Part shown: positions 1 to 64,000 of the stretch, one piece after another
How positions within the stretch are numbered: position 1 is the stretch's first letter
How the letters are laid out: each line of letters opens with the position of its first letter
Virus record (IMG/VR): IMGVR_UViG_3300033156_000272
Location: 1-64,000 of that record
Source: a virus
Reading direction: 5' to 3' (one strand)
DNA length: 64,000 bases
The notes under the pieces: generated by a model
What the model was told of the DNA's origin: nothing
Seen by the model: the letters and a program-made list of their open reading frames with translations, nothing else
The model's database searches: none
Position numbers and translations under genes: made by a program

Positions 1-45
1 CCAGCCAGGCTGGCACTAAGGAGTTCTCCTTTTGGGATCGTGGGT

Positions 46-435
46 CTAGCGTGATGGGCGAAGCCGCGGGTCCGCTCGCATTATGCCGTATATTCCGCGG
101 TTCCTCCAGATCATTCCTGCGAACTCTTCCTTGAACAATCTTCCATGCATTTCGTTCTCGTGTCCTTCTGCCGTATTCTTCGCGTGGGCCAGCTCTTCCA
201 ACATCATGGAGAACAGTCCAGTGATTCCATATAGTTTTTTCTTCACGATGCCATGTGCTTCTGTCCAGTATCCCTTATCTCCACTATAGCAGTCCTTTAT
301 GCATCCCTTCCCGAACTGCACTCTGTTGGTGCCGTTGTGCGACCAGCCATTGTATGTTGCGCGTGCGTTCACGAGCTTCAGTGGTTCGCTGAGTTCCAGT
401 CCTTCCCTCTCTAGGACTTCGTTCGCGTATTCCAT
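46..435 (-). CDS. SprT/zincin-like protein, possibly 5'-truncated by a frameshift
   Basis: The C-terminal half carries MLEELAHAKNTAEGH, which resembles the HExxH zinc site of SprT-like and other zincin peptidases. The first histidine is replaced by glutamate, so activity is doubtful. The ATG at 435 has no good ribosome site. The same frame stays open to base 516 and reads like protein (EQIEQWEEREALWEPVYEAF), then meets a TGA. A strong AGGAGG lies at 519-524, and the only ATG beside it (517) is in another frame. The true gene may therefore start near 515 with a one-base indel in this copy or in the assembly. The family call is inferred from the motif only. Confidence 0.5.
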   Translation of the reverse strand: MEYANEVLEREGLELSEPLKLVNARATYNGWSHNGTNRVQFGKGCIKDCYSGDKGYWTEAHGIVKKKLYGITGLFSMMLEELAHAKNTAEGHENEMHGRLFKEEFAGMIWRNRGIYGIMRADPRLRPSR

Positions 436-599
436 GAAGGCCTCGTATACAGGTTCCCATAGTGCTTCTCGTTCTTCCCATTGTTCTATCTGCTCTCTGC
501 TTATTGGCGTATTTCATTCCTCCTGGTGGTCTTTGGGCGACTTTAACGCCTCTCTGTCCATTGTGTAAAAATAGTGATGAAGGGGGTTGGGGGGGTTGA

Positions 600-887
600 C
601 TACTTGGACTTCTTGGTAGCCTTGGGTGCCGGCGCCTCGGCTGTGCCATAGTAGATGTTGGCGTCGATGGCCTGTCTGATCACGCGACCTTTCGCCTCCA
701 ACGCCAACAGCACACTTCGTGCCTGCTGGGGTGTGGCTAGTCCGAGTTCCTTCTGAACTTCGCTCTGACTGAACGCTTCGTCTGCGTTCATGTTCAGGAA
801 GCGCATTACTTCTACCTGACGTCTTCCCTTCTGCCGCTTCTCGGCCGGCTCACCCTTCTCGTTGAATTCCTTTGCGCTTATGGGCAT
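600..887 (-). CDS. Small winged-helix DNA-binding protein
   Basis: 95 residues. The open frame extends upstream to 1106, but the start at 887 is chosen because AGGAGG sits seven bases ahead of it and the promoter lies further upstream. The middle part (VEVMRFLNMNADEAFSQSEV, then LGLATPQQARSVLLALEAKG) has the pattern of a winged helix: a helix, a turn and recognition helix, then a basic wing. The tail is rich in Ala, Pro and Lys. It is transcribed leftward from a promoter near 1010 with a leader of about 90 bases. It probably regulates viral transcription; the target is unknown. Confidence 0.65.
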   Translation of the reverse strand: MPISAKEFNEKGEPAEKRQKGRRQVEVMRFLNMNADEAFSQSEVQKELGLATPQQARSVLLALEAKGRVIRQAIDANIYYGTAEAPAPKATKKSK

Positions 888-977
888 TTTATGTCCTCCT
901 TGCTTATTTGAAACCAATGAATATTCGGCGCTCGGCACAAACGACGTTTGGACTTCATAGCTTCTCATATTTCTTAG

Positions 978-1022
978 CTCCAATACTACTATAGCTTTCA
1001 TAGTATATAAAGGTTTTGGTTC
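978..1022 (-). promoter_or_regulatory. Archaeal promoter, leftward copy
   Basis: On the minus strand this reads AAACCTTTATATACTATG and continues GAAAGCTATAGT, identical over about 29 bases to the rightward promoters at 1193 and 2207. The TATA box is at about 1003-1012. It drives the winged-helix gene ending at 600. The 369 bases between the starts of the two divergent genes (888-1256) hold this promoter, its leader, the promoter at 1193 and no gene I can support. Confidence 0.7.
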
Positions 1023-1192
1023 TGATCTGGGAGACGTGGTCCAACCAGGGACTTTGCTGCCCCTTGCGCGCAATGACTCTATGGCATCTCTAGTTGAACA
1101 CACCACCTCGACCGCCCTTATTGACTTGCCCGCCCCTGTAAATTTTTGGGTTGGTTGCCTCGTTGCACATGGCCCCCGATGTTGCTCATCAT

Positions 1193-1261
1193 GCCCAGGT
1201 CATAATACAAACCTTTATATACTATGAAAGCTATAGTTAATATAGAGGTGAAATATGTGAA
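1193..1261 (+). promoter_or_regulatory. Archaeal promoter plus leader, first 69-base copy
   Basis: TATA box CTTTATATACT at 1213-1223, then a short leader with ribosome site GAGGTGA and a GTG start at 1257. The 69 bases 1193-1261 are identical to 2207-2275, so promoter, leader and ribosome site were copied together. With normal archaeal spacing, transcription would begin near 1240, after the ATG at 1224, so that ATG is probably not used. Confidence 0.75.
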
Positions 1262-1409
1262 ACGCATATACATAATATTCAGAGACGGACACTTCATCAG
1301 TGTCTGCGACAAATGCAGGAAGGCGGCCGAACATGCAATGGGTACAATAGTGCCAAAGGTGCGTCCGAGAGAATGCGATGAGTGTGGTGCAGAGGTGATT
1401 AATGTATGA
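1257..1409 (+). CDS. Small zinc-ribbon protein
   Basis: 50 residues from a GTG start placed after GAGGTGA. It has two CxxC pairs (VCDKCRKA and RECDECGAE) about 25 residues apart, the layout of a zinc ribbon. It is the first gene of the short operon behind the 69-base promoter and overlaps the next gene by four bases. Function unknown; nucleic-acid or protein binding is the usual role of such ribbons. Confidence 0.65.
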   Translation: MKRIYIIFRDGHFISVCDKCRKAAEHAMGTIVPKVRPRECDECGAEVINV

Positions 1410-1609
1410 CACTGACTACTAGGCAGAAGGAAAGGATCGACGAGATGATCTATGAGGCAGAGAACAGAGCAAAGAGACAGCAGACCATGGACAAGATGTT
1501 GCCTGCCAAGATGTATGAAGAAGGGATGCGGGTACTCTCTTGTGCGCTAGGGTACACTCCGTTCACTGTGCACGAAGGGAGAGAATGGCTGAGGAGGAAA
1601 CATTCATAA
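1406..1609 (+). CDS. Small hypothetical protein
   Basis: 67 residues, mostly predicted helical and rich in charged residues, starting in the overlap TATGA with the previous stop. The GAGGTGATT before it serves as ribosome site. No family recognised. It is the last gene of this two-gene operon; a strong hairpin follows at 1721. Confidence 0.55.
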   Translation: MTLTTRQKERIDEMIYEAENRAKRQQTMDKMLPAKMYEEGMRVLSCALGYTPFTVHEGREWLRRKHS

Positions 1610-1720
1610 AATCACATTTGCCATAATATCACCTCTGGGCGATGATGGAGAGTTCTGCCATATTCTCTCTGGAGCCCAGATGACACTAACAGCTTCCTTG
1701 AAGGAGTGGGATGTACTCTA

Positions 1721-1753
1721 GGGGGACTTGACGGTGGTGATATCTAGTCCCCC
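1721..1753. terminator. Hairpin terminator between convergent genes
   Basis: GGGGGACT at 1721-1728 pairs exactly with AGTCCCCC at 1746-1753 across a 17-base loop and is followed by ACTTTTT. It lies between the rightward operon ending at 1609 and the leftward gene ending at 1856. The rest of 1610-1855 holds nothing else I recognise, apart from a GC-rich stretch near 1780-1830. Confidence 0.6.
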
Positions 1754-1855
1754 ACTTTTTCTGTGTTCTTCTCTGACCGCCCGAATAACGCCGGCCGGCC
1801 CCCGAATTGGATGCCCGCCCCACACGATCGGAAAAAAAATGTTGGGACTTTCACC

Positions 1856-2140
1856 CTAAGCGACAAAGTATATTATGTCGTCTCTGCACACGGTGGTGCC
1901 TTCTCCTCTGCGAAACTCTATGAAGTATAGTGCTAAGTATACCCCTAGGAGTTTATCTGGTGTGGAGTTTACGAACCTCTTTGCCAGTTCAGCCTCTGTA
2001 TACTCCGTACCTTTGTGTCCCTGTAGGAACACAATTATTTCGTTTGCCAACCTGTCCGCATCCTCGCAGATGCTCTCGAAGTCATCCTGAATATAATTAC
2101 TCAGGGACTCGACTACCTCTTCTATGCCTTCTTGTACCAC
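1856..2140 (-). CDS. Small protein with winged-helix-like segment
   Basis: 94 residues from a GTG start at 2140; AGAGGTGA lies just upstream. The N-terminal half is acidic and helical. A segment TEAELAKRFVNSTPDKLLGV followed by a basic strand (FIEFRRGEG) could form a helix-turn-helix with a wing. It is driven by the leftward half of the palindromic divergent promoter at 2176-2237, opposite the gene at 2271, which suits a regulator. The fold is inferred. Confidence 0.5.
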   Translation of the reverse strand: MVQEGIEEVVESLSNYIQDDFESICEDADRLANEIIVFLQGHKGTEYTEAELAKRFVNSTPDKLLGVYLALYFIEFRRGEGTTVCRDDIIYFVA

Positions 2141-2175
2141 TTTAATCACCTCTTATAATTAGGTATTGTTTTAGT

Positions 2176-2237
2176 AGTATATAAAGGTTTGTATTGTAAC
2201 TTGGGCGCCCAGGTCATAATACAAACCTTTATATACT
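2176..2237. promoter_or_regulatory. Palindromic divergent promoter with central operator-like core
   Basis: Bases 2176-2195 and 2218-2237 are perfect 20-base inverted repeats, each holding a TATA box (TTTATATACT on its own strand). The 22-base centre contains the perfect palindrome GGGCGCCC (2203-2210), with near-symmetric flanks. The leftward promoter serves the gene ending at 1856, the rightward one the gene starting at 2271. The symmetry suggests one dimeric repressor or activator controls both. Confidence 0.7.
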
Positions 2238-2270
2238 ATGAAAGCTATAGTTAATATAGAGGTGAAATAT

Positions 2271-2534
2271 GTGAATAAGTATAAAAGCATAGAAGCATTG
2301 GAGCAGAAAGTAGTAGCGGCACTACTACACAACGCGGCAGTGCAGGGCGATATGTGCGAACAGGACGTAGAGTTCTGGTTGCATGATAGCGAAGGAGTCC
2401 CAGAGAATGTGAGCATAGAGGTAGTTGCACGCATGAAATCAATAATAACAGTTGTGCACGTATCTACTGCGTGCAGACAGGTAGATGAGATCTTTGATGC
2501 AATGGCTGCACAGATCACAAAGGAAAGTGAGTAA
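2271..2534 (+). CDS. Hypothetical early protein
   Basis: 87 residues from a GTG after GAGGTGA, inside the second 69-base promoter copy. The open frame also runs back to an ATG at 2238, but those codons overlap the promoter and are shared with an unrelated gene at 1224, so I reject that start. The sequence is mixed helix and strand (VVAALLHNAAVQ, VVARMKSIITVVHVST) with no family recognised. Confidence 0.6.
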   Translation: MNKYKSIEALEQKVVAALLHNAAVQGDMCEQDVEFWLHDSEGVPENVSIEVVARMKSIITVVHVSTACRQVDEIFDAMAAQITKESE

Positions 2535-2651
2535 GTGAGCAACTGGGACGGATGCATTGCGTGTTGTGAGGAATGTGGGATAAGGTTAAAGAGTTCCAGG
2601 TACACACTATGCTACAAATGCTATAAGGGACAGAAGGATTTGTGGTTATAG
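2535..2651 (+). CDS. Very small zinc-finger protein
   Basis: 38 residues starting with GTG directly after the previous stop. Cysteines are arranged as CIACCEECG and LCYKCY, enough for one zinc ion. AAAGGA precedes the start. It is probably co-translated with the gene before it. Function unknown; one of many such mini zinc proteins in this genome. Confidence 0.5.
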   Translation: MSNWDGCIACCEECGIRLKSSRYTLCYKCYKGQKDLWL

Positions 2652-2779
2652 TCTAATTCATTGCGCATACAGACCATAGTGCATCTCTATAATGCATTCG
2701 TTACTGCGTACTGCCCTTTTGAGTGACTCATTCATTGCGCATTCATTGCGCATGGGTACTCTAATGCCCCTCTATAATA

Positions 2780-2830
2780 CCCCCCCAACCTATGGGTGGC
2801 CAATCTATGCCATGGCAAGCCTTGGGGGGG
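2780..2830. terminator. Poly-C/poly-G stem-loop
   Basis: CCCCCCCAA at 2780-2788 pairs with TTGGGGGGG at 2822-2830 and is followed by TTATTATTT. It lies about 130 bases after the end of the rightward operon and could stop transcription. The stem is short and the loop long (33 bases), so this is tentative. Just upstream (2650-2760) the 13-mer ATTCATTGCGCAT recurs. Confidence 0.4.
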
Positions 2831-2858
2831 TTATTATTTGACATGCCAGATTTAATAG

Positions 2859-2926
2859 CCTATTTTTATCTGCTGCCTCAGATTTTAATGCCTCACCTAT
2901 TTTTATCTGCTGCCTCAGATTTTAAT
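2859..2926. repeat. Direct repeat of 31 bases, two copies
   Basis: Bases 2859-2889 and 2896-2926 are identical: CCTATTTTTATCTGCTGCCT and onward to ATTTTAAT. The gene-free stretch 2652-3139 (488 bases) holds this repeat, the ATTCATTGCGCAT repeats, the poly-C/poly-G stem-loop and, at its end, a promoter for the next gene. Confidence 0.7.
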
Positions 2927-3042
2927 AACACTAATATCAAAACTGTTTGATAAAAATCGTTTTTTAAAGATCTGATTGCTGGGATTAAATAGCAAGCCTT
3001 TCTTATTCTCATGATATAGTTTCCACCGCAAAATCTGACCGC

Positions 3043-3058
3043 AAACTATATATACTGA
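3043..3058 (+). promoter_or_regulatory. TATA-box promoter
   Basis: AAACTATATATACTG resembles the TATA boxes of the other early promoters and stands about 90 bases before the gene at 3140. A plain archaeal promoter is the simplest reading; transcription would begin near 3077. Confidence 0.45.
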
Positions 3059-3139
3059 CATGGGGTATATGTGTCATAAGCAGGAGATAATAAGATCTGA
3101 AAAAAAGATATAAGTAAAAAGATAAAGGTGATAAGATAT

Positions 3140-3424
3140 ATGGTAAAAGATATTAAAACCGTCGAAAAACATGGTAAACCCATTGAATCTGCAGTAGAAA
3201 CTAAAAAAACCCAACTCCTAAGATTTCTACAAACAAATAATACAAAAGCTTTTACAATGAATGATCTCGAAAACAAACATATGATAGGTGTTTTTAAACA
3301 AACCCAACATTTAAATAACACCTTAAATCAATTACTTCGAGCAGGTTTGATAAAAGCAAAAAGATTAAATTCAAAAGATAAAGGAGGAAATATAAAAGAA
3401 TTAATATTTTGGTACATAAATTAA
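3140..3424 (+). CDS. Winged-helix-like protein, isolated gene
   Basis: 94 residues. The ATG at 3140 is chosen because AAAGGTGA ends about ten bases before it; a GTG at 3128 is less likely. The order helix (TKKTQLLRFLQ), helix (FTMNDLENK), helix (LNNTLNQLLRAGLIKA), then a strand-turn-strand fits a winged helix. It is very rich in Lys and Asn (AT-rich codons), unlike its neighbours, so it may have been acquired separately. It sits alone between two repeat-rich non-coding stretches; a role as repressor or origin-binding protein is possible. Confidence 0.6.
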   Translation: MVKDIKTVEKHGKPIESAVETKKTQLLRFLQTNNTKAFTMNDLENKHMIGVFKQTQHLNNTLNQLLRAGLIKAKRLNSKDKGGNIKELIFWYIN

Positions 3425-3686
3425 AACCCCTTTCATCTCCTGCTTTTTATTTTTATAATTAGATTTAGGGTACCCTAACATTTGACATTAATATACAGTC
3501 TCAGATAAAAACATTTAAATCTTGGCAGTTAGATAAAATAAAAACCACCTTGATTCGTCATACTTTTTATTATTTCACAACCTTCATTAGGGTGGTTCTT
3601 AAAAATAACACCCCCTGCCCCCTCTAAATCTGATGGCAGGTTCCGATTCTGGAAACACCCCCCAAAACATCCTGGGAATGAGTAGG

Positions 3687-3890
3687 ATGGCACGACATCC
3701 TATTAGTATGGCACGATAACTCAGTAGTATGGTACGACATCATATTTCGTTCTGCTAAAGAGTAAAGCAAGTGGTAGTGTGATACGACAACTCATTTCGT
3801 TCTGCTAAAGAGTGTGGTACTACAAGCAATTTCGCTCTGCTAAAGAGTGTGGTACTACAAGCAATTTCGCTTTGCTAAAGCAAGTGGTCC
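3687..3890. repeat. Degenerate iteron-like repeats
   Basis: The 11-mer consensus RTGGTACGACA occurs about six times (near 3688, 3708, 3729, 3779, 3813 and 3848), and ATTTCGTTCTGCTAAAGAGT or close variants occur four times between them. The last copies form near-exact 36-base tandem units. The gene-free stretch 3425-4569 (1,145 bases) holds this array and the two repeat groups listed next. An origin, a packaging site or a set of protein-binding sites are all possible. Confidence 0.65.
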
Positions 3891-3969
3891 TCCTAGAAGG
3901 GTGAGAATTATAAATACCAATATCAAAATATCATAGTAACGTGCTCTTCGATCCAGGAGTGCACTACGT

Positions 3970-4023
3970 GAATGCACCGACTCAATGTAATACTTTATTG
4001 CTGAATGCACCAACTCATTGTAA
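3970..4023. repeat. Direct repeat of 21 bases, two copies
   Basis: GAATGCACCGACTCAATGTA (3970 on) and GAATGCACCAACTCATTGTA (4003 on) differ at two positions and are spaced 33 bases apart, within the same non-coding repeat region. Confidence 0.6.
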
Positions 4024-4252
4024 CATCCTGTTGATGACCGCTGAGCAACCGTTCGTTATATATAATAGACACTGCTTGCTCATCAAGCGATAAAGGCTGG
4101 TCCTCTTCAATTTAACGGCGATGGACTAATCTTACGTATTACTCCCTTTAAAATTTACTGCGCGTTAAACACGCGCTATACATTATCGACCAGTTCAACC
4201 AAGTGACCAATCAGTGTACCTGCTTGATGAATGAGATCGAAGGGTGAATAGT

Positions 4253-4420
4253 GAAGCTCTTGTATCCTCGCGGAATATTGTATCTTTAGTGAAGTAGGAA
4301 TGAGACCGAAGAGTGCACCTGCTTGATGAATATTGTATCCTTAGTGAAGTAGGAATGAGATCGAAGAGTGAAGATCGAAGAGTGAAGATCGAAGCTCTTG
4401 TATCCTCGCGGAATATTGTA
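4253..4420. repeat. Nested direct repeats upstream of the late region
   Basis: Bases 4253-4282 recur exactly at 4391-4420 (30 bases, from GAAGCTCTTGTATCCTCGCG). Between them TAGTGAAGTAGGAATGAGA is repeated at 4287 and 4342, and AGATCGAAGAGTGA in short tandem near 4360-4385. The pattern looks like repeated local duplication. An apparent leftward open frame here is a by-product of the repeats. Confidence 0.65.
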
Positions 4421-4519
4421 GCTTTAGGAAAGTTATCCCCGAAGGGGTCACCGTAGAGTTGCCGCAGGCAACAGTGTACAACATTTCTTTGTAACACCAA
4501 AAAACTGGCCCTCCCATAG

Positions 4520-4536
4520 AAAGCTTTATATACTTG
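4520..4536 (+). promoter_or_regulatory. TATA-box promoter of the late operon or endonuclease gene
   Basis: AAAGCTTTATATACTTG matches the CTTTATATACT core of the early promoters. It stands 35-45 bases before the TTG start at 4570, which has GGTGA in front. It may read through into the terminase and portal genes, since no gap or terminator follows. Confidence 0.6.
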
Positions 4537-4569
4537 AAAAATGATATATTATATGTAAGGTGAAGAAAT

Positions 4570-5334
4570 TTGTCAAGATGTCTCTTCAATCTTGAGAATA
4601 GACAGTCGATGGGATTGATGTTCTTTAACGGGAGTTCGGTAGAACAAATTTCGAGTGAATTTGGATGCTCTCCTTCTGACGTCATGTTCTATAAGAGAGA
4701 ACCTAAGTTCGATGAACATTTCTTCGACATTATAGACACCGAAGCTAAAGCATACTTCTTAGGGCTTCTCTTCGCCGATGGCTGCAACTGTTCTAATAAC
4801 AACGATATAACAATCGGGTTAAAAGAAGACGATTCTTATGTACTAGAAAATCTCGCATCACTTCTCCGATTAGATAGAAAGCTGTTAGGAAGTCCGAGGC
4901 AGAAAATTTTGCGCATGTGCAGCAATCATATGAGTGGGACATTATCATCTCATGGCATGGTGCCTCGTAAGTCATTAATACTCAAATTCCCAGAATGCGT
5001 ACCACCACACCTCATCAGACACTTCATAAGAGGTTATAGTGATGGCGATGGTTGTATTCATATTAGTAAGAACGGGCCCGTTTGGAGCATAACAAGTACA
5101 GAAGATTTCTGTACATCACTGAGAGATATTGTTGAAGCAGAAACTGGGGTTGCGGGATATATTTATGTACCGCATAAAGACCCCATTAAACCAACTAGAG
5201 TGTTCACAATCGCAGGGATGTTGAGGGTACCAAAATCACTTAAGTGGATATATTCTGGCAGTCATATTCACCTCTACAGGAAGTTTGACAAGTATGAAGA
5301 AGCTAAGTATTTTGATAGGGATGTTTATATATGA
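4570..5334 (+). CDS. LAGLIDADG homing endonuclease
   Basis: 254 residues from a TTG start with GGTGA six bases upstream. Two LAGLIDADG helices are visible: AYFLGLLFADG near residue 60 and RHFIRGYSDGDG near residue 155, both ending in the acidic metal ligand. This is a single-chain enzyme of two half-domains. An N-terminal helix-turn-helix (SSVEQISSEFGCSPSDVMFY) precedes them. It overlaps the next gene by four bases and is free-standing, not inside an intein or intron visible here. Such enzymes cut unoccupied alleles and spread by repair, often near terminase or replication genes. Confidence 0.85.
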   Translation: MSRCLFNLENRQSMGLMFFNGSSVEQISSEFGCSPSDVMFYKREPKFDEHFFDIIDTEAKAYFLGLLFADGCNCSNNNDITIGLKEDDSYVLENLASLLRLDRKLLGSPRQKILRMCSNHMSGTLSSHGMVPRKSLILKFPECVPPHLIRHFIRGYSDGDGCIHISKNGPVWSITSTEDFCTSLRDIVEAETGVAGYIYVPHKDPIKPTRVFTIAGMLRVPKSLKWIYSGSHIHLYRKFDKYEEAKYFDRDVYI

Positions 5335-5849
5335 GTAACTCCTGTCCGTTGTGCATAAATGCAGAACGCAAAACATACGAAGAGCTCATCATGACTGGTG
5401 AGGTTAGTAAGACTGCGGTAGCTGTCGAACTAGATACCACGCTAGACATCATAATCACTCACATGGATTCGCATATTAATAGTAGCGAGATACTTGACAA
5501 AGGGGAGGAGGGAAAGCATACTAGCGTGAAGAGAGATCTTGGTGAGTTTAAGAAAGATCTCGACAAGCGTGATGTTATAATCAATAACATAATGATCTTG
5601 CAAGAAAAGATGATCAGGCTAGCAGATAAAGACAATCTGTCTACTAGCGAGATTAAAGCTCTTGTAACGGTAATGAGTGAGCTGAGACGTAGTAGTACTG
5701 ACCTTGCTCAACTGACTGGAGAGCTTAAGAAAGAGACCGTGTTCACAATACAGATGTTTAATTCCTTGGAAGGGCTGATATTGAGCGAGTTATGTGATGA
5801 ATGTAGAGAGAAGATTATGAAGAGTCTCTCAAAGATCAAGAATGGGTGA
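5331..5849 (+). CDS. terS: Probable small terminase subunit
   Basis: 172 residues, directly before the large subunit. The start has CPLCINAERK, then a helix-turn-helix (TGEVSKTAVAVELDTTLDII) suited to packaging-site binding. Next comes a charged coiled-coil middle (HTSVKRDLGEFKKDLDK) and a long helical region; the end has a second cysteine pair (LCDEC). In phages this subunit forms a ring that recognises viral DNA and hands it to the large subunit. Sequence alone does not prove the role: position and architecture carry the call. Confidence 0.6.
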   Translation: MSNSCPLCINAERKTYEELIMTGEVSKTAVAVELDTTLDIIITHMDSHINSSEILDKGEEGKHTSVKRDLGEFKKDLDKRDVIINNIMILQEKMIRLADKDNLSTSEIKALVTVMSELRRSSTDLAQLTGELKKETVFTIQMFNSLEGLILSELCDECREKIMKSLSKIKNG

Positions 5850-5855
5850 GTGAAT

Positions 5856-7346
5856 ATGCATAACGAAAATCAAGGAGTGAATATGCATAACGAAATCGCA
5901 TCAAGCCCTCTGGTCGAACAGATGATAATGGAAATGCAAGCATACAACAACGTAGAGACATTTGTCCGTTCGATCTTAGATATTGATTGGCTCTTCCCAA
6001 AGCAGTGGGAGATAATAAAGAACTTCTACGATCCTAAAGCAGGATTTAACGAGCTTATTATAGTTGCTGGTATGAGAAGTGGGAAGACCCTACTATCCTC
6101 TTGCATGCTGGCCTACGAGCTCTATAAACTGCTCAAACTTAACAACCCTTGTAAGCATTATGGCCTCCCGAGAGGACAGGAGATATATCTTGTTAATGTT
6201 GCGTCTTCTGCAGAGCAGGCCGCTGAAACTGTTTGGGCTCACTTCGAGGCGCGAATAGAAAACTCCGAGTGGTTCATGAGACAGCCGTGTAAAAGATACC
6301 ACGATAAGATGATATTCCCTGTTGGTGACGGAAAGATAATTGTAAAGCGCCTTCACAGTAACTCTGCGAGTCTAGCAGGAAAGACTATCAAGGCCGTTAT
6401 TTGCGACGAACTGTCCAGATTCAAAGTGAGCGGTAGCAAGCTTTCTGCAGAGATGGTATGGGAGACACTTTCACGTGGTACTCGAACATTCAAGAAAGAA
6501 GGTATAAAAATCAGCATTTCCTCCCCTCTTTACGTGGATGACTATCACATGCAACTATACAATCAGGGGCAGAATATCGACAGCACACTCACTTACCAAT
6601 TAGCTACGTGGGAGATGAATCCACAGATCACTAAAGAAGATTTGGCAGATGAATTTCAGCGTAACCCTGAAGCAGCATGGCGTGATTACGGAGCCATCCC
6701 TCAGTCCGCATATGACGTCTACTTCAAGGAGATAGATAAGGTGCGGCAATGTGTACTTCCCGAACGCAATGCCCCGATAGTGGGATACCAGCTCAGCAGG
6801 GATATCGCCCCGTCGAGAGATTTTCTGTACGTCTTGGCGGGCGACCCTGCACTTAGAAATGATGCATTCGGGATGGCACTAGGCTATATGGATCATAATA
6901 CTGGGATAATAGAAATTGTGTGGGCCTGGGGATTTAAGCCCGATACTATGAATGACCAACGAGAAGTTGATGCATTTGCAATAAAATCTTTCATCACACA
7001 AGTGATTGAAACATACCCAGTGAGCCACTATCTCACTGATACCTGGAACTTCCCAGAAACCATACAGGCGATACGACAAATGGGAGTTGAGGTAGTGCAG
7101 CACGTCGTAAAGAAAGAAGATTATGATGTGCTTAAAGAGGCTTGCTATACTAACAGAATTCATCTTCCAAATAACCAAATACTACTCAAGGAAATAGAAC
7201 AGCTCGAAATTCTCTACGGGAGAAAAATAGACCACCCCAGAACAGGGAGCAAGGATATCGCGGATGCGGTTGCTCAGATTGCGTCTTTCGTTAGGCAGGC
7301 GCCTGCACCAGCAGATATCCCGCTAATGGTCTTCGCTGAGGTGTGA
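5856..7346 (+). CDS. terL: Terminase large subunit
   Basis: 496 residues. The packaging ATPase shows Walker A (VAGMRSGKTLLSS, near residue 75), Walker B (KAVICDELSRF, near 185) and a C-terminal RNase-H-like nuclease whose acidic residues are in YVLAGDPALRNDAFGMALGY, HYLTDTWNF and GSKDIADAVAQIA. It drives DNA into the prohead through the portal and cuts the concatemer. The start region is duplicated in frame: GTGAATATGCATAACGAAA occurs twice 27 bases apart, each with a ribosome site, so translation may begin at 5856 or 5883. It overlaps the portal gene's leader. Confidence 0.9.
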   Translation: MHNENQGVNMHNEIASSPLVEQMIMEMQAYNNVETFVRSILDIDWLFPKQWEIIKNFYDPKAGFNELIIVAGMRSGKTLLSSCMLAYELYKLLKLNNPCKHYGLPRGQEIYLVNVASSAEQAAETVWAHFEARIENSEWFMRQPCKRYHDKMIFPVGDGKIIVKRLHSNSASLAGKTIKAVICDELSRFKVSGSKLSAEMVWETLSRGTRTFKKEGIKISISSPLYVDDYHMQLYNQGQNIDSTLTYQLATWEMNPQITKEDLADEFQRNPEAAWRDYGAIPQSAYDVYFKEIDKVRQCVLPERNAPIVGYQLSRDIAPSRDFLYVLAGDPALRNDAFGMALGYMDHNTGIIEIVWAWGFKPDTMNDQREVDAFAIKSFITQVIETYPVSHYLTDTWNFPETIQAIRQMGVEVVQHVVKKEDYDVLKEACYTNRIHLPNNQILLKEIEQLEILYGRKIDHPRTGSKDIADAVAQIASFVRQAPAPADIPLMVFAEV

Positions 7347-7348
7347 AA

Positions 7349-8569
7349 ATGGGAATATTTAATAGGAAGTCATTGAATGGAGCAGCCAAAGTTATGCTTG
7401 GCGATGGATTTGCCGTTGCACCACTGAGCATAGGATTAGCTTGCAGAGATACAAAACCAGTTGAGAAGTATACTGATTATTGGACCATATATCAGAAAAT
7501 ATCGATCGTGCAACAGTGTATCAACTATGTAGCCGGCTTTGCTATCAGGAAAGGGTATATTATAGTATCGGATAGCGAGAGTGCAAGAGACGAAATTTTA
7601 CAATTCAACTCTGACGTGAATATTGATGAATTCATACACACAAACATAATTAAGCGAGACGTATACGGAAGAGCTGCATGGCAAATTAAGAAAAGTAGGA
7701 CTTCCCCCTGGGAGCTTATAGAACTTCAGCACAGACTCATTAAGCCATTCGTGAATCAGGTTACCTTCGTTACAGAATATTACACATATCAATATGCAAA
7801 GGGCGGAAAGATACCCACTGACCAAGTGTTCTATTGGCCGAGGTACCCAAGACCCCAATATAAGGTTGGCATGAGTGCTATAGAGCCAGTTATAGGGGCC
7901 GTAAATACCAAAAGGAATCTTGAGCGCGATATCCTAGAAGCAAGTAAGAGAATGTGGGCTCCGATGGCAATATTCCAGGTGGACACAAGTGCATACCTCA
8001 CCGAAGAGGATAAGAAGAGTGCACTTACGAACTTTCAAAGTCAGTTACAACCAGGGAGGAGCATTGTAGTTAATCAGTCAATAGAGGGCAAGCCAATAGA
8101 CCTCCACGTTGATATGAATGGTCTCATTCGTGCGCTGGAAAAATCGGATGAAGAAATTTCTGGCAATTGGGGGATGCCCAAAGCACTACTATCTCGCGAA
8201 AAGACCCTTAATCGTGCAACTCTCGATACTTCTCTCAAGGCTCTATATGAGGGGCCTGTTGCTACTGTTCAGAAGCAAATAAAGAGAGAGATAGAAAAGC
8301 AACTATATATTCCTTACCTTAAACAACGGGGGTATAAAGATGTTAAAGTTGAACTCGTGTGGAATCCTGCTGCTACCGACGAGCCAGAATTCGTCAAGGC
8401 AATACTCAAAGGAATTGCAGATGGGGTCCTCACAAAAGAAGAAGGGTTCAATCTTCTTGGATGGATATACACACCACAAGAAGAAAGTGATCCAGAAGAA
8501 AACGATCCAGAAGAAAACGAACCAGAAGAAAACGAACCACCAAAAAATGAACCACCAAAAAGTGAGTAA
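7349..8569 (+). CDS. Portal protein
   Basis: 406 residues, directly after the large terminase. The start ATG has GAGGTG before it. The body resembles phage portals: an N-terminal wing (YWTIYQKISIVQQCINYVAG), a region with WELIELQHRLIKP, a stem segment (ALEKSDEEISGNWGMPKAL) and a helical C-terminus. The last 30 residues are an acidic proline tail made by 15-base tandem repeats (PEENDPEENEPEENEPPKNE, bases about 8488-8560). It forms the dodecameric ring at one capsid vertex. Confidence 0.85.
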   Translation: MGIFNRKSLNGAAKVMLGDGFAVAPLSIGLACRDTKPVEKYTDYWTIYQKISIVQQCINYVAGFAIRKGYIIVSDSESARDEILQFNSDVNIDEFIHTNIIKRDVYGRAAWQIKKSRTSPWELIELQHRLIKPFVNQVTFVTEYYTYQYAKGGKIPTDQVFYWPRYPRPQYKVGMSAIEPVIGAVNTKRNLERDILEASKRMWAPMAIFQVDTSAYLTEEDKKSALTNFQSQLQPGRSIVVNQSIEGKPIDLHVDMNGLIRALEKSDEEISGNWGMPKALLSREKTLNRATLDTSLKALYEGPVATVQKQIKREIEKQLYIPYLKQRGYKDVKVELVWNPAATDEPEFVKAILKGIADGVLTKEEGFNLLGWIYTPQEESDPEENDPEENEPEENEPPKNEPPKSE

Positions 8570-8602
8570 CAATACAAGTAATACAATCAATAGGTGATAT
8601 GA

Positions 8603-9004
8603 ATGGGAGTGAATAATCAAGATGCTACTGCAACAGCAACTATGACGCTAGATGCTGGTGGCAACGGACTTGTTGCCGTATACACGGGGGCGAAGATAGT
8701 AAATCTTCGTTCTATTAAGGTGTCTTCATCGGACCTAGCGGCCGGAGATATTGTACAGATATACATTATGGAGAAGGAAGTTACCGCCCCGTTGGCAAAC
8801 CCAGAGGACTTTGCCGCTTATTTCAAGGACGAAGTATCCGACTACGCTGGATTCTTTTGCCTTGTGAAAAAGGAATTGGGCATAGACTTTGAGGATATGG
8901 ATGATAATCGCCACGTATATGTTTACATAGAAACTGGTGGCGGAATGCTGAATGACGAGGTTGACATAAAACTCTACCTCAATGCAAGCGGATCAGGGGG
9001 ATGA
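8603..9004 (+). CDS. Small virion-associated protein
   Basis: 133 residues, beta-rich (ATATMTLDAGGNGLVAVYTG, IVQIYIMEKEVTAP), with ribosome site GGTGATATGA. It opens a block of surface-type proteins between portal and protease. No family recognised. It may be a decoration or fibre-base protein; that is inferred from position and composition. Confidence 0.55.
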   Translation: MGVNNQDATATATMTLDAGGNGLVAVYTGAKIVNLRSIKVSSSDLAAGDIVQIYIMEKEVTAPLANPEDFAAYFKDEVSDYAGFFCLVKKELGIDFEDMDDNRHVYVYIETGGGMLNDEVDIKLYLNASGSGG

Positions 9005-9040
9005 GACAAATGAATAAACTACGTATAGGAGGAATTTATC

Positions 9041-9385
9041 ATGACGCTTGAATCACCAAAGAATACAGAAAACGTAACCATTTCCGGGAGTATAACTGTA
9101 GGGGATGTAACAGAAACAGAGATAACTTCTACATCATTTAGAGTAAACATAAACGCTACCACAGCTCCCCTAAAAGCCACCACTGAACTCTGCAAGAAGG
9201 TAATGATCCAGTCTGACAAAAACAATGCTGAAGTAAAGATTGGAGACAGTACCGGCCAGTTCATAACGATGGATGCAAAAGATATTATCACCATCGATAG
9301 CAATATGGACGAAAAAATCGACCTTAATAAAATAGAAGTAACAACCACCGCAGATAATTATATGAATGTGACATACTGGGTGTGA
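9041..9385 (+). CDS. Small beta-rich virion protein
   Basis: 114 residues with strong AGGAGG before the ATG. The middle (ATTELCKKVMIQSDKNNAEV, IGDSTGQFITMDAKDIITID) resembles short phage structural proteins that form a beta-sandwich collar, but I cannot name the family. It lies between the 8603 gene and the large fibre gene, with gaps of under 40 bases, so they are probably co-transcribed. Confidence 0.55.
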   Translation: MTLESPKNTENVTISGSITVGDVTETEITSTSFRVNINATTAPLKATTELCKKVMIQSDKNNAEVKIGDSTGQFITMDAKDIITIDSNMDEKIDLNKIEVTTTADNYMNVTYWV

Positions 9386-9390
9386 TATAG

Positions 9391-11370
9391 ATGGCTCTGC
9401 GATTCACCCGACACAGAATAGACTATAACGACTCAGTTACTACATTCAATATTTCTCAGGATAATGGGAGCGACACTACTGGCGATGGATCCTCGGGGAA
9501 TCCGTTCGCTACAATTCAGAAAGCAGTAGATATTATCGAGGCCGGATCTGGAGGAGGATATATCATCATTGACCAGTCTGTAATCCATCAAGATGTTAAA
9601 GTTGGTGAGAATAACCCAAATACAAAAATAAGCATCAATGCATATCATACTGCGATTACTGCTGATGCGCATATAGACAATCTAACCATGTTTGAAAACG
9701 TTTACATACAATTAAATAACATGACTGTTTATCAGCTAATTGAAGATCCCAGTGTAACTACAAGATGTATTATAGTAATGGAAGAAGGATTGATCAGTGA
9801 AAGTCTACCAACTACGCATACAAACTACTTTCTCTATGAGACCAAATTTAACTGGAACACCTTCATGGACCAACTAGACCAAGCCATCACAAATGGAAAT
9901 GAGGTTGTTGGTATTGCCGTGTCTAATATATCGGGTGGCCGGCAGGGAGAATCATACTTTTTCACCAACAATAATTTTCTTGACATGAGAGGAGTACAGA
10001 TTAAGAACGGGGCTGCACCGACAGATAATCTGGATTACACAACGATGAAGTATGTTGATGATGAGATTGCTGTTTTGGCCGGTGCACTGATTTTACAAAG
10101 CGGGTGGGATGCAAATACGAATACACCCGACTTGACACTTCCGGGTCCTAAAATCGTTGGTCATTATTATATTGTAACCACTGAAGGCGCTACCGATCTT
10201 GATGGTATCACTGATTGGAAGGTTGGTGATTGGGCCATTTATACAGTATCCGGTTGGATTAAAGCGGATCATACGGATCAGGTATCATCGGTTTTTGCCA
10301 GAAAAGGTGCGGTAGTAGCCGCAGCTAGTGATTATGATGCTAGTCAAGTAGATAACGATAGTGGTGTGGCTGGTGCATTTGTTTCCGATGCACTTGACAC
10401 GCTCGCAGCCATGAATATATATAATCCGAAGTTCTGGTGGGTTTCACCTGATAGCGGCAGTGCTATAGAGGATGGAACGGAGCAAAACCCCTACAAGACT
10501 ATCCAGGCTGCAATCGATATGGCAGCAACTAAAGGTGTTATCATGCTCGACCAGACCGTAGATAACTCAGAGAATATAACTGTAAACAAACCATTATTTA
10601 TATTCGGGCACTCTGCACCAATTGGCGAAATCTGGAATATTGGTACGCTGACCTTAAGCGGGTTCGGTGCCAATGCTTACTTGAATAATGTGGCCGTGAA
10701 AAAGTTCGCAGAGAGCAGTGCTACGGTATGTAATGTATATATGGAACAGGGGAGGATTTACGAGCAGCCTCTTGCTCCATTGCCCAATGTCAAACTTAAG
10801 TTGTACGGAACCACTGTAGAAACTAGCTTTGACGATACTGACTATAGTGCTGTGTATGGCTGGTCAATGACCACAAATGGGGAAATAACTTGGTACAATG
10901 GATTCTCTATGAACGATACAAGAATCACCGATGTTCTCGATCCGATAACCCCGCAAGGCGTAGCCACCAAGAACTACGTGGATATTGAGGTATCTTCCAC
11001 GCAAATCATTCAAGATAGCGATGCAACAGAGTTCACGACCATGTCTTCTACATTCACCCAGGCCAAACGATTTACCAAGACTACATTGGCCAAAACATAC
11101 CTTGTGAAAATGGGTTGCGAAATATATCAATCTGGCAAGAACAAGGGCGTAACTCTTCGGGCAGAAATTGATGATACCATCCATGTATTTCAGGATTGGA
11201 AGCACATCGGAGAAAACGAGTTCATAAATGAGACAGCAATGGCGTATGGAGAAATCGTTGTCACGTTGACTGCGGCAGCCCACAACTTTGATTTTGACTT
11301 GCGACGGGAGAAGGGTGGCACAGCAAAAGCCAAGAATTTCAGACTGATTATTACCGAGGTGATAGAATGA
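9391..11370 (+). CDS. Tail-fibre or spike-like protein with two beta-helix modules
   Basis: 659 residues. Two segments have the start of a right-handed beta-helix of the pectate-lyase type: DGSSGNPFATIQKAVDIIEA near residue 30 and DGTEQNPYKTIQAAIDMAAT near 365. Between them lies a phage-fibre-like insert (FARKGAVVAAASDYDASQVD). The C-terminal 110 residues look like a trimerising beta-sandwich. In other viruses such proteins bind or cut surface polysaccharide. No catalytic residues can be claimed here. It overlaps the next gene by four bases. Confidence 0.65.
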   Translation: MALRFTRHRIDYNDSVTTFNISQDNGSDTTGDGSSGNPFATIQKAVDIIEAGSGGGYIIIDQSVIHQDVKVGENNPNTKISINAYHTAITADAHIDNLTMFENVYIQLNNMTVYQLIEDPSVTTRCIIVMEEGLISESLPTTHTNYFLYETKFNWNTFMDQLDQAITNGNEVVGIAVSNISGGRQGESYFFTNNNFLDMRGVQIKNGAAPTDNLDYTTMKYVDDEIAVLAGALILQSGWDANTNTPDLTLPGPKIVGHYYIVTTEGATDLDGITDWKVGDWAIYTVSGWIKADHTDQVSSVFARKGAVVAAASDYDASQVDNDSGVAGAFVSDALDTLAAMNIYNPKFWWVSPDSGSAIEDGTEQNPYKTIQAAIDMAATKGVIMLDQTVDNSENITVNKPLFIFGHSAPIGEIWNIGTLTLSGFGANAYLNNVAVKKFAESSATVCNVYMEQGRIYEQPLAPLPNVKLKLYGTTVETSFDDTDYSAVYGWSMTTNGEITWYNGFSMNDTRITDVLDPITPQGVATKNYVDIEVSSTQIIQDSDATEFTTMSSTFTQAKRFTKTTLAKTYLVKMGCEIYQSGKNKGVTLRAEIDDTIHVFQDWKHIGENEFINETAMAYGEIVVTLTAAAHNFDFDLRREKGGTAKAKNFRLIITEVIE

Positions 11371-12773
11371 GCTGGACAATACAATACACAATAGACCCCG
11401 TGGACACTGATAGTTTGTGGGATGAAATAGAAGCCGAAACGGCAATCACCAAGGCGCTTGAGGACATTCGTGTTTACGGGACCGGGGCAAACAATACTAC
11501 AGTTCAGTTCGACCTCGAATTATTGGGGGCTGAAATAACCGCTTTGGATGCTGTGGTTTTAGCGCATGCGGGTACTCCGCCGACAGTGTATGACCTATTG
11601 TGCTTAACGTGTTTTGAACACATTCATGACACCGGATTGATTGCTCCAAGAGATTGTCCGTTTTGTGGTTGTTTAGATTGTCTTGTAGAGTTTAGCGCAC
11701 TGGCTAAGAAGTCTAATATCGTTTATGTTGACGCTTACAGAACCGATGCGTATTTACCAGATGGAACTGAATTAAGACCGTACAAAACCTATTACGATGC
11801 AGTGGTAACCATAACCGATAACTCGCCCACTAATAGATACGTGATTAAGATACTCGGCAAAACAACAGAACCAGACCTTGACCTTCCAATCAAGAGTTGC
11901 GTGTTCATTGAAGGTTATGAAATGCAGGCATCGGTGATAAAGGTCCAGCCTCTTAGAAGTCTTATATGGGATGCCAGAGATGGTGAAGGACAGGACAATG
12001 GATACACTGCGGCCAAAGATGTGACGATCAGCAGGACAGACTACTCAACCACAGACCTAATAAAAATCCTTAGAACTACGATAACCCCCGCTGATAACTG
12101 GTGCATATTTGAGATAATAAATAGTAGTATTAGGGGGGACGTGGTATTCCACGGCAAGGGAATGAGCAGAGATTACTTCCAGGTGTACAATTCTGTATTT
12201 CTGGCAGGGACTCTCGACATCAAGAATTGTTACACGTTATATCATGGTGTGTCATCCTGGGGCAATTCAAAGTGTGTAGCAGACAATCCAACCTATGACT
12301 ACTATGGATATGGATGCTACTATTTCTCAGAATCAAGCCAGTTCTACGGAACAACGCACATCGAAACTATTGGAGCGGGAGACGGATTATATGCAATGCT
12401 TGTTGGCTCGTGTATTCAAGGTGCGACCACTATTGACAAAGTAGCAAACTCAAGTTTATATCTCGAATACGACAGCGTATCACGTCCCCAAGCTCTTACA
12501 GAGACAGGCAATCCAACGCACATTCCTCTGACAAAAGCAATTACCATAGATAATGATTCAAATGTTTCCGGGGGTACTGTCAAAGACGCACTCAACACTC
12601 TATTGGATGGGGTGGTTCAATCGGATGTAATATTAGCAGGAGAGACACCCGTTGATGACGATGTAAGTGGATGGGCAGATAAAGATAAAGGGCATGGCAT
12701 AGGAACGACATCAAGAGAGTTCTACATGGTCAAGCGTGGAACAACAGTAAAATGGATGGAGATGACTGTATGA
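11367..12773 (+). CDS. Fibre-like protein with cysteine-rich knuckle and beta-helix part
   Basis: 468 residues. Near residues 70-110 there are cysteine pairs (LCLTCFEHIH, DCPFCGCLDCLVE) that probably bind zinc. From about 120 a beta-helix-type segment begins (DGTELRPYKTYYDAVVTI). The C-terminal 45 residues (LAGETPVDDDVSGWADKDKG onward) match the C-terminus of the protein at 12926, so the two share a terminal module. It is probably part of the surface or fibre apparatus. Confidence 0.6.
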   Translation: MSWTIQYTIDPVDTDSLWDEIEAETAITKALEDIRVYGTGANNTTVQFDLELLGAEITALDAVVLAHAGTPPTVYDLLCLTCFEHIHDTGLIAPRDCPFCGCLDCLVEFSALAKKSNIVYVDAYRTDAYLPDGTELRPYKTYYDAVVTITDNSPTNRYVIKILGKTTEPDLDLPIKSCVFIEGYEMQASVIKVQPLRSLIWDARDGEGQDNGYTAAKDVTISRTDYSTTDLIKILRTTITPADNWCIFEIINSSIRGDVVFHGKGMSRDYFQVYNSVFLAGTLDIKNCYTLYHGVSSWGNSKCVADNPTYDYYGYGCYYFSESSQFYGTTHIETIGAGDGLYAMLVGSCIQGATTIDKVANSSLYLEYDSVSRPQALTETGNPTHIPLTKAITIDNDSNVSGGTVKDALNTLLDGVVQSDVILAGETPVDDDVSGWADKDKGHGIGTTSREFYMVKRGTTVKWMEMTV

Positions 12774-12901
12774 TGAAAGAATGGGAATGCACGACTTATG
12801 GACACAAGACACTATCAGCGGACAAGATAGCTTGCCCGGAATGTGGAGGCGAAATGAACGAAATCGCTGTACGGATGGGTGGTATTCCTCGTGCACAATG
12901 A
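12773..12901 (+). CDS. Very small zinc-ribbon protein
   Basis: 42 residues; the ATG overlaps the previous stop (TGATG). It contains ECTTYGHKTL and ACPECGGEM, i.e. one Cys, one His and a CxxC pair. It lies within the fibre block and is in line with the neighbouring genes. Function unknown. It may be a structural zinc knuckle or a regulator. Confidence 0.5.
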   Translation: MKEWECTTYGHKTLSADKIACPECGGEMNEIAVRMGGIPRAQ

Positions 12902-12925
12902 TGTAAAATAAAGGAAGTGAAATAA

Positions 12926-14227
12926 ATGGGACACACAGACAAGCACGCCGCCAAACACGGCGTATCGGAAGAGGACGACTTACACGGCGTAATAGACCAT
13001 GGGAGCATCCAAGGATTGGGCGACGATGACCACTCGCAGTATCTGCTAGCAGATGGAACGAGAGCGTTATCCGGGGAGATAAGTGCAGGGTCGAACAAGA
13101 TTACCAGTCTTGGCGATGGAACTGCGGCTTCACAGGATGCCAGTACAGTCAAGCAGATGGAAGATTATGTGTCTGCAATAGTACAGGCAATGGTTAGCAA
13201 GGATAACGTCATAGCGGCCACGACTGGTGCGTTACCAGCCAATACCAGAACTGGTGATGTATTGACAGCTTCGGCCAATGGCGCATTTCCAACTATAGAC
13301 GGTATCGCTGCGGCTCTTAACCAAGAATATCTGGTCAAGGACGAGGGCGGTGTAGCGTCACACATCAATGATGGTATTTACACGCTTACAACTTTGGGAG
13401 ATGCAGGGACGCCATGGGCACTGACCAGGAGAGCGGACCTTGATGCCGGAGACAGCGCAGCAGGCGCGTTCCTTGCAGTCGAGCAGGGTACGGTTAATGG
13501 TGATGCAACATTCCGGTGTATCAACAACGCTGGTACTGATGTTGTGAACACCGACGTTCTTGAGTTTAAATATTGGGGCGCAACTATAGATCATGGAAAC
13601 CTGTTAGGTCTAGCAGACGATGATCACTCGCAGTATCACAATGACACAAGAGGCGATGCTAGATATTTCCAGCAATCGGAGCACATAAACTCTTCAGCAG
13701 GGGCCGGAGATGCCGGAAAGCCTGTCAAATTAGATGCTGATGGACAAATAGATGCTACCATGGTAAACGATGCTGATATAGACCATGGAACAATCGGTGG
13801 ACTAGCGGACGATGACCATACACAGTATCACAACGATGCTCGTGGAGATGATAGGTATTACACCGAGACTGAACTTGATGGTGGTCAACTGGACAACCGA
13901 TATTTCACCGAAACGGAGCATTTGAATGTATCCGCCGGTGCTGGTGATGCAGGAAAGCCAATCAAGCTGGATGCCGCCGGACACGTAGACTCTACGATGG
14001 TGAATGACGCCGATATAAGCCACGATAACATAGCTAATCAGAGGACATCGGGGGCTTTCAATCTCCACCTGAAAGCGGATGTTACACTTGCAGGAACAGC
14101 ACCAGTACAAACAGACTTCACAGGATGGGCTGTCGGAGAGACTGGTATGGGTATTGGCACAGACAGTACGGTTTGGCTAGTGAGAAAGACAGGCGCAACT
14201 GCAATTGTTTGCGTACAGCTAACATAA
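12926..14227 (+). CDS. Tail fibre with repeated DHGxLxGLxDDDHxQY motif
   Basis: 433 residues. A histidine and aspartate-rich motif recurs at least three times: IDHGSIQGLGDDDHSQY near residue 30, IDHGNLLGLADDDHSQY near 220 and IDHGTIGGLADDDHTQY near 285. SAGAGDAGKPVKLDADGQID and its twin form another repeat. This motif is common in phage fibre proteins, where histidines can hold metal ions along a trimeric shaft. The C-terminal module (LAGTAPVQTDFTGWAVGETG) matches that of the 11367 protein. Confidence 0.75.
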   Translation: MGHTDKHAAKHGVSEEDDLHGVIDHGSIQGLGDDDHSQYLLADGTRALSGEISAGSNKITSLGDGTAASQDASTVKQMEDYVSAIVQAMVSKDNVIAATTGALPANTRTGDVLTASANGAFPTIDGIAAALNQEYLVKDEGGVASHINDGIYTLTTLGDAGTPWALTRRADLDAGDSAAGAFLAVEQGTVNGDATFRCINNAGTDVVNTDVLEFKYWGATIDHGNLLGLADDDHSQYHNDTRGDARYFQQSEHINSSAGAGDAGKPVKLDADGQIDATMVNDADIDHGTIGGLADDDHTQYHNDARGDDRYYTETELDGGQLDNRYFTETEHLNVSAGAGDAGKPIKLDAAGHVDSTMVNDADISHDNIANQRTSGAFNLHLKADVTLAGTAPVQTDFTGWAVGETGMGIGTDSTVWLVRKTGATAIVCVQLT

Positions 14228-14239
14228 TGAGGTAATAGA

Positions 14240-14434
14240 ATGAGCTTACACATGAAAAGATTGATAGGTAAAAGAGAAGAGCCCTCAATAAATAAAACCG
14301 TGAGCCTGAAGGGGATGAAACGGTCTGAGCTCGATGAAATTGCTCTCAAGCTCGGGCTTGACCCCCAAATTTTCTCCACGAAGGCTGAAATATCAGAGGC
14401 CATAGAAGGAATATGGAGACATCATAAAAAATAA
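14240..14434 (+). CDS. HeH/LEM-like small protein
   Basis: 64 residues. The second half (LKGMKRSELDEIALKLGLDP, then FSTKAEISEAIEGIW) has the helix-extended loop-helix pattern of HeH/LEM-like or Rho-N domains, often found at the ends of small phage head or tail proteins. GAGGTAATAGA is the ribosome site. The call rests on the pattern only. Confidence 0.5.
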   Translation: MSLHMKRLIGKREEPSINKTVSLKGMKRSELDEIALKLGLDPQIFSTKAEISEAIEGIWRHHKK

Positions 14435-14451
14435 TCAGGAGGAATTAAAGA

Positions 14452-14847
14452 ATGGCAATTCATACCCAAAATCACGTACATCCATGGGCACTCTTAGTAT
14501 ATAGGACGGCTGGTGTGATATTTCCCAACAACGCTGTTGGCTTTTGTCACATCGGTGGTGCGGGTGCCGTTACAGCCACCGAATCGTATGCTCAGCTGCG
14601 TATGCCGAAAGGAAGAGTGAAAGCCATACAGGGCTATTGTACAGGCGGGTCCGGAACTTTTATGGTTCATAAAAATGGAGTAGACACTGGTGTTACTGGA
14701 TTGGTCGATGCCGTAGGACAATTTTATCTGACCGGAACTGGACCAACGGACTTTGCAGATGGTGATCTACTTTCTGTCGAATATGATGCTGGAGTGAACT
14801 GGACAGTATATGGCGTCCAAGTAATATTTGAAACCGAGGTGACTTAA
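14452..14847 (+). CDS. Small beta-rich virion surface protein
   Basis: 131 residues with AGGAGG nine bases before the ATG. The sequence is strand-rich with many Gly and Thr (GHIGG-like turns, KGRVKAIQGYCTGGSGTFMV, GQFYLTGTGPTDFADGDLLS), like trimeric phage head or tail knobs. No family recognised. The following gene starts at its stop codon. Confidence 0.55.
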   Translation: MAIHTQNHVHPWALLVYRTAGVIFPNNAVGFCHIGGAGAVTATESYAQLRMPKGRVKAIQGYCTGGSGTFMVHKNGVDTGVTGLVDAVGQFYLTGTGPTDFADGDLLSVEYDAGVNWTVYGVQVIFETEVT

Positions 14848-14955
14848 ATGTGGATGTGTGTATGTAATATGTGCGGTCAGATGTGGATTGCTACGACAGA
14901 ACCCACGATATGCCCGACATGTGAAAGGACGAACTTTGAGGCTAGAGAAGAGTAG
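14848..14955 (+). CDS. Very small zinc-ribbon protein
   Basis: 35 residues: CVCNMCGQMW and ICPTCER give two CxxC pairs 16 residues apart. GAGGTGACTTAA stands before the ATG, which touches the previous stop. It is the second mini zinc ribbon in the fibre block. Function unknown. Confidence 0.55.
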   Translation: MWMCVCNMCGQMWIATTEPTICPTCERTNFEAREE

Positions 14956-14993
14956 GAGAATGGTATTAAATTTATTTAACCATTGGTGAAATT

Positions 14994-16427
14994 ATGCAAA
15001 TAATACTAGACAACTCCGCCGACTGGTACACAGTCAACTGGGAAGATCCCATTCTCAATAACTATCATATGTTCGCGAGAAAAGGCGATGAACACTGGGA
15101 AGGGCCCCAAACCTCCCTTAATAGAGTTCTCCAGCAGATAGGGATTCGCCGCATCTTCGAAGATGAATTTGACTTGAATGCAACTCCTGCAGAGACAGCA
15201 CTATGGGCCCATACTTCTTCAGGGGCTGGCCAGTGGAAAATTGTCTCAAACTTCCTAGATACTACTACCATAACACTCGCACCAACAGACTATTGCCAAG
15301 TTCTATCAAAAGCAGTCACCTGCGGGCAGGACTCCGATGTAGAAGTATATCTCACATTAATGCAGATTGATGCTACAGGCGGTCTCACACAGATAATAGA
15401 ACTAGTAAACTCCGGAGGCACTAAGTGGATACGGCTTACAATTACAAGAACTGGGTCTGCAATATACAACTTCACCCTGACAACTAGCGACGATGGAGGA
15501 AGCATTGCGTGGACACATAATAGTGTTGCTGACTTTAATTTCATACGCACAGCCGCACAGATCGAAATCAAGCACCGGGGAGTATCAAAAGGAACTCTTG
15601 TAGCCGCTAATGACGACATGTACTTAAAACTAAAATACATAAACAACGGCGCCAGTTCCCTGACCGCACGATCCAAATTCACATATGTAAGAATACCAAC
15701 TTCCGATGTTACTCCGCTGTATCCAGCACCGTCTCCAATAATGTACAAAGTATTTGACAAAGACTTATACCTCCCTGAAGGATATGTTCTGCGCACAATC
15801 TCTGCAAATAACTACTGGCCTGGCGCCGTCCCTGACAAATGGAAGATCAAGATATACCAAAACAGTAAGTTAATAGTTGATAACTCTTACGGCGGTATCG
15901 GTTTCTCAGGCGGGTATGATGCAGTATCCCCCGGAACATTCACCCTAGAAATATGGTATACAAACGCCACCTCTACTCATCGAAACTTCAACTGGATATC
16001 TCTTTCCCTCTTTATGGACGAAGAATACATCCCGGAAGTAGTAGAAGTCAGAAAACTTCAATCAGAGAACCAGTTCGGCTCAATTCGCGACCTTGAAGTG
16101 GACTCCAATGGAGATATCGCCCTCACAACAAACGACGTTAACTTCACAATCAATTGGCCTTCACAGTCTCTAACGTGGCTCCTCAAGACAGCGAAGACAG
16201 AGTATCCGTTTCATCCAGATCAAGGGGTGAATTGGCCTATTGTTATGAGCATACCAACTCAGCGCACAGTTACAGGTGCCCTCACAGAAATGCTCAGAGC
16301 AATCAGCTACATTTCATCATACACCATAAATACAATAACAGTGGGGGATACATCCATAAGTATTAAAATCACGGTTACACTCGCTGAAGGTTCTGTTGAT
16401 GAACTAATACTGGAGATACCCATATGA
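14994..16427 (+). CDS. Virion protein with lectin-like body and gp25-like C-terminus
   Basis: 477 residues; GGTGAAATT precedes the ATG. Residues about 50-360 look like a jelly-roll or concanavalin-type body (FEDEFDLNAT, QWKIVSNFLDTTTI, EIKHRGVSKG). The last 110 residues (DIALTTNDVNFTINWPSQSL, TEYPFHPDQGVNWPIVMS, then TGALTEMLRAISYI) resemble T4 gp25/lysozyme-like baseplate wedge domains, which also start with a short strand and have a RLxT-GExxxxPxxG type core. No other gp25 candidate is present in the baseplate cluster. The gp25 reading is tentative. Confidence 0.5.
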   Translation: MQIILDNSADWYTVNWEDPILNNYHMFARKGDEHWEGPQTSLNRVLQQIGIRRIFEDEFDLNATPAETALWAHTSSGAGQWKIVSNFLDTTTITLAPTDYCQVLSKAVTCGQDSDVEVYLTLMQIDATGGLTQIIELVNSGGTKWIRLTITRTGSAIYNFTLTTSDDGGSIAWTHNSVADFNFIRTAAQIEIKHRGVSKGTLVAANDDMYLKLKYINNGASSLTARSKFTYVRIPTSDVTPLYPAPSPIMYKVFDKDLYLPEGYVLRTISANNYWPGAVPDKWKIKIYQNSKLIVDNSYGGIGFSGGYDAVSPGTFTLEIWYTNATSTHRNFNWISLSLFMDEEYIPEVVEVRKLQSENQFGSIRDLEVDSNGDIALTTNDVNFTINWPSQSLTWLLKTAKTEYPFHPDQGVNWPIVMSIPTQRTVTGALTEMLRAISYISSYTINTITVGDTSISIKITVTLAEGSVDELILEIPI

Positions 16428-16792
16428 GCGATCTATTAACTATGTTGAGCGCGAGTGCTGGAGGTGGCGGAACGGCAGGATGCATACTAATAATATACTT
16501 AAAATCCCTACAACGCCGTCTAGAAACAGCAGAATTAGATATTAAGTCGTGTAAGGATACCCTGAATAACAAGGTTAACTCTACACATACTAGAATCACC
16601 AAGGTTGAAAAAGAAATAGATACACGAATTGACATTCTCAAAGACCACATCGATGATGAATTCGTCAAACAGACCAAAATCACAAATAAAATAAACGCCA
16701 GACTTGGTCGTATGATTGGCTTCCTCATATATAAAGACAAGGATGCAGAAAAGGCGGCCCTAATACTAAAGAACGGCTATCTGGAGGAGTGA
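16424..16792 (+). CDS. Membrane-anchored coiled-coil protein
   Basis: 122 residues. One N-terminal membrane segment (GGGGTAGCILIIYLKSLQ) is followed by a long coiled coil (RLETAELDIKSCKDTLNNKV and onward to DHIDDEF). The layout resembles phage XhlA-type or lysis accessory proteins. It overlaps the preceding gene by four bases. Its role in lysis or in virion attachment is inferred. Confidence 0.5.
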   Translation: MSDLLTMLSASAGGGGTAGCILIIYLKSLQRRLETAELDIKSCKDTLNNKVNSTHTRITKVEKEIDTRIDILKDHIDDEFVKQTKITNKINARLGRMIGFLIYKDKDAEKAALILKNGYLEE

Positions 16793-16797
16793 GAAAG

Positions 16798-18801
16798 ATG
16801 AAGAGTATTACAGACGATATAGATATAGAAAGTCTCAACAACAGAGAGCTCCTATTATTTCACTTCTTAGCTCATCAAGCATGGGGGAGGATGTATAGAG
16901 GAGAAACATCCATCTCCGAAGAAAAAATAATAGAGATCCATAATAAAATATTCAAGCAGATGCACTTTAGGAAAATCCCACATCGCGATCATAGTAGCCT
17001 CGACGCAACAGTAGAAGTGATGGAATTGTCAATACCTCCAGACCCAATAGTTCTCTCAATAACATACTATGAATACGAAGACGGCGCTCTAAAAGCCGTA
17101 GAAGATGCACTATCGATGGTCCCCGAAGATCTCGTGTATCGTGTAGAGCTCTCGTTCACCGAACCCCCGAGGGAAAAACCATATGACTTCCTCATAATGG
17201 CACACCACAACTCTGACTCTCTTCATCTAGACTTCATAATCCCCCACATAGACGAAGGATTTAAGATCGATGCCAATACAGAAACAAATAAGGCAATTCC
17301 TTCCGAGCAAGAACTCTTCGAAAAGATGGTCTCAAACTCTACGTTCGGCTGGCCACTTACAGAAGAGCGTGTGAGTTGCGTTCTGTGGGACAAAGAAGAC
17401 TCCCGCGAATCATCTGGCCTCACTTCCCTAAAGCACAAAGGACAGCTTTCTCTCGGAGCACACAAGCCCGACTTCTTTGAATACTTCCTCGACGATTCCA
17501 CCAGGGTGATATTTAAATTTATCCCGAAGGAGCGCGACTCTAAGGGGACTGGCTTCTGGCTCACGTGGGTCCCTGAAGACCAAACACCATACGTACTGAC
17601 CGAATCCGCGATTACAAAGAGCTGGCTCCCTCAGGGCGGTATTAGTGCACTTCCTCTCTGGCTAAAATCTCGGATACCAGATTCTCTGGCCTATTGGAAC
17701 ATGGAAGGAGAACGCGCACTCGACGCTAGGAAGGAACTATCGTTGCTTTACAAGATGAGCGACATAACAATATTAGAATCCCGCGACAACCACTACATTG
17801 GAATGTGTGACAATGGGAATAGGTATATAGTCAGAAACGACGAAGGACACCTCCTTACGATCGGCGCAACATACAAGAGATTTGAATTGACAGACTTCCC
17901 TCATGAGAAAGCGGTTCAAAACAAACACTTTACACTCCAACATCACAGATGGGAAGACCCTTTCCACCTAAATCAAACTTCTGTAGAACACTGGGATCTC
18001 ACCCTGGCCGGCAGGATGTACGTACTTGAACACAACCCAATTGAGTCAGAAACTATTGCGCTGCGCAGAGCACCATATAATCATCTCTGGGTTAACATGG
18101 GGAGGGGTGGCGAACAGGAAGTCCCGCCCAAGTCAGCGGGCAACCCTACGAGGAACCCGGCCTACGTAAGATTGGTTGATGAAGGCATTGCAACCATTCT
18201 CAAAGGAACCAATGGCCACATGAAGGTAGAATTCAAAGGAGAAAGTCTTAATGGAGTGTATTCTTTCGATAAAAATCCTAATGCTAATGTGTGGAATGTT
18301 AAAAAAATAGTGAGCACAAAACTATCAATTAGTGTGCCATCCTCATCGACCAACAAGCTATCATATGATCACCTCCCCGATGGCACCCTTCGCGTAACAG
18401 GTGCAATCCTGTCAGAAGGAGTATGGCACGGACAGGGTGGCACTTTCTTCTTTAGTCGCGACGTCATAACAAGAGACTATCCTCGCCTAAACCAGAACAA
18501 ATTCCCCCTCGCTGTGGGGTCACACGAGTTACCGCAAAATACTATTGATGGTTATCCCGAACAACTAGAGCTCCTGGAAGATGGCACCATATGGTCAAGC
18601 TGGATAATAACCGACAAACAAAAGGTAGTTGATGTCATCTCTGGGGACTATGAAGATGGCGGAGGATTCTCGGTGGAAGTAGATGTCATCGCCGATCCGG
18701 TCCGCGAAATAATCGAAGAAATACTACATTGGACCCGCACGAATTTGGTAGACAATCCAGCGTGTCTTGTGTGTACGGTCGATCAAGTACAAGCAACATA
18801 A
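16798..18801 (+). CDS. Capsid maturation protease fused to two LigD phosphoesterase-like modules
   Basis: 667 residues; start at 16798 with GGAGG upstream. Residues about 120-140 (DFLIMAHHNSDSLHLDFIIP) and 380-420 (FTLQHHRWEDP, then VEHWDLTLAGRMYVLEHNP) both match the signature of the LigD 3'-phosphoesterase fold (F-x-x-x-x-H and HxDLxL). A third part (residues about 560-640) resembles the XkdF/S78 type prohead protease: AVGSHELPQN gives the His, DGGGFSVEVDV the Ser. It precedes the scaffold and capsid genes, as expected for the protease. Whether the ligase-type domains are active or merely structural is unknown. Confidence 0.65.
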   Translation: MKSITDDIDIESLNNRELLLFHFLAHQAWGRMYRGETSISEEKIIEIHNKIFKQMHFRKIPHRDHSSLDATVEVMELSIPPDPIVLSITYYEYEDGALKAVEDALSMVPEDLVYRVELSFTEPPREKPYDFLIMAHHNSDSLHLDFIIPHIDEGFKIDANTETNKAIPSEQELFEKMVSNSTFGWPLTEERVSCVLWDKEDSRESSGLTSLKHKGQLSLGAHKPDFFEYFLDDSTRVIFKFIPKERDSKGTGFWLTWVPEDQTPYVLTESAITKSWLPQGGISALPLWLKSRIPDSLAYWNMEGERALDARKELSLLYKMSDITILESRDNHYIGMCDNGNRYIVRNDEGHLLTIGATYKRFELTDFPHEKAVQNKHFTLQHHRWEDPFHLNQTSVEHWDLTLAGRMYVLEHNPIESETIALRRAPYNHLWVNMGRGGEQEVPPKSAGNPTRNPAYVRLVDEGIATILKGTNGHMKVEFKGESLNGVYSFDKNPNANVWNVKKIVSTKLSISVPSSSTNKLSYDHLPDGTLRVTGAILSEGVWHGQGGTFFFSRDVITRDYPRLNQNKFPLAVGSHELPQNTIDGYPEQLELLEDGTIWSSWIITDKQKVVDVISGDYEDGGGFSVEVDVIADPVREIIEEILHWTRTNLVDNPACLVCTVDQVQAT

Positions 18802-18811
18802 TGGTGATATT

Positions 18812-19153
18812 GTGAGATATAGGTGTCTCCTCCAAAAGCGCACGGGCAATAACAAGAAACTCCGGATAGTGCCGGTAGTTGAAATATATAGTATATCAAA
18901 GCCGGAACTTCACAGATATCAATCTCTCGGAGTAAACTTCACAAATATAACAAAAGCTCTTCGTGTCCAAGGAATACAAAATTGCCTCCTCATAGAACCA
19001 TTCCTAGATGATAAATGGTTCAAGTATGCAATGCTCATATATGAAGATGGCCGCAACACTACAACAGAAGGAATACTCGAACTTTGCGACTTAATGGACG
19101 AAAGGACCAACAAGGAAGAGTCTTCGGCTATCGGTGTGATATGCCCGCAGTAG
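18812..19153 (+). CDS. Hypothetical head-region protein
   Basis: 113 residues from a GTG start; ATGGTGATATT before it is the ribosome site. Mixed helix and strand (RIVPVVEIYSISKPELHRYQ, ALRVQGIQNCLLIEPFL). It follows the protease gene and precedes the scaffold, with no family recognised. The 141 bases after it hold a two-hairpin element and no gene. Confidence 0.5.
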   Translation: MRYRCLLQKRTGNNKKLRIVPVVEIYSISKPELHRYQSLGVNFTNITKALRVQGIQNCLLIEPFLDDKWFKYAMLIYEDGRNTTTEGILELCDLMDERTNKEESSAIGVICPQ

Positions 19154-19202
19154 CGATATTGGGTGGTTGTGTGACAGACATCAAGAAATAATATCACGAT
19201 CC

Positions 19203-19259
19203 CAGGTAAGTCGCGGAACGCGCAGGCGTCAATAATGTAAGAGTGTCGAAGACACTCTT
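19203..19259 (+). ncRNA. Two-hairpin element, copy A
   Basis: A mini-hairpin CGCG-GAA-CGCG (19212-19222) is followed after 16 bases by a perfect 9-bp hairpin AAGAGTGTC-GAA-GACACTCTT (19239-19259). Related elements are at 40171-40223 and 52078-52137. It lies between the 18812 gene and the scaffold leader, so it may act as an RNA terminator, processing site or small RNA. The RNA class is not recognised. Confidence 0.5.
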
Positions 19260-19294
19260 GGATGGAAGATTATATTTTAGAGGAGTGTGATAAA

Positions 19295-20398
19295 ATGCCC
19301 TACCCGAATGAACACGCAGCAAGAATAAACGATCCGGATAAGTATGATTCTATTCGCAGAGAGAACGACCATTTTGGTTCTGGTATAGATGTTATATGGG
19401 GGATTATAGATGGTAAGGCTGAAATACAAGCTATTAGGTTCGACAAAAATAAATTTACGGTTTCTGAGGCAAAAAAGTGGCTTCGTGATCACGATTTCTC
19501 TCCTATCTTATTTGAACCTGCTAGTGCAAGTCAAGGTTTATCGGAAAATGTAATTACTGCCCTCCCCACACAGGTTAAATACGGTGTTCGTCATAGTAAT
19601 ATTGTTAGTATGACTAAGAACGAAAAACCCCTAAAGGTTAGTGGATGTGAACTCGCACAAGTTATCCTAGTACCAAAGGGCTTCCAGGCTGAATCATTTA
19701 CAGAGGGGACCACTACTGTTGACACCGTTGATTTCCCTCCGAACCTATATCCATCTCCAGATTCAGAGAAGCCTTTTGTAATACCAGGAGCAAACTTTGA
19801 TTATATCGAGTTCGTTCCGCCAGGCTTCAAGGAGGAGTCTAAAATGGCAGACAACCCCGAAGGTGCGCCGGCCCCAGAGGATGCTCCGACTGAGGTACCA
19901 CCTCAGAAAGAGACCCCTACCAAGGAGCCAGCGGCCACAGAAAATATATCTGAGGAACTCTCAGCCGCCAACGCGAAAGTAACTGAGCTCGAAGCTGCAC
20001 TTGCAGTTAAAGTTGATGAGCTTGGAATACTTCGCAAGGAACTTGAGAGCACCCAGAAAGAACTTTCTGAGTTGCAGAAATTGCAAAAGGAAGCTCAGGA
20101 AGCTAGTAGGCAGGAGCAACTCTCTGCACTTGCCGAAAAGCGCATAGAAGCAGGAATTGTTGGTCGTGAAGATCTCGACAAAGAGATTGTGCGACTTGGA
20201 GCACTCAGTGATGAGACACTCGCAGTTCTTGAAGAAGACGCCGACCACCTCTTGCCCGAGACGGAAGGAGATCCGGTTGAGCTGTCTGGAGTACCGCCTG
20301 TTGACGAAACTGACGAAGATAAAGCCCGTGAGGACTTTCGCGAGTTAGTGTTCGGACATAGAGGGGCCCCAAAAGATAAAGACGACAAACCGGAGTGA
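19295..20398 (+). CDS. PYPNEHAARI-domain protein with scaffold tail
   Basis: 367 residues; the ATG at 19295 has GAGGAG eight bases upstream and is preferred to 19262. The N-terminal 85 residues (MPYPNEHAARINDPDKYDSI, FDKNKFTVSEAKKWLRDHDF) match a module common in phage head proteins and prohead proteases. A linker with Pro/Glu-rich sequence follows, then a coiled coil (LEAALAVKVDELGILRKELE) and an acidic end typical of scaffolds. An internal start at 19844 probably yields a separate scaffold. Confidence 0.65.
   Translation: MPYPNEHAARINDPDKYDSIRRENDHFGSGIDVIWGIIDGKAEIQAIRFDKNKFTVSEAKKWLRDHDFSPILFEPASASQGLSENVITALPTQVKYGVRHSNIVSMTKNEKPLKVSGCELAQVILVPKGFQAESFTEGTTTVDTVDFPPNLYPSPDSEKPFVIPGANFDYIEFVPPGFKEESKMADNPEGAPAPEDAPTEVPPQKETPTKEPAATENISEELSAANAKVTELEAALAVKVDELGILRKELESTQKELSELQKLQKEAQEASRQEQLSALAEKRIEAGIVGREDLDKEIVRLGALSDETLAVLEEDADHLLPETEGDPVELSGVPPVDETDEDKAREDFRELVFGHRGAPKDKDDKPE
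19844..20398 (+). CDS. Nested scaffold protein (internal in-frame start)
   Basis: 184 residues in the same frame as the larger gene. A strong ribosome site AAGGAGGAG (19829-19837) stands seven to eight bases before ATG 19844. The product begins MADNPEGAPAPEDAPTEVPP and contains the coiled coil and acidic C-terminus. This matches the lambda C/Nu3 arrangement, where the scaffold is made from an internal start of a larger protein. The internal site is visible; its use is inferred. Confidence 0.6.
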   Translation: MADNPEGAPAPEDAPTEVPPQKETPTKEPAATENISEELSAANAKVTELEAALAVKVDELGILRKELESTQKELSELQKLQKEAQEASRQEQLSALAEKRIEAGIVGREDLDKEIVRLGALSDETLAVLEEDADHLLPETEGDPVELSGVPPVDETDEDKAREDFRELVFGHRGAPKDKDDKPE

Positions 20399-20403
20399 GA
20401 TAA

Positions 20404-20799
20404 ATGGCTCTTGGAGATATAGTCGTGGCTGGTCAGGCGCCAATGCTTATACTGACACCCGCTGATGCGAAAGTGGGTGTGGATGTCGCAATTGGTGATG
20501 TGGTCAAGTACGACACAGATGGATGGCAGGTTGCGGCTGCAGCAGATGTTGCTGGTCAGCTCGCAGTTGCCTTGGATGCAGTAGTCATTGCGGATACTGA
20601 CAGGACTATGCGTGTTCTGTTGATAGGTACCGTTGTGGTGAAAAAGACAGCTGGCGCTGCAATTGCAGGTGGCCAGGCTGTAGAAGCAGGTGCCACTGGT
20701 GCTGTAATTGCGTGGGGAGGTATAAATGCCATCGTTGGTCTTTGCACTGAACCAGCTCTGCTTGCAGATACCGTAGTGGAAATACAGACGAGGTTCTAA
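20404..20799 (+). CDS. Probable capsid decoration (cement) protein
   Basis: 131 residues of beta-rich sequence, Ala/Val/Gly-rich (ALGDIVVAGQAPMLILTPAD, VVKYDTDGWQVAAAADVAGQ, AGGQAVEAGATGAVIAWGG). It resembles DUF2190-type and other trimeric capsid-cement proteins of phages, which bind at the capsid's threefold sites. It lies between scaffold and capsid genes, the standard position for such a protein. Confidence 0.65.
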   Translation: MALGDIVVAGQAPMLILTPADAKVGVDVAIGDVVKYDTDGWQVAAAADVAGQLAVALDAVVIADTDRTMRVLLIGTVVVKKTAGAAIAGGQAVEAGATGAVIAWGGINAIVGLCTEPALLADTVVEIQTRF

Positions 20800-20813
20800 G
20801 GAGTGTGAAATGA

Positions 20814-21623
20814 ATGGGAAAAATTCTAGAACCAACAGATTTGTCGGATATAATGAAACCCGAAGTCATCGTGGAGGAAATTGTAGGTCTTGCAAGACCT
20901 ATGTACGTTCTCAGAGCGTTGTGTAAGGTTTTCCAGTTGGATGAACTCGAGGCAAAAGTGCCAACTGCCACCAAATTTACTGGACAGAAGAAAGTAAAAC
21001 CTATGGAAAAGGTCAAGCTGGACAGTTCTACCTGGGGAGAAATTCCTGTAGACTGCTACAAAAATTGTGTCAACTTTGCACTGGCATTTGAGACCACACA
21101 GAAGTCCAGGTGGGATCTAATACGCATCCAGGCGGATGAATCTGCGAAGACCATTGCACGAATGGAAGATGAGGATATACGTGATGTACTTGTTACTCTC
21201 GTTGCCATTGCTGGTAGCGATTGGAAAACGTCATCAAACGATCCCATGGTTGATATCATGGCTGCCATAACCGCTATCATCGATAATGGTTATGACGCAG
21301 ACAAGATAGCAATGTCGGGTTCTGCATATGCTGCAATGGTATCAAATCCGAATATCAAGAACACTTTCGAAAGAGGTGCCTTGGTGTCTGGGAAGATACC
21401 ATCAATAGCTGGACTGCAGGTCTTATATTCTTCGACCATAACTGCTAAGGAAGCTTATGTTGTCGATAGTATGCACTGTATACTGTTGGCGGACGGGCCC
21501 GCAGCCAAGGAAGACTATCATGGAGAAGGAAGCTTCATGCAGGGTTTTGCTGTTGCGAAGTTCCTCGATGTGGTCAAGATAAATGACGACGCTGGACGTA
21601 GAATAACCGGAATTCTGCCGTAG
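20814..21623 (+). CDS. Major capsid protein, HK97 fold
   Basis: 269 residues. Position after scaffold and decoration genes, and visible HK97 features: an N-terminal arm, an E-loop-like region rich in Lys and Thr (TKFTGQKKVKPMEKVKLDSS), a long spine-type helix (KTIARMEDEDIRDVLVTLVA) and a P-domain with PMVDIMAAITAIIDNGYDAD and KIAMSGSAYAAMVSN. The small size is like those of some compact HK97-type capsid proteins and encapsulins. It ends with a beta-rich A-domain. Confidence 0.8.
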   Translation: MGKILEPTDLSDIMKPEVIVEEIVGLARPMYVLRALCKVFQLDELEAKVPTATKFTGQKKVKPMEKVKLDSSTWGEIPVDCYKNCVNFALAFETTQKSRWDLIRIQADESAKTIARMEDEDIRDVLVTLVAIAGSDWKTSSNDPMVDIMAAITAIIDNGYDADKIAMSGSAYAAMVSNPNIKNTFERGALVSGKIPSIAGLQVLYSSTITAKEAYVVDSMHCILLADGPAAKEDYHGEGSFMQGFAVAKFLDVVKINDDAGRRITGILP

Positions 21624-21645
21624 AGCAGTTAAGCGGTGAATGAAT

Positions 21646-22059
21646 ATGGCGGTAAGTGTCTCTGACGTACGAACACACCTCAATGAGATAAGTGAAGCTC
21701 AACTTGCATCTACAAAAATAGCTCAAAGCATATTGGATGCCGAACAAACAGCTTCAACTATCGGAATACCGGTTTCTCATTTTGATCGTTTTGTCAGAGC
21801 ACTTACCGCCTACAACTCTCTTAACTTTGCATTTATATACAATCACATCAAGGTCGGACAAGTAGATGTGCGCAGGGACTGGGAGCATGTTCTATCTCTC
21901 CTAAAACAGGAGGTCGATGAAATACTTTCAGAATGTTGTCCAGGAGCACTGGATACAGCACTTTTCACGGATTCAACCCCCATGTTCGACGAAAGACCTA
22001 CTGATCCCTATGAAGAGAGCGAATGTGGTAATTGTTGTCTTGTAAATAGGGGTTGCTAA
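21646..22059 (+). CDS. Head-tail connector or adaptor protein
   Basis: 137 residues; ATG 21646 is chosen, since GGTGA stands four to eight bases before it. Long helices (EAQLASTKIAQSILDAEQTA, VLSLLKQEVDEILSECC) fit an adaptor ring of the gp6/gp15 type that sits under the portal. The C-terminus is cysteine-rich (ECGNCCLVNRGC). It lies directly behind the capsid gene, the usual place of connector genes. Confidence 0.5.
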   Translation: MAVSVSDVRTHLNEISEAQLASTKIAQSILDAEQTASTIGIPVSHFDRFVRALTAYNSLNFAFIYNHIKVGQVDVRRDWEHVLSLLKQEVDEILSECCPGALDTALFTDSTPMFDERPTDPYEESECGNCCLVNRGC

Positions 22060-22083
22060 TAAACACCAAAAACTGGTGGTATC

Positions 22084-22572
22084 ATGCCCGACGTAAGAGT
22101 CACCGTAATGAGCAATGCAGCTGCATTCATTAAGTCGTTTTTTGACTACCAAGGTCAATTGGGCGAGGCAGTAGCTCATAAGGGTGCTGAAATTTGTCGT
22201 GGTTATTTTGATACTCGAGGGCCCAATGGTTCTTGGCCCAAGAATCATCCATTTACCATAGAGCAAAAGGGGCATAGTCGTGTTGGTGTTAATAAAGGAC
22301 ACCTAAAAGACTCTTATCATGCAACGAAAATTATGGATACTTGGGTAATTGCTTCTAACAATCCTATCGCGGCCATATTTGAATTTGGTGCAGTCGTTAA
22401 TGTTACATACAAGTCTCGTATATGGCTGGCTGCTCACGGGTTGCCATTATCTGGGAGCACTAGGAGCCTGATAATTCCAGCGCGACCGGTGATAGAGCCC
22501 ATGAAGAAAGAGCTCAAAGGAACATTTCCAATTATACACAGTGCAACATATGCAAGAGTAAAGTTCTATTAA
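22084..22572 (+). CDS. Tail completion / neck protein, HK97 gp10-like
   Basis: 162 residues. The segment KGAEICRGYFDTRGPNGSWP, followed by LKDSYHATKIMDTWVIASNN and a helical end, has the layout of HK97 gp10-like or phage Mu G-like neck proteins. In related phages this protein closes the head-tail joint. The sequence similarity that can be judged by eye is limited, so position carries much of the weight. Confidence 0.55.
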   Translation: MPDVRVTVMSNAAAFIKSFFDYQGQLGEAVAHKGAEICRGYFDTRGPNGSWPKNHPFTIEQKGHSRVGVNKGHLKDSYHATKIMDTWVIASNNPIAAIFEFGAVVNVTYKSRIWLAAHGLPLSGSTRSLIIPARPVIEPMKKELKGTFPIIHSATYARVKFY

Positions 22573-22585
22573 GGAGGAAGATATT

Positions 22586-22795
22586 ATGACAGACATAGTG
22601 GGAGATATAATAGATAATACAAAAGAGGATATTATAGAAGGTGCAAGTGAGATATCGAACAAAATAGTTGATGATGCTACCGAAGAAGCGGAAAAGATGC
22701 TCAATAAGTTTATGCGCAACCATCCCAGACTCTGGAAGGCCATTGCAATATTAATAGTTGCTGCTGGTTTCGCCATCACTTACTTCCTAACGTGA
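22586..22795 (+). CDS. Small protein with C-terminal membrane segment
   Basis: 69 residues: an acidic amphipathic helix (IVGDIIDNTKEDIIEGASEI) followed by one membrane span near the end (AIAILIVAAGFAITYFL). AAGGAGG precedes the ATG. It lies within the neck genes. A single-span protein here could be a lysis accessory protein or a membrane anchor. Function unknown. Confidence 0.5.
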   Translation: MTDIVGDIIDNTKEDIIEGASEISNKIVDDATEEAEKMLNKFMRNHPRLWKAIAILIVAAGFAITYFLT

Positions 22796-22799
22796 TAAG

Positions 22800-23987
22800 A
22801 TGACAGAGGCATACTTCCACACAGATAACACTGCCCTTGATACGACAAGGATATTTACTGAAGGTTCTATCTATGTTACTGGGAGATTTAAATTGGATGT
22901 TGAAACAGTAAGGAACAATTGTCTTCTGGAGATAATAGTATTCGATAAGATGAAAAATGAGCTTGGCACACTATTTTCATCGGTACAAGACTTTGCGCTC
23001 GGGTATAATGTATTTGATGTTGTACTTGTCCATGGGAGCAGACCATTTTACACCCCTCCATGTAATAATGTGTATACGTTCAGATTCAAGATTACATCAT
23101 CCGATCCAATCGAATTCGTGCAGATTGATGATTATAACGTTCAAGTTGTTAACTCAGCTCCGCAAGAACTCATACCTGGTTTCCGTGGAGTATTTGAAGG
23201 GCTCTCCGGGATGCACAAACAATTTATTCGTGTGAGAGAAACATACGAGAACGCCGATGGCTATATGGATCGTGTCTCGAGCGACGAAGAAATCATCACT
23301 GGTATCTTTGTGATCCCGAGTAAAGTAACTGCTCCCCAACCTGAAGGTGGTGTTGACAGTGATACCGAGTGGCTATATACCAAATGTCAGGTAAAGAAAG
23401 ACGACATAATATACCCTCTCGATTATTCCGAATCACGTGAAATGGTATCTTTCATTAATGGCAACTATGATGAAGGGGGAACTTCTGCATGGAGTCATCC
23501 TGAAATGGCCTGTGATGGAGATGAATATACTACAGCGAGTATACTGTCTCCTGACGCACCTGGAAACTTCTGGTTAAAAATACTAACACCAGATACTTTT
23601 AATGTTGATGAAACGATTACCAAGGTTGAGATAGGTGCAAAGCATGTTGTTGCGGGAGCGAAGGCAAATGCTTCTCTGACACTGCTTATTGGTTTACAAC
23701 CAGGAAACTCATACGACTTTACTCCGGTATCACCAAATGTCGTCCCTGAATTTAAGTTTGTAGATGTTACACTAGATCCCATTGCTCCTGATGTGTGGAC
23801 ATTCAAAGATATTGATAATATTAGTGTTGTATATGAAATTGTTCATCCATTACAGGTTGAAGTGTTATTGTATGAAGTATTTATTCGAGTGACTACTGTG
23901 CGCAATGGTTCAAAATATAAAGTTACAAGCGTTCACGATTATGGTGATATATTGCTGTGTGAAGTGGTGAAAATACATGCTGAGTGA
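22800..23987 (+). CDS. Large neck/tail protein with beta-sandwich domain
   Basis: 395 residues. Three beta-rich parts are visible: an N-terminal sandwich (ALDTTRIFTEGSIYVTGRFK), a middle part with VRETYENADGYMDRVSSDEE, and a third with ETITKVEIGAKHVVAGAKAN that resembles a domain of the next protein. It starts right at the stop of the membrane protein. Position between neck and tail sheath suggests an adhesin-bearing tail collar or tail terminator. Function is inferred. Confidence 0.5.
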   Translation: MTEAYFHTDNTALDTTRIFTEGSIYVTGRFKLDVETVRNNCLLEIIVFDKMKNELGTLFSSVQDFALGYNVFDVVLVHGSRPFYTPPCNNVYTFRFKITSSDPIEFVQIDDYNVQVVNSAPQELIPGFRGVFEGLSGMHKQFIRVRETYENADGYMDRVSSDEEIITGIFVIPSKVTAPQPEGGVDSDTEWLYTKCQVKKDDIIYPLDYSESREMVSFINGNYDEGGTSAWSHPEMACDGDEYTTASILSPDAPGNFWLKILTPDTFNVDETITKVEIGAKHVVAGAKANASLTLLIGLQPGNSYDFTPVSPNVVPEFKFVDVTLDPIAPDVWTFKDIDNISVVYEIVHPLQVEVLLYEVFIRVTTVRNGSKYKVTSVHDYGDILLCEVVKIHAE

Positions 23988-25008
23988 TTCTCAAAAGAAG
24001 TTCATATATCAGAACATGCCGAGTACAGCAGAATATCTAACAGAGAATGCTGTATATCCCACTGGTGATGATGCTATTGAAAATCATCCCCATGGTTCGT
24101 CTTCCAATTATAGTTGTGTTGATGATGATTTCCCAGATGAGGGAGATACTTATATTTATCCTCCGGGTGTTGTTGGTGATTTTAGCAAAGATATATACAC
24201 TATTGGTAGTGGCTTTGGTAGTGGAGATATTACGAAGGTTACTGTATACTGTCGTGTGAGAAAGGATCAACATTCTGCAGGTGCTCATGCTAATTTTGGT
24301 ATTGATATTGATGGAAGTGAGTATACAATGGGATATTTCGTTCCAACGGGTGAGTGGATAACATATACAAAATCATGGACTGCTAATCCTCATACGGCAT
24401 ATGATTGGAACTGGAACGATATTGCTAAAATCAAACTTCTCGTGCAATTACAAACTCCTGATACTGGTAGGATGATGTGTACACAGCTATATATGGTAAT
24501 TACGCATACTGGGAAGAATATTTCCTTCCGGAAGAGATACGCAAACCAGTGGGAGCTTGAACACAATAACGATGAGGAAATAACATATCCTGTGATATTA
24601 CTCAGATATAGTACTCAAGATGATGCAAAGAATCCACTCGACGAACGCAGGTGGACGGACGAAAACTCTGATGATACTGTTACAATAGGGTATGGTGCTG
24701 AATCAAAATCGCGTCTAATAATTGATGTAGTCTCACCGATGGTTAGTGTTGTGGGGAGAACATTAGCAGCAACTCGTGTAACGGATATGATGGCTAATCT
24801 CATATGGAAGTGGCTTAAGCGCCATGTATCACGTACTGATATGTCCTGTAATGATGTGAGTGACATAGTAGATCTTGATAATCTCATGCCTGGTCAGAAT
24901 ATCTCCAGGAAGAGAATTATTGCATTCGTAGTTCATAATGTTATCACTGAAAAGATAACTACTGAACAGCTAACAGATGTAAACTACGAGGTGGAAATAG
25001 ATGACTAA
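23977..25008 (+). CDS. Neck/tail terminator-like protein with inserted beta-sandwich
   Basis: 343 residues, overlapping the gene before it by 11 bases. The insert GDITKVTVYCRVRKDQHSAG, FGIDIDGSEYTMGYFVPTGE is related in pattern to part of the 22800 protein. The flanking parts (DMMANLIWKWLKRHVSRTD; VVHNVITEKITTEQLTDVNY) are closer to tail-terminator proteins of contractile-tail phages. It is therefore a candidate for the tail terminator with an added surface domain. Confidence 0.45.
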   Translation: MLSDSQKKFIYQNMPSTAEYLTENAVYPTGDDAIENHPHGSSSNYSCVDDDFPDEGDTYIYPPGVVGDFSKDIYTIGSGFGSGDITKVTVYCRVRKDQHSAGAHANFGIDIDGSEYTMGYFVPTGEWITYTKSWTANPHTAYDWNWNDIAKIKLLVQLQTPDTGRMMCTQLYMVITHTGKNISFRKRYANQWELEHNNDEEITYPVILLRYSTQDDAKNPLDERRWTDENSDDTVTIGYGAESKSRLIIDVVSPMVSVVGRTLAATRVTDMMANLIWKWLKRHVSRTDMSCNDVSDIVDLDNLMPGQNISRKRIIAFVVHNVITEKITTEQLTDVNYEVEIDD

Positions 25009-25447
25009 AAAGGAAGCAACTGCAAAAACAACCGTTCAGCTGTTTTCCGTAGGCAAAATCTTGCAGAGAGGTGATACTGCAATTGTCGAGGCAGATCTCC
25101 CAGAAATCAAGAAAGCTGCCGAAATAGGCTTAATTAAGCTCGCGGAAATAAAGGCTGAAAGGCCCAAGAAGGAATTTCCTAAGAAGGAATTTCCTAAGAA
25201 GGAAGTTACTAAGAAGGAAGTTACTAAGAAGGAAGCACCCGAGAAACTGGCTCCTGCAGAGGAAGAAACTCCTAAAGAGGAAGAAACTCCTGTAGAAGAG
25301 CCCCCAAAAGAAGAAGCTCCCGAAAGTAAGAAGAAATCTTCAGGCAAAAAGAGAGCGGAGTGCCCAACATGTGGGAAGAAATACTACGACCTCAGTAAAC
25401 ACAACTGCCCCAAAGTTGAAGAGTCTTCTGAAAAAGACAACAAGTAA
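25001..25447 (+). CDS. Lys/Glu-repeat protein with C-terminal zinc finger
   Basis: 148 residues. An N-terminal folded part (VQLFSVGKILQRGDTAIVEA) is followed by five imperfect pentapeptides (KKEFP, KKEVT) made by 15-base tandem DNA repeats at about 25165-25240, then a Pro/Glu/Lys linker and a C-terminal finger (CPTCGKKYYDLSKHNC). It stands immediately before the tail sheath. The finger may bind zinc; the role, perhaps tail assembly or DNA contact, is unknown. Confidence 0.5.
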   Translation: MTKKEATAKTTVQLFSVGKILQRGDTAIVEADLPEIKKAAEIGLIKLAEIKAERPKKEFPKKEFPKKEVTKKEVTKKEAPEKLAPAEEETPKEEETPVEEPPKEEAPESKKKSSGKKRAECPTCGKKYYDLSKHNCPKVEESSEKDNK

Positions 25448-25462
25448 GAATAGGTGATATAA

Positions 25463-26719
25463 ATGCCCGTAGATCCAATAATAGTGGACACAACTATATC
25501 AGCGCGACCTAGCGAGAGACGTACCTATGGTGCCATATTAGTCATGGGTTTCTCATCTACAGGAACCGCAACTACCAACACGGTGTATCAAGTCTCTACC
25601 GTTACAGAAGCTGCTGCTTTGTTTGGCAGTGCGAGTGATGTGTACAAGGGAATAGAAGCTGCTTTCGTACAGGGAGCAGTTGAAGTATATGCCGTGTATG
25701 TGACCCCGTTAAACAAAACCGACATTGCTGTGGCTGCTGGAAGCGTTCAGGCGCTCTCAGAAGACAATATCCACGATATCTCTATAGCTGCGTTTACCAT
25801 CGAGTATACTGATGGCGTTCCGACAGACCCGGGCGCAAACAAAGCGATGGTAAACTTGCTGACTGGAGATATATATATAAATGGTGCTGTTGCAAGCGAT
25901 GTCAGCATTGACTATGTTAACTGGGACACAGATGGAGATGCTGAGGGTTGGGTTGAAGACAGTACTGCAAATATTGTCATCATATCCGACGCGAACGTTA
26001 CAGATGATACCAAAATAGGTGACTTTGGTGGCCTTGTCGATCTCTGTGACGCACAGCATCTTGTGACAGCTCTACCCTGTGGTAAAGCTGCTGTAGTTGC
26101 CGACTGTATTACTGCTGCCGCGCTGTTCCCATCTCGGAACGTAGTAGTCGTTGCACACAATTCCGACGACGAAATAGCAGGTTCTGTGGCTGGAGTAATA
26201 GCAACTACCCTCCCCTGGGATAAGCTCATGTGGAAGGCAGTTAGCATAACGCAGAGTACCGAATATCGCAAGTCAGAGATAGGCACACTTGAAGCTGGCG
26301 ACGTAAATGTTCTCTTTACGAGAGACCTAATTCGTATGTCTGACGGACTTACTACAAGTGTATCGAGCTTGTATAAATTCATCGATGTTGCGAGAACACA
26401 GTACTACCTGGAAGAGGGATTCAAGGATCGTCTTGGCGACCTGATGACGGGTGCTAAAATACCATACGAACAACGCGGAATTGATACCGTAAAAACCGCA
26501 CTACAGAATGTGTGTGAAACCGCAGTTGCGTCTGGTGCAATACGGCAACCAACCACAATTGCTGGCGTAATTACCAAAGGATACGCAGTACAGGTCCCCA
26601 AATTTGTTGATGTATCATCGGCAGATATAGCGAGTAGGACGCTCAATGACGTGTATGTAATGGTGCAATTGTCTGGCGCAATTCAGACGATAGTGATAAA
26701 CCTCAACATACAGATATAG
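25463..26719 (+). CDS. Tail sheath protein
   Basis: 418 residues with ribosome site AGGTGATATAA. It starts PVDPIIVDTTISARPSERRT and has the alternating sheath core, AATTNTVYQVSTVTEAAALFG early and the C-terminal region with LYKFIDVARTQYYLEEGFKD, IRQPTTIAGVITKGYAVQVP and TLNDVYVMVQLSGAIQTIVI, which fits contractile sheath ends that swap strands between neighbours. Its presence with the tube protein makes this a contractile-tail virus. Confidence 0.8.
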   Translation: MPVDPIIVDTTISARPSERRTYGAILVMGFSSTGTATTNTVYQVSTVTEAAALFGSASDVYKGIEAAFVQGAVEVYAVYVTPLNKTDIAVAAGSVQALSEDNIHDISIAAFTIEYTDGVPTDPGANKAMVNLLTGDIYINGAVASDVSIDYVNWDTDGDAEGWVEDSTANIVIISDANVTDDTKIGDFGGLVDLCDAQHLVTALPCGKAAVVADCITAAALFPSRNVVVVAHNSDDEIAGSVAGVIATTLPWDKLMWKAVSITQSTEYRKSEIGTLEAGDVNVLFTRDLIRMSDGLTTSVSSLYKFIDVARTQYYLEEGFKDRLGDLMTGAKIPYEQRGIDTVKTALQNVCETAVASGAIRQPTTIAGVITKGYAVQVPKFVDVSSADIASRTLNDVYVMVQLSGAIQTIVINLNIQI

Positions 26720-26731
26720 GTGGTGTAAATA

Positions 26732-27163
26732 ATGCCTGAACCAGCTGTATACGATATAAGAAAGGCCACGCTTAAAATAAACGGCGTAATAATCGAAGGC
26801 ATCGGTGAAGATGGATATGGAATCACTCCATCGGGTGAAACCACCCTAATCACTGGTCTCTTCGGGGAAAACGGTTTCAATGTAGACCCCAGTACCGGCG
26901 CTGAAGCAACGGTTAATCTGCAAAGTACAAGCCCATCAAATGAAATGTTGACCTTGCTAAAGAAGGTACAAGACGCTGGCACGCAGCAGCCATTCACGTT
27001 CGAAATTATCGTTGATTACGAATTTGTCGAAGCGTTTGGCTTCAAGTCACAGATAATCAACTACTGTCTGATTGTCGGCTGGCCTGAGCACGAGTCATCC
27101 AAAGAGTCAAACCAGTATGAATGGAAATTCATAGGCTATGGCTACGAGAGACAGCCCATATAA
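26732..27163 (+). CDS. Tail tube protein
   Basis: 143 residues directly after the sheath. The pattern is that of phage tail tubes: N-terminal strand (KATLKINGVIIEGIGEDGYG), GFNVDPSTGAEATVNLQSTS, then QPFTFEIIVDYEFVEAFGFK and the terminal strand ESNQYEWKFIGYG. The order sheath, tube, chaperone, tape measure is conserved in contractile-tail phages. Confidence 0.75.
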   Translation: MPEPAVYDIRKATLKINGVIIEGIGEDGYGITPSGETTLITGLFGENGFNVDPSTGAEATVNLQSTSPSNEMLTLLKKVQDAGTQQPFTFEIIVDYEFVEAFGFKSQIINYCLIVGWPEHESSKESNQYEWKFIGYGYERQPI

Positions 27164-27176
27164 GGAGGTAAACCGC

Positions 27177-27533
27177 ATGAGTGAGGAAAACCCGATCGAA
27201 AGTGCGAGCCTTGAAGAATTGTATGTCAGAGACGAGACAGTCGAAAAAGAACTCTTCGGAGTGAACTTCGAATTTCGGGAACTCAGTGGTGAAGACCTAC
27301 TGAACCTAGTGTCTGGTTGTACACTTCCGGATGGAAGCGTTGACAAGGTCAAGTACGCAAAATCGCTCTTCAAGAGAGCCATCTTAAAACCGAAAGAACT
27401 CGATGTTGGCAGATTGAAGGCAACTGTCCTGACCCAGCTAATTCAGGAAACTGAAGCTGCCTGTGGTCTCGGTGGTGATGCAATAAAAAACTTCGCAACA
27501 AGGTCAGAGGATATCCAGCCCTTTACCGAGTAG
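27177..27533 (+). CDS. Tail assembly chaperone, short form
   Basis: 118 residues; AAGGAGG precedes the ATG at 27177. The sequence EENPIESASLEELYVRDETV, then FGVNFEFRELSGEDLLNLVS, fits gpG-type chaperones. It lies between the tube gene and the tape measure. A slippery site near its end leads to a longer form, see the next entry. The chaperone coats the tape measure during tail assembly. Confidence 0.7.
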   Translation: MSEENPIESASLEELYVRDETVEKELFGVNFEFRELSGEDLLNLVSGCTLPDGSVDKVKYAKSLFKRAILKPKELDVGRLKATVLTQLIQETEAACGLGGDAIKNFATRSEDIQPFTE

Positions 27534-27700
27534 CGTATGAGTGGAAGATCCCACCATCGCAGGTGAAGAAATGGAAAATCTCTGACCTGATGGAGTGTCA
27601 AGCGTATCTTGAGCTAATCGACGAAGCTCACAAGAACGGAGGAGGCAAGAGTAGCCGGTCCAAAAGCGGCAAGAAACTCTGCCAGTATCACTTTAAATAA
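27177..27700 (+). CDS. Tail assembly chaperone, minus-1 frameshift product
   Basis: The slippery heptamer A-AAA-AAC at 27485-27491 is in the correct phase (ATA AAA AAC). Slipping back one base at it moves the ribosome into the minus-1 frame, which stays open to the TAA at 27698-27700. The extension continues LRNKVRGYPALYRVAYEWKI and PPSQVKKWKISDLMECQAYL, with a C-terminal part like gpT. The whole product is about 174 residues. The extension has no start of its own and fills the gap to the tape measure. Confidence 0.8.
27485..27491 (+). promoter_or_regulatory. Slippery site for minus-1 frameshift
   Basis: A AAA AAC, a canonical X XXY YYZ heptamer, 42 bases before the zero-frame stop at 27531-27533. 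Whether a stimulating structure lies downstream was not resolved by eye. Confidence 0.8.
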
Positions 27701-27713
27701 GTAGGTGAAAACG

Positions 27714-30700
27714 ATGCCGATTGATATTCCCCTTGGAAATGTAGTAACAAGTTTCACAACACATGGTGAATCAGCAGTAGTAGCTGGTGCTATGGCTGTG
27801 GACAAAAATCTCAACCAAGTGAGGAATACAGGAGACAGCCTCCGCAACACTTTTCTATTTCTTTCTTTTGGAATGCTCGCCGCTGGCGGGATGATGTCTC
27901 GTATGGGAAAGCGATTGACAAACCTTTCTGATACGATGAGAGATACATACGCACAAATTGAGTTTGGTTCCGTTGTTGTAGGAACTATGCTCGGCAATGT
28001 AGATGAATCCATGAAAGAAGTCATGGAAACAGCAATAAGGCTTGGTCGTGAGACCGAGCGTACAGCTCAAGACGCTGTTGATGCAATGCGTAGGCTTGCA
28101 ATGGCGGGTTTCGACACTGCAGAGACTATGGGTTCAGTCGAAGCAGTTCTTAAATTAGCAACAATCGCAGAGGTTGATGCTGCAGCGGCAGCAGAATTGG
28201 CTGCTGGTGTTTTTCGTTCATTTGGATTTGAAGCACAAACTGCAGCTGATGCTGCTGCGGGAATGACAGAAGTGGTTAGTATGCTTGCGGCGGCTGCCTC
28301 AAGTAGTGCCGCAACTGCAGGGGAGCTGGCCGAAGCACTAAAGTTCGTTGGTGTAGTTGCGCAAGAAGTAGGATATACTGTCGAATCTGTACTATCTGCA
28401 TTGATGATTGGTGCAGATAACATGGTTAAGGCTGGAATAGCTGGTCGTGGATTGCGTATGTCCCTACTCAAACTATCTGGTCGAGTGGAAGCTATGAATG
28501 AAAATACGCTCTCACTTAGTGAAGCAATGCGAAAGTACAATCTCGAACTTTCTGACGCACAAGGAAACCTAAAGCCCCTCCCTGATCTCGTTGATGAATT
28601 CAGCGAAAAGCTCGGAGATCTTACCCAAACAGAGAAACTATGGATTCTACAGCAACTCACGACTGTTCGTGGGAGCACGCTATGGCTTGCGATGATGCAG
28701 GAAGGGGGAGACGCACTACGCCAGAATGAGGCCATGTTGCAGATTAGTGCGGCCAGAGAAGCCATATCTACAAAGACCAGAGAAGATTCAATTACAGTGC
28801 TTAAGAGATATAGAAGTAATATAGAGGATAGTGCGTCTGGTCTTCAGTGGCTAGTTAATGAGATGGGGTATACGGTGGAGGAAGCCAATACAATCAATGA
28901 TGCAGTATTTGCGCTGGCCGATAATCAGTCTCGATGGAATACTGCACTAGAAGAATCAAAAGAGCTTTCTGCAATAACCGCAGCTCGACTAGAAACCCTT
29001 GCGGGAACACAATTACTCCTCAAATCTAGTATGGATGCTCTCTGGGCTAGTCTAGCAGAAGGGGTTATCCCTGTCTTCACGACATTCAACCAGATAGTAC
29101 GAAGTCTTGCAGATTGGTTATCAACCCTCCCTGGCCCAATAAAGGCAATCATAGCACTTCTTGTACTAGCAACTGGAGTAATCCTTACAATATTAGGCGC
29201 TATGTTCAAGTGGGCTGGTACTATATTTATGCTTAATGCCGCGATCGCTGCTCTTGACAAAAAAGAGATGAAGAATATTGGTATAATGGGTCTCTGGTGG
29301 TTAAGCATAAAGAATATCTCTGGTGCGTCAAGGGGACTTGCTAGAGATGTTTTCCTCAAGAGCAGGGTAGTAGAGGCCGATAATAAAACCATCGCCTCTC
29401 ATGTTACTCTCCTTTCTGCTGAAGCAGCTCAATACAATATAACAAGTGGCGCAGTAATGACAGAAGCGGTCATTATACACGAAAGTACTGGAGCAAAAAT
29501 CAAACACAAACTCGCCACAATAGGACAGACAATCACCCTCAAGCTCAATACAATCGCCCTCAAAATAAGCACTGCAGTAACGGTATTTCACACCAAGATT
29601 CTTCGCATGGCCACTACAGGAGAGGCTCTTCATGCTTCTGCAATTCTTTCGAAGACGGGTGCACTCCGAGGACAAATTCTTGTTCTCAAAATATCAATTA
29701 GTGCAACAATAAGTCGTACTCTCGCAACAATAAAAGACACCATTGCAACAAAGCTATCTGCTGCTGCAGAATGGATTAGGACACACTCACTACTAGCCGC
29801 AATAGCAACTACGGCCATGCTCACTGCAAAGATACTGTTCAATACAATTGCACTGGGGGCAAATCTAGCACTTATAGGGATGCATACTGCGGCCACTATT
29901 ACATGGGCAGCTGCTAAGTGGGTGGCTACTGCTGCAACTGGCGTTCTCACTACTGCAATGTGGGCACTCAATGCTGCGATGTATGCAAACCCACTGGTAT
30001 GGATAATTGCTGGAATCGCCGGTCTGATTGCAATAATATACCTCCTAATCACCAATCTAGACAAGGTGGTTGAAGTCTTTAGTAAACTAGCATCACTCAT
30101 AGGGGGATTCTTTAAGTCCGTACTCGACGGAATAGTATCTTCAATCAGTTTTCTCGTTGGACTCTTTCAGTCACTTAGAGATATAATAGAAGACACTCTC
30201 GGAACCTTCTGGGATATGGCTAGTGGGGTTGGAGCGCTTCTCGGCAATTCAATCATTCCCGATTATGTTGAACATGGTGTGGGTGAGATAGGCGATAGCT
30301 TTAAAAAGATGGAAGGTATGGCAACTAACTTCACGCAGAACGTTACAGCAGCTGTTGGGCCATCAGTTATTGAATCGCCAATTACTAATCCACCAGTTAT
30401 TGAACCACCAATTACTAATCTACCAATTACTAATCCACCAATTACTAATCTACCAATTACTAATCCACCAGTTATTGAACCACCAATTATTGAACCACCA
30501 ATTATTGAATCACCAATTATCAATCCACTGGCTATCGAGACATCACCAGTTATTGAACCACCAGTTAATGAATCATCGTCACTTTCTCGGGGTATTGGCA
30601 ACATATCACCAACACCGCCAGTAGAGCGCACAACATCTGTCAATGTTGGCTCGTCGATAGGTAGCGTTACCGTTGGCAGTGCAGAAGATTTGGATAAGGT

Positions 30701-30779
30701 TGAAGAAATGATGAAACGTAGAGACGCAGAATTGATGAGAGAGATATCATTCAAGCTCAACAAGCAGAGAGGATTCTAA
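27714..30779 (+). CDS. Tape measure protein
   Basis: 1,021 residues from ATG 27714, which has AGGTGA five bases upstream. The length and helical, Ala-rich sequence (RRLAMAGFDTAETMGSVEAV, ELAEALKFVGVVAQEVGYTV) match phage tape measures with a TP901-type N-terminus. Hydrophobic helices that may enter the host membrane lie near residues 470-500 (KAIIALLVLATGVILTILGA) and 750-790 (ANPLVWIIAGIAGLIAIIYL). A Pro-rich repeat part (residues about 880-950) precedes the end. By ruler logic this length is about 150 nm of tail. Confidence 0.85.
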   Translation: MPIDIPLGNVVTSFTTHGESAVVAGAMAVDKNLNQVRNTGDSLRNTFLFLSFGMLAAGGMMSRMGKRLTNLSDTMRDTYAQIEFGSVVVGTMLGNVDESMKEVMETAIRLGRETERTAQDAVDAMRRLAMAGFDTAETMGSVEAVLKLATIAEVDAAAAAELAAGVFRSFGFEAQTAADAAAGMTEVVSMLAAAASSSAATAGELAEALKFVGVVAQEVGYTVESVLSALMIGADNMVKAGIAGRGLRMSLLKLSGRVEAMNENTLSLSEAMRKYNLELSDAQGNLKPLPDLVDEFSEKLGDLTQTEKLWILQQLTTVRGSTLWLAMMQEGGDALRQNEAMLQISAAREAISTKTREDSITVLKRYRSNIEDSASGLQWLVNEMGYTVEEANTINDAVFALADNQSRWNTALEESKELSAITAARLETLAGTQLLLKSSMDALWASLAEGVIPVFTTFNQIVRSLADWLSTLPGPIKAIIALLVLATGVILTILGAMFKWAGTIFMLNAAIAALDKKEMKNIGIMGLWWLSIKNISGASRGLARDVFLKSRVVEADNKTIASHVTLLSAEAAQYNITSGAVMTEAVIIHESTGAKIKHKLATIGQTITLKLNTIALKISTAVTVFHTKILRMATTGEALHASAILSKTGALRGQILVLKISISATISRTLATIKDTIATKLSAAAEWIRTHSLLAAIATTAMLTAKILFNTIALGANLALIGMHTAATITWAAAKWVATAATGVLTTAMWALNAAMYANPLVWIIAGIAGLIAIIYLLITNLDKVVEVFSKLASLIGGFFKSVLDGIVSSISFLVGLFQSLRDIIEDTLGTFWDMASGVGALLGNSIIPDYVEHGVGEIGDSFKKMEGMATNFTQNVTAAVGPSVIESPITNPPVIEPPITNLPITNPPITNLPITNPPVIEPPIIEPPIIESPIINPLAIETSPVIEPPVNESSSLSRGIGNISPTPPVERTTSVNVGSSIGSVTVGSAEDLDKVEEMMKRRDAELMREISFKLNKQRGF
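30361..30561 (+). repeat. 15-base tandem repeats in the tape measure gene
   Basis: Imperfect 15-base units such as CCACCAATTACTAAT and CCAGTTATTGAACCA encode pentapeptides of the kind ITNPP and VIEPP, more than ten in a row. The part is probably a flexible, extended stalk. Copy number may vary between strains. Confidence 0.75.
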
Positions 30780-31396
30780 TGATAGCATCAGATATAGATA
30801 TCAAACTCAATGGCAATTGGTACCGTAGGGTCAATTCAATAATCACATACAAGAATAAGAAGGTGGTTGACTTAACAAAGCATCTGGTTGTCGATAAACA
30901 AGTTGTATTTGATGCTAAAGCAAAGGAACCACAGATACTCGAAATAATTTTTATTGTCGACTTTAAGAGAGCAGAAGATATTAGATTCTTCAATGACTTG
31001 CTCATTTCCACTGAAAGCATTTATGTTTCTATTATCAATACTACAGATATAAAATTCAATAATATGGCAATAGAAAAAATGAAGGTTACACGAATACCAA
31101 GTTCGATATATAGCAGGACAGTAAATGTAAAATTCGTGGAGATTAAAGTAGACGAACAACTAGAAGAATACCCAATAACAGAAGATGATACTCTCCTAGA
31201 TGTAGTTGATCGCATTACTGATATTAATCTCGATACCGGGGAAGAATATGGCGTGACGAGCGCCGATATAGAATATAACTGGAGTGATGCATATGAAATA
31301 TATGGCCTTCCCATTGTGTATGATGATGATCCAAATACTACAGAGAATACTCCTAGCGAAGACATAGACTCGTGGGACCATATAACACTAGGGTAG
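30779..31396 (+). CDS. Baseplate/tail protein, first copy of a duplicated pair (partner A1)
   Basis: 205 residues; the ATG overlaps the last base of the tape measure stop. Its centre (QVVFDAKAKEPQILEIIFIV, KVTRIPSSIYSRTVNVKFVE) matches the 31706 protein (DVVFDSSEMEPIDITINFIL, EITRVPGAVYTRMIKLQLEE). The role fits a LysM-type or DNA-circularisation-like protein that follows the tape measure in contractile tails; that is a weak inference from position. Confidence 0.6.
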   Translation: MIASDIDIKLNGNWYRRVNSIITYKNKKVVDLTKHLVVDKQVVFDAKAKEPQILEIIFIVDFKRAEDIRFFNDLLISTESIYVSIINTTDIKFNNMAIEKMKVTRIPSSIYSRTVNVKFVEIKVDEQLEEYPITEDDTLLDVVDRITDINLDTGEEYGVTSADIEYNWSDAYEIYGLPIVYDDDPNTTENTPSEDIDSWDHITLG

Positions 31397-31401
31397 ATAT
31401 A

Positions 31402-31713
31402 ATGAAAGTGAGAAGGTTTACGATCAAGCGTCAAGGCCTGCCAATGATGGAACACCTTAAGATAGACGAGGCATCCTACAAAATCAGAGTGTGGTGGAAC
31501 GAGGGCTATGTTCTAAGCATGATGCGGATGATTAGTAGAGAGGTCGTAATATCTACACGAATATCTGGCCAAGGATTTCATACCGCGCGTAATAGTAATG
31601 AACAGGTGTTATTTGGGCTATATGTGTCTTCATACTCAGAAGAACAATTCACTCTGGTATTAGTATGCAACCAAACAGAGTACAACGAACTGAGGGGGTT
31701 GGTACATGACTAA
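31402..31713 (+). CDS. Small baseplate protein, first copy (partner B1)
   Basis: 103 residues; ATG 31402 is chosen over the upstream in-frame start at 31372, which lies inside the previous gene. The core IRVWWNEGYVLSMMRMISRE, then HTARNSNEQVLFGLYVSSYS, matches the 32548 protein (FRMWWNEGYVIHCFRMQGPE and HTCRNSYQQFLFALAIVDYT). No family recognised beyond this pairing. Confidence 0.6.
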   Translation: MKVRRFTIKRQGLPMMEHLKIDEASYKIRVWWNEGYVLSMMRMISREVVISTRISGQGFHTARNSNEQVLFGLYVSSYSEEQFTLVLVCNQTEYNELRGLVHD

Positions 31714-32551
31714 TATTACATATGAGCAATGGATATCTCACCTAGACGAGGCAACTAATACAGGTGCATACGATGTCGTTCAGAAAACTCCCCCTCCTCC
31801 CTTCCTGGATACAGCTACTATAACACTCGGCATCGGAAATAAGATATATGAGGGCATTCGTTCAATTAGTGGTCTTGAATTCACTCTATCCGCAGATCTA
31901 AGTAAGTATCAAGTAGAAGGAAAGGATGTTGTATTTGACTCTAGCGAAATGGAACCAATAGATATTACTATTAATTTTATATTAGATATTAGACAAATAG
32001 ATATGAGACGCCTGCTGCAAACTTTAGAATCAGCACATGATAACCTATACTTATGCACTCTTGTTACATTTGAATTATATGTTTCTAACTTAGGGATTAA
32101 GAACCTTGAAATAACGAGAGTTCCAGGTGCAGTATACACAAGAATGATAAAGCTCCAACTCGAAGAGATTAAAATAGAGGAGTTGTCTGGAGAGGCTGCT
32201 CTCACGGATGATGAATTAACGAACATTACTAGTGAACTCAGGCAGATATCTCTAGATTCAAAACCAAAGAGTGTAACTATAAAACCCGAGGCAGCGACGA
32301 TATATGGTGTCACAATTGGGCCTTCTACCGAATCTCTTCGTCAATTAGAACAGACAATGGATGATTATTATAATATTCAACAAGTCATCTCGCAGCTAGA
32401 TTATGCACACCCATATCAGGCAACTGGTTGGGTAGCACCCGAACTTCCCGCATATGATACTAACGACATGACAGAGGAGCAATTCACCGAAATGAGACTG
32501 TGGGCGGAAGAACTGGTTCCTCATATTATACCGGGAGAGTATGAAGAGTGA
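31706..32551 (+). CDS. Baseplate/tail protein, second copy (partner A2)
   Basis: 281 residues, longer than A1 by an N-terminal extension (TYEQWISHLDEATNTGAYDV) and a C-terminal region with conserved acidic and proline residues (HPYQATGWVAPELPAYD). The duplicated core runs over residues about 60-165. It overlaps both neighbours by a few bases, so the block is translationally coupled. Confidence 0.6.
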   Translation: MTNITYEQWISHLDEATNTGAYDVVQKTPPPPFLDTATITLGIGNKIYEGIRSISGLEFTLSADLSKYQVEGKDVVFDSSEMEPIDITINFILDIRQIDMRRLLQTLESAHDNLYLCTLVTFELYVSNLGIKNLEITRVPGAVYTRMIKLQLEEIKIEELSGEAALTDDELTNITSELRQISLDSKPKSVTIKPEAATIYGVTIGPSTESLRQLEQTMDDYYNIQQVISQLDYAHPYQATGWVAPELPAYDTNDMTEEQFTEMRLWAEELVPHIIPGEYEE

Positions 32552-32874
32552 GAACTGTTGAAATAGAATATTCAGAATTGCCCGTCTATCGGTACATTAC
32601 AGTAGGAAAAGAGAAGTTCTATTTTCGTATGTGGTGGAACGAGGGATATGTAATACATTGTTTCAGAATGCAGGGTCCTGAAGTGGTACTTTCTTCCAGA
32701 CTCACTCCCGCAAGCATTCACACATGCAGGAACTCTTATCAGCAATTCCTATTTGCACTTGCTATTGTGGATTATACAGAAAAATCAATAGTCATTGCAA
32801 TTATACAGAATCTATATGATCTAACAGAATTTATAGACCCGGAGGATCCAATATTTGACCCTATACGCGAATAA
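32548..32874 (+). CDS. Small baseplate protein, second copy (partner B2)
   Basis: 108 residues, paralogous with the 31402 protein. The WWNEGYV motif is conserved in both. It overlaps the previous gene (GTGA) and the next start. The duplicated pairs A1B1 and A2B2 stand in direct tandem. The paired proteins may alternate in one ring of the baseplate. Confidence 0.6.
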   Translation: MRTVEIEYSELPVYRYITVGKEKFYFRMWWNEGYVIHCFRMQGPEVVLSSRLTPASIHTCRNSYQQFLFALAIVDYTEKSIVIAIIQNLYDLTEFIDPEDPIFDPIRE

Positions 32875-33955
32875 TCCAGGCGCAATACAGCCAAAATACG
32901 ATATACCGTTTAAGTATGTGGAATTGCGCGTATTCACATCAGGAGGAGACAACTATATCCTCAAGAGTGCGACTAGACCTAACGGCCGTGGTTTCAATAT
33001 ACACTTCAGTGTAAATCTAGATGATACACTCGAGCCAGATACTGCAACTATCAAACTACACGGATTCAATAAACCAATCAGGAAGGGTGATATTATAACC
33101 GTTAGAGCATTCTATATAAGGTCGAGAATGTATATTGATCCGGCATATGGAAGGATATTTTCGGGATCTGTTAAATTCATGCATGAAGAATACCAGGATG
33201 GAGAGCGCATCATTACACTACAATGTATCAATAATGCATATAAGCTCCTCAGCCAGAAAGTTGGAGGGAAGTTTCCAAAAGGAACTCTTATCCGCGATGT
33301 GTGGCTTGTTCTTACATCTAATGTATTTGCCAACTACTTCGGTAAATCATGGACCGGGTGGGGGCGCATTGGAAGCATAAAAGGATTTACTAGTATACTT
33401 GCGGGGTGGGGGTTCTCAAATATGGTAGAAATTCTTCAAATGAACAGTCTCAGCAAATTGCGTAGCACATACCTTGAAGAAATTTCTACTGTCTTCTATA
33501 TGCCATACTATCCACATCAGGCATTGACAGAGGAAATAGACTTTGATGTAAACGACACACTATATACCCACCTAGGCAGACTCGCTCAAGAGACACAATG
33601 GAAAATATTTACGAGTGATAACAGAATATTCTTTGTCTCTCCCGACTGGAATGCTGGAGTGGTACCGTTCATGGTGAGAAAAGGAAAGCAATTCTATGTA
33701 GCGCATCCTATAGATAATGAATCAGATTATGCTGGCTCAACCCATCAGTTTAAGTTCAGATTCTATCCACAACTACGCCCCCATGTAGCATTTAGAATAG
33801 AGGAGGGAAGACTTTATCAGATTAAATCCGTAAACTATATGTGTGATGACTCAACTTTCTTCGCAGATGTTGGTGCTACTATTGGCCGAGTAGTAGACTA
33901 TTCATACTATTACGGACTCAGAGAAGACTTTATAAGGGCAGGAGGTACAATATGA
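32855..33955 (+). CDS. Baseplate hub protein (gpD/gp27-like)
   Basis: 366 residues from a TTG start; GGAGG lies 13 bases upstream and is the only good ribosome site. An N-terminal barrel (YVELRVFTSGGDNYILKSAT, GFNIHFSVNLDDTLEPDTAT, IKLHGFNKPIRKGDIITVRA) is followed by LVLTSNVFANYFGK and a late-control-D-like part (TLYTHLGRLAQETQWKIFTS). The layout suits the hub protein that anchors the spike in contractile tails. The call depends on pattern and position. Confidence 0.65.
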   Translation: MTLYANNPGAIQPKYDIPFKYVELRVFTSGGDNYILKSATRPNGRGFNIHFSVNLDDTLEPDTATIKLHGFNKPIRKGDIITVRAFYIRSRMYIDPAYGRIFSGSVKFMHEEYQDGERIITLQCINNAYKLLSQKVGGKFPKGTLIRDVWLVLTSNVFANYFGKSWTGWGRIGSIKGFTSILAGWGFSNMVEILQMNSLSKLRSTYLEEISTVFYMPYYPHQALTEEIDFDVNDTLYTHLGRLAQETQWKIFTSDNRIFFVSPDWNAGVVPFMVRKGKQFYVAHPIDNESDYAGSTHQFKFRFYPQLRPHVAFRIEEGRLYQIKSVNYMCDDSTFFADVGATIGRVVDYSYYYGLREDFIRAGGTI

Positions 33956-34506
33956 GCTTTGTAAAAGAAATAGAAGAACGCATTGCACACCAGCTAGCCA
34001 AAAACCGCATATGCATTCCTGGTATAATTACGAAAGTATATGATGATCTCTCAGTAGATGTAAAGGCCAAAGATACTACAATGCTTCCTCTTGGTCACGT
34101 GCCCGTAATGACGATTAAATACGGGGATACATATATTCTCTCTCGCCCGAAAGTTGACGATCAGGTTCTCATCCTGATGTCACAATATGACATTCGTACT
34201 ATGATCGAGAGGAAGGAGACATACACCCTCCAAAATCCCACATACGCACCTAGAGGGGCTGTTGTATTGTGTGGCTTCTTCGAGCGAGTAGAAGGGGTAG
34301 AATTTCCTGAAGAAGGGGTGATCAACATAAAGGGAAATGTGTCGATGTCCCCAAATCGTTGGTTTCAACCCCCACTATTAGATCATACAGAGGAAGGTAT
34401 GATGGTTGTAGGATGGGGAATAGCAGAAGAAGGCCGCTTTTGGTTCAACACTACGCAACACAGGTTCCGCGGATGGAACGGAACAGTATTAGTAGATCTA
34501 AGCTAA
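33952..34506 (+). CDS. Baseplate spike/OB-fold protein (gpV/gp45-like)
   Basis: 184 residues. The N-terminal helix is followed by an OB-fold (IPGIITKVYDDLSVDVKAKD, PVMTIKYGDTYILSRPKVDD, QVLILMSQYDIRTM), the usual base of the central spike, then strands near FPEEGVINIKGNVSMSP. It lies between hub and baseplate J, which is the normal order. It overlaps the hub gene by four bases. Confidence 0.65.
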   Translation: MSFVKEIEERIAHQLAKNRICIPGIITKVYDDLSVDVKAKDTTMLPLGHVPVMTIKYGDTYILSRPKVDDQVLILMSQYDIRTMIERKETYTLQNPTYAPRGAVVLCGFFERVEGVEFPEEGVINIKGNVSMSPNRWFQPPLLDHTEEGMMVVGWGIAEEGRFWFNTTQHRFRGWNGTVLVDLS

Positions 34507-34522
34507 ACAATAAGGTGATAAG

Positions 34523-35635
34523 ATGGCAACTATACCAACACTACTTGAACCGCCAGAACCGAACTATGGTGTAAAGACGTATGGTTTCGAAAGAAAACTA
34601 TATACCACCATTCTCGAAGAAAAGAAACAGCTCGCTCGGCTACTACTCGGCGAAGATACATTTCTCGACGAAGGAAGTCAACTGCTACTTCTTCTCGAAC
34701 TTATATCGTTCGAAGAAGCACGGCTGTGGGGAGTAATCGAGGATTCATATTTCGGTGGATTTGTACAAACAGCAACAGGAAGACAGCTTACGAGCTTAGC
34801 TGAACTGGTAGGTATATCGAGAATATCTGCAAAGCATGCATCTGGAAACCTTACTGTAACGGCTAACTCTGGAACATACATCCCTGCAACTACACTGTTC
34901 TCAACATCAGACGGCCGTCTCTACCTTACTACTCGTGCAGTAACATATGTTGTAACAGGAAGCATGTTCGTTGAAGTTCGCGCAGTATTTGCAGGACCAA
35001 GTGGAAATGTCGGTTCTGGAGAAATTGTAAACATAGTGAATCCGATAGTGGGTGTATCTACAGTCACTAATGCAGTATCATTTAACAACGGGCAGGAAGC
35101 TGAAACAGATGCCGTTCTCAGAGTGAGGTTGCAACAGACGTTCAAGAACCGGTATGGCACGGTCGAGGGAATTCGCGGAGCATTGTTGGAACTCGAAGGA
35201 ATATCTGCAGTGGAAGTTGTTGAAAATACAGGAACGCATTCAGCAGCTCTATATATATACGACAAGACACCCCCAAATCAAGATATTGATGACATAGTTA
35301 GTAACTGGCGACCCGTGGGGATCAGCATTACATGGGCAGGAGTTACTACAGTCCCTATCTACGTAAGTTTGGACGTAGAATTTGAGGACGGATATGATGG
35401 ATACGAAGGAACCCTAAAACAGAGCATAGTAGATTACATAATGGGTCTAGCTCCCGGAGATGATGTAGATTATGAATCCGTAATAGGTGCTGCTTGGTCT
35501 GCAGGGCATATCATTAAAATAAATGCCGTTAAAATAGACACAGTATCTCCTCCTGCCGGTGTGATAGATATCGTAATAGCTTCCGGGAATAAAGCAACGT
35601 GCCAGCTAGCAGATATAGACGTAACGCTCTTATAG
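34523..35635 (+). CDS. Baseplate J (gp6/gpJ-like) protein
   Basis: 370 residues with ribosome site AAGGTGATAAG. Typical baseplate J segments: YLTTRAVTYVVTGSMFVEVR, AVFAGPSGNVGSGEIVNIVN, VGVSTVTNAVSFNNGQEAET and DAVLRVRLQQTFKNRYGTVE, followed by GIRGALLELEGISAVEVVEN. The tail end PVGISITWAGVTTVPIYVSL is also standard. It forms the wedge of the baseplate. Confidence 0.85.
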   Translation: MATIPTLLEPPEPNYGVKTYGFERKLYTTILEEKKQLARLLLGEDTFLDEGSQLLLLLELISFEEARLWGVIEDSYFGGFVQTATGRQLTSLAELVGISRISAKHASGNLTVTANSGTYIPATTLFSTSDGRLYLTTRAVTYVVTGSMFVEVRAVFAGPSGNVGSGEIVNIVNPIVGVSTVTNAVSFNNGQEAETDAVLRVRLQQTFKNRYGTVEGIRGALLELEGISAVEVVENTGTHSAALYIYDKTPPNQDIDDIVSNWRPVGISITWAGVTTVPIYVSLDVEFEDGYDGYEGTLKQSIVDYIMGLAPGDDVDYESVIGAAWSAGHIIKINAVKIDTVSPPAGVIDIVIASGNKATCQLADIDVTLL

Positions 35636-35645
35636 GGGTGAAACT

Positions 35646-36932
35646 ATGACAATGAGAGACCCTCTGTATGAAGACAAATTCGATGGTCCATCCCCATATC
35701 TTAATCCAGATATATGGGCTACTGATAAAGGACCTACTCCACTCACAAGAAGATTCGGGAAGCTGTTTCGAGCCAGCAATCTATACATGAGAACGATAGA
35801 CGAAAAAGCACACGGTGCCTGGCTAATACGCGCATCTTTTCATATATCTGGTTCAAATCCATCTATATATTTCAACATGTCTCATTCTTCTGGGTTGTAT
35901 CAGATATGGTTAGAACATATTTTTGACAAGTGGTATATCTATATAAACTGGAAAGAAGGTGCATCGTCTCCAACACTAGTAGCTCCATATATAATAGCAA
36001 CAGTGTCATCAGCCGACTTTGACAGTGATACATTTGTACAAGAACCATGTGTAATGTTCGTAAAACACACATATCACGTTGATGTATATTTTGGGTACCA
36101 ACTCATAACTCGAATATACTTCAGAAAAGACCTAACTCCTATATATGATAAAATGTTATCACACTTGAGTCTGCAAATACTAAAGGATGTCGGGCTAGCA
36201 TACTATGCATACTTCGAAGACAATTTCTGCTATGACTACGCAAACAATCTAACCTCTAAAATCCCCAAGTGGCAAACGATAGACAACTGGGAGTCTATTA
36301 TAAATATACAAACAGAGATAGCCGAATTTGAATATATGAATATAAGCTTCCTAAATCTATACAAAAACATTAATGCCCATAAAACACAATCCTTGATAGG
36401 GTATATCGCATCACACGTAGGAGCGGCAGAAGAAACTGGCACTCACGATTCAATGGCCGCCCAGTGGAGCGCTACCGGTATAGAGCGCAATATGTTTGGA
36501 CCAGATTTTAAAGTGTTCAATTGGGCAAAACCTGGGGTTTTTCCTGACCACACCATATATCACGCACCTCCACGAGAATATGCATCTATATTCGTTACAG
36601 GCAAAATAGGAGGAATGCGCCCAGATACTAAACACGCATACAAAAACATAGTATGGGCTTCATACCCTGCAGCGACCGCCGTTGCGGTGTTCGACAACTA
36701 TCAGGACTCTGGTGCTTATGGTCATGTTACTCCCTTTGTACGCATGAAAACAGATCTTACAGCAAGTGTCGGGGCACCGAGACTACCAGATCGTTCTAGC
36801 TCCCTCTTCCAAACAAACTGGCACAATAAATTCAAGGTACTTGGACTGGTGTGTGATGATGTGGGGTTCGTAGGAGATTCAGAAGATACTGCAATAACTT
36901 GCTATGATGAAGTAACATATACAATAACTTAA
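35646..36932 (+). CDS. Large tail-tip or receptor-binding protein
   Basis: 428 residues with AGGGGTGAAACT before the ATG. N-terminal jelly-roll part (MRDPLYEDKFDGPSPYLNPD, TDKGPTPLTRRFGKLFRASN, IRASFHISGSNPSIYFNMSH), then a middle and a glycine/aromatic-rich C-terminus. The first 180 residues resemble carbohydrate-binding sandwiches. It lies after the baseplate wedge, where receptor-binding proteins usually sit. Function is inferred from position. Confidence 0.55.
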   Translation: MTMRDPLYEDKFDGPSPYLNPDIWATDKGPTPLTRRFGKLFRASNLYMRTIDEKAHGAWLIRASFHISGSNPSIYFNMSHSSGLYQIWLEHIFDKWYIYINWKEGASSPTLVAPYIIATVSSADFDSDTFVQEPCVMFVKHTYHVDVYFGYQLITRIYFRKDLTPIYDKMLSHLSLQILKDVGLAYYAYFEDNFCYDYANNLTSKIPKWQTIDNWESIINIQTEIAEFEYMNISFLNLYKNINAHKTQSLIGYIASHVGAAEETGTHDSMAAQWSATGIERNMFGPDFKVFNWAKPGVFPDHTIYHAPPREYASIFVTGKIGGMRPDTKHAYKNIVWASYPAATAVAVFDNYQDSGAYGHVTPFVRMKTDLTASVGAPRLPDRSSSLFQTNWHNKFKVLGLVCDDVGFVGDSEDTAITCYDEVTYTIT

Positions 36933-36945
36933 GGAGTGTAACATA

Positions 36946-37395
36946 ATGAAAGGAATAGTAGAAATAAGAATAGACAAGAAGATCGTGCTGGTAAAGGAAA
37001 ACCAACTCCATGATGATCTCTTCTCTACCATTATCAATTCTCTAAGAACACAGACACCCGCACTAACAACAATTAAAGCTCTTAGTATCGGAGAAGGATG
37101 GAGTGGTGAGACTCGATGGGATAAGGATGTTGATACAGAGAATCAGAGGATAACTGCGTTCACGACAGCGAAAGGAGACACTACATATGGTTATTATATA
37201 AAATACCGTTTCTTCTGGACAAATGCAACGGGGGGAGATATACTTCTCTCTACAATGGCAATGGTCTTCCAAGACGCAGATCCAGGGAGTAGGGATGTTT
37301 GTGCAGTAATGGAAGTTAGTGCAAATCCAGTGACCATAGCAAATGGACAGCAGCTCGATGTATACTGGAAAATAATTATGGACTATCACGCATAG
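36946..37395 (+). CDS. Tail-tip protein, first of two related genes
   Basis: 149 residues with ribosome site AAGGAGTGTAACATA. Layout: short strand (IVEIRIDKKIVLVKENQLHD), a helix with DLFSTIINSLRTQ, beta-rich body, and the final segment GQQLDVYWKIIMDYHA, which is also found as EEARLLWEIFFDYHDE at the end of the next protein. The two are paralogues in outline. They may be fibre tips or chaperones. Confidence 0.55.
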   Translation: MKGIVEIRIDKKIVLVKENQLHDDLFSTIINSLRTQTPALTTIKALSIGEGWSGETRWDKDVDTENQRITAFTTAKGDTTYGYYIKYRFFWTNATGGDILLSTMAMVFQDADPGSRDVCAVMEVSANPVTIANGQQLDVYWKIIMDYHA

Positions 37396-37406
37396 GAGGA
37401 ATGAAA

Positions 37407-37883
37407 ATGGAAGAAAAAATAAAGGTTCACGGCAAACTCACTATAGAAATAGGTGATAAAACTCACGAGATAGTGTTCAATCAAATCCAGCGAGACTTGC
37501 TTTATCGAATAATGACCGGTATCCATAGTACCGGCCCACCCCCGCCAACTCTAATATCTGCGGGAGATGGATACGTGCCTGGTGACTACGACGGCGACTT
37601 GACATCAGAAAAATATACAGCACCGATCATATCCACCGATGAAGGAATTACCCCTACTGGTCGATTCGTTCAATTCTATGGTACTTACACCAACTTCACT
37701 GGCTTCACAATAACAGTTGATAGTTTAGTATTGGCGTGCGCTGGTGCTGTAGGAAGTAGACTTGTGTATGGTGCAGTAAAAGCCCCCTATTATTCAACAG
37801 CATATCAACTTGATCTGTTAGATACTGAAGAAGCAAGACTACTGTGGGAAATTTTCTTCGACTATCACGACGAGGTGGTCTGA
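37407..37883 (+). CDS. Tail-tip protein, second of two related genes
   Basis: 158 residues; ATG 37407 is preferred to 37401 since AGGAGG stands seven bases before it. It has the same outline as the 36946 protein: IKVHGKLTIEIGDKTHEIVF, NQIQRDLLYRIMTG, body with strands, ending LLWEIFFDYHDEVV. It is the last gene of the late region. A hairpin overlaps its stop codon region. Confidence 0.55.
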   Translation: MEEKIKVHGKLTIEIGDKTHEIVFNQIQRDLLYRIMTGIHSTGPPPPTLISAGDGYVPGDYDGDLTSEKYTAPIISTDEGITPTGRFVQFYGTYTNFTGFTITVDSLVLACAGAVGSRLVYGAVKAPYYSTAYQLDLLDTEEARLLWEIFFDYHDEVV

Positions 37884-37896
37884 GGAGCAGAGCTCC
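37884..37896. terminator. Hairpin after the last late gene
   Basis: GGAGC-AGA-GCTCC directly after the stop at 37883. The whole 130-base interval to 38016 separates the rightward late genes from the leftward early region. The interval also holds a CGAG-GATA-CTCG hairpin near 37980 and a GTGATGA box. No T-run follows the first hairpin, so it is a weak terminator candidate. Confidence 0.4.
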
Positions 37897-38015
37897 AATG
37901 TGATGGAAGGGGACTGCTCACCATATTTCAGCTCTCAGTTCTGTGATGACTGGTTGATTAAGTGAAAGCCGCGATGAGCGAGGATACTCGGCGAATAAAA
38001 CTGGATATTGCATCA

Positions 38016-38204
38016 TCAACGACCACCACCGTATAGTTTATTGCTCGCATTCAATTTCATCGTCGCTTTCATCCTCTCTTCAAATTCCTTTCTACACTTC
38101 CCGCACATCTTAGCAACTCCCCCTGCTCTTATTGCTACTACGTTATTGCATCCCGGTCTTACACATTTAGCCAGGCGCATTCCTATGTTCCTGCATCTCA
38201 TCAT
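38016..38204 (-). CDS. Small zinc-finger protein
   Basis: 62 residues; GGTGGTGACAAG precedes the ATG. KCVRPGCNNVVAIRAGGVAK then MCGKCRKEFEERMKATMKL: one C-x4-C and one CxxC pair, probably one zinc ion. It is the last gene of the long leftward operon. Function unknown. Confidence 0.6.
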   Translation of the reverse strand: MMRCRNIGMRLAKCVRPGCNNVVAIRAGGVAKMCGKCRKEFEERMKATMKLNASNKLYGGGR

Positions 38205-38208
38205 CTTG

Positions 38209-38391
38209 TCACCACCACGGAGGGCTCCCGGGAGTTCCTACCCATTTCCCGCCTGAGCACGCACATCGTACCTCAATGGGCTCATTCGTAATTTCATTGT
38301 CTGGCTGCAACGGATATCTGCAGTCGGGGCAGAACGGTACCCATACATGAAACGCAATCTTATCCGGCACATTCTTATTAGTCTTCCACAT
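38209..38391 (-). CDS. Small zinc-ribbon protein
   Basis: 60 residues. GATAGGTGAATAGG precedes the ATG at 38391. FCPDCRYPLQPD and VRCACSGGKW give two cysteine pairs. Pro/Trp-rich end. Between two other small genes with spacing of a few bases, so co-translated. Function unknown. Confidence 0.55.
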   Translation of the reverse strand: MWKTNKNVPDKIAFHVWVPFCPDCRYPLQPDNEITNEPIEVRCACSGGKWVGTPGSPPWW

Positions 38392-38392
38392 C

Positions 38393-38536
38393 CTATTCAC
38401 CTATCCTTATTGTTTTCACTGTTATGTTATCAGTGGGAAACATACAATATGCACCAATGCACATTTTTAGATTCCACTCGTTCATCCACTCCTGTCCTAA
38501 TTCATCAGGCCACTCAATTTCAAACATCGCTTTCAC
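38393..38536 (-). CDS. Small hypothetical protein
   Basis: 47 residues from a GTG at 38536 with GGTGGTGAG eight bases upstream. It overlaps the end of the 38520 gene by 17 bases. Sequence MKAMFEIEWPDELGQEWMNE continues to a short strand pair. No family recognised. Confidence 0.45.
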   Translation of the reverse strand: MKAMFEIEWPDELGQEWMNEWNLKMCIGAYCMFPTDNITVKTIRIGE

Positions 38537-39212
38537 TAGACTCACCACCTTCTCCTCTCAGTGATAGTATGTCATCGTATATATTTCCTGCTATTTCTTC
38601 ATCTGCATTCATCAGCTTGAGAATCAGTTCATCGACGGGGATCGAAAACTTCGGTTTCGCGGCCTTGTCTTTCCCGGAGATGTCCTTTCTGTAATATACA
38701 TCTGTTCTTTTTATTGTCCATTCTCCTTGTGTGTATACCTGACTATATATGGCAAATCCCCTCCAGGCTGGATACCAATAACTAACAATGTCTTCTAAAT
38801 CCCATGAATCGTGTTCCACTCTACCAAACGTGCCAACAGTAGTGTATGACATTAGAGTGTGGTGTTCATAATTCGGAATTGCGCAAGTCATGTGCCCACT
38901 ATCACTATCCCACATTACCAGAAGGAGGGGCTTGTCACCGTTCAGGCATTCCGCGAAGAACCTTGCCCAGTCATCACAGTCGCCGAGGAAGTGGCCGGAT
39001 TTGTCTCGCCTGTTCCACGTCTCCGCTGGGGTCTGCCAATAATCTTCCGTTGGGTCATCATGCACGTACTTGAAGCAATGGATCGCCGCGGATCCACAGT
39101 GGCTCGTAGTACAACACCGATAGAGATACTCATGTAAGTCTTTTCTCTGCTTCAACTCTGGTCGAGCATAGTACATTATCCAATCATACACCTTATTCAA
39201 TATATTATTCAT
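38520..39212 (-). CDS. Transglutaminase-like cysteine hydrolase
   Basis: 230 residues, overlapping the upstream gene's stop (ATGA). GHFLGDCDDWARFFAECLNG (Cys79), SGHMTCAIPN (His107) and a later Asp in EHDSWDLED match the Cys-His-Asp triad of transglutaminase-like and BTLCP-type cysteine hydrolases. Archaeal viruses use this fold in pseudomurein endopeptidases, so a host-wall lysin is one possibility; protein or peptide processing is another. No signal peptide is visible. The C-terminal 60 residues are charged and non-domain-like. I judge the fold likely and the role unproven. Confidence 0.6.
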   Translation of the reverse strand: MNNILNKVYDWIMYYARPELKQRKDLHEYLYRCCTTSHCGSAAIHCFKYVHDDPTEDYWQTPAETWNRRDKSGHFLGDCDDWARFFAECLNGDKPLLLVMWDSDSGHMTCAIPNYEHHTLMSYTTVGTFGRVEHDSWDLEDIVSYWYPAWRGFAIYSQVYTQGEWTIKRTDVYYRKDISGKDKAAKPKFSIPVDELILKLMNADEEIAGNIYDDILSLRGEGGESSESDV

Positions 39213-39760
39213 AACTCATCACCGTCTATTATTTTTCGTGCAATGTCTTCAATGGTCTCTACTTGAAACAAGTTTGAAGACTTAATCCTTAGGGGCTCAA
39301 TTGTTAGATCATCGAGGATATCATCAAAGATCTCTTTTATTTCGGTCTGGAATATAATGTCTGTACTTCTGAAGCCATCTTCCTCTAGAGGCATATCAGG
39401 TATCACATAAATCATGTAATCATATGTTTGCATCCATCTCTGCGCGAGAGAGAATAATACTTCATCACTACCTGAGTGATATTGGCAATAAACATAGTTA
39501 TCCATTACGGTACGATCACAAATGAGGTACCTTGTTCCTGGTCTTCTGGCCTCTTCTATTTCGCGCACAATCTGAGAGGCTATTAACCAGAGCTGGGTGA
39601 AATCATCACCTTGCTCATTTACCGGCCACCCTGTTTTTCTCGCCAATTCTGTAAGTACATCGACGCCACTTGCTATCCGCGAGAGCTCGGCGCTAAGATA
39701 AAATGCGGCGGATGTTTTACCAGAACCGTGAGTTCCACTTAGCCCAACTTTAATCGCCAT
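39209..39760 (-). CDS. P-loop kinase-like NTPase
   Basis: 183 residues; ATG 39760 follows GGGAGTGGGTAAT. Walker A GLSGTHGSGKTSAAFYL is near the start, DRTVMDNYVYCQYHSG (lid and DR motif) and RPGTRYLICDRT follow. It resembles small NadR/thymidylate-kinase-like viral kinases. It might act on nucleotides or nicotinamide riboside. Coupled to the 38520 gene by ATGA overlap. Confidence 0.65.
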   Translation of the reverse strand: MAIKVGLSGTHGSGKTSAAFYLSAELSRIASGVDVLTELARKTGWPVNEQGDDFTQLWLIASQIVREIEEARRPGTRYLICDRTVMDNYVYCQYHSGSDEVLFSLAQRWMQTYDYMIYVIPDMPLEEDGFRSTDIIFQTEIKEIFDDILDDLTIEPLRIKSSNLFQVETIEDIARKIIDGDEL

Positions 39761-39761
39761 A

Positions 39762-39914
39762 TTACCCACTCCCTGGGATACATAGAGTGCAGTCTACCAG
39801 TATAATAAAGCCCTTCTCTATTGCACATGCAAGACAATAGTCATTATTGTGCCGACTGATATACGAGTGTCCTTGTAACATTGCGTTTCGACAAGTACTA
39901 CAGTATAGTGCCAT
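39762..39914 (-). CDS. Small zinc-finger protein
   Basis: 50 residues; AATAGGAGATGATACA precedes the ATG. YCSTCRNAMLQGHSYISRH then DYCLACAIEK gives C-x2-C, H and C-x2-C, like a LIM or treble-clef knuckle. Co-translated with the kinase gene that follows. Function unknown. Confidence 0.55.
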   Translation of the reverse strand: MALYCSTCRNAMLQGHSYISRHNNDYCLACAIEKGFIILVDCTLCIPGSG

Positions 39915-39918
39915 TGTA

Positions 39919-40152
39919 TCATCTCCTATTGTGTTTAAAATATTTACAGTCCGCACGAGCATTTGCTTCTCGACGTGCCCTTACACGACGTCTCATATTT
40001 TCAATCTCTATTTCATATTCTTGACACGAAACTATGCCCCAACCAATTCCCGACATATAACCTACGGCCATCTGGTGCATCCCGCATCGATTGCACGTTC
40101 GGTAACCCGATGCATCTTTTCTCCACTTATGTATCCAACATTTTTTGGTCAT
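39919..40152 (-). CDS. Small zinc-binding protein
   Basis: 77 residues with TTAGGAGATAGTAAT before the ATG. CWIHKW and RTCNRCGMHQM give a Cys/His set; the C-terminal half is a basic helix (NMRRRVRARREANARADC), suggesting nucleic-acid contact. Function unknown. Confidence 0.55.
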   Translation of the reverse strand: MTKKCWIHKWRKDASGYRTCNRCGMHQMAVGYMSGIGWGIVSCQEYEIEIENMRRRVRARREANARADCKYFKHNRR

Positions 40153-40170
40153 ATTACTATCTCCTAATAG

Positions 40171-40223
40171 CAGGAAACTTCACGGAACGCGACCGTCACC
40201 ACAAGTCTTCGCCGCTAGGCGAA
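40171..40223 (+). ncRNA. Two-hairpin element, copy C
   Basis: CACG-GAA-CGCG (40181-40191) preceded by AGGAAACTT, then after 16 bases a perfect 6-bp hairpin TTCGCC-GCTA-GGCGAA (40208-40223). It fills the gap between two leftward genes. Over 26 bases it matches copy B (52137-52111, minus strand) at 23 positions, all three differences being transitions. The mini-hairpin pairs fully only on the minus strand (G-T wobble). Could serve as terminator for the gene ending at 40228. Confidence 0.5.
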
Positions 40224-40227
40224 TGAC

Positions 40228-40491
40228 TCATAGTTCCTTCTCTCTCTGAAGTCGTAGCTCAACTTCGCTCTTCACTTCTACCCAGTGGAGTAGTTTGAAC
40301 AAGACGAATAGTGCTGCCGCAAGTGCACTGTAGTTCATGGGGTGGACATCTACATATCTGGATATATCTGGGGGCCATGAATAAAAGAACACCGCGTGTT
40401 GTATTAACGCAAGTCCAATCATCCAAGATATTGCATATAGCAGTATGTTATACACTGCTAATAGCTCATAGTAGTATTTTCCGTGTTTCAT
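40228..40491 (-). CDS. Small membrane protein with two spans
   Basis: 87 residues; AGAGGAGGAATTATA precedes the ATG. Membrane segments: ELLAVYNILLYAISWMIGLA and YSALAAALFVLFKLLHWV, with a charged end (EVKSEVELRLQREKEL). Its ATG overlaps the stop of the preceding gene. A holin-like role is possible by size and topology, but the neighbouring genes do not include an obvious lysin. Confidence 0.55.
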   Translation of the reverse strand: MKHGKYYYELLAVYNILLYAISWMIGLALIQHAVFFYSWPPDISRYVDVHPMNYSALAAALFVLFKLLHWVEVKSEVELRLQREKEL

Positions 40492-40730
40492 TATAATTCC
40501 TCCTCTTCTATGCACATGCCACATATGAATCTATAATCATTATGTCCTGCTGCATTAACGCATGGTACTCTATCCATTAGTATTAGGTGAATAGGGCACA
40601 CTTTTTGGTATATGAGTGCACTGCGCAAGAATTTGGTGAACTGTTTCTCATCAAGTGCACGAACTCCAAATGCTTCAAACTCAACAGAGATTATGTGCCC
40701 AAGTTCTTTATATGTAATTTTTTCGCTCAT
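40491..40730 (-). CDS. Small zinc-binding protein
   Basis: 79 residues; start 40730 after GTGTGGGTATT. An N-terminal helical part (ITYKELGHIISVEFEAFGVR) is followed by VCPIHLILMDRVPCVNAAGH and FICGMCIEEEE: Cys/His pairs for one zinc ion. Overlaps the membrane protein start by one base. Function unknown. Confidence 0.55.
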   Translation of the reverse strand: MSEKITYKELGHIISVEFEAFGVRALDEKQFTKFLRSALIYQKVCPIHLILMDRVPCVNAAGHNDYRFICGMCIEEEEL

Positions 40731-40751
40731 AATACCCACACTCGTCATTCA

Positions 40752-40871
40752 TTATATCCACTCATGTAAGCCACATGACGTACAAGTAATTGTTTTTCCC
40801 AGTCCTGTGTTAAGTATAATTGTGAATGTTGTTCCGTAACATCCTCTGCAGTGTACTAATCCGTCGTCCAT
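40752..40871 (-). CDS. Very small zinc-ribbon protein
   Basis: 39 residues: VHCRGCYGTTFTIILNTG and ITCTSCGLHEW, a plain two-pair zinc ribbon. The ATG follows the QueC stop by one base. The reading frame stays open upstream inside QueC, but the zinc ribbon alone is the credible gene. Function unknown. Confidence 0.55.
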   Translation of the reverse strand: MDDGLVHCRGCYGTTFTIILNTGLGKTITCTSCGLHEWI

Positions 40872-40872
40872 G

Positions 40873-41604
40873 TTATTCACAATCCAGTAGGCGATCATAT
40901 AATAATGGGTCATTTGTATCGTTTTTCTCGAATGCTTCACTTCTAAACCTACACGAGTCACACTTCCCGCAACACTTCCGGCCTCCAGAGTAACAGGACC
41001 AGGTGTGTTCGTATGGAACTCCGAGCTCAATTCCTTTCTTGACAATTGCTTGTTTATCCATGTTCATCAGAGGTGTGAGAATCTTGATAGGATTTCCTTC
41101 TATTCCTCTCTTGTTTGCAAGCTTGGAGAGTTCGTTCCATTTCATAATGAATTCTGGTCTACAATCAGGATAACCACTGAAATCGATAGCATTAACTCCG
41201 AGGTATATTGCCCTAGCATTTATGGTTTCTGCATAAGAGAGACATATAGCAATAAATATGTTATTCCTTCCAGGAACGTAGCTTATAGGAATACCACCAT
41301 CATACCCATCAGTTGGAACGGTTAACTTCTTATCTGTAAGTGCACTTCCGCCAAATTCTCCGAGAAACTTGATATTTATGATTTTGTGGTGTATCCAATA
41401 ATCGTGTGCTAGTTGTTTTGCTTTCTTGAGCTCTACTTTGTGTCTCTGTCCATATGAAAACGTTATCGCATGAACCAGATCCGCAGGATAATTGTGTCTC
41501 ACTATTCCGAGTACAGTTGCACTATCTAATCCGCCAGACAAAACCACAACTACTGGGGGTGTATCTATTTCTATACACTTTCCGATTTTTTCTGCTGTCT
41601 CCAT
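40873..41604 (-). CDS. queC: 7-cyano-7-deazaguanine synthase QueC
   Basis: 243 residues; AGGAGG precedes the ATG at 41604. It makes preQ0 from 7-carboxy-7-deazaguanine with ATP and ammonia. The PP-loop SGGLDSATVLGI is near residue 25, YGQRHKVELKKA follows, then PGRNNIFIAICLSYAE and LGVNAIDFSGYPDCRPEF, and the zinc site CCGKCDSCRFR near the end. All expected parts are there and length is normal. Together with QueE and MptA/FolE2 it forms a preQ0 pathway. Confidence 0.92.
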   Translation of the reverse strand: METAEKIGKCIEIDTPPVVVVLSGGLDSATVLGIVRHNYPADLVHAITFSYGQRHKVELKKAKQLAHDYWIHHKIINIKFLGEFGGSALTDKKLTVPTDGYDGGIPISYVPGRNNIFIAICLSYAETINARAIYLGVNAIDFSGYPDCRPEFIMKWNELSKLANKRGIEGNPIKILTPLMNMDKQAIVKKGIELGVPYEHTWSCYSGGRKCCGKCDSCRFRSEAFEKNDTNDPLLYDRLLDCE

Positions 41605-41645
41605 CAATCATCCCTCCTTACTATTGCCTCAAACATTGCGTTCAT

Positions 41646-42470
41646 TCACTCCAGCTCCTTGTCGTTTAACATATGTGCGATAGCAATTGCATCGTGTGCG
41701 TGTATGCTCTCTACACTAGTTACTTGTACTTCTGCGGCTAGTATCTTAAATCCTTTGTTGGAGAACCTGATCTCGAGTGCATTTACTATCTCTCTGGCAG
41801 CATCCTCCACGAATCGCGGATTCTCGTAGGCCTCTTCTGTTACGGCTTTCTCATCAACTCTCTTGAGTACTGCGTATACTTGTGCACTTGCACACTTGGA
41901 TGCGACTTCATATACATCCTCAATTCCTATTACTGTACTTCCAGCGAGTTGGTGAATAGTGACATTAATGATGGCTCTTTGATTGTGTGCACCGTAGTCC
42001 GATATCTCTTTGCTACAGGGGCACAATGTCGTTGCTGGCATGCTCACTGTCATTAGTTGAACATTTCCATTTACGGAGAAGGATACGTCCATAGGTATTG
42101 CTCCTTTCTCTCCGGTTATAGGTGCTGTTGTTTCTACGAAGTAAGTGAATCCCATAGATATAGTGCCATCGGCAGCTTCTTGTTCTTGTAGTATCTTTAT
42201 GAGGATGTTATTAAGCTCACTTAAGTCAATATCCTGGAAATCCTTGCTATGAAGAGTCTTAACAATACGACTCATGTGTATTCCTCTCTGGTCTTTTGAC
42301 AATCCCACTATGACAGATATGTCTGCTTCTACTTGTTGCATGCCACCACGTGCAAAGTCTTTTACTCTCACGGGTAGTCTCACGTTCGAAACGCCAGCCT
42401 TCACTGGAATTTTTATTGTTGGTTCCGTTACCTGTACATCAGGGAGCTCATATATATCTTCTTCGGTCAT
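41646..42470 (-). CDS. GTP cyclohydrolase of the MptA/FolE2 family
   Basis: 274 residues with ACGGAGGTAAAATA before the ATG. Family marks: VGLSKDQRGIHMSRIVKTL and TLCPCSKEISDYGAHNQRA (catalytic Cys and metal site), EDVYEVASKCASAQVYAVLK, and NPRFVEDAAREIVNAL. In archaea MptA opens GTP to the pterin precursor used in methanopterin and 7-deazaguanine synthesis; FolE2 is the bacterial relative. It supplies the first step of the virus pathway. I cannot decide between MptA (cyclic phosphate product) and FolE2. Confidence 0.88.
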   Translation of the reverse strand: MTEEDIYELPDVQVTEPTIKIPVKAGVSNVRLPVRVKDFARGGMQQVEADISVIVGLSKDQRGIHMSRIVKTLHSKDFQDIDLSELNNILIKILQEQEAADGTISMGFTYFVETTAPITGEKGAIPMDVSFSVNGNVQLMTVSMPATTLCPCSKEISDYGAHNQRAIINVTIHQLAGSTVIGIEDVYEVASKCASAQVYAVLKRVDEKAVTEEAYENPRFVEDAAREIVNALEIRFSNKGFKILAAEVQVTSVESIHAHDAIAIAHMLNDKELE

Positions 42471-43342
42471 TATTTTACCTCCGTATTGGGGTATGCTGCT
42501 ATTACTCTATATCCATATTTTTTGATGAGAGAGTCGTACTCTCCTAGTAGGCACTCTTGTATGAAAGGACACCATCCGCAAAGTATCCCTACATTTTTTG
42601 GGAAGAGTCCTGTTGAACTCTCACTTCTCACTTTTGCGAGCTTTCTATAGAAGGCTGCTACTGTCTGGTTCTTGAATTCGAACTGGAACACCCCCTTCTC
42701 TTTCGGGAATATTATCCTCCCGTACTTGATGGGTTTCGGATTGATCTTATGTACCTCTATTAGATGCTTATACCCCATAAGTTCGAATCGATACTTACTA
42801 TCCATGTACTTGTGATATATCCCTGTCTTATAGTCACTTATGATGCAGTACTTCCCATCGGGTGTATAATCGAGCCTATCTGATGTCCCCGTAAAGTTAA
42901 CATCTGGGTCAGTATCATCAAGGGATTGTTCCACTGTAATGGGTGGCCAATATTCAGGGGATGCACAATCTTCAAACCATTCTACATCCATTTCTATCAT
43001 GTTGTCGAATAGCATGTCAAGGATGCTGTTAAAACCATATGGAAGTCTCTTCTTATGGTGGCTTACTATATCTTCTGCGGTCATTTTGGTGAGTTTCTCT
43101 GGAGTGAGGTCGTTATATACTTTTTCCATTGAATTATGGAATGCTGTACCAATTACCATGGCGTCTGACTCATCTCCCTGTATCCCAATAAGGAACGACA
43201 ACGCAAATCTGTATCTACAGTTGTCGAATGATTGGCAACCAGACTTTCTTAGTTGCATGTGCCCTACGTCTTCGGGGAGAATGTAGTACTCTCTTGGTCG
43301 GTTGGGGTCGAAGTAATTATATAGTCTCATTGGATGTATCAT
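42470..43342 (-). CDS. Cas4/RecB-like nuclease with Fe-S cluster
   Basis: 290 residues; GGAAGTGAAAAA precedes ATG 43342. KSGCQSFDNCRYRFALSF holds the first cysteine(s), IGTAFHNSMEKVYND the His, TGTSDRLDYTPDGKYCIISDY the Asp, then DYKTG the lysine of the PD-(D/E)XK core, and CGWCPFIQECL closes a probable 4Fe-4S site. This is the Cas4/AddB-type exonuclease family. It may act with the Sak4-like ATPase and helicase in DNA-end processing. No CRISPR array is near. Confidence 0.8.
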   Translation of the reverse strand: MIHPMRLYNYFDPNRPREYYILPEDVGHMQLRKSGCQSFDNCRYRFALSFLIGIQGDESDAMVIGTAFHNSMEKVYNDLTPEKLTKMTAEDIVSHHKKRLPYGFNSILDMLFDNMIEMDVEWFEDCASPEYWPPITVEQSLDDTDPDVNFTGTSDRLDYTPDGKYCIISDYKTGIYHKYMDSKYRFELMGYKHLIEVHKINPKPIKYGRIIFPKEKGVFQFEFKNQTVAAFYRKLAKVRSESSTGLFPKNVGILCGWCPFIQECLLGEYDSLIKKYGYRVIAAYPNTEVK

Positions 43343-43988
43343 TTTTTTCACTTCCCATCGGGTTTATTGCTCCTTCATATATGAGCTTCATGAAATGAGA
43401 ATCCTCGTAATTAATTCCTTGGCGAATCCAGTTAGTGTTGTTCTTTTGTATATACATTCTATATATGTCTTCTGGAGTTGCACCGAGTGCGTCGAACCAC
43501 GCTAGTAGGAAGTGTAAGAGATCCACTCCTTCTTCTATAGCATGTTCTCTATCAATCGGGTGTTCTTCCTTCCACCATCGATAGTTTAGTTCTTCTTGCA
43601 TCTCTGCTAGCTCTTGCCCCATAGCGATTAGTGATTTTTGTAACCATTCTTCTGTAGTTACATTTTGCGGCTTGACAAAATCCGTGAATTGCTTGTTCCT
43701 AAAGAATATATGAGAGAGTCTGTCGTGCTGTATTGATGGATGCAGGTACTTATTGAGATGTGTTTCTATATTGTATAATTCTTTGGATATTATATTCCCA
43801 TCTTCTTTCTGTTCAATCATGTGTGATAGTATGCGAACACGAGTTTCTATATCAAGTGATTCTATTCCTTTTATGCGTGTCTCTATGAGCAGGTTCTTTA
43901 CCTTGTCGAGAATCTTTCTAGCCTCTCTAAGTGCACTATCATCAACAGAAGCGGGAGCAGTTGTTATGTATGTTTCTTCGTCCTTCAT
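43317..43988 (-). CDS. Dimeric dUTPase-like nucleotide pyrophosphohydrolase
   Basis: 223 residues; ATG 43988 follows AAGGAGA. The C-terminal half has the all-alpha NTP-pyrophosphatase core: ELAEMQEELNYRWWK, then EEGVDLLHFLLAWFDALG, and the end IYRMYIQKNNTNWIRQG, as in dimeric dUTPases and MazG relatives. It would lower dUTP or other non-standard dNTPs during replication. The N-terminal 90 residues are helical. Overlaps the Cas4-like gene by 26 bases. Confidence 0.75.
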   Translation of the reverse strand: MKDEETYITTAPASVDDSALREARKILDKVKNLLIETRIKGIESLDIETRVRILSHMIEQKEDGNIISKELYNIETHLNKYLHPSIQHDRLSHIFFRNKQFTDFVKPQNVTTEEWLQKSLIAMGQELAEMQEELNYRWWKEEHPIDREHAIEEGVDLLHFLLAWFDALGATPEDIYRMYIQKNNTNWIRQGINYEDSHFMKLIYEGAINPMGSEKNDTSNETI

Positions 43989-44413
43989 TCTCCTTCCCCC
44001 TCGTAGTAAGGACATTCACCTGATAGTTCTTGCTTCAGGGAATCTTTGCATACTGGATAATGATTGCACGTGTTACATTCTGGGCGAATCACACCAAGTA
44101 TTTCTCCTTGTAGTTCTACTGTGATATGAACTCTTGCATCGTCGTACTTGCTACCATATATATTCAAGTAGTCAGCAACTTCCCATAATAGTCTGAGACC
44201 AGCGTATCTATCCATGCTGAGTTGTTGTTCTGCAGTGGTGAGACCTCTGAGTTCAGTATAGTGCTTCTCTTCTATTATGGACGTTATCCATCGACCATTA
44301 TCACCTACATACTTGACTACATATCCATTGTCTACTGCTGTTAAATGCATTTGTATACATGATGATATGATTGTGTTATACATCTCTTCTTCGGTTTCTT
44401 CGTCGAGCGTCAT
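43985..44413 (-). CDS. Hypothetical protein with C-terminal cysteine cluster
   Basis: 142 residues with GAGAGGGAATTA before the ATG. The C-terminal CNTCNHYPVCKDSLKQELSG, then ECPYY, gives C-x2-C-x5-C-x11-C, which could bind zinc or an iron-sulphur cluster. A similar spacing is in the tiny protein at 58162. The N-terminus begins acidic (TLDEETEEEMYNTIISSCIQ). Overlaps both neighbours by four bases or fewer. Function unknown. Confidence 0.55.
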   Translation of the reverse strand: MTLDEETEEEMYNTIISSCIQMHLTAVDNGYVVKYVGDNGRWITSIIEEKHYTELRGLTTAEQQLSMDRYAGLRLLWEVADYLNIYGSKYDDARVHITVELQGEILGVIRPECNTCNHYPVCKDSLKQELSGECPYYEGEGE

Positions 44414-45012
44414 TAATTCCCTCTCCTGAGTTTAACTTCAAATCTAGAGTCTAAGAAGTCTGCATATGATACAATTCGCTCTTCAATAGTATCAGGACCG
44501 GGTAAGTATTTGTACCAATGTCCACCGTGACACAAAATCATCCTACTCACGTCTCTAACTTCTTCGGGGGGTAGGTGCAACCCCAGTGTTTTCTTCGCCC
44601 ACTGATGACCCTTACTGGCATGGTTCTTGTTACTTGCTCCTTCGATCTTTGCGTAATCGTGGAAAAAGCATGCGAATACTATAAGGTCTATTCTATCTTG
44701 AGTCATTCCTATTTGTAATGCCATATGTTGAGCGAGTCTCATTACATTTGCAGTATGTTTGACCAATATCGTACTCCTATAGATACCATCTGCTTTCTTC
44801 TCTAAATGGTACTTCTGACTCGGAGAACACGGTACAGTATGCCAGAGTTTTATTTTTGTATCATAGTAGTCCTTGCATAGCGCTCTCTTATCTTTGTCTG
44901 CTATCAGTGCAAGCGACTCCATCATCAGATAATGAGACTTGCTATCAAACTCATCAAACTCCTTTATCGATGGTTTCTTTACTCCTTCGAATTCTTCTTT
45001 ACTCATTGGCAT
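44413..45012 (-). CDS. HD-domain phosphohydrolase
   Basis: 199 residues; GGAGGAAGTTCAAC precedes ATG 45012. KHTANVMRLAQHMALQIG (first His), FACFFHDYAKIEGAS (HD pair) and MILCHGGHWYKYLPGP (later His) and VSYADFLDSRFEV (final Asp) fit the HD superfamily. In phages these act on nucleotides or second messengers. Here a dNTP-related or anti-signalling role is possible; substrate unknown. Confidence 0.75.
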   Translation of the reverse strand: MPMSKEEFEGVKKPSIKEFDEFDSKSHYLMMESLALIADKDKRALCKDYYDTKIKLWHTVPCSPSQKYHLEKKADGIYRSTILVKHTANVMRLAQHMALQIGMTQDRIDLIVFACFFHDYAKIEGASNKNHASKGHQWAKKTLGLHLPPEEVRDVSRMILCHGGHWYKYLPGPDTIEERIVSYADFLDSRFEVKLRRGN

Positions 45013-45169
45013 GTTGAACTTCCTCCGCGTATCCACAGTAAGTGCAGAACATTACAATCTCTTTCGTATCTACATCCATTACTTCTGTGAAGGTGTGCTT
45101 CTCGCATTTCGGACAATCATATAGTTCTTTGTTGGTCGTTAGTCTTACTGCTCTGGGGCTAAATTTCAT
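44999..45169 (-). CDS. Small zinc-ribbon protein
   Basis: 56 residues; GGAGGAAAGAGAAA precedes ATG 45169. ELYDCPKCEKHTFTEVMDVD then MFCTYCGYAEEV is a classic zinc ribbon. It directly follows the polymerase gene and overlaps the HD gene by 14 bases. It may be a transcription or replication cofactor. Confidence 0.6.
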   Translation of the reverse strand: MKFSPRAVRLTTNKELYDCPKCEKHTFTEVMDVDTKEIVMFCTYCGYAEEVQHANE

Positions 45170-45185
45170 TTTCTCTTTCCTCCAT

Positions 45186-47606
45186 TTATGCGAATGCAAA
45201 CAGTTTCGTTTGCTTCTGGTCTTGTAATATCATTTTGGTAGTGGTATCAATAACATCAAGGATCGGGTCTATCTTATTCTCTATGATCTTCTCTGTCTGT
45301 AGTTTCCAGTCTACCTTGTCTCTCCACGAGATGTTGTACTCGTCTGTCATTTCGAACTCTTTATTCTTTTTGAGTCCGATCCAATCAACATCATATATAT
45401 TGGTTTTCAGCTGAATTCCCTTCTCTTCACAGGCCTTAGGAGCTGTAACATACAGTCTTACACGCCACCAGAACTTCTTCTGCAACAGTACTTTGTAGTA
45501 TCTCTCACCACTGAGAGGAGTTTTGTTGAATATATGATCGTAGTAATATAATCCCTTCTTGCTACTTGGTCTATAGTACTCTTCTAGTGGCTTTGCAACC
45601 TTTTGCGGGAGTCCTATCGACTCGAGTGGTTCAGAAGATGCCTTGGCAACTAACTCCTTGATAAAAATGCTAATCTGATTTTCTCCTGCCCCACTGAGTA
45701 TATAATCAAGTAGCTGTTTTTGTGCATATCTACTCCACTTAGCAGCATCGGAACGACGTGCCTCAAATCCTTTGATGTCGAGTTCTCTGATGGCTGCTCC
45801 TTTATTCCATACACGCATCCCGGCGTATCTCTTCTTCTTTCCGTGGAAGAGAATTCGTTCATACACCTTCTCAAACTCTATACGAGGCACGAATCTCCAG
45901 CTTTCTTCTACTGCCATCTGATCAAATAGCGAATTAACAGTTTCTTCTATCTTCTTCCCCTTCTCTACAGGATTCTCTCCAACCTCAATCAATACGGAAT
46001 CTGTATCCCCATATATTGGATTGTATCCCAGCTCTTTAGAGAACTCCATGGTCTTTAGAATCATCTTTCTGCCCATGAAAGTTGTACACTCTGAAATTTG
46101 CGGAACGTACAATCTACTAAATGGAAACGCAAACTGCCCATACATAGCTGCAATTAGTTGCTTAATTCCATACTGCATGTTATCGAGTATATTGTACTTG
46201 TTAATGAGGTCCTTGCTCATCGGGTTCTTATTGAGATCCAATTTAAGCATAGACATATCATCCTTTACTTTCATGCGTGCTACAGACAATCGCTCGAAGA
46301 TTCGCGGAACAATACCAGGCGTTTTCATATCAACCCATACATTAGCAATCTTCTTCCATCCAGCAATCTCTTTTGTACTGAGAGTCTCTGGAGATAGATT
46401 ATTGCTCCTTATTATAGTAGGATACATCTGCGAGAAGTCGAGTGCGATAACGTTATCATACAACCCTTTCTTTGGTTGAAATACGAATGCACCCTCATAC
46501 TTAAGTCTCTCTTCTTTATGTCGGCGGGCGAGTGCATAATGTCCGTGGAATTCGCGGAGAAGCAGTATCTCCACGTACCTCGTTGTCGTTAGTGTGTCAT
46601 TAAGACTACACCCTACAACTCTGCTGACGCCATCAAACTGATTGACTATACCGTGCTTGTTGTCAATGGCCCAAGTGCGTTCTACATCACGTTTATTGTA
46701 TTCGAGAATTATGTCTATGTGTTTTCGATTCATATAATTTTCGTAATCAAAATCATCAGCTTCCATACTAACCCCATATTGATCTTCTCGCGAAGCAACC
46801 CCTTCTAGTGTATAATCCTCAAACGTCTTTCCCTGGAAGTATTTCTTAAACCCGTCCATCAAGTCAAAGATCTGAATTCCTACTATCTTCTTGTCATTCA
46901 TTCCTGTCTCACGAATTATTCTGACGGGACTCATCCTCTCTGCTTCAACCTTGCATCTCTTTGCTCTATTGACTATTGTCTTTACGTCAAACTGAGGGTT
47001 CCACCCGATCCAAACGTCTGGCTGTTTTTCTTTGATCCAATCAATAAATGCCATGATCATGTGTCGCTCTTCACTAGGTTTACATGCAGTCATGGTGAAG
47101 TCTTCAATCTCTCCGGTATTGGGATTATGGTATTTTGCTACAATTGTAAGAATCATGTTTCTTGCTTTATCGGGGTCGGGGAATGCTCCGCGAGTTTCTA
47201 CTTCTGTATCAACGTGGACTCTTGTTAGGCGGCATTCGGGATTTTCTGCGGGTATCACATCTCCAGTATCTGTGATTTGAAATCCTGCAAATATCTTACG
47301 GTCGATGAGACATCTAATCTCGTAAAGTACGTCACTTTCAAAAGTGTATGAAAAGGTATCTCTTTTCTTAGCAACGTCGCTCGGTATTCTTGTTTCTACT
47401 TTCGAACAATTAACAATCTTGGGGCCAGACTTAGCTGTCTTAATCCCCTTATAAACCCCTCCAGGATCCTCGTAGTAAAAATACGGTGCTGGTGAATTCC
47501 ACCCAAAGCACTTCTTTTCCTTGCCGTCAGGAGAACGTCCTATGAGGAAAATAACGGGCTCGTTCTCTATGATTTTATAGCAAGAATCAACCAGTAAGTA
47601 GTTCAT
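45186..47606 (-). CDS. polB: DNA polymerase, family B
   Basis: 806 residues; ATG 47606 lies within the end of the dpdA-like gene. Exonuclease motifs HVDTEVETRG (near residue 130), GWNPQFDVKTI (near 200) and YNKRDVERTW (near 300). Polymerase motif A IALDFSQMYPTIIRSN, motif B IKQLIAAMYGQFAF, motif C IYGDTDSVLIEV. A KRYAGMRVW element (motif for primer contact) follows, and the thumb ends with the C-terminus. All catalytic aspartates are present, so both proofreading and synthesis should work. In motif B the usual Asn-Ser is replaced by Ala-Met, a variation worth checking. Confidence 0.93.
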   Translation of the reverse strand: MNYLLVDSCYKIIENEPVIFLIGRSPDGKEKKCFGWNSPAPYFYYEDPGGVYKGIKTAKSGPKIVNCSKVETRIPSDVAKKRDTFSYTFESDVLYEIRCLIDRKIFAGFQITDTGDVIPAENPECRLTRVHVDTEVETRGAFPDPDKARNMILTIVAKYHNPNTGEIEDFTMTACKPSEERHMIMAFIDWIKEKQPDVWIGWNPQFDVKTIVNRAKRCKVEAERMSPVRIIRETGMNDKKIVGIQIFDLMDGFKKYFQGKTFEDYTLEGVASREDQYGVSMEADDFDYENYMNRKHIDIILEYNKRDVERTWAIDNKHGIVNQFDGVSRVVGCSLNDTLTTTRYVEILLLREFHGHYALARRHKEERLKYEGAFVFQPKKGLYDNVIALDFSQMYPTIIRSNNLSPETLSTKEIAGWKKIANVWVDMKTPGIVPRIFERLSVARMKVKDDMSMLKLDLNKNPMSKDLINKYNILDNMQYGIKQLIAAMYGQFAFPFSRLYVPQISECTTFMGRKMILKTMEFSKELGYNPIYGDTDSVLIEVGENPVEKGKKIEETVNSLFDQMAVEESWRFVPRIEFEKVYERILFHGKKKRYAGMRVWNKGAAIRELDIKGFEARRSDAAKWSRYAQKQLLDYILSGAGENQISIFIKELVAKASSEPLESIGLPQKVAKPLEEYYRPSSKKGLYYYDHIFNKTPLSGERYYKVLLQKKFWWRVRLYVTAPKACEEKGIQLKTNIYDVDWIGLKKNKEFEMTDEYNISWRDKVDWKLQTEKIIENKIDPILDVIDTTTKMILQDQKQTKLFAFA

Positions 47607-48339
47607 CAATATCACTTGTTTCCAGTGCCTTCTGCTCTAACCACTTGGTGAGCTTAATGGCGATTGTTTTTCTAACATCATCCCAGATCCAGTTGTATTC
47701 GATATCAATATCAAGAGCATCTCTTAATATGTTGATGGAGTCGTTGTTAATTCTCTCTCGAATACAACCAATCTCTGTCGCCTTGATTGGCAGTGTTGTG
47801 TCGAAAGAGTTTGCAACTCCTCTGATGAGTGCGAACTCTTCCATGCTGTTGATCCCCAGAACATGAATTTTTGTCGGAGGGATGATTCTTCTCAATCCTC
47901 TCGCAAGTTCAACTCTGTCAAAAGGGAGGTGTTTTGGTAGTGCAAACCCGTCAACCGGATATCTATCATTATTGAGGAGGTCAGCCTTCTCCATCGCCTC
48001 TTCTGGGGTGTCTGCCCACAATGAAGCATACACAGCTATTCTGTCATCGTCTCCTAGTCGGTGATAAAATTGTGGGAGGAAGTCCCGAGTCATTTCATTA
48101 GTGAGTTCAGGCTCCTTCATCTGATCGGGAGCAATAATAGCTACACTCTTAACTCCAGCATTTAAGAGCTCTTGAGCTAGCATAATGAGTGTCATATTGT
48201 CAACAGAGCAATCCTCGTAGGCTCCGTTGTCAAGCATTACACCCTTATTCTTGTAGTCACCAAAATCGCATATTCTCGTACGCGTAGCGACCAAAAAATA
48301 AGAGTCGAAGGGGGTTGGGGTAGGTTGGTAGTACTTCAT
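47587..48339 (-). CDS. dpdA: TGT-like DpdA family 7-deazaguanine DNA transglycosylase (candidate)
   Basis: 250 residues; GAAGGATAAACTC precedes the ATG. The barrel-like order (GVMLDNGAYED near residue 35, VAIIAPDQMKEPE near 65, GFALPKHLPF near 135, HVLGINSMEEF near 165, and SFDTTLPIKATEIG near 190) fits the tRNA-guanine transglycosylase-like DpdA group, which exchanges DNA guanine for preQ0. The Asp of SFDTT or DNGAY could be the nucleophile and base ligand. The gene is between PolB and the RecA-like ATPase, and preQ0 synthesis genes are in the same region. Homology needs a profile search to confirm. Confidence 0.6.
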   Translation of the reverse strand: MKYYQPTPTPFDSYFLVATRTRICDFGDYKNKGVMLDNGAYEDCSVDNMTLIMLAQELLNAGVKSVAIIAPDQMKEPELTNEMTRDFLPQFYHRLGDDDRIAVYASLWADTPEEAMEKADLLNNDRYPVDGFALPKHLPFDRVELARGLRRIIPPTKIHVLGINSMEEFALIRGVANSFDTTLPIKATEIGCIRERINNDSINILRDALDIDIEYNWIWDDVRKTIAIKLTKWLEQKALETSDIDELLTG

Positions 48340-48343
48340 GAGT

Positions 48344-49243
48344 TTATCCTTCTGGCTTTTCGAAGTCGTCTATGAGTTCTCTCAATCCATACCATTCAGC
48401 CTTGTCGTTTGTTACCCTGGCTACGAGGTACTTCTTTCCCTCGAGGTGTAGCGCACCTTTGGCTTTGTCGACAGTAGCCCAGATTTCAACCTTTTCCGTT
48501 TCAGGGTGCTGAGAACGTTCGAGGCTTATCTTCTGAAACATCATACCAGGGGTAGTGCTTACCCAGTCTGGGTGATAACCTGTTATCTGGAGTTCTCTTC
48601 CGCCACCGGCCTTGGGAACGTATTTCTTAGCTGCCTTCAAGTGTGTGGTACAAATAAACCTGCACTTAAGTGACCGGAGGAGTAACACTGCAGTATTGAA
48701 GTGTCTGTTTCTATTGCTCCATTGCCACTGATCTTTAATCTGTGTTTTGGGGTCTATCTTGAGGTCTTCATACCTCATTACATACTCACACCATTTAAGC
48801 AGTGTATCGAGTCCGTCACAAGCTACTGTGGCTATATTTAGGGACTGTTCATTCCTCACGATGTATCTAATTACACTTAGCAACTTCACGTATGAAGCCA
48901 CATAGTCAATTCCTCCGTTATCATCAACAACTAAACAGTTGAGGATAACTATAGATTCATCTCCCGGAAAATACTTGTCCTTCAGTGGGCCACAGCTATC
49001 ATCGAGATCCAGAACGAAGATGTCCTTCTTTTCTTTAATATCTTTCTTCGTTCTGCTATCCAGAAGTATCCCAGACTTACCAACGCCATCAAATCCGACG
49101 AGAGCCATGCATATCGGAGAGCATTTCGTGTTCCTGCTGATTTCTATTAGTTTCTCTACTTCATCATCCGAGAGAACATTATTCTCTACAAATGCATCAG
49201 CGCCTTCTTCTACTTTTCCTGCTTTCTTGCTTCCGAGTGACAT
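48344..49243 (-). CDS. RecA-family (Sak4-like) ATPase
   Basis: 299 residues. Walker A ALVGFDGVGKSGILLDS near residue 45; Walker-B-like NIATVACDGLDTLLKWCEYV; FICTTHLKAAKKYVPK follows. This layout matches Sak4-type single-strand annealing or recombination ATPases of phages. It begins directly after the RPA-like gene, which supplies ssDNA binding; Sak4 proteins work with such a partner. Replication/recombination role expected. Confidence 0.75.
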   Translation of the reverse strand: MSLGSKKAGKVEEGADAFVENNVLSDDEVEKLIEISRNTKCSPICMALVGFDGVGKSGILLDSRTKKDIKEKKDIFVLDLDDSCGPLKDKYFPGDESIVILNCLVVDDNGGIDYVASYVKLLSVIRYIVRNEQSLNIATVACDGLDTLLKWCEYVMRYEDLKIDPKTQIKDQWQWSNRNRHFNTAVLLLRSLKCRFICTTHLKAAKKYVPKAGGGRELQITGYHPDWVSTTPGMMFQKISLERSQHPETEKVEIWATVDKAKGALHLEGKKYLVARVTNDKAEWYGLRELIDDFEKPEG

Positions 49244-49254
49244 GTATCATCGCC

Positions 49255-50304
49255 TCAATTTACGCGCTCTACGGCGTTCATTGGTGATTCGTCAGCCGGT
49301 ATCTTAGACTCCTCGGGTGCATATAGACCAGTTACCTGTATAACAACACGCTCTTCGTCGTTGTAGGTAGACAGATTGGGTCGTCCGCAAACGATCACTC
49401 TGCTTCCCTGCCCGAAATCAATTGCGTCGAACAGATATTCCGGTATGAAACACACAATACCAGGGTCTTCTATGTCACGAGTTTCGTCGTCCAGAACCAT
49501 CATTCGCGATCCACCACGTTCGTCTCTTGCAATAAACGCAACATCACCCATAGTTATAGTGAATCGCTGGTTATCGTCGGCAACCTGGTCAAAGTAGGTT
49601 TCTATAGCACCAAGTTCTATTGCGTGTCCTTCGAGATCTCCCTCTATATCTTCGAGTATAACATCAAAGTCACTATCTGGTGCATCTGCTACGTCGAATA
49701 CTATTCGGCTATACGGGTTCAACAGCCTGAATCCCTCGGCAGGCGACTTCTTGCTGAGATTCGCACGGAAGCTACTCCACTTGAATACAGGAATATCGAT
49801 CTTTCCTGCCAACTGATTTCCCAGAATCATTTTGAAGGGCCAAAGATTGCCATCTTCATCCTTTGCGACTCCTTTCACATTCTGCAGAAATTCGTTCTCA
49901 GGAAGAGGCTTTCCGAAGTTGTTGTTTGGTCTGCTTCCTATCGCTTCCCTAGTATCTAACGGGATTCCATTATCGTCGGTAAAACCCTCGTCAACTGCCT
50001 TGTCGGGATCCGTCTTGAAAAGCTCTATAGCTGCCGCCCTGGTACTTGCAATTATATCAAAGGGATTCTCTATAGAGAACAAAAATCCCTCATAGGTTTT
50101 CGCAGGGCTTCTAAGCTGGCTTTTGAAGTCAGATCGCAGCTGTGCCAGAACGCGCTTTTGAATTAGTGTGTCGTCTGCGTCAGGCAATGCTTCCCGCATC
50201 TGCACATTTTCCTTCTCTACCAGCTCTTTGAAGGCATCTGATCCGATGCCTAGCTTTTCCTTGAAGAGCTTTTCTAGCTCTTTCATTACGTCTTTCTTAG
50301 CCAT
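49255..50304 (-). CDS. RPA/OB-fold single-strand DNA-binding protein
   Basis: 349 residues; AGGAGGAAAAATAAA precedes the ATG. N-terminal helical part (MKELEKLFKEKLGIGSDAFK), then an OB-type region (ERVVIQVTGLYAPEESK near the end, RFTITMGDVAFIARDERGG earlier, LWPFKMILGNQLAGKIDIPV in the middle). The pattern of WPFKMILG with an acidic C-terminal tail fits an archaeal RPA-like protein. It is next to the Sak4-like ATPase, as in many phage recombination modules. Confidence 0.65.
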   Translation of the reverse strand: MAKKDVMKELEKLFKEKLGIGSDAFKELVEKENVQMREALPDADDTLIQKRVLAQLRSDFKSQLRSPAKTYEGFLFSIENPFDIIASTRAAAIELFKTDPDKAVDEGFTDDNGIPLDTREAIGSRPNNNFGKPLPENEFLQNVKGVAKDEDGNLWPFKMILGNQLAGKIDIPVFKWSSFRANLSKKSPAEGFRLLNPYSRIVFDVADAPDSDFDVILEDIEGDLEGHAIELGAIETYFDQVADDNQRFTITMGDVAFIARDERGGSRMMVLDDETRDIEDPGIVCFIPEYLFDAIDFGQGSRVIVCGRPNLSTYNDEERVVIQVTGLYAPEESKIPADESPMNAVERVN

Positions 50305-50305
50305 T

Positions 50306-50377
50306 TTATTTTTCCTCCTTGTTTTTACTCATCACGCTTTTACTCATCACGCTTTTACTCATCACGCTTTTACTCAT
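50306..50377 (-). repeat. 15-base tandem repeat encoding (MSKSV)n
   Basis: Four tandem copies of ATGAGTAAAAGCGTG (last copy altered). Read as a gene on the minus strand, ATG 50377 overlaps the stop of the AbrB-like gene, and the frame ends TAA at 50306 after 23 codons, MSKSVMSKSVMSKSV and a Lys-rich end. The ribosome site AGGAGG for the RPA gene is inside its last codons. It may be a leader peptide or simply a slipped repeat. Confidence 0.5.
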
Positions 50378-50564
50378 CGGTTTCCATATCATCTTCATGG
50401 TCTTTTTCGAATGCATACTTCTCTTTTCCTTCAGGCGATAGAACTCGCACTACTTGCAAGAAGATTACATCTCCTGCTTCGATGCCCAGTAGGTCGCGAA
50501 TTTTTTTACGAACCGTGACCTGGCTGTTTTTCGCTACTGTCGACTCAAATACTTGTTGTTCCAT
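50370..50564 (-). CDS. AbrB/MazE-like DNA-binding protein
   Basis: 64 residues; CGGTGACATC precedes the ATG. The first 50 residues (VFESTVAKNSQVTVRKKIRD, LLGIEAGDVIFLQVVRVLSP) match the swapped-hairpin AbrB fold: strand, SQVTVRKKIR, LGIEAGD turn. The acidic tail differs. It heads the replication operon and is a good candidate for its autoregulator. Confidence 0.8.
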   Translation of the reverse strand: MEQQVFESTVAKNSQVTVRKKIRDLLGIEAGDVIFLQVVRVLSPEGKEKYAFEKDHEDDMETDE

Positions 50565-50599
50565 GATGTCACCGATATGTTCGTGTGGTATTTTTCCAC

Positions 50600-50640
50600 T
50601 ATTATAGTTATCCCTTTAATAGTATTAATACTATATGTAA
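50600..50640 (-). promoter_or_regulatory. Promoter ahead of the replication operon
   Basis: On the minus strand GTAATTACATATAGTATTAA leads to TACTATTAAAGGGA, with an A/T-rich box about 60 bases before the AbrB-like gene. A similar start, GTAATTACAAATAGTACTTA, is found at 57745-57790 ahead of QueE. It overlaps the end of the upstream gene at 50641 by none or a few bases. Confidence 0.45.
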
Positions 50641-50832
50641 TTACATTTTCAATGGTTCTTCTTCACTGGAAACTGCCACCTTCTTCACGGTCTTCTTCTC
50701 TATCAGCTGTACCCTTGTAATGTCCATCTTAGGATGAATTTCTCTAAACATTTTCAGTGCAGTCTCTAGATCGTCGGCCTCATATACTCCGACGACTTTT
50801 GCAAGTGTCCATCGAACCGTTGTGTTACTCAT
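50641..50832 (-). CDS. Small hypothetical protein
   Basis: 63 residues; TGATCAATGAGTAACAC overlap with the preceding stop. Sequence TVRWTLAKVVGVYEADDLET then ALKMFREIHPKMDITRVQLI fits a small alpha-beta fold, ending in a basic strand. No family recognised. Separated from the AbrB gene by the promoter region. Confidence 0.55.
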   Translation of the reverse strand: MSNTTVRWTLAKVVGVYEADDLETALKMFREIHPKMDITRVQLIEKKTVKKVAVSSEEEPLKM

Positions 50833-51028
50833 TGATCAGGTCACCCCTCTCAATGTAAAATCCAGTTGTTGCTATTATACACACGATCCACAGTATGAGC
50901 ATACCACACAGAGCGTTTCCAGATAATAAATTATGTTCAACTAATAACTTAGTAAAGTAGAACAATAGTATAAGTACTACTATTCGTGTGATACCACCAA
51001 AGTCTAGTTTCCATGCCATTGAATTCAT
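50825..51028 (-). CDS. Small membrane protein with two spans
   Basis: 67 residues, GAGGTGATCTA before the ATG. Segments ITRIVVLILLFYFTKLLVEH and ALCGMLILWIVCIIATTGFY span the membrane, with a short Gly/Asn loop between. Holin-like size and topology. Overlaps the next gene by eight bases. Confidence 0.55.
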   Translation of the reverse strand: MNSMAWKLDFGGITRIVVLILLFYFTKLLVEHNLLSGNALCGMLILWIVCIIATTGFYIERGDLINE

Positions 51029-51167
51029 TAGATCACCTCAATCAATTAACTCTAATGCTTCCTCTTCTATACTTATGGACCAGTGAATGGTAGGCAGGTC
51101 CATTACTCGTTTCATGGATCGATATCAATACATGACTTAATTCTACCGGATCTGTTATAATACACAC
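51029..51167 (-). other. Short gap with tiny open frames
   Basis: 139 bases without a supported gene. Two short frames are seen on the minus strand: 19 codons starting at the ATG in GGTGATATGAGTGTG (51174) and 25 codons from 51120 (MKRVMDLPTIHWSISIEEEA). The string CACACTCATATCAC is shared with the start region of the next gene (51434), which suggests a small duplication. I do not call a gene. Confidence 0.3.
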
Positions 51168-51437
51168 TCATATCACCTCGGGGAGATAATAATATCCTTC
51201 ATCATCAGTTATGTAGAATCTTCTAGTTCTTGGAATATTCATTCCTGAAAATATATCGAATATATCATTACCATTCCTCACTACTACTGACATAGGATAT
51301 CTTCCATGTCCACAACAACAACCCAGTGTCTCTACGCCACATTCATTAAGAGAAACTATGAACTCTTGCATACAACCATCTACTCTAAATTTTCTTCCCC
51401 TTACTTGTATCATTCTTGAGTTTCTTGTATTACACAC
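51168..51437 (-). CDS. Small phage-type protein with CCCGHG motif
   Basis: 89 residues from a GTG near 51437; an ATG at 51411 (MIQVRGRKFRVDG) is an alternative start. VSLNECGVETLGCCCGHGRY is a motif seen in many phage hypothetical proteins, perhaps a zinc site. The C-terminal part (FYITDDEGYYYLPEVI) is strand-like. Function unknown. Starts in the stop region of the nucleotidase gene. Confidence 0.6.
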   Translation of the reverse strand: MCNTRNSRMIQVRGRKFRVDGCMQEFIVSLNECGVETLGCCCGHGRYPMSVVVRNGNDIFDIFSGMNIPRTRRFYITDDEGYYYLPEVI

Positions 51438-52013
51438 TCATATCACTTCCATTGCGTATAATATATTACGAACATGAGCCCAGTTTTTCACCCTGAGGAA
51501 CCCCCCTTCAAATGCGTTGAGATGCCTGTTCCAAGGCTGATCGATGCATAATACTCTCTTGTCATTGTCAACCGCAGTACTGATTGTATTTGGATTATCA
51601 TCAATTACTATATCAATCCAATCAAAAGTTTTTGTTCTGTGATCCATAGAAACGAAAAGTACGGAATAAGGTATCCCAGAAAATTGTTCATGAAGCCAGT
51701 CGAATTTTTGTCGAACCTGCCCTCCATCGTATGTATGGGTTACAAAATAGATTGTATGAAGATTTTTTACAAGAAGCTCTATCACTTCTCTAGAGTTATC
51801 AAACGGGGGGCCGGTATATTCCACATTAACAAACTCTTGCTTGATTCTATCGGCATTCCATTTCTTCAGATATTCTTCAATTCCCCATCCTTTGATATTA
51901 GCTGTTGTGAGGCGTGTATCAAATTCTTCATTATACTTGTTAATGAGTGGTTGTACATTGTCATACAAAGTGCTGTCTATATCTATTCCGACGTTTAGTC
52001 CTTTCTTTACCAT
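51438..52013 (-). CDS. HAD-family 5'(3')-deoxyribonucleotidase-like
   Basis: 191 residues; ATG 52013 has AGGAG eight bases upstream (the frame is open further, to 52079, but that part overlaps repeats). GIDIDSTLYDNVQPLI carries the DxDxT nucleophile, YFVTHTYDGGQVRQKFDW the second motif, and IVIDDNPNTISTAVD the DD acid pair. Phage homologues dephosphorylate dNMPs or act in hypermodified base supply. Substrate unknown. Confidence 0.75.
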   Translation of the reverse strand: MVKKGLNVGIDIDSTLYDNVQPLINKYNEEFDTRLTTANIKGWGIEEYLKKWNADRIKQEFVNVEYTGPPFDNSREVIELLVKNLHTIYFVTHTYDGGQVRQKFDWLHEQFSGIPYSVLFVSMDHRTKTFDWIDIVIDDNPNTISTAVDNDKRVLCIDQPWNRHLNAFEGGFLRVKNWAHVRNILYAMEVI

Positions 52014-52037
52014 GTTCATTGCTCCTATATATTTTCT

Positions 52038-52075
52038 ATTTGTCGCTCGTACATTTCTCATATTTGTCGCTCGTA
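52038..52075 (-). repeat. 14-base direct repeats in a leader
   Basis: ATTTGTCGCTCGTA at 52038-52051 and 52062-52075 (plus strand), in the region before the nucleotidase start. On the minus strand TACGAGCGACAAAT occurs twice, 24 bases apart. They may be binding sites for a regulator of the downstream genes. Confidence 0.5.
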
Positions 52076-52077
52076 AC

Positions 52078-52137
52078 AAAGAGTAGTTTCACTACTCTTT
52101 CTGTTCAGATGGCCGCGTTCCGCGAAGTTTCCTATTA
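52078..52137 (-). ncRNA. Two-hairpin element, copy B
   Basis: Minus-strand order: AGGAAACTT, mini-hairpin CGCG-GAA-CGCG (52124-52114), 13 bases, then the perfect 10-bp hairpin AAAGAGTAGT-GAA-ACTACTCTTT (52100-52078). It overlaps the last codons and the stop of the 52092 gene. The loop is GAA in both hairpins, as in copy A. Copies A and C share the same order of parts. Function unknown; see findings. Confidence 0.5.
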
Positions 52138-52391
52138 CGACCATCTTGTACTTTTCGCACCTTGTCTTTCCGCTCGCCAGCCATATATGCGCGCACCACC
52201 GTCTTCGCAAGATTTATTCTGTCCAGTTTGGTCTCAAACGCCATTGTGCACGATTCTGATACGCCTCGTCTCTCGAGCTCATTCATAATATATGCGGCCT
52301 CTAAGACTAATATTTCTGTCCGTTCTTCGTCGATTCTGAGGAACAGATTTTTCATAGTTGTCCCGTTTTTTAGTGTCAATTTATCCATCAT
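52092..52391 (-). CDS. Small hypothetical protein
   Basis: 99 residues; GAAGGAGACTTAATG gives two ATG choices. Helical core (TEILVLEAAYIMNELERRGV; ETKLDRINLAKTVVRAYMAG), Lys/Arg-rich end (RKVQDGRNRKLRGTRPSEQ) encoded by the two-hairpin element. No family recognised. It follows the helicase gene with a 13-base gap. Confidence 0.5.
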   Translation of the reverse strand: MMDKLTLKNGTTMKNLFLRIDEERTEILVLEAAYIMNELERRGVSESCTMAFETKLDRINLAKTVVRAYMAGERKDKVRKVQDGRNRKLRGTRPSEQKE

Positions 52392-52404
52392 TAAGTCTCC
52401 TTCA

Positions 52405-53571
52405 TTAATCTACAATCACCACTAGAGTCTTTGCTCTTCCCCCGCCTTTGGTGTTTTCGTCCTTTATAAACTTAATCATACTCATGCGGGACATTGCCTG
52501 TAGAATATCAGAGCTACGCCTCCAATCCATCCCGAATACGGCAAGCTTCTTTTTGACTTCGGTAACCGTTGCATAGTTCATCTCTTTTAATATTTCGAAT
52601 ACCTGTGTGAACTCGGTCCCTCTGTTCAGCTCTCCTCTCCACATATTTTCCATCTTGAATAGTTTGTAGAGTTCAGGAAATGCCTTAATTGTGAGATGCT
52701 TGTCGAACGTTTTGGCTCTTGCAATATTCATTCCGAGGGCAAACCGCTCATACAAGGGCTCCTCGTAGTGAGGAACATCTATTTCATCGAGCCATTTATA
52801 TATCATGGGATCATAAGAGACTGACGTTATGGCCTTTAACCCTTCCTTCATGTGTTCAATATCCTTTCTGATTTCCATAAGGATTCTAACATTCGGTCTG
52901 ATATTTCTGCCGTCTCTTCTTGCTAGCTTGATTGCATGGCGCTCTTGTTCATTAGGTATGAATATCATGAACATCAACCTTCGCGGAAGACCAGAGGAGA
53001 GATCTATGCGACACGGCTGGCTACCCGTCCACAGCGATAGTCTTGTCTGATATTGTATCTTTCCCATGGCGAGGCGCTTTATTACAAACCCTTGGTCAAG
53101 TGCCGTAAGCATAGCATTATCTAGATTGACGGAATGTTCCATTTTCATGGCGTTTGTTAAGGCCGCGAATTCGTCGATCCCTAAGATTCCGTTGCGATGT
53201 TCATATGCTGCACCCGGTACTTCAGTAGGATCGCCGTCTATCATACGAATACTTCCGGTGAACGCTGCTTCTGTCATTACACCTTCCATCCCGTGTGGTA
53301 CGCCGCCACCATATAGTATACTCCCTTTGCCTATGAGAAACTTTTGCAGTATGGTGGTTTTGAGATATCCGGGTGGTGCAACGAAGAAGATATTCATCCT
53401 CATTTGAGGGATCTTGCCGCCTTCGTAATAGAACTCTCGTTTCTGATTTTCCAGGTTGAAGAGATGCGCGCCTACACTCGCAGAGTAGAACGGTACGAAC
53501 CGCTCATGGTAGACTATCCTTGCGTGATCGAAATACTCTAGCGTACTATCGTAGAACGTCAATTGTTTCAC
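52405..53571 (-). CDS. MCM-like AAA+ helicase
   Basis: 388 residues from a GTG that overlaps the nuclease stop (GTGA). Walker A FFVAPPGYLKTTILQKFL near residue 65, Walker B GILGIDEFAALTNA near 130, sensor-1-like LSLWTGSQPCRID near 185, and a downstream arginine near LPRRLMFMIFIP. A C-terminal winged-helix-like part (EILKEMNYATVTEVKKKLAV) follows. It lacks the N-terminal OB region of cellular MCM, so it is a reduced form as seen in other viruses. Unwinds DNA at the viral fork. Confidence 0.78.
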   Translation of the reverse strand: MKQLTFYDSTLEYFDHARIVYHERFVPFYSASVGAHLFNLENQKREFYYEGGKIPQMRMNIFFVAPPGYLKTTILQKFLIGKGSILYGGGVPHGMEGVMTEAAFTGSIRMIDGDPTEVPGAAYEHRNGILGIDEFAALTNAMKMEHSVNLDNAMLTALDQGFVIKRLAMGKIQYQTRLSLWTGSQPCRIDLSSGLPRRLMFMIFIPNEQERHAIKLARRDGRNIRPNVRILMEIRKDIEHMKEGLKAITSVSYDPMIYKWLDEIDVPHYEEPLYERFALGMNIARAKTFDKHLTIKAFPELYKLFKMENMWRGELNRGTEFTQVFEILKEMNYATVTEVKKKLAVFGMDWRRSSDILQAMSRMSMIKFIKDENTKGGGRAKTLVVIVD

Positions 53572-54242
53572 CCGTTCAGCTTCCGGTGTATTGTCCTAGC
53601 AGTTACTGGTCCAACACCGTTCACTGACACGAGTTGTTTATGGTCCGCCTCTGCGACACCATGGAGACTTACGAATCTATCAAGTAGCTTCTTAGCTGTG
53701 TTTCTTGTTACACCCGGTATAAACTCAGTGAGTATATCTACTGGAGTTAATTCTGCTTTGGTCCTGGCTAACTGCTGCTTCCCATATTTCCCTTCTTTTA
53801 TTTTTTCAAATATCCGTTTTACAAGTTCGATTGCTTGATCGTCAGTTTCCACCCAAAGTATATGGAAATTGTTTCTAACCATGATTGATGCAAGTGAGCC
53901 GTAGATAACACTTGTGTTCACTTTCATCTTCATCTTTGCCATTCGCAGAATTACATCGTCTAATCTTCCAACTATGAGGAGTATGCGCAGAGGATAGTGT
54001 CTCGTCATCATCTCCGTTTGTTTGAATATCCTTCTCGACTGTATAGAGTTTACGAGATCTTGCACCCGCTTGCGCTCTATGCCTACTAGCCATTCACTGT
54101 GGCCATCTTTTTCTTTTTTACGCAGCGCAAAATCTCCACATTGTAATGCCATCTTTGTATAATCAAGTTTCCTTCTGTCTGCTATTGCAAACACAAAGGA
54201 CTTCTCTCTACTGTCCATTGCTATCTCATATTCATCAGACAT
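53568..54242 (-). CDS. XPF/ERCC4-family nuclease with helix-hairpin-helix
   Basis: 224 residues; AGGTGGTTAAA precedes ATG 54242. The nuclease core EYEIAMDSREKSFVF, CGDFALRKKEKDG and VGIERKRVQDLVNSIQS shows the ERKxxxD catalytic motif of XPF/Mus81/Hef proteins. The C-terminal 60 residues have two HhH units (FIPGVTRNTAKKLLDRF, VNGVGPVTARTIHRK). Cuts branched or flap DNA. It precedes the helicase gene in one coupled unit. Confidence 0.88.
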   Translation of the reverse strand: MSDEYEIAMDSREKSFVFAIADRRKLDYTKMALQCGDFALRKKEKDGHSEWLVGIERKRVQDLVNSIQSRRIFKQTEMMTRHYPLRILLIVGRLDDVILRMAKMKMKVNTSVIYGSLASIMVRNNFHILWVETDDQAIELVKRIFEKIKEGKYGKQQLARTKAELTPVDILTEFIPGVTRNTAKKLLDRFVSLHGVAEADHKQLVSVNGVGPVTARTIHRKLNG

Positions 54243-54266
54243 TTTAACCACCTACTGCTAATTTCA

Positions 54267-54791
54267 TTACTCGATCTTTCGTGCATAAATTTCTATTTCC
54301 CCTAGTGCGTATGTCTCTATTTCTATACCCTCATAACCTAGTTCAAACAGGGTACTCCTATAATACTGATTGAATGCAAGTATATCATCATAGCGGTCGT
54401 CTACTTCAACCATTTTTGCTGGGTCAGGACAGAGTAGGAATACTACATGCGGGTGTGGAGATATCCAAATAAACCATCTAGATATCTTCTTTAATGATGG
54501 AACATTATACTTCTGAGATAGATACCTGCCATATACTACAGCATCTATATAACATCTGTCCAGTAATGTTACTTTATTGAATCGTAATTTTATGTACTGT
54601 TTCGCTCTGTCAAACGCGAACAATACTTCACGAATTTTTAACCAAGTTTTATTATCCGTAACTGGTAATTTCCTCATCAGAGGAGCTGCGTGGATGTTCT
54701 CCATCTTCTCCCCGAACCGCTCTCTTATCAGCGTCGTCTTTCCTGCTTTGTCGACACCAATTACTGCTATTAGTTCTTTTTTCACTTTCAT
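54267..54791 (-). CDS. Thymidylate/dNMP kinase-like protein
   Basis: 174 residues. Walker A AVIGVDKAGKTTLIRERF at residues 9-25, DR motif TLLDRCYIDAVVYGRYL, and a P-loop-kinase C-terminus (PAKMVEVDDRYDDILAFNQY). Shorter than cellular Tmk. It probably phosphorylates a deoxynucleoside monophosphate; the base could be a modified one. The gene start overlaps the ORF at 54652. Confidence 0.7.
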   Translation of the reverse strand: MKVKKELIAVIGVDKAGKTTLIRERFGEKMENIHAAPLMRKLPVTDNKTWLKIREVLFAFDRAKQYIKLRFNKVTLLDRCYIDAVVYGRYLSQKYNVPSLKKISRWFIWISPHPHVVFLLCPDPAKMVEVDDRYDDILAFNQYYRSTLFELGYEGIEIETYALGEIEIYARKIE

Positions 54792-54918
54792 TGGATTCCT
54801 CCGTTTTTCGGGTTTTATTCATTCGAGCAAGATCCTGTACGTTCTGACCAAGCGACCATAATAGAAATATAATACGCAGGTCACGGGAATTAATATATTC
54901 ATCTGTTGGAGTCTCCAT
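54652..54918 (-). CDS. Short overlapping open frame
   Basis: 88 codons, of which about 45 lie in the 107-base gap between two genes (METPTDEYINSRDLRIIFLL, WSLGQNVQDLARMN) and the rest runs inside the kinase gene in another frame. The first half could be a real short protein; the second half is low-complexity and Ser/Glu-rich. The extent is uncertain, and a frameshift or a short gene ending earlier is possible. Confidence 0.3.
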   Translation of the reverse strand: METPTDEYINSRDLRIIFLLWSLGQNVQDLARMNKTRKTEESNESEKRTNSSNWCRQSRKDDADKRAVRGEDGEHPRSSSDEEITSYG

Positions 54919-55111
54919 CAGGGCTCTCTCCAGCGTCCATTCGCTTCATATGTAATAGAAAGTCTGCCATTAGTCCATTAAATTCGGACTCGAGAAGCGC
55001 GCACGTTTCATATGCAACACAACCCGTATTCCGTTCTTTTTCGTTCTGCCACTTTTTCAAGTATGAACGAATCAGCCTCTTAGATTCTGATAGTACTTCT
55101 TCTGCATTCAA
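54899..55111 (-). CDS. Small hypothetical protein
   Basis: 70 residues; AAGGAGGAAATTGTTTGA precedes the ATG and a TATA promoter lies at 55138. Helical (EEVLSESKRLIRSYLKKWQN) with a cysteine pair (TGCVAYETCALLE). No family recognised. It begins a transcription unit that includes the kinase, nuclease and helicase. Confidence 0.55.
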   Translation of the reverse strand: MNAEEVLSESKRLIRSYLKKWQNEKERNTGCVAYETCALLESEFNGLMADFLLHMKRMDAGESPDGDSNR

Positions 55112-55137
55112 ACAATTTCCTCCTTACTTTATCACGA

Positions 55138-55162
55138 TAGTAATATATAAATGGGTTGGTGT
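55138..55162 (-). promoter_or_regulatory. TATA-box promoter
   Basis: Minus strand CCAACCCATTTATATATTAC, TATA box at about 55142-55151, 30-40 bases before the gene at 55111. Start of a leftward unit. Confidence 0.55.
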
Positions 55163-55167
55163 TACTA

Positions 55168-55467
55168 TTACTCTAATCCTGAGCGATGTCGATCTTTGAG
55201 TTCGGCGATCTTACCTGAGTTCCATGAGCTAACCCTTGAAAAGAACCCGGTCACTCTGGTCATCTGCTGAATGTTCCTACCATTGTGCAGTTGGCGTATT
55301 ATGTCGTTGGATGTTACGTTACTCATGTTGGCTGTATCTATTATGATAGCACATTCATCTTCGTCGTCTTCAAACTTGATTATGATGCTACCCGGTTTTT
55401 CTGGGTGTTCTGACCATACTAGTCTGTCGTACGACTCTAAAAACTTATCTAGTTCTTTTCTGTCCAT
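55168..55467 (-). CDS. NrdD C-terminus-like small protein (possible glycyl-radical spare part)
   Basis: 99 residues; AAGAGGTGTATAAAC precedes ATG 55467. The end QQMTRVTGFFSRVSSWNSGK, then IAELKDRHRSGLE, resembles the C-terminus of anaerobic ribonucleotide reductase NrdD (RxTGY, N-x-GK, E-x-x-DR). The glycine in RVTGF would sit where the glycyl radical forms in NrdD. The N-terminal 70 residues are not NrdD. Either a coincidence or a stand-alone radical domain; see findings. Confidence 0.45.
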   Translation of the reverse strand: MDRKELDKFLESYDRLVWSEHPEKPGSIIIKFEDDEDECAIIIDTANMSNVTSNDIIRQLHNGRNIQQMTRVTGFFSRVSSWNSGKIAELKDRHRSGLE

Positions 55468-56545
55468 GTTTATACACCTCTTGTATTCCATTAAACGCCA
55501 TTAGGCCGAGTTCAATTCCTTGGATCGCAAGTCGTTTTCCGCTGGGCATTATGATAAGTACGTGACCATCATCAGAGCCACTTCCGGATGCAAATCCAAC
55601 GCGCTCTGCGTAGTTATCTCTCTGTACAGCACATCCTGCATTAATTATAAGTCTCTGAAGCCCGCCGACCTTGCTCTGGCAAACTCCGGGATTATGGGTA
55701 TGTGCGTGTATTAGTATGTCGCAGTCTCTGGCCCTCTCTGCGTTGTCAAACAATACGGCTCTAAATCCTGCCTGAAAAGGATGATACTGTGAATGTCCCT
55801 TTCCCTTGTGTCGTGCGTATATGCGGGTGAGGTGATCTCCCACTCTGAGTGCTGCGGGTTCGCCGTACCATCCATATTTCGTCTCGCTGTATGTTTGGGC
55901 AATATGACCAGATATATCAAAGTGGTCGGATATGTAACTGCGAGCTTCGTGGTTTCCCTCCCATAAACATAAAAGCTTCCTTTTGCATAGCCCAAGCAAG
56001 TAGGTCACCATATCTAGCTGCTCGCTCTTAGCTACAAGATCAATCGCGTCGTCGGGAGCCTTTGTGTTGAGAGAGTTGTCAATTATATCTCCGATGAGAA
56101 AGAGATAACAGTTCGGTGTCTTTCCTACCTGTTCAAACACCCACTTGGTATATGGATAGCGAGCGGCTGCTAGACCAAGGTGCGAGTCTGCAAGTATTAC
56201 TATTGCGGTTGGTCCTTTGAATTCCCCGAGCCAAACATATCCCTCTGCAGGGAGCTTCTCCTTCAATACTTCACTAAGGTCACTCACCTTGTTGAATAAC
56301 CTTTCTCCATACCTTTCCCTCTCTGTACGAATGAAATATAATGTCTTATATCCCACGCGACTAGAGGTAATTGGATATTGCCATCCCATCTTTTTGCATC
56401 GCTTCTTTATACGGTGCATTGCCTGTTGAACTTGTGGCACTGTAAATCCAAGTTCCTTACCTAACTCTGCTGATGTTGTTCCGTCTTCATGAGATGTTAT
56501 TGCATCTATTACTAGTGATTCCTTATCTGTAAGTATTATATTCAT
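55445..56545 (-). CDS. Metallophosphoesterase with N-terminal winged helix
   Basis: 366 residues; AAGGTGAAAAT precedes the ATG. Residues 1-60 (TTSAELGKELGFTVPQVQQA) form a helix-turn-helix. From about 115 the calcineurin-type phosphoesterase: VILADSHLGLAA, LIGDIIDNSLN, LWEGNHEARSYI and ILIHAHTHNPGV, all metal ligands present. The domain order suggests a DNA-targeted nuclease or phosphatase (Mre11/SbcD relatives are the same superfamily). Substrate unknown. Confidence 0.78.
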   Translation of the reverse strand: MNIILTDKESLVIDAITSHEDGTTSAELGKELGFTVPQVQQAMHRIKKRCKKMGWQYPITSSRVGYKTLYFIRTERERYGERLFNKVSDLSEVLKEKLPAEGYVWLGEFKGPTAIVILADSHLGLAAARYPYTKWVFEQVGKTPNCYLFLIGDIIDNSLNTKAPDDAIDLVAKSEQLDMVTYLLGLCKRKLLCLWEGNHEARSYISDHFDISGHIAQTYSETKYGWYGEPAALRVGDHLTRIYARHKGKGHSQYHPFQAGFRAVLFDNAERARDCDILIHAHTHNPGVCQSKVGGLQRLIINAGCAVQRDNYAERVGFASGSGSDDGHVLIIMPSGKRLAIQGIELGLMAFNGIQEVYKHGQKRTR

Positions 56546-56549
56546 ATTT

Positions 56550-56654
56550 TCACCTTAGGCATTTGGGGCAAATTCCTTCTTCATCTGATATGATGTTGCA
56601 TTGACAACTTGTTTTATATCCTTTGTGACACCGTCGGCATAAATATATGCACAT
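56550..56654 (-). CDS. Very small zinc-finger protein
   Basis: 34 residues; GGAGAAATGAT precedes the ATG. LCRRCHKGYKTSCQCNIISD then ICPKCLR: six cysteines in CxxC, CxC and CxxC. Between coiled-coil and phosphoesterase genes, with gaps under five bases. Function unknown. Confidence 0.5.
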   Translation of the reverse strand: MCIYLCRRCHKGYKTSCQCNIISDEEGICPKCLR

Positions 56655-56655
56655 A

Positions 56656-56844
56656 TCATTTCTCCAAGAATTTGTCGAGTTGATCCTTCACGATCTTGTA
56701 CATCTCAATCTTCTTGGTGAGCTCTTGCTTATCTTCTTCAAGATTGAATATTTGTACTTGCATCTCTTCAATGAGTTCGTCTCTGGCAACTATCTCTGAC
56801 ATAATCTTCTCGAATATTTTTTCAATATCAGCTTTCTCTATCAT
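56656..56844 (-). CDS. Small coiled-coil protein
   Basis: 62 residues; start 56844 after GAGGAGGGTGAAAGTG. A near-continuous heptad pattern (IEKIFEKIMSEIVARDELIE, EDKQELTKKIEMYKIVKDQL). Probably dimerises. Overlaps the upstream gene by 17 bases. Function unknown. Confidence 0.55.
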   Translation of the reverse strand: MIEKADIEKIFEKIMSEIVARDELIEEMQVQIFNLEEDKQELTKKIEMYKIVKDQLDKFLEK

Positions 56845-56986
56845 CACTTTCACCCTCCTCGAACGATTCCAGTGTCCCGTATACACATCGCTTAATAGCT
56901 GCCTGCTCGATGGAAGTGAGTTGTATCTTCTCCTTTCCCCTCTCGAGCAAGTTTTTAAGAATTAAGCGAGCTGATTCATTGTCCAC
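56828..56986 (-). CDS. Small hypothetical protein
   Basis: 52 residues from a GTG start; GAGGGATATGA is the ribosome site. Its start touches the QueE stop. Helical (ESARLILKNLLERGKEKIQL, TSIEQAAIKRCVYGTLESF). No family recognised. Confidence 0.45.
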   Translation of the reverse strand: MDNESARLILKNLLERGKEKIQLTSIEQAAIKRCVYGTLESFEEGESDDRES

Positions 56987-57730
56987 TCATATCCCTCTTG
57001 TTTTCTCTGGCCAGACAATCTTATGGATCTGTAGAACAAACTTCACACAGGTGAAGGGCATGAGGGATTGTAATTTGATCACTCCATCAGCAACAGCTTG
57101 TGCATTCACGCATTTGTTATTGTCGTCAAATATTGGAGATATGTGTACCTCTGGATTATTTCCCAACTTACTCACTATATCAGGTATGAGAGTTATATGC
57201 TTCCATTCTCCGACAACAAACTTGAGGCAATCACAGTCATCTAGTGCTTCATAGTTGTTGGGGTGAAAGTATGCATTAAATTTATAGTCACATACAAAAC
57301 AGTCGACCCATGGAAAGGATTCTATGTTCTGTGTACCGTTCGTTTCTAGTACAATGTGAAAATCTTCTTCGGAAAGCGCACTCAGAAGTCTGTCCATGTT
57401 TGCGTGTATAAGTGGCTCTCCGCCAGTTATACATATACTATTAATTTTGGTGTCTTCTCTTATCGTCACGATTTCTGCCATGATGTCATTGACAGACATC
57501 ACTTTCCCGTGGTGTGCATACTTTGAATCACAATAATCGCAATTCAAGTTGCACCCTGCTACACGAATGAATATCTCAGGAAGGCCCTGCATTGGACCCT
57601 CCCCTTGTAGCGATACGAATATCTCGACAACCTCTAGGGGGGCGTCATAATATTCTTCTGCAGATATATCTTCGTATAACGATTCTACATCTTCGTTCTT
57701 CGGTTCAGTTTCTTGTTTAGTCTGAGACAT
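56987..57730 (-). CDS. queE: 7-carboxy-7-deazaguanine synthase QueE (radical SAM)
   Basis: 247 residues; ATAGGAGGCAGATAAA precedes the ATG. IFVSLQGEGPMQGLPEIFIR then GCNLNCDYCDSKYAHHG with the CxxxCxxC variant of radical SAM (C-N-L-N-C-D-Y-C), ICITGGEPLIHANM, ETNGTQNIESF and CDYKFNAY follow. It converts carboxytetrahydropterin to CDG, the step before QueC. An N-terminal acidic extension of about 30 residues is unusual. Own promoter upstream. Confidence 0.9.
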   Translation of the reverse strand: MSQTKQETEPKNEDVESLYEDISAEEYYDAPLEVVEIFVSLQGEGPMQGLPEIFIRVAGCNLNCDYCDSKYAHHGKVMSVNDIMAEIVTIREDTKINSICITGGEPLIHANMDRLLSALSEEDFHIVLETNGTQNIESFPWVDCFVCDYKFNAYFHPNNYEALDDCDCLKFVVGEWKHITLIPDIVSKLGNNPEVHISPIFDDNNKCVNAQAVADGVIKLQSLMPFTCVKFVLQIHKIVWPEKTRGI

Positions 57731-57744
57731 TTTATCTGCCTCCT

Positions 57745-57790
57745 ATTTACTATATAGTTGTAATATTATAAGTACTATTTGTAATTACTT
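57745..57790 (-). promoter_or_regulatory. Promoter ahead of QueE
   Basis: Minus strand: TAAGTAATTACAAATAGTAC then TTATAATATTACAACTATAT, an A/T-rich box 30-50 bases before the QueE ATG. The element GTAATTACA-ATAGTA is shared with the promoter at 50600-50640, suggesting common control of the deazaguanine and replication units. Confidence 0.45.
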
Positions 57791-57798
57791 ATCCCAGC

Positions 57799-57984
57799 TC
57801 ACCAACTATCGTAGTTCGTAATATCGGCCGTTATATACTGCTTTGAGTACTTTGCTACTGCGAGTATCTGCATTCCAATCCCGGATTCTCTGCACTCAAA
57901 CCATATATCATCGGTGCCTCTGTGAATGCTCTTGAACTGCTCCCATCGAGCCACCTCTGTTTCATTTAGTATTATTCTTTTCAT
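57799..57984 (-). CDS. Small hypothetical protein
   Basis: 61 residues; GAGGGGTGTAGT precedes ATG 57984, which is preferred to the longer frame. MKRIILNETEVARWEQFKSI then ESGIGMQILAVAKYSKQYIT, alpha-beta. No family recognised. Confidence 0.5.
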   Translation of the reverse strand: MKRIILNETEVARWEQFKSIHRGTDDIWFECRESGIGMQILAVAKYSKQYITADITNYDSW

Positions 57985-57985
57985 A

Positions 57986-58156
57986 CTACACCCCTCCATA
58001 TTCTTGGTTGCACCACGGACAATGGCACACAGGGATAATGGCCTCATCCTTCTCTGCATCTGCTATCACATTCATTATCTCATCGAGCACAGAACAAAGC
58101 GGTTCGGGTAGGTCTTTTATTTGGCTCCTGAGATACCGCTCGGTTTCCTTATCCAT
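57986..58156 (-). CDS. Small zinc-binding protein
   Basis: 56 residues; AAAGGAAGTAACTTCG precedes the ATG. An acidic helical start (ERYLRSQIKDLPEPLCSVLD) and a C-terminal VCHCPWCNQEYG cluster. Its TAG stands two bases before the next start. Function unknown. Confidence 0.5.
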   Translation of the reverse strand: MDKETERYLRSQIKDLPEPLCSVLDEIMNVIADAEKDEAIIPVCHCPWCNQEYGGV

Positions 58157-58161
58157 CGAAG

Positions 58162-58299
58162 TTACTTCCTTTTTGCTTTATATATACACTTGAGTATGGG
58201 AAAATGATCTAAACATTCTTGTTTGTATAAGCAACTATCGCAGATGGTCGGAGTATTCTTTAGCATCTCTATTAGCTCACAGTTGGTTATCTCACTCAT
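58162..58299 (-). CDS. Very small cysteine-rich protein
   Basis: 45 residues; overlaps the preceding stop by a few bases. PTICDSCLYKQECLDHFPIL then KC gives C-x2-C-x5-C-x8-C, similar to the cluster ending the 43985 protein. A single zinc or Fe-S cluster is possible. Function unknown. Confidence 0.5.
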   Translation of the reverse strand: MSEITNCELIEMLKNTPTICDSCLYKQECLDHFPILKCIYKAKRK

Positions 58300-58657
58300 T
58301 GGGCTCATTCCACCAGACTATTTCGGTCCATCCAAATGGACCCCTTTCTTTATTTATTTCCATAAGATGTTGTACACAGACATTTGACCAAGAACCTTCG
58401 CGCTCGAAAAATATCTCGCAGTAAGCTCTGGCAGTACATCCTTTAACATCGCACGTTGGCCATAATCGAAGGACGAACAATCGAAGGTGGTTAATTAACC
58501 ATTCTTTGAAGTCCCACCATCTCCAACGTACGTTCGTGTACCAAGGGATACTTATCTTGCTCCCCTCTGGGAATACCTCTTCCCACGAACACATGCGTGA
58601 ATGTGCTTTCGTTCTGTCCTGTGTTTGGATTGCTGCTTCAAGAGAATTGTACATCAT
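58292..58657 (-). CDS. Hypothetical protein
   Basis: 121 residues; AATGATGTACAAT start region follows the stop of 58658. Trp-rich (KISIPWYTNVRWRWWDFKEW) with a zinc-like CDVKGCTARAYCEIF. The 17 bases ahead of the start include AAAAGGTGAATG. No family recognised. Confidence 0.5.
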   Translation of the reverse strand: MMYNSLEAAIQTQDRTKAHSRMCSWEEVFPEGSKISIPWYTNVRWRWWDFKEWLINHLRLFVLRLWPTCDVKGCTARAYCEIFFEREGSWSNVCVQHLMEINKERGPFGWTEIVWWNEPNE

Positions 58658-58924
58658 TCACCTTTTTACTGGGAATTTGTAGTCGCTTGTCTTTGGTGCG
58701 TATTTGAACAAGAACCAAGCGAGTTCGCGCCTTGCCCTTTTGTTCGATAGTCGCAGTCCCGTCATGACGAACTTGACTGCCCACTCTCGATATTCATCTT
58801 CTTCTGCCATCGTCCACTCGAGCTTTGACCACTGTTCCTGCGCGTCCTCGGCATGTCTGTCAAAGTCTGGCCACTTCTCAAATAGCTTGTCGAGAAGGTT
58901 ATCTACTACTTCTTCTATTTTCAT
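58658..58924 (-). CDS. Hypothetical acidic protein
   Basis: 88 residues of helical, charged sequence (EEVVDNLLDKLFEKWPDFDR, EQWSKLEWTMAEEDEYREWA). No family recognised. Overlaps the upstream gene by four bases (ATGA). Confidence 0.5.
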   Translation of the reverse strand: MKIEEVVDNLLDKLFEKWPDFDRHAEDAQEQWSKLEWTMAEEDEYREWAVKFVMTGLRLSNKRARRELAWFLFKYAPKTSDYKFPVKR

Positions 58925-59199
58925 ATATCTTTCCTCCCCACGATTGAGAGCAATTTGTCGTATATTGTTATAGTATGTTCCAATGCTTCATCGATCCTTT
59001 CTTGTGGGATCTCTTGAGCATCGATCTTCGCGGCTTCGTACTCGGCCGAATTACAACATCCGTCACAACCATGACTCCACCAAGCAGAGTCGTTAGTATG
59101 TTCTAGAGGCACTCTAACTGTATGGCCAACTCCGTGAATACATATCCATTCCAATCGCCCGTCACCACGCAATACAAAGTTATAGCTTCCTTCTTTCAT
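58921..59199 (-). CDS. Small protein with conserved Cys/His motifs
   Basis: 92 residues. YNFVLRGDGRLEWICIHGVG, then WWSHGCDGCCNSAEYEAAKI. This order (CxHGxGHT, WWxHGCDGCC) looks like a phage family with one metal site. Overlaps neighbours by one to four bases. Function unknown. Confidence 0.55.
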   Translation of the reverse strand: MKEGSYNFVLRGDGRLEWICIHGVGHTVRVPLEHTNDSAWWSHGCDGCCNSAEYEAAKIDAQEIPQERIDEALEHTITIYDKLLSIVGRKDI

Positions 59200-59561
59200 T
59201 AGCCTTCCTCCAGCAGTTCTGGGTTATCATAGATGTTACCAATGATTTCTCCTTTGTGAAATTCGAGATGCATTTGGTCATCAAACATAGCCCAAAAGAA
59301 ATGTTCTATATCTTTGATTACATACTGATAACCATTTTTGAATCGCACTACATCCCCTTCGTATATCTCCCTGACGTACTTATCCTTCTTGCTTGTGTAT
59401 TGACCAACACTTTCAGGTACTACAATGGTGGTAGCCATCATCCGGTATGAAATATTATCCTTCGGATAATGTATCTTATGCTCATTATTACTATAAAGAT
59501 AATAGCCGTAGACCCAATCGCCGCCATCAATCTCTTTTCCTCTGAACTTTATCTCTCTCAT
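59199..59561 (-). CDS. YopX-family protein
   Basis: 120 residues. MREIKFRGKEIDGGDWVYGY, VVPESVGQYTSKKDKYVREI, YEGDVVRFKNGYQYVI and GEIIGNIYDNPELLEEG are the standard YopX motifs, at full length. The family is common in phage early regions; its biochemical role is not known. Confidence 0.88.
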   Translation of the reverse strand: MREIKFRGKEIDGGDWVYGYYLYSNNEHKIHYPKDNISYRMMATTIVVPESVGQYTSKKDKYVREIYEGDVVRFKNGYQYVIKDIEHFFWAMFDDQMHLEFHKGEIIGNIYDNPELLEEG

Positions 59562-59782
59562 TCTATTTCACCTTCCCAGGCAGCCTCCTCTCCCCAAGCA
59601 GCCTCCTCTCTCCAAGACGCCTTTATCATTTCCATCATATCATCCCTGGTCAGTTCGCCCTCGATGATATGGCCTGTGCCGTTACACTCTTCGCACATCT
59701 GTTTATGAGGGAAAATCGCCACTGCTGCTACGTCGTAAATTATTCCCTTTCCGCTACATTTCTTACAGTGAGTTACTTTCAT
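59558..59782 (-). CDS. DnaJ-type zinc-finger protein
   Basis: 74 residues. HCKKCSGKGIIYD and MCEECNGTGHIIEG are two CxxCxGxG units, as in DnaJ zinc fingers. The C-terminus has a repeated WREEAAWGEEAAWEGE made by a 15-base DNA repeat. Function unknown; related motif in the 62849 protein. Confidence 0.7.
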   Translation of the reverse strand: MKVTHCKKCSGKGIIYDVAAVAIFPHKQMCEECNGTGHIIEGELTRDDMMEMIKASWREEAAWGEEAAWEGEIE

Positions 59783-60030
59783 TTCATCGTCTCCAACTCG
59801 ACCATAAAGATACGCCTTATCTCATCCCCTGTTATTCTTCGCCACCGTTTATTGAGCGGGGGAAAATGTAGATAATCTCCTTCATCACTTTTTAGCGCCG
59901 TAGATGCATAAAATTCTGCGCTATTGGTACTACAATCTAATATTCTCTTGTATACCATATTCCTCCATCTGAAATAACCTACTTGTATGATCTGCCCCTG
60001 ATTCGCTACTGGTTCGATAAAATGTAACAT
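59779..60030 (-). CDS. Hypothetical protein
   Basis: 83 residues: HFIEPVANQGQIIQVGYFRW, then YLHFPPLNKRWRRITGDEIR. Alpha-beta, no family recognised. Adjacent to the next gene with no gap. Confidence 0.5.
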   Translation of the reverse strand: MLHFIEPVANQGQIIQVGYFRWRNMVYKRILDCSTNSAEFYASTALKSDEGDYLHFPPLNKRWRRITGDEIRRIFMVELETMK

Positions 60031-60387
60031 TCACTCACCCCCCATCGTTTTCATAGCAACGACCTTCCAAAAAGCAAAGGGCATATCAGTCTTGTTCAGT
60101 TTCGCACAGTAGTCTTGCGCTAACGTTTTTGTGGGGAATGTCTCTCGATACATTCCTCGTGAGCTGTGTTTTAGGCCGTAGACCATCTCTGGTGCACCAT
60201 GTGGCGGGGTAGCCGCCGAATCTCCGGTCATACATGGATTTTGTTTGTAATGTTTCACTTGTAGGATACTCGTAAGAGAAACTAGAGATTTCCCGTCTAG
60301 TAAAATCTCTATCCCATTATCTCTTCGGTACACACCGAATATTCCTAGTTCTGTTTTTATCAGTCTGCCACTATATAGCTCATTCAT
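60031..60387 (-). CDS. Hypothetical protein
   Basis: 118 residues; GAAGGTGATTAG precedes the ATG. A strand-rich start (LIKTELGIFGVYRRDNGIEI) and a C-terminal segment FPTKTLAQDYCAKLNKTDMP. No family recognised. Confidence 0.5.
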   Translation of the reverse strand: MNELYSGRLIKTELGIFGVYRRDNGIEILLDGKSLVSLTSILQVKHYKQNPCMTGDSAATPPHGAPEMVYGLKHSSRGMYRETFPTKTLAQDYCAKLNKTDMPFAFWKVVAMKTMGGE

Positions 60388-60391
60388 CTAA

Positions 60392-60538
60392 TCACCTTCT
60401 TTCCATCTCGTCTATATAATCCCCCTCTGCACAGTTAAGACACAGCCATACTACCTTCCCATCTTTCCTGTAGTAGGCCCAGTCGCTTGTGTCCACATCT
60501 TCTTCGGCTATTTCTCTACCACATCTGCATTTTATCAT
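60392..60538 (-). CDS. Very small zinc-finger protein
   Basis: 48 residues: MIKCRCGREIAEEDVDTSDW then WLCLNCAEGDYIDEMERR, two cysteine pairs. Overlaps the gene before it by four bases and is tightly linked to the gene after. Function unknown. Confidence 0.55.
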   Translation of the reverse strand: MIKCRCGREIAEEDVDTSDWAYYRKDGKVVWLCLNCAEGDYIDEMERR

Positions 60539-60690
60539 TCCACATCCTCCAAATCCTGGATCTCTCTCACCCTGTGCTCAGCCATCTCGGAACCCATACT
60601 CAATACGTGGTCCAAATATGAATCCACCATGATAGGCAACCCAAAGAAAAGCTCTGTCTTGTAACCGCACATACATACTATTCGTTTCAT
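60535..60690 (-). CDS. Very small protein with CxC pair
   Basis: 51 residues; GAGGTGAGTGA precedes the ATG. MKRIVCMCGYKTELFFGLPI then a helical, acidic end. Function unknown. Confidence 0.5.
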   Translation of the reverse strand: MKRIVCMCGYKTELFFGLPIMVDSYLDHVLSMGSEMAEHRVREIQDLEDVE

Positions 60691-60699
60691 TCACTCACC

Positions 60700-60843
60700 T
60701 CATTCTTCCAACGGCGGAGGAGTTGTATCACACACCCCACTCAACCTATCTGGACATTCCTTCGCACAATACCGCCTCGACACCCTCCAACTCCTATCCT
60801 TCTTACATGCCACAGTCGCAGTATCATATGGCCATTTAGTCAT
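60700..60843 (-). CDS. Very small zinc-binding protein
   Basis: 47 residues; GGGGGAGGTGAGCACGT precedes the ATG. VACKKDRSWRVSRRYCAKEC then GVCDTT: four cysteines. Overlaps the gene before it by four bases. Function unknown. Confidence 0.5.
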   Translation of the reverse strand: MTKWPYDTATVACKKDRSWRVSRRYCAKECPDRLSGVCDTTPPPLEE

Positions 60844-61007
60844 ACGTGCTCACCTCCCCCAGTCGGATACTTCCTCACCTTCTCCTCGGAGTTCATATCA
60901 CCTATGCGAATTAATGGTGTTCCAATAGCTCGATGATAAGTAACACAATCTAAACACAAATCTTTGGGCGGGGGAAAGGAGGGGTCAAAGCTACAACATT
61001 CACTCAT
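60840..61007 (-). CDS. Very small cysteine-containing protein
   Basis: 55 residues. MSECCSFDPSFPPPKDLCLD then CVTYHRA gives two cysteine pairs and a His. GGAGGTGAGGTGA precedes the ATG. Function unknown. Confidence 0.5.
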   Translation of the reverse strand: MSECCSFDPSFPPPKDLCLDCVTYHRAIGTPLIRIGDMNSEEKVRKYPTGGGEHV

Positions 61008-61190
61008 TCACCTCACCTCCCAAAGATGTTCAGGATCGTAGACAAAAGTCATTGACGCGTTATCATCTATTTTGTAGTCTCTTTCATCCCGGTTCCCTTC
61101 ATTATGCTTGACAAGCCATCCGGTAGGAAGCCTAGCACGCTGAGTACAATACCTTTCCTGCTCTTCCACTAATTCCCATTCTAACTTCAT
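61008..61190 (-). CDS. Small hypothetical protein
   Basis: 60 residues; AAGGAGATGATGTGA precedes the ATG. KLEWELVEEQERYCTQRARL, then MTFVYDPEHLWEV, alpha-beta and without a recognised family. Confidence 0.5.
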   Translation of the reverse strand: MKLEWELVEEQERYCTQRARLPTGWLVKHNEGNRDERDYKIDDNASMTFVYDPEHLWEVR

Positions 61191-61505
61191 TCACATCATC
61201 TCCTTTTTCCAATCTACCTGCCTACCACAACCAGGACAGAAGTGGGTATCTTCTGTTATGGCTTTGCAGTGGCAATTTGAACATTCATACCAATTACACC
61301 ACACATCTGTTTTGTATGCAAGAGTTGGATAGCACATATTTTCTTCGTCTTCAGTGCACAGTATGTTGTCCTTTAGATGCTGAGCAGGGCTCCCTTTCTC
61401 TATCTTTTCGATGTGAACTATCACCAGGTCATTAGGTTGTAGGTTTAATGATTCTTTCTTTTTCGATAACCAGTTGTCGAGTAATTTCACTTTTCTTATT
61501 TCCAT
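61191..61505 (-). CDS. Small protein with C-terminal zinc ribbon
   Basis: 104 residues. The C-terminal WYECSNCHCKAITEDTHFCP then GCGRQVDW is a zinc ribbon; the first 80 residues look like a strand-rich domain. GGAATAAGTAA precedes the ATG. Function unknown. Confidence 0.6.
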   Translation of the reverse strand: MEIRKVKLLDNWLSKKKESLNLQPNDLVIVHIEKIEKGSPAQHLKDNILCTEDEENMCYPTLAYKTDVWCNWYECSNCHCKAITEDTHFCPGCGRQVDWKKEMM

Positions 61506-61509
61506 TTAC

Positions 61510-61596
61510 TTATTCCTCCGCGTTTCCTTTCCATGTATATTCGCCCTCATCTCCGAAAGCATGTTCACCATCACAATCTCTATTTCCATCACTCAT
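61510..61596 (-). CDS. Tiny open frame, uncertain
   Basis: 28 codons: MSDGNRDCDGEHAFGDEGEY then TWKGNAEE. AGGAGG is only one base before this ATG. A second frame of 27 codons from 61589 (MEIEIVMVNM) has better spacing. At most one is real. Confidence 0.25.
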   Translation of the reverse strand: MSDGNRDCDGEHAFGDEGEYTWKGNAEE

Positions 61597-61801
61597 TCCT
61601 CCTGAGCTTTCCATATGCATTGTTTAAGAGATGATCGTGATACTTCTCTGGGATGTATATCCACCCGCCACTAGAATGTTCGAGTTGGCATAGCTTGCAG
61701 AATTGGCATTGTCTCAATTCTTCTATTGTTTGCCCGAAGTGATTTATTGCATATAGCCAAGTGTGAATCTTGAATATATGACAGAGAAACTTTCGAAACA
61801 T
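61589..61801 (-). CDS. Small protein with zinc-type cysteines
   Basis: 70 residues from ATG 61801 (GTG 61807 is an alternative). FRKFLCHIFKIHTWLYAINH then RQCQFCKLCQLEHSSGGWIY: a C-x2-C-x2-C cluster and a His. Starts within a few bases of the preceding stop. Function unknown. Confidence 0.5.
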   Translation of the reverse strand: MFRKFLCHIFKIHTWLYAINHFGQTIEELRQCQFCKLCQLEHSSGGWIYIPEKYHDHLLNNAYGKLRRNE

Positions 61802-61807
61802 ATACAC

Positions 61808-61987
61808 TTACCCTATGAACATTTTTATCATTATTATACCGCCGACAATTGTGAAATTGAGTCCGCCGAATAATAAACAGCCACCTACAAAGTCATCATG
61901 ATTGCCATGAATGGACCCGAATAACATTCCACCAAAAAAGGTCGCTGAAATCGTGGACCAAACCAGTAGAAATACTTGTTCTATCAT
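61808..61987 (-). CDS. Small membrane protein with two spans
   Basis: 59 residues; GAGGTGATATA precedes the ATG. MIEQVFLLVWSTISATFFGG and GGCLLFGGLNFTIVGGIIMI are membrane segments, with a charged loop between. Holin-like layout; role unproven. Confidence 0.55.
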   Translation of the reverse strand: MIEQVFLLVWSTISATFFGGMLFGSIHGNHDDFVGGCLLFGGLNFTIVGGIIMIKMFIG

Positions 61988-62001
61988 TATATCACCTCAT
62001 A

Positions 62002-62241
62002 TTAATATGTGTAAGAGCCACCTACCGATGCGCGCGTTTCTCTAGACTTCTTAACTGCAAGTTCGAAGTTATCTTTTAACACCTTCTGACATTGGTTTTT
62101 AAGTTCCGTTGTTGACCTGTCGTGAGACTTGGCTTCTATGCTCACTGTTACTTCATGCGTAGCTATAGTTGCCTTGAACTCGTTGAATTGCTCTTCCTTC
62201 TTCTCGTCCTTCTTCTCTTCGCATCCACAATCATCGGTCAT
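62002..62241 (-). CDS. Small hypothetical protein
   Basis: 79 residues; start 62241 after GAAAGGAGGATTCCTG. A Cys-Gly-Cys and Lys/Glu-rich start (TDDCGCEEKKDEKKEE), a strand-rich middle (FKATIATHEVTVSIEAKSHD) and a helical end. The upstream 33 in-frame bases lie in the neighbouring gene. Confidence 0.5.
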   Translation of the reverse strand: MTDDCGCEEKKDEKKEEQFNEFKATIATHEVTVSIEAKSHDRSTTELKNQCQKVLKDNFELAVKKSRETRASVGGSYTY

Positions 62242-62438
62242 CAGGAATCCTCCTTTCCATATCGTTTGTTCCACTCGGCATAAGAAATTTGTACCTCCTT
62301 AAACACCACGTCATCTATTTTTATGCCGAAACTAACAGTCTCGTTTGGTTGTGTAACAATATGATTACGTCTATTGCCATTAAAGAAATAAACCTTCTTC
62401 CCGTCGGGGAATTTGTAGTAGTACATTGTGTTCAACAT
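62241..62438 (-). CDS. Small hypothetical protein
   Basis: 65 residues; GTGAGCGTGAT precedes the ATG. YYYKFPDGKKVYFFNGNRRN then VSFGIKIDDVVFKEVQISYA; beta-rich. One-base overlap with the next gene. Confidence 0.5.
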   Translation of the reverse strand: MLNTMYYYKFPDGKKVYFFNGNRRNHIVTQPNETVSFGIKIDDVVFKEVQISYAEWNKRYGKEDS

Positions 62439-62445
62439 ATCACGC

Positions 62446-62712
62446 TCACTTATTCAACCCGGGAAACTTCTCTTCGGCAGACATCTTGTCTTTGAGCTTC
62501 CGGACTTCAGTCTCTCCTCTGTCCATAGTCCTCTTCATGGTATTGGGTTTCACTAGCTTCAAGAACAACCTCCCTCTCTTGAATCTGGTTATCTTGAAAC
62601 TTAATCCCTTAACCTCAACTATCTCGCCCTCGTGAAAAGGTTTGCTATATCTCGCTCTATTGCTCTCTGGTATCTCGTCGTAAGGTACTACTTCTCCGGT
62701 GTCTTCATTCAT
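62446..62712 (-). CDS. Small beta-rich protein
   Basis: 88 residues. EDTGEVVPYDEIPESNRARY then FHEGEIVEVKGLSFKITRFK, an SH3-like or KOW-type strand pattern with a basic end. GGTGATATAG precedes the ATG. No family recognised. Confidence 0.5.
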   Translation of the reverse strand: MNEDTGEVVPYDEIPESNRARYSKPFHEGEIVEVKGLSFKITRFKRGRLFLKLVKPNTMKRTMDRGETEVRKLKDKMSAEEKFPGLNK

Positions 62713-62842
62713 CTATATCACCACCATTTCTGCACTTTGGGCATCTGCATATATCTGTACACTGGTCGGGATCATCCTCTGTAACTTCTAGTCCTTCATT
62801 TCTGCAAAAGAAATGCAACCCACAGTTTTTACAAATTGCCAT
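62705..62842 (-). CDS. Very small zinc-binding protein
   Basis: 45 residues: AICKNCGLHFFCRNEGLEVT then QCTDICRCPKCRNGG, a set of seven cysteines. Overlaps the next gene by eight bases. Function unknown. Confidence 0.5.
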   Translation of the reverse strand: MAICKNCGLHFFCRNEGLEVTEDDPDQCTDICRCPKCRNGGDIDE

Positions 62843-62848
62843 ATCTAC

Positions 62849-63298
62849 TCACATCTCCACAATCATATGGCCCGTGCCATTACACTTCTTGCACTTCAGC
62901 CAAACAGTTCTGCGAGGTATTGTATTATATTCTAACTGGTCGACTATCTCGCCTCTTCCACCACACTCATCACAATGCGTGAATGTTGCAATGTTGTTAT
63001 AGTTTATTCGTTCGTCGGCCATTGATTTTGTTAAACAATCTTCTGTGGGTTGCGGGTCTGGGAATCCTATCACTCTTCTATTTGGAGGGGAAAGAGGGAT
63101 TTCTCCCTCGGGTTTTGGTTCTTGCGGCATTACGTCAGAGATTAAGTGACCTATCCCACTGGAATCGTCTTCCAATAGAAATTTCACTGCCTCTATTCCG
63201 TTTTTACATCCGCCTTTTACTATGCGTGTATTTGCGAACATGGCATAGTAATGTTCTCCATCTTGGTCCATTCCTACTATTATGTTTACTTCATTCAT
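62849..63298 (-). CDS. Hypothetical protein with DnaJ-type zinc finger
   Basis: 149 residues; start 63298 nine bases after AAGGGG. N-terminal alpha-beta (EVNIIVGMDQDGEHYYAMFA), a Pro-rich middle, then THCDECGGRGEIVDQ and LKCKKCNGTGHMI, two CxxCxGxG units. Function unknown. Confidence 0.6.
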   Translation of the reverse strand: MNEVNIIVGMDQDGEHYYAMFANTRIVKGGCKNGIEAVKFLLEDDSSGIGHLISDVMPQEPKPEGEIPLSPPNRRVIGFPDPQPTEDCLTKSMADERINYNNIATFTHCDECGGRGEIVDQLEYNTIPRRTVWLKCKKCNGTGHMIVEM

Positions 63299-63303
63299 TG
63301 TAC

Positions 63304-63498
63304 TCATCCCCTTAGTATGCTGCGTAGTTCATTTTGGATGTATGAAAGGTCTTCATGATAGTTGTCTAACAGCTCCAACTTATCTTCATCGGCAGCTGTC
63401 TTATTCCAGTGAAGACCGAGATCTGTGACACTCGCCAGACAATTACTCACTATGATCTCTAGTCGCAACAATCTGTTCAACATTATTTTCTTCCGCAT
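63304..63498 (-). CDS. Small helical protein
   Basis: 64 residues from ATG 63498 (ATG 63483 is possible). LRLEIIVSNCLASVTDLGLH then DEDKLELLDNYHEDLSYIQN. Overlaps the preceding gene by 16 bases. No family recognised. Confidence 0.45.
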   Translation of the reverse strand: MRKKIMLNRLLRLEIIVSNCLASVTDLGLHWNKTAADEDKLELLDNYHEDLSYIQNELRSILRG

Positions 63499-64000
63499 CT
63501 GATCCGCTCCATCTCTTTGTTGTGTTCTTCATCACATTTGTCACAGCGACACTGTACATATCCATCCGAGCGAATAGTACCGGGCTTCCCGCAAGTTTCA
63601 CATGTTCTGCGCGATATTGAAGTTGCGAAATCTATTGCTCCGTAAAAGTAGGTAGATCCATCTTTGCGCCAATTAGTTATCTTTTCCCACTGTTCATCGG
63701 TAAGAGGCTTTTCGTTAAACGATTCACACTCCTCTCTAGAATAGTTATACATCACAGTGTATACACGCAACTCGCCCCACTTCTCCTTAATTTGAGAGAA
63801 TTCTACTCTCGGGTAGTGCCTCCAGTTTCTCTTCATATTGAAGTCGATGAAACGGCATAACGTTTCGAGTAAGTCATACCACCCGTCATCACACCCGAGG
63901 CCGAAGGCCATCGGACATATCATCTCACCTTTCTTCGGTACGTATGTTGCTTGTACAAACAACTCTGGGTATGATTTATATAGCTTATCTTGTAGTTCTG
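63483..64000 (-). CDS. Phage-type hypothetical protein, 5' end outside window
   Basis: The frame is open past the window edge; codons beyond the TTG at 63962 read ELQDKLYKSYPELFVQATYV, so the gene starts outside. GLGCDDGWYDLLETLCRFID, FSQIKEKWGELRVYTVMYNY and the cysteine pairs TCETCGKPG, QCRCDKCDEEH match a family of phage hypotheticals in outline. The zinc ribbon at the end suggests nucleic-acid or protein binding. Partial. Confidence 0.65.
   Translation of the reverse strand, partial: ELQDKLYKSYPELFVQATYVPKKGEMICPMAFGLGCDDGWYDLLETLCRFIDFNMKRNWRHYPRVEFSQIKEKWGELRVYTVMYNYSREECESFNEKPLTDEQWEKITNWRKDGSTYFYGAIDFATSISRRTCETCGKPGTIRSDGYVQCRCDKCDEEHNKEMERIRCGRK

What the first reader, a model, noticed from the sequence alone, without database searches (positions are those of the whole stretch)
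16798..18801. Capsid protease fused to two LigD-like phosphoesterase modules
The protein shows two regions with the LigD 3'-phosphoesterase signature (AHHNSDSLHLDFII and QHHRW ... EHWDLTL), then an S78-like protease end (SHE ... GFSVE). Fusion of a DNA-end repair fold to a capsid protease is odd. The domain may be reused as a structural or assembly part, or it may act on DNA ends during packaging.
Basis: partly seen in the sequence, partly recalled or inferred. Interest (0 to 1): 0.65.

Follow-up and report, generated by a model that had tools for sequence, protein, structure and literature searches.

The report
Capsid protease fused to DNA-repair domains
In an environmental tailed virus, probably of archaea, the protein carrying the capsid-maturing protease also carries two copies of a fold that elsewhere trims broken DNA ends, and it is a cut-down member of a family of virus proteins that join a DNA ligase and other repair enzymes to this protease, which suggests that these viruses pack DNA-repair tools inside the particle.

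Summary
ORF 16798-18801 (667 aa) consists of: a four-His helical domain (11-65); two tandem LigD-type 3'-phosphoesterase (PE) domains (PE1 123-268, PE2 377-503); and a C-terminal assemblin-like prohead protease (518-663). Profiles and Foldseek independently rank archaeal LigD PE structures (3p4h, 3p43) first. Prohead proteases dominate the viral fold search. PE1 and PE2 are homologous duplicates. PE2 keeps the metal triad (H383, H398, D400) but has Thr where PE has Arg52. PE1's catalytic half is eroded.

The protein is not a one-off. It is a reduced member of a family, found here in about 20 distinct viral loci and in ANMV-1 virus, encoded near portal or capsid genes. Relatives reach 1,800 aa and add ATP-dependent DNA ligase (KxDG intact), NTase, PNKP-type phosphatase, uracil-DNA glycosylase, Dam, 2H or metallo-beta-lactamase domains. 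Several end in the same protease. This matches the published 'polyvalent protein' scheme, with a DNA end-repair cargo I did not find in the papers read.

Most likely the protein enters the prohead, the protease cuts itself free, and the PE part travels with the genome. Packaging, cleavage and catalysis are inferred. New variant of a known kind.

The parts
16798..18801 (+). whole gene, 667 aa: His-domain / PE1 / PE2 / prohead protease (P0001)
   Evidence: ORF and translation; the only copy in the 87 kb virus record
16783..16787 (+). GGAGG, likely ribosome-binding site of the ATG at 16798 (the stop of the preceding gene overlaps)
   Evidence: sequence read
16828..16992 (+). N-terminal helical domain, residues 11-65; family motif LxxxHxxxH...LHxxIxxEMxRRGxxHxSPL
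   Evidence: leave-window-out HMM 25.5 bits; H, H, H, R, H invariant in 9 sequences; the same domain rings weakly with Pfam Pyr_excise in L011 and L015
17164..17601 (+). PE1, first LigD-PE-like domain, residues 123-268; H136, H143, D145 in register with the metal triad, Arg52 position = I147; catalytic half diverged
   Evidence: HMM 203-314 at 104 bits but 123-150 only 5.9 bits; family PE1 profile hits 3p4h and 3p43 first; PE1-only AlphaFold2 model: best PDB match 3p43, E 4.8e-3, prob 1.00
17926..18306 (+). PE2, second LigD-PE-like domain, residues 377-503; metal triad H383, H398, D400 kept, Arg52 position = T402
   Evidence: HMM 91 bits; PE2 profile hits 3p43 first, E 1.8e-4; PE1 vs PE2 hhalign prob 96.7, E 4e-10; this region is among the best predicted of the model; Foldseek 3p4h/3p43/3n9b top 3
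18349..18786 (+). assemblin-like prohead protease (S78_2/XkdF-like), residues 518-663; likely nucleophile S625 (GFSVE), likely catalytic H576 (SHE), C-terminal LVDNPACxxC
   Evidence: HMM from relatives 53 bits; hhalign to XkdF set prob 69.4, E 4.3e-5 with His and Ser aligned; Foldseek to prohead proteases, KSHV protease and T4 gp21
7343..8569 (+). portal protein
   Evidence: Pfam Phage_portal E 2e-15, phrog_2662
19262..20398 (+). probable scaffold-like protein with coiled coil, between the protease gene and the capsid genes
   Evidence: position and coiled-coil-type hits only
20404..20799 (+). capsid cement / decoration-type protein
   Evidence: Phage_cement_2 E 8e-4, below cut-off; phrog_673 E 3e-6
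20814..21623 (+). major capsid protein, phrog_1650, the same family as in L010, L011, L012, L021 and L029
   Evidence: phrog_1650 E 1.2e-15; relatives

Best explanation
The gene encodes a reduced 'polyvalent' virion protein: the virus's head-maturation protease carrying a DNA-end-processing cargo at its N-terminal side. Shown by sequence and structure comparison: a four-His helical domain, two tandem LigD-type 3'-phosphoesterase domains (the first decayed, the second with the metal-binding triad), and a C-terminal assemblin-like protease, encoded between portal and major capsid genes; relatives fuse the same PE pair to an ATP-dependent DNA ligase and other repair enzymes. Inferred: the protein co-assembles into the prohead as the protease precursor, the protease cleaves itself (and the scaffold) free during maturation, and the PE part stays in the head and enters the cell with the DNA, where it binds or cleans 3' ends (phosphates, ribonucleotides or damaged termini) so that a ligase, here the host's because this record encodes none, can seal or circularise the genome before replication.
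For: Fold: Foldseek top three PDB hits are LigD PEs; independent PE1 and PE2 profiles each give the archaeal LigD PEs as best PDB hits; Pfam LigD_N hits relatives L011 at PE1 (E 1.4e-5) and L010 at PE2 (E 0.005). Protease: and Peptidase_S78_2 E 1e-24 at the C-terminus of PE-containing relative L027. No other S78 or S78_2 protease and no DNA ligase found in the 87 kb record. Context: the same MCP family and portal-PE protein-MCP order in relatives. Repair cargo: DNA_ligase_A_M in most long members with KxDG present; PNK3P, UDG, Dam, NUDIX, 2H, metallo-beta-lactamase. Members without a fused ligase can have one in the same record: L030's lies just upstream. Polyvalent-protein precedent: an assemblin-like peptidase always at the C-terminus, proteins predicted to be packaged and injected (PMC5512222).
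Against: No virion proteomics; packaging, cleavage and injection are not shown. Arg52, a phosphate ligand of LigD PE, is I147 in PE1 and T402 in PE2, and His84/Tyr88 equivalents could not be assigned, so PE2 may be weak or inactive. PE1 is eroded (30-34% identity to relatives that share 44-53% with each other). No DNA ligase or Ku in this record, though the record may be incomplete. In many relatives PE2 has lost the triad.
Confidence: 0.55

Rival explanations
1. The PE folds are catalytically dead and have been kept as a structural or DNA-binding part: a core/scaffold arm that brings the protease into the prohead or binds packaged DNA.
For: PE1 active-site half eroded; Arg52 replaced in both modules; PE2 triad lost in about nine of fifteen relatives examined while the fold is kept (alignments); no ligase in this virus.
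Against: PE2 in the window keeps Q381, H383, H398 and D400, and PE2 is the module best conserved against its nearest relative L010 (42%), against the expectation for relaxed selection; in relatives PE1 is the most conserved of the three domains compared and keeps HxD and nearly always Arg; ligase KxDG is intact in the family.
Confidence: 0.3
2. The PE cargo acts in the infected cell against host defence or host nucleic acids (for example clearing nucleotide signals or modified ends) rather than repairing the viral genome, as proposed for many polyvalent-protein domains.
For: Polyvalent proteins are mainly interpreted as conflict effectors (PMC5512222); relatives carry Dam and NUDIX domains; the window virus encodes QueC and FolE2, consistent with DNA-modification-type counter-defence.
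Against: The cargo set in relatives (ligase, PNKP-type phosphatase, UDG, PE) is a coherent DNA-repair set; no effector toxin-type domains were seen.
Confidence: 0.1
3. The PE domains process DNA ends during packaging (at terminase cleavage) rather than after injection.
For: Encoded in the head gene cluster near the portal gene.
Against: PE acts on 3'-phosphate or ribonucleotide ends, not on the 3'-OH ends that terminase leaves (established knowledge); the ligase partners in relatives make sense mainly where ends are joined, which happens in the new cell.
Confidence: 0.04
4. The fusion is an assembly or frameshift artefact.
For: Fast sequence divergence; environmental contig.
Against: A single open frame with no internal stop; a second contig with an identical 212 aa C-terminal stretch; the same PE2-protease order in L010, L011, L015, L021, L022 and L027.
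Confidence: 0.01

Closest known systems
LigD 3'-phosphoesterase superfamily, archaeal stand-alone PEs (3p4h Methanosarcina barkeri, 3p43 Korarchaeum) and P. aeruginosa LigD PE (3n9b)
   Same: PE barrel fold by Foldseek (TM 0.78/0.72/0.54 on the target); QxH...HxD metal triad in PE2; C-terminal half with 'DxGxxxI...kGxxlkGxw' pattern
   Different: Tandem duplicate; about nine extra residues between the first His and HxD in PE2; Arg52 replaced; below Pfam LigD_N detection; part of a virus head protein
Polyvalent proteins of phages (Iyer et al. 2017, PMC5512222)
   Same: Multidomain protein encoded with head genes, disparate enzymatic domains, assemblin-like peptidase at the C-terminus with predicted processing during virion assembly
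   Different: The cargo is DNA end healing/sealing (PE, and in relatives ligase, PNKP, UDG); the terms LigD, glycosylase and end-joining do not occur in that paper, and the 'ligase' passages shown concern RNA ligases; only three or four domain types in the window member
XkdF / Peptidase_S78_2 and DUF2213 head-maturation proteases (assemblin-like)
   Same: Strand pattern, His...GFSxE, position between portal and scaffold/MCP; Foldseek to prohead proteases
   Different: Fused behind PE domains, ends in a conserved NPACxxC tail, and below Pfam cut-offs
ANMV-1 virus 'ATP-dependent DNA ligase' AJP62006 (KP703175, virus of uncultured archaea)
   Same: Homologous to window residues 202-503 (22.7%, E 5e-11), next to the portal
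   Different: Adds a ligase domain in front of the PE pair, PE2 triad lost, protease is a separate gene (DUF2213)

Membership tests
LigD 3'-phosphoesterase superfamily | PE barrel fold | tested here: met
   Foldseek top three of 350,542 chains are PEs; PE1-only model best hit 3p43; profile searches
LigD 3'-phosphoesterase superfamily | Metal triad His42/His48/Asp50 | tested here: met
   PE2 H383/H398/D400; PE1 H136/H143/D145 in register, although PE1's catalytic half scores only 5.9 bits (alignments; numbering; reference residues PMC8656161)
LigD 3'-phosphoesterase superfamily | Phosphate ligands Arg52, His84, Tyr88 | tested here: not met
   Arg52 position is I147 (PE1) and T402 (PE2); His84/Tyr88 equivalents could not be assigned. 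Filed as PE-like fold, not as a proven PE enzyme
LigD 3'-phosphoesterase superfamily | Mn-dependent 3'-end healing activity | not testable with these tools
   needs protein
Bacterial/archaeal NHEJ LigD system | PE with ligase and Ku in the same genome | tested here: not met
   No PF01068 and no Ku in the 87 kb record; the record may be incomplete. Relatives have the ligase
Assemblin-like prohead protease (S78/XkdF) | Fold and His/Ser active site | tested here: met
   hhalign E 4.3e-5 with His and GFS aligned; Foldseek to prohead proteases, KSHV protease, T4 gp21; the direct Pfam scan of the window protein was negative
Assemblin-like prohead protease (S78/XkdF) | Position in the head gene cluster and only maturation protease of the virus | tested here: met
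   Portal upstream, cement and MCP downstream; no other S78/S78_2 in the record
Polyvalent proteins | Several biochemically disparate domains in one polypeptide encoded with packaging genes; C-terminal assemblin peptidase | tested here: met
   Domain HMMs, context, definition in PMC5512222
Polyvalent proteins | Packaged in the virion and injected | not testable with these tools
   needs virion proteomics

The most novel reading that the evidence does not exclude
A widespread lineage of tailed viruses, including viruses of archaea, makes its capsid-maturation protease as the tail of a DNA-repair polyprotein (glycosylase, phosphatase, phosphoesterase, polymerase-type NTase, ligase), so that every particle carries a self-released genome-repair kit that mends DNA damaged outside the cell before the first gene is expressed; the window protein is the end-healing minimum of that kit.
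Probability: 0.35. Interest if true: 0.85.

Novelty: new variant of a known kind. Interest (0 to 1): 0.6.

Why it matters
Phages are generally assumed to rely on host or newly made enzymes to repair and close an injected genome. A protease-processed, particle-borne end-healing and sealing module would be a new answer to how viruses from slow, subsurface or otherwise harsh habitats survive DNA damage outside the cell, and it is directly testable by virion proteomics and enzyme assays. It also gives a function and a name to proteins now recorded as 'ATP-dependent DNA ligase' or hypothetical in archaeal virus genomes such as ANMV-1.

Tried and rejected
Direct Pfam, PHROGs, NCBIfam and PDB sequence scans of the window protein gave nothing usable; the TcpB/TIR-like PDB matches at E 0.4-0.9 are chance. 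A genome-contig scan with the single protein found no relative. A tblastn of the N-terminal and protease parts against phages found none. The motif pattern alone is near chance, so it was not used as evidence. The N-terminal domain as a T4 endonuclease V-type glycosylase: Pfam Pyr_excise rings in L011 and L015, but a PDB profile search gave no endonuclease V, so it is left as an unassigned four-His domain. MAFFT of full-length rows misplaced PE1 against the N-terminal domain and was redone with PE1-anchored rows. A tree of PE1 places the window on a very long branch (2.8 changes per site) and does not resolve its position. Literature searches for LigD/prohead-protease or ANMV-1 ligase combinations returned no paper.

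Full report
What is there. The gene at 16798-18801 (+) is a single open frame of 667 aa with a Shine-Dalgarno-like GGAGG ten bases upstream. It lies in an 87,093-base IMG/VR virus record, in the head cluster of a contractile-tail virus: portal at 7343, this gene, a scaffold-like coiled-coil protein at 19262, a cement-type protein at 20404, the major capsid protein at 20814, a neck protein at 22084 and the tail sheath at 25463.

Single-protein searches are blank. [quoted passage not shown] That protein has a Pfam DNA-ligase domain in front of the shared region, and its prohead protease (DUF2213) is a separate gene.

Using that pair as a profile opened up a family: about 20 distinct viral loci plus two matches in genome bins. 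The members are proteins of 300-1800 aa. Curated profiles on relatives identify ATP-dependent DNA ligase in most of the long ones, LigD_N in L011 (PE1, E 1.4e-5) and L010 (PE2, E 0.005), PNK3P-type phosphatase (L005, L016), uracil-DNA glycosylase and NUDIX (L026), Dam methylase (L022, L026, L027), 2H (L005), metallo-beta-lactamase (L014, L029), radical SAM of the RaSEA type (L015), and Peptidase_S78_2 at the C-terminus of L027 (E 1e-24). The ligase motif KxDG is present in the ligase members.

Domain assignment in the window protein. HMMs built from relatives only, with the window left out, find all four parts: residues 11-62 (25.5 bits), PE1 203-314 (104 bits), PE2 377-503 (91 bits), protease 518-663 (53 bits). 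PE1 and PE2 profiles are homologous to each other (hhalign probability 96.7, E 4e-10).

Structure. Independent PE1 and PE2 profiles each have the archaeal LigD phosphoesterases 3p4h and 3p43 as best PDB sequence hits. An AlphaFold2 model of residues 117-667 (mean pLDDT 68, most of PE2 and the second half of PE1 above 80) has 3p4h, 3p43 and 3n9b as its top three Foldseek hits out of 350,542 chains (E 3.7e-5 to 2.1e-4). Weaker hits to the KSHV protease and T4 gp21 follow. Against viral models the hits are mainly prohead proteases. A PE1-only model again finds 3p43 first (E 4.8e-3).

Active sites. In P. aeruginosa LigD PE the metal is held by His42, His48 and Asp50, and the phosphate by Arg52, His84 and Tyr88 (PMC8656161). 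PE2 has H383, H398 and D400 but T402 in place of Arg52. PE1 has H136, H143 and D145 but I147. His84/Tyr88 equivalents could not be assigned. Among relatives PE1 keeps the HxD and almost always the Arg, whereas PE2 keeps the full triad only in the window, L010, L011, L012, L015 and L030 (alignments). PE1 of relatives is 44-53% identical among themselves but only 30-34% to the window; window PE2 is 42% identical to L010. So in this lineage constraint appears to have moved from PE1 to PE2. Catalysis by the window protein is plausible but unproven.

Protease. The C-terminal profile aligns with XkdF-type head-maturation proteases with its His and GFS nucleophile matched (hhalign E 4.3e-5, probability 69). 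H576 and S625 are the likely catalytic residues. No other S78 or S78_2 protease was detected in the record, so this is the best candidate for the virus's maturation protease. The same PE2-protease fusion recurs in L010, L011, L015, L021, L022 and L027, and in L005, L016, L020, L030 and L031 the protease is the next gene.

Comparison with what is known. Iyer et al. 2017 (PMC5512222) define polyvalent proteins: large multidomain virion proteins of phages, in which an assemblin-like peptidase, when present, is always at the C-terminus and probably processes the protein during assembly. The window protein fits that scheme. That paper does not mention LigD, glycosylases or end joining, and the ligase passages shown concern RNA ligases; the jumbo-phage and NAD papers of the same group do not mention LigD. 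The repair-type cargo is therefore the new part, within the limits of the library I could read.

Mechanism. Shown: domain content, order, family, gene context. Inferred: co-assembly in the prohead, autocleavage, retention in the head, entry with DNA, end healing before ligation by a host ligase (none is encoded in this record; relatives without a fused ligase can have one in the same record, as in L030 and L008). The main rival is that the PE folds are now only structural.

Verdict. New variant of a known kind, interest 0.6.

Noticed in passing
window 40876-41607 (-), 41649-42470 (-), 56990-57730 (-), 47590-48339 (-): QueC, FolE2-type GTP cyclohydrolase, a QueE-like radical SAM protein and a possible TGT/DpdA-like protein (the last by eye only, no Pfam hit): a 7-deazaguanine pathway, probably for DNA modification. 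With a family-B DNA polymerase (45189-47615) and an XPF/ERCC4-type nuclease (53571-54251) it points to an archaeal host.
   Followed up: partly
window 9391-14227: Two long proteins with repeated segments (9391-11370, 11367-12773) and a 'DDHSQYHNDARGDARYF'-repeat protein (12926-14227), fibre-like by eye, lie between the portal and the protease gene, an unusual place for fibre or decoration genes.
   Followed up: no
L029:4488-8561: An in-frame insertion of about 31 aa splits the PE1 active-site loop (HHYR-...-GRSVHTD), possibly a remnant of a mobile element or a real insertion.
   Followed up: no
L022:4311-9710: A D12-class adenine methylase sits between the NTase and ligase regions of an 1800 aa polyprotein that ends in a divergent protease-like region.
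   Followed up: partly
L026:5067-9272: NUDIX, NTase-like region, DNA ligase, uracil-DNA glycosylase, PE1 and Dam in one 1402 aa protein; the next gene is a methyltransferase fused to a head-maturation protease.
   Followed up: partly
L010:3792-4775, L011:1816-4011, L021:4368-5918, L015:2531-7687: Queuine tRNA-ribosyltransferase-like genes and an archaeosine-type radical SAM domain travel with the repair polyprotein in several relatives, suggesting a link between deazaguanine DNA modification and this module.
   Followed up: no
window 16828-16992 and relatives (alignment A9): The N-terminal four-His domain (H, H, H, R, H invariant) is shared by many members, sometimes twice in one protein (L011), and weakly resembles Pfam Pyr_excise; function unassigned.
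   Followed up: partly
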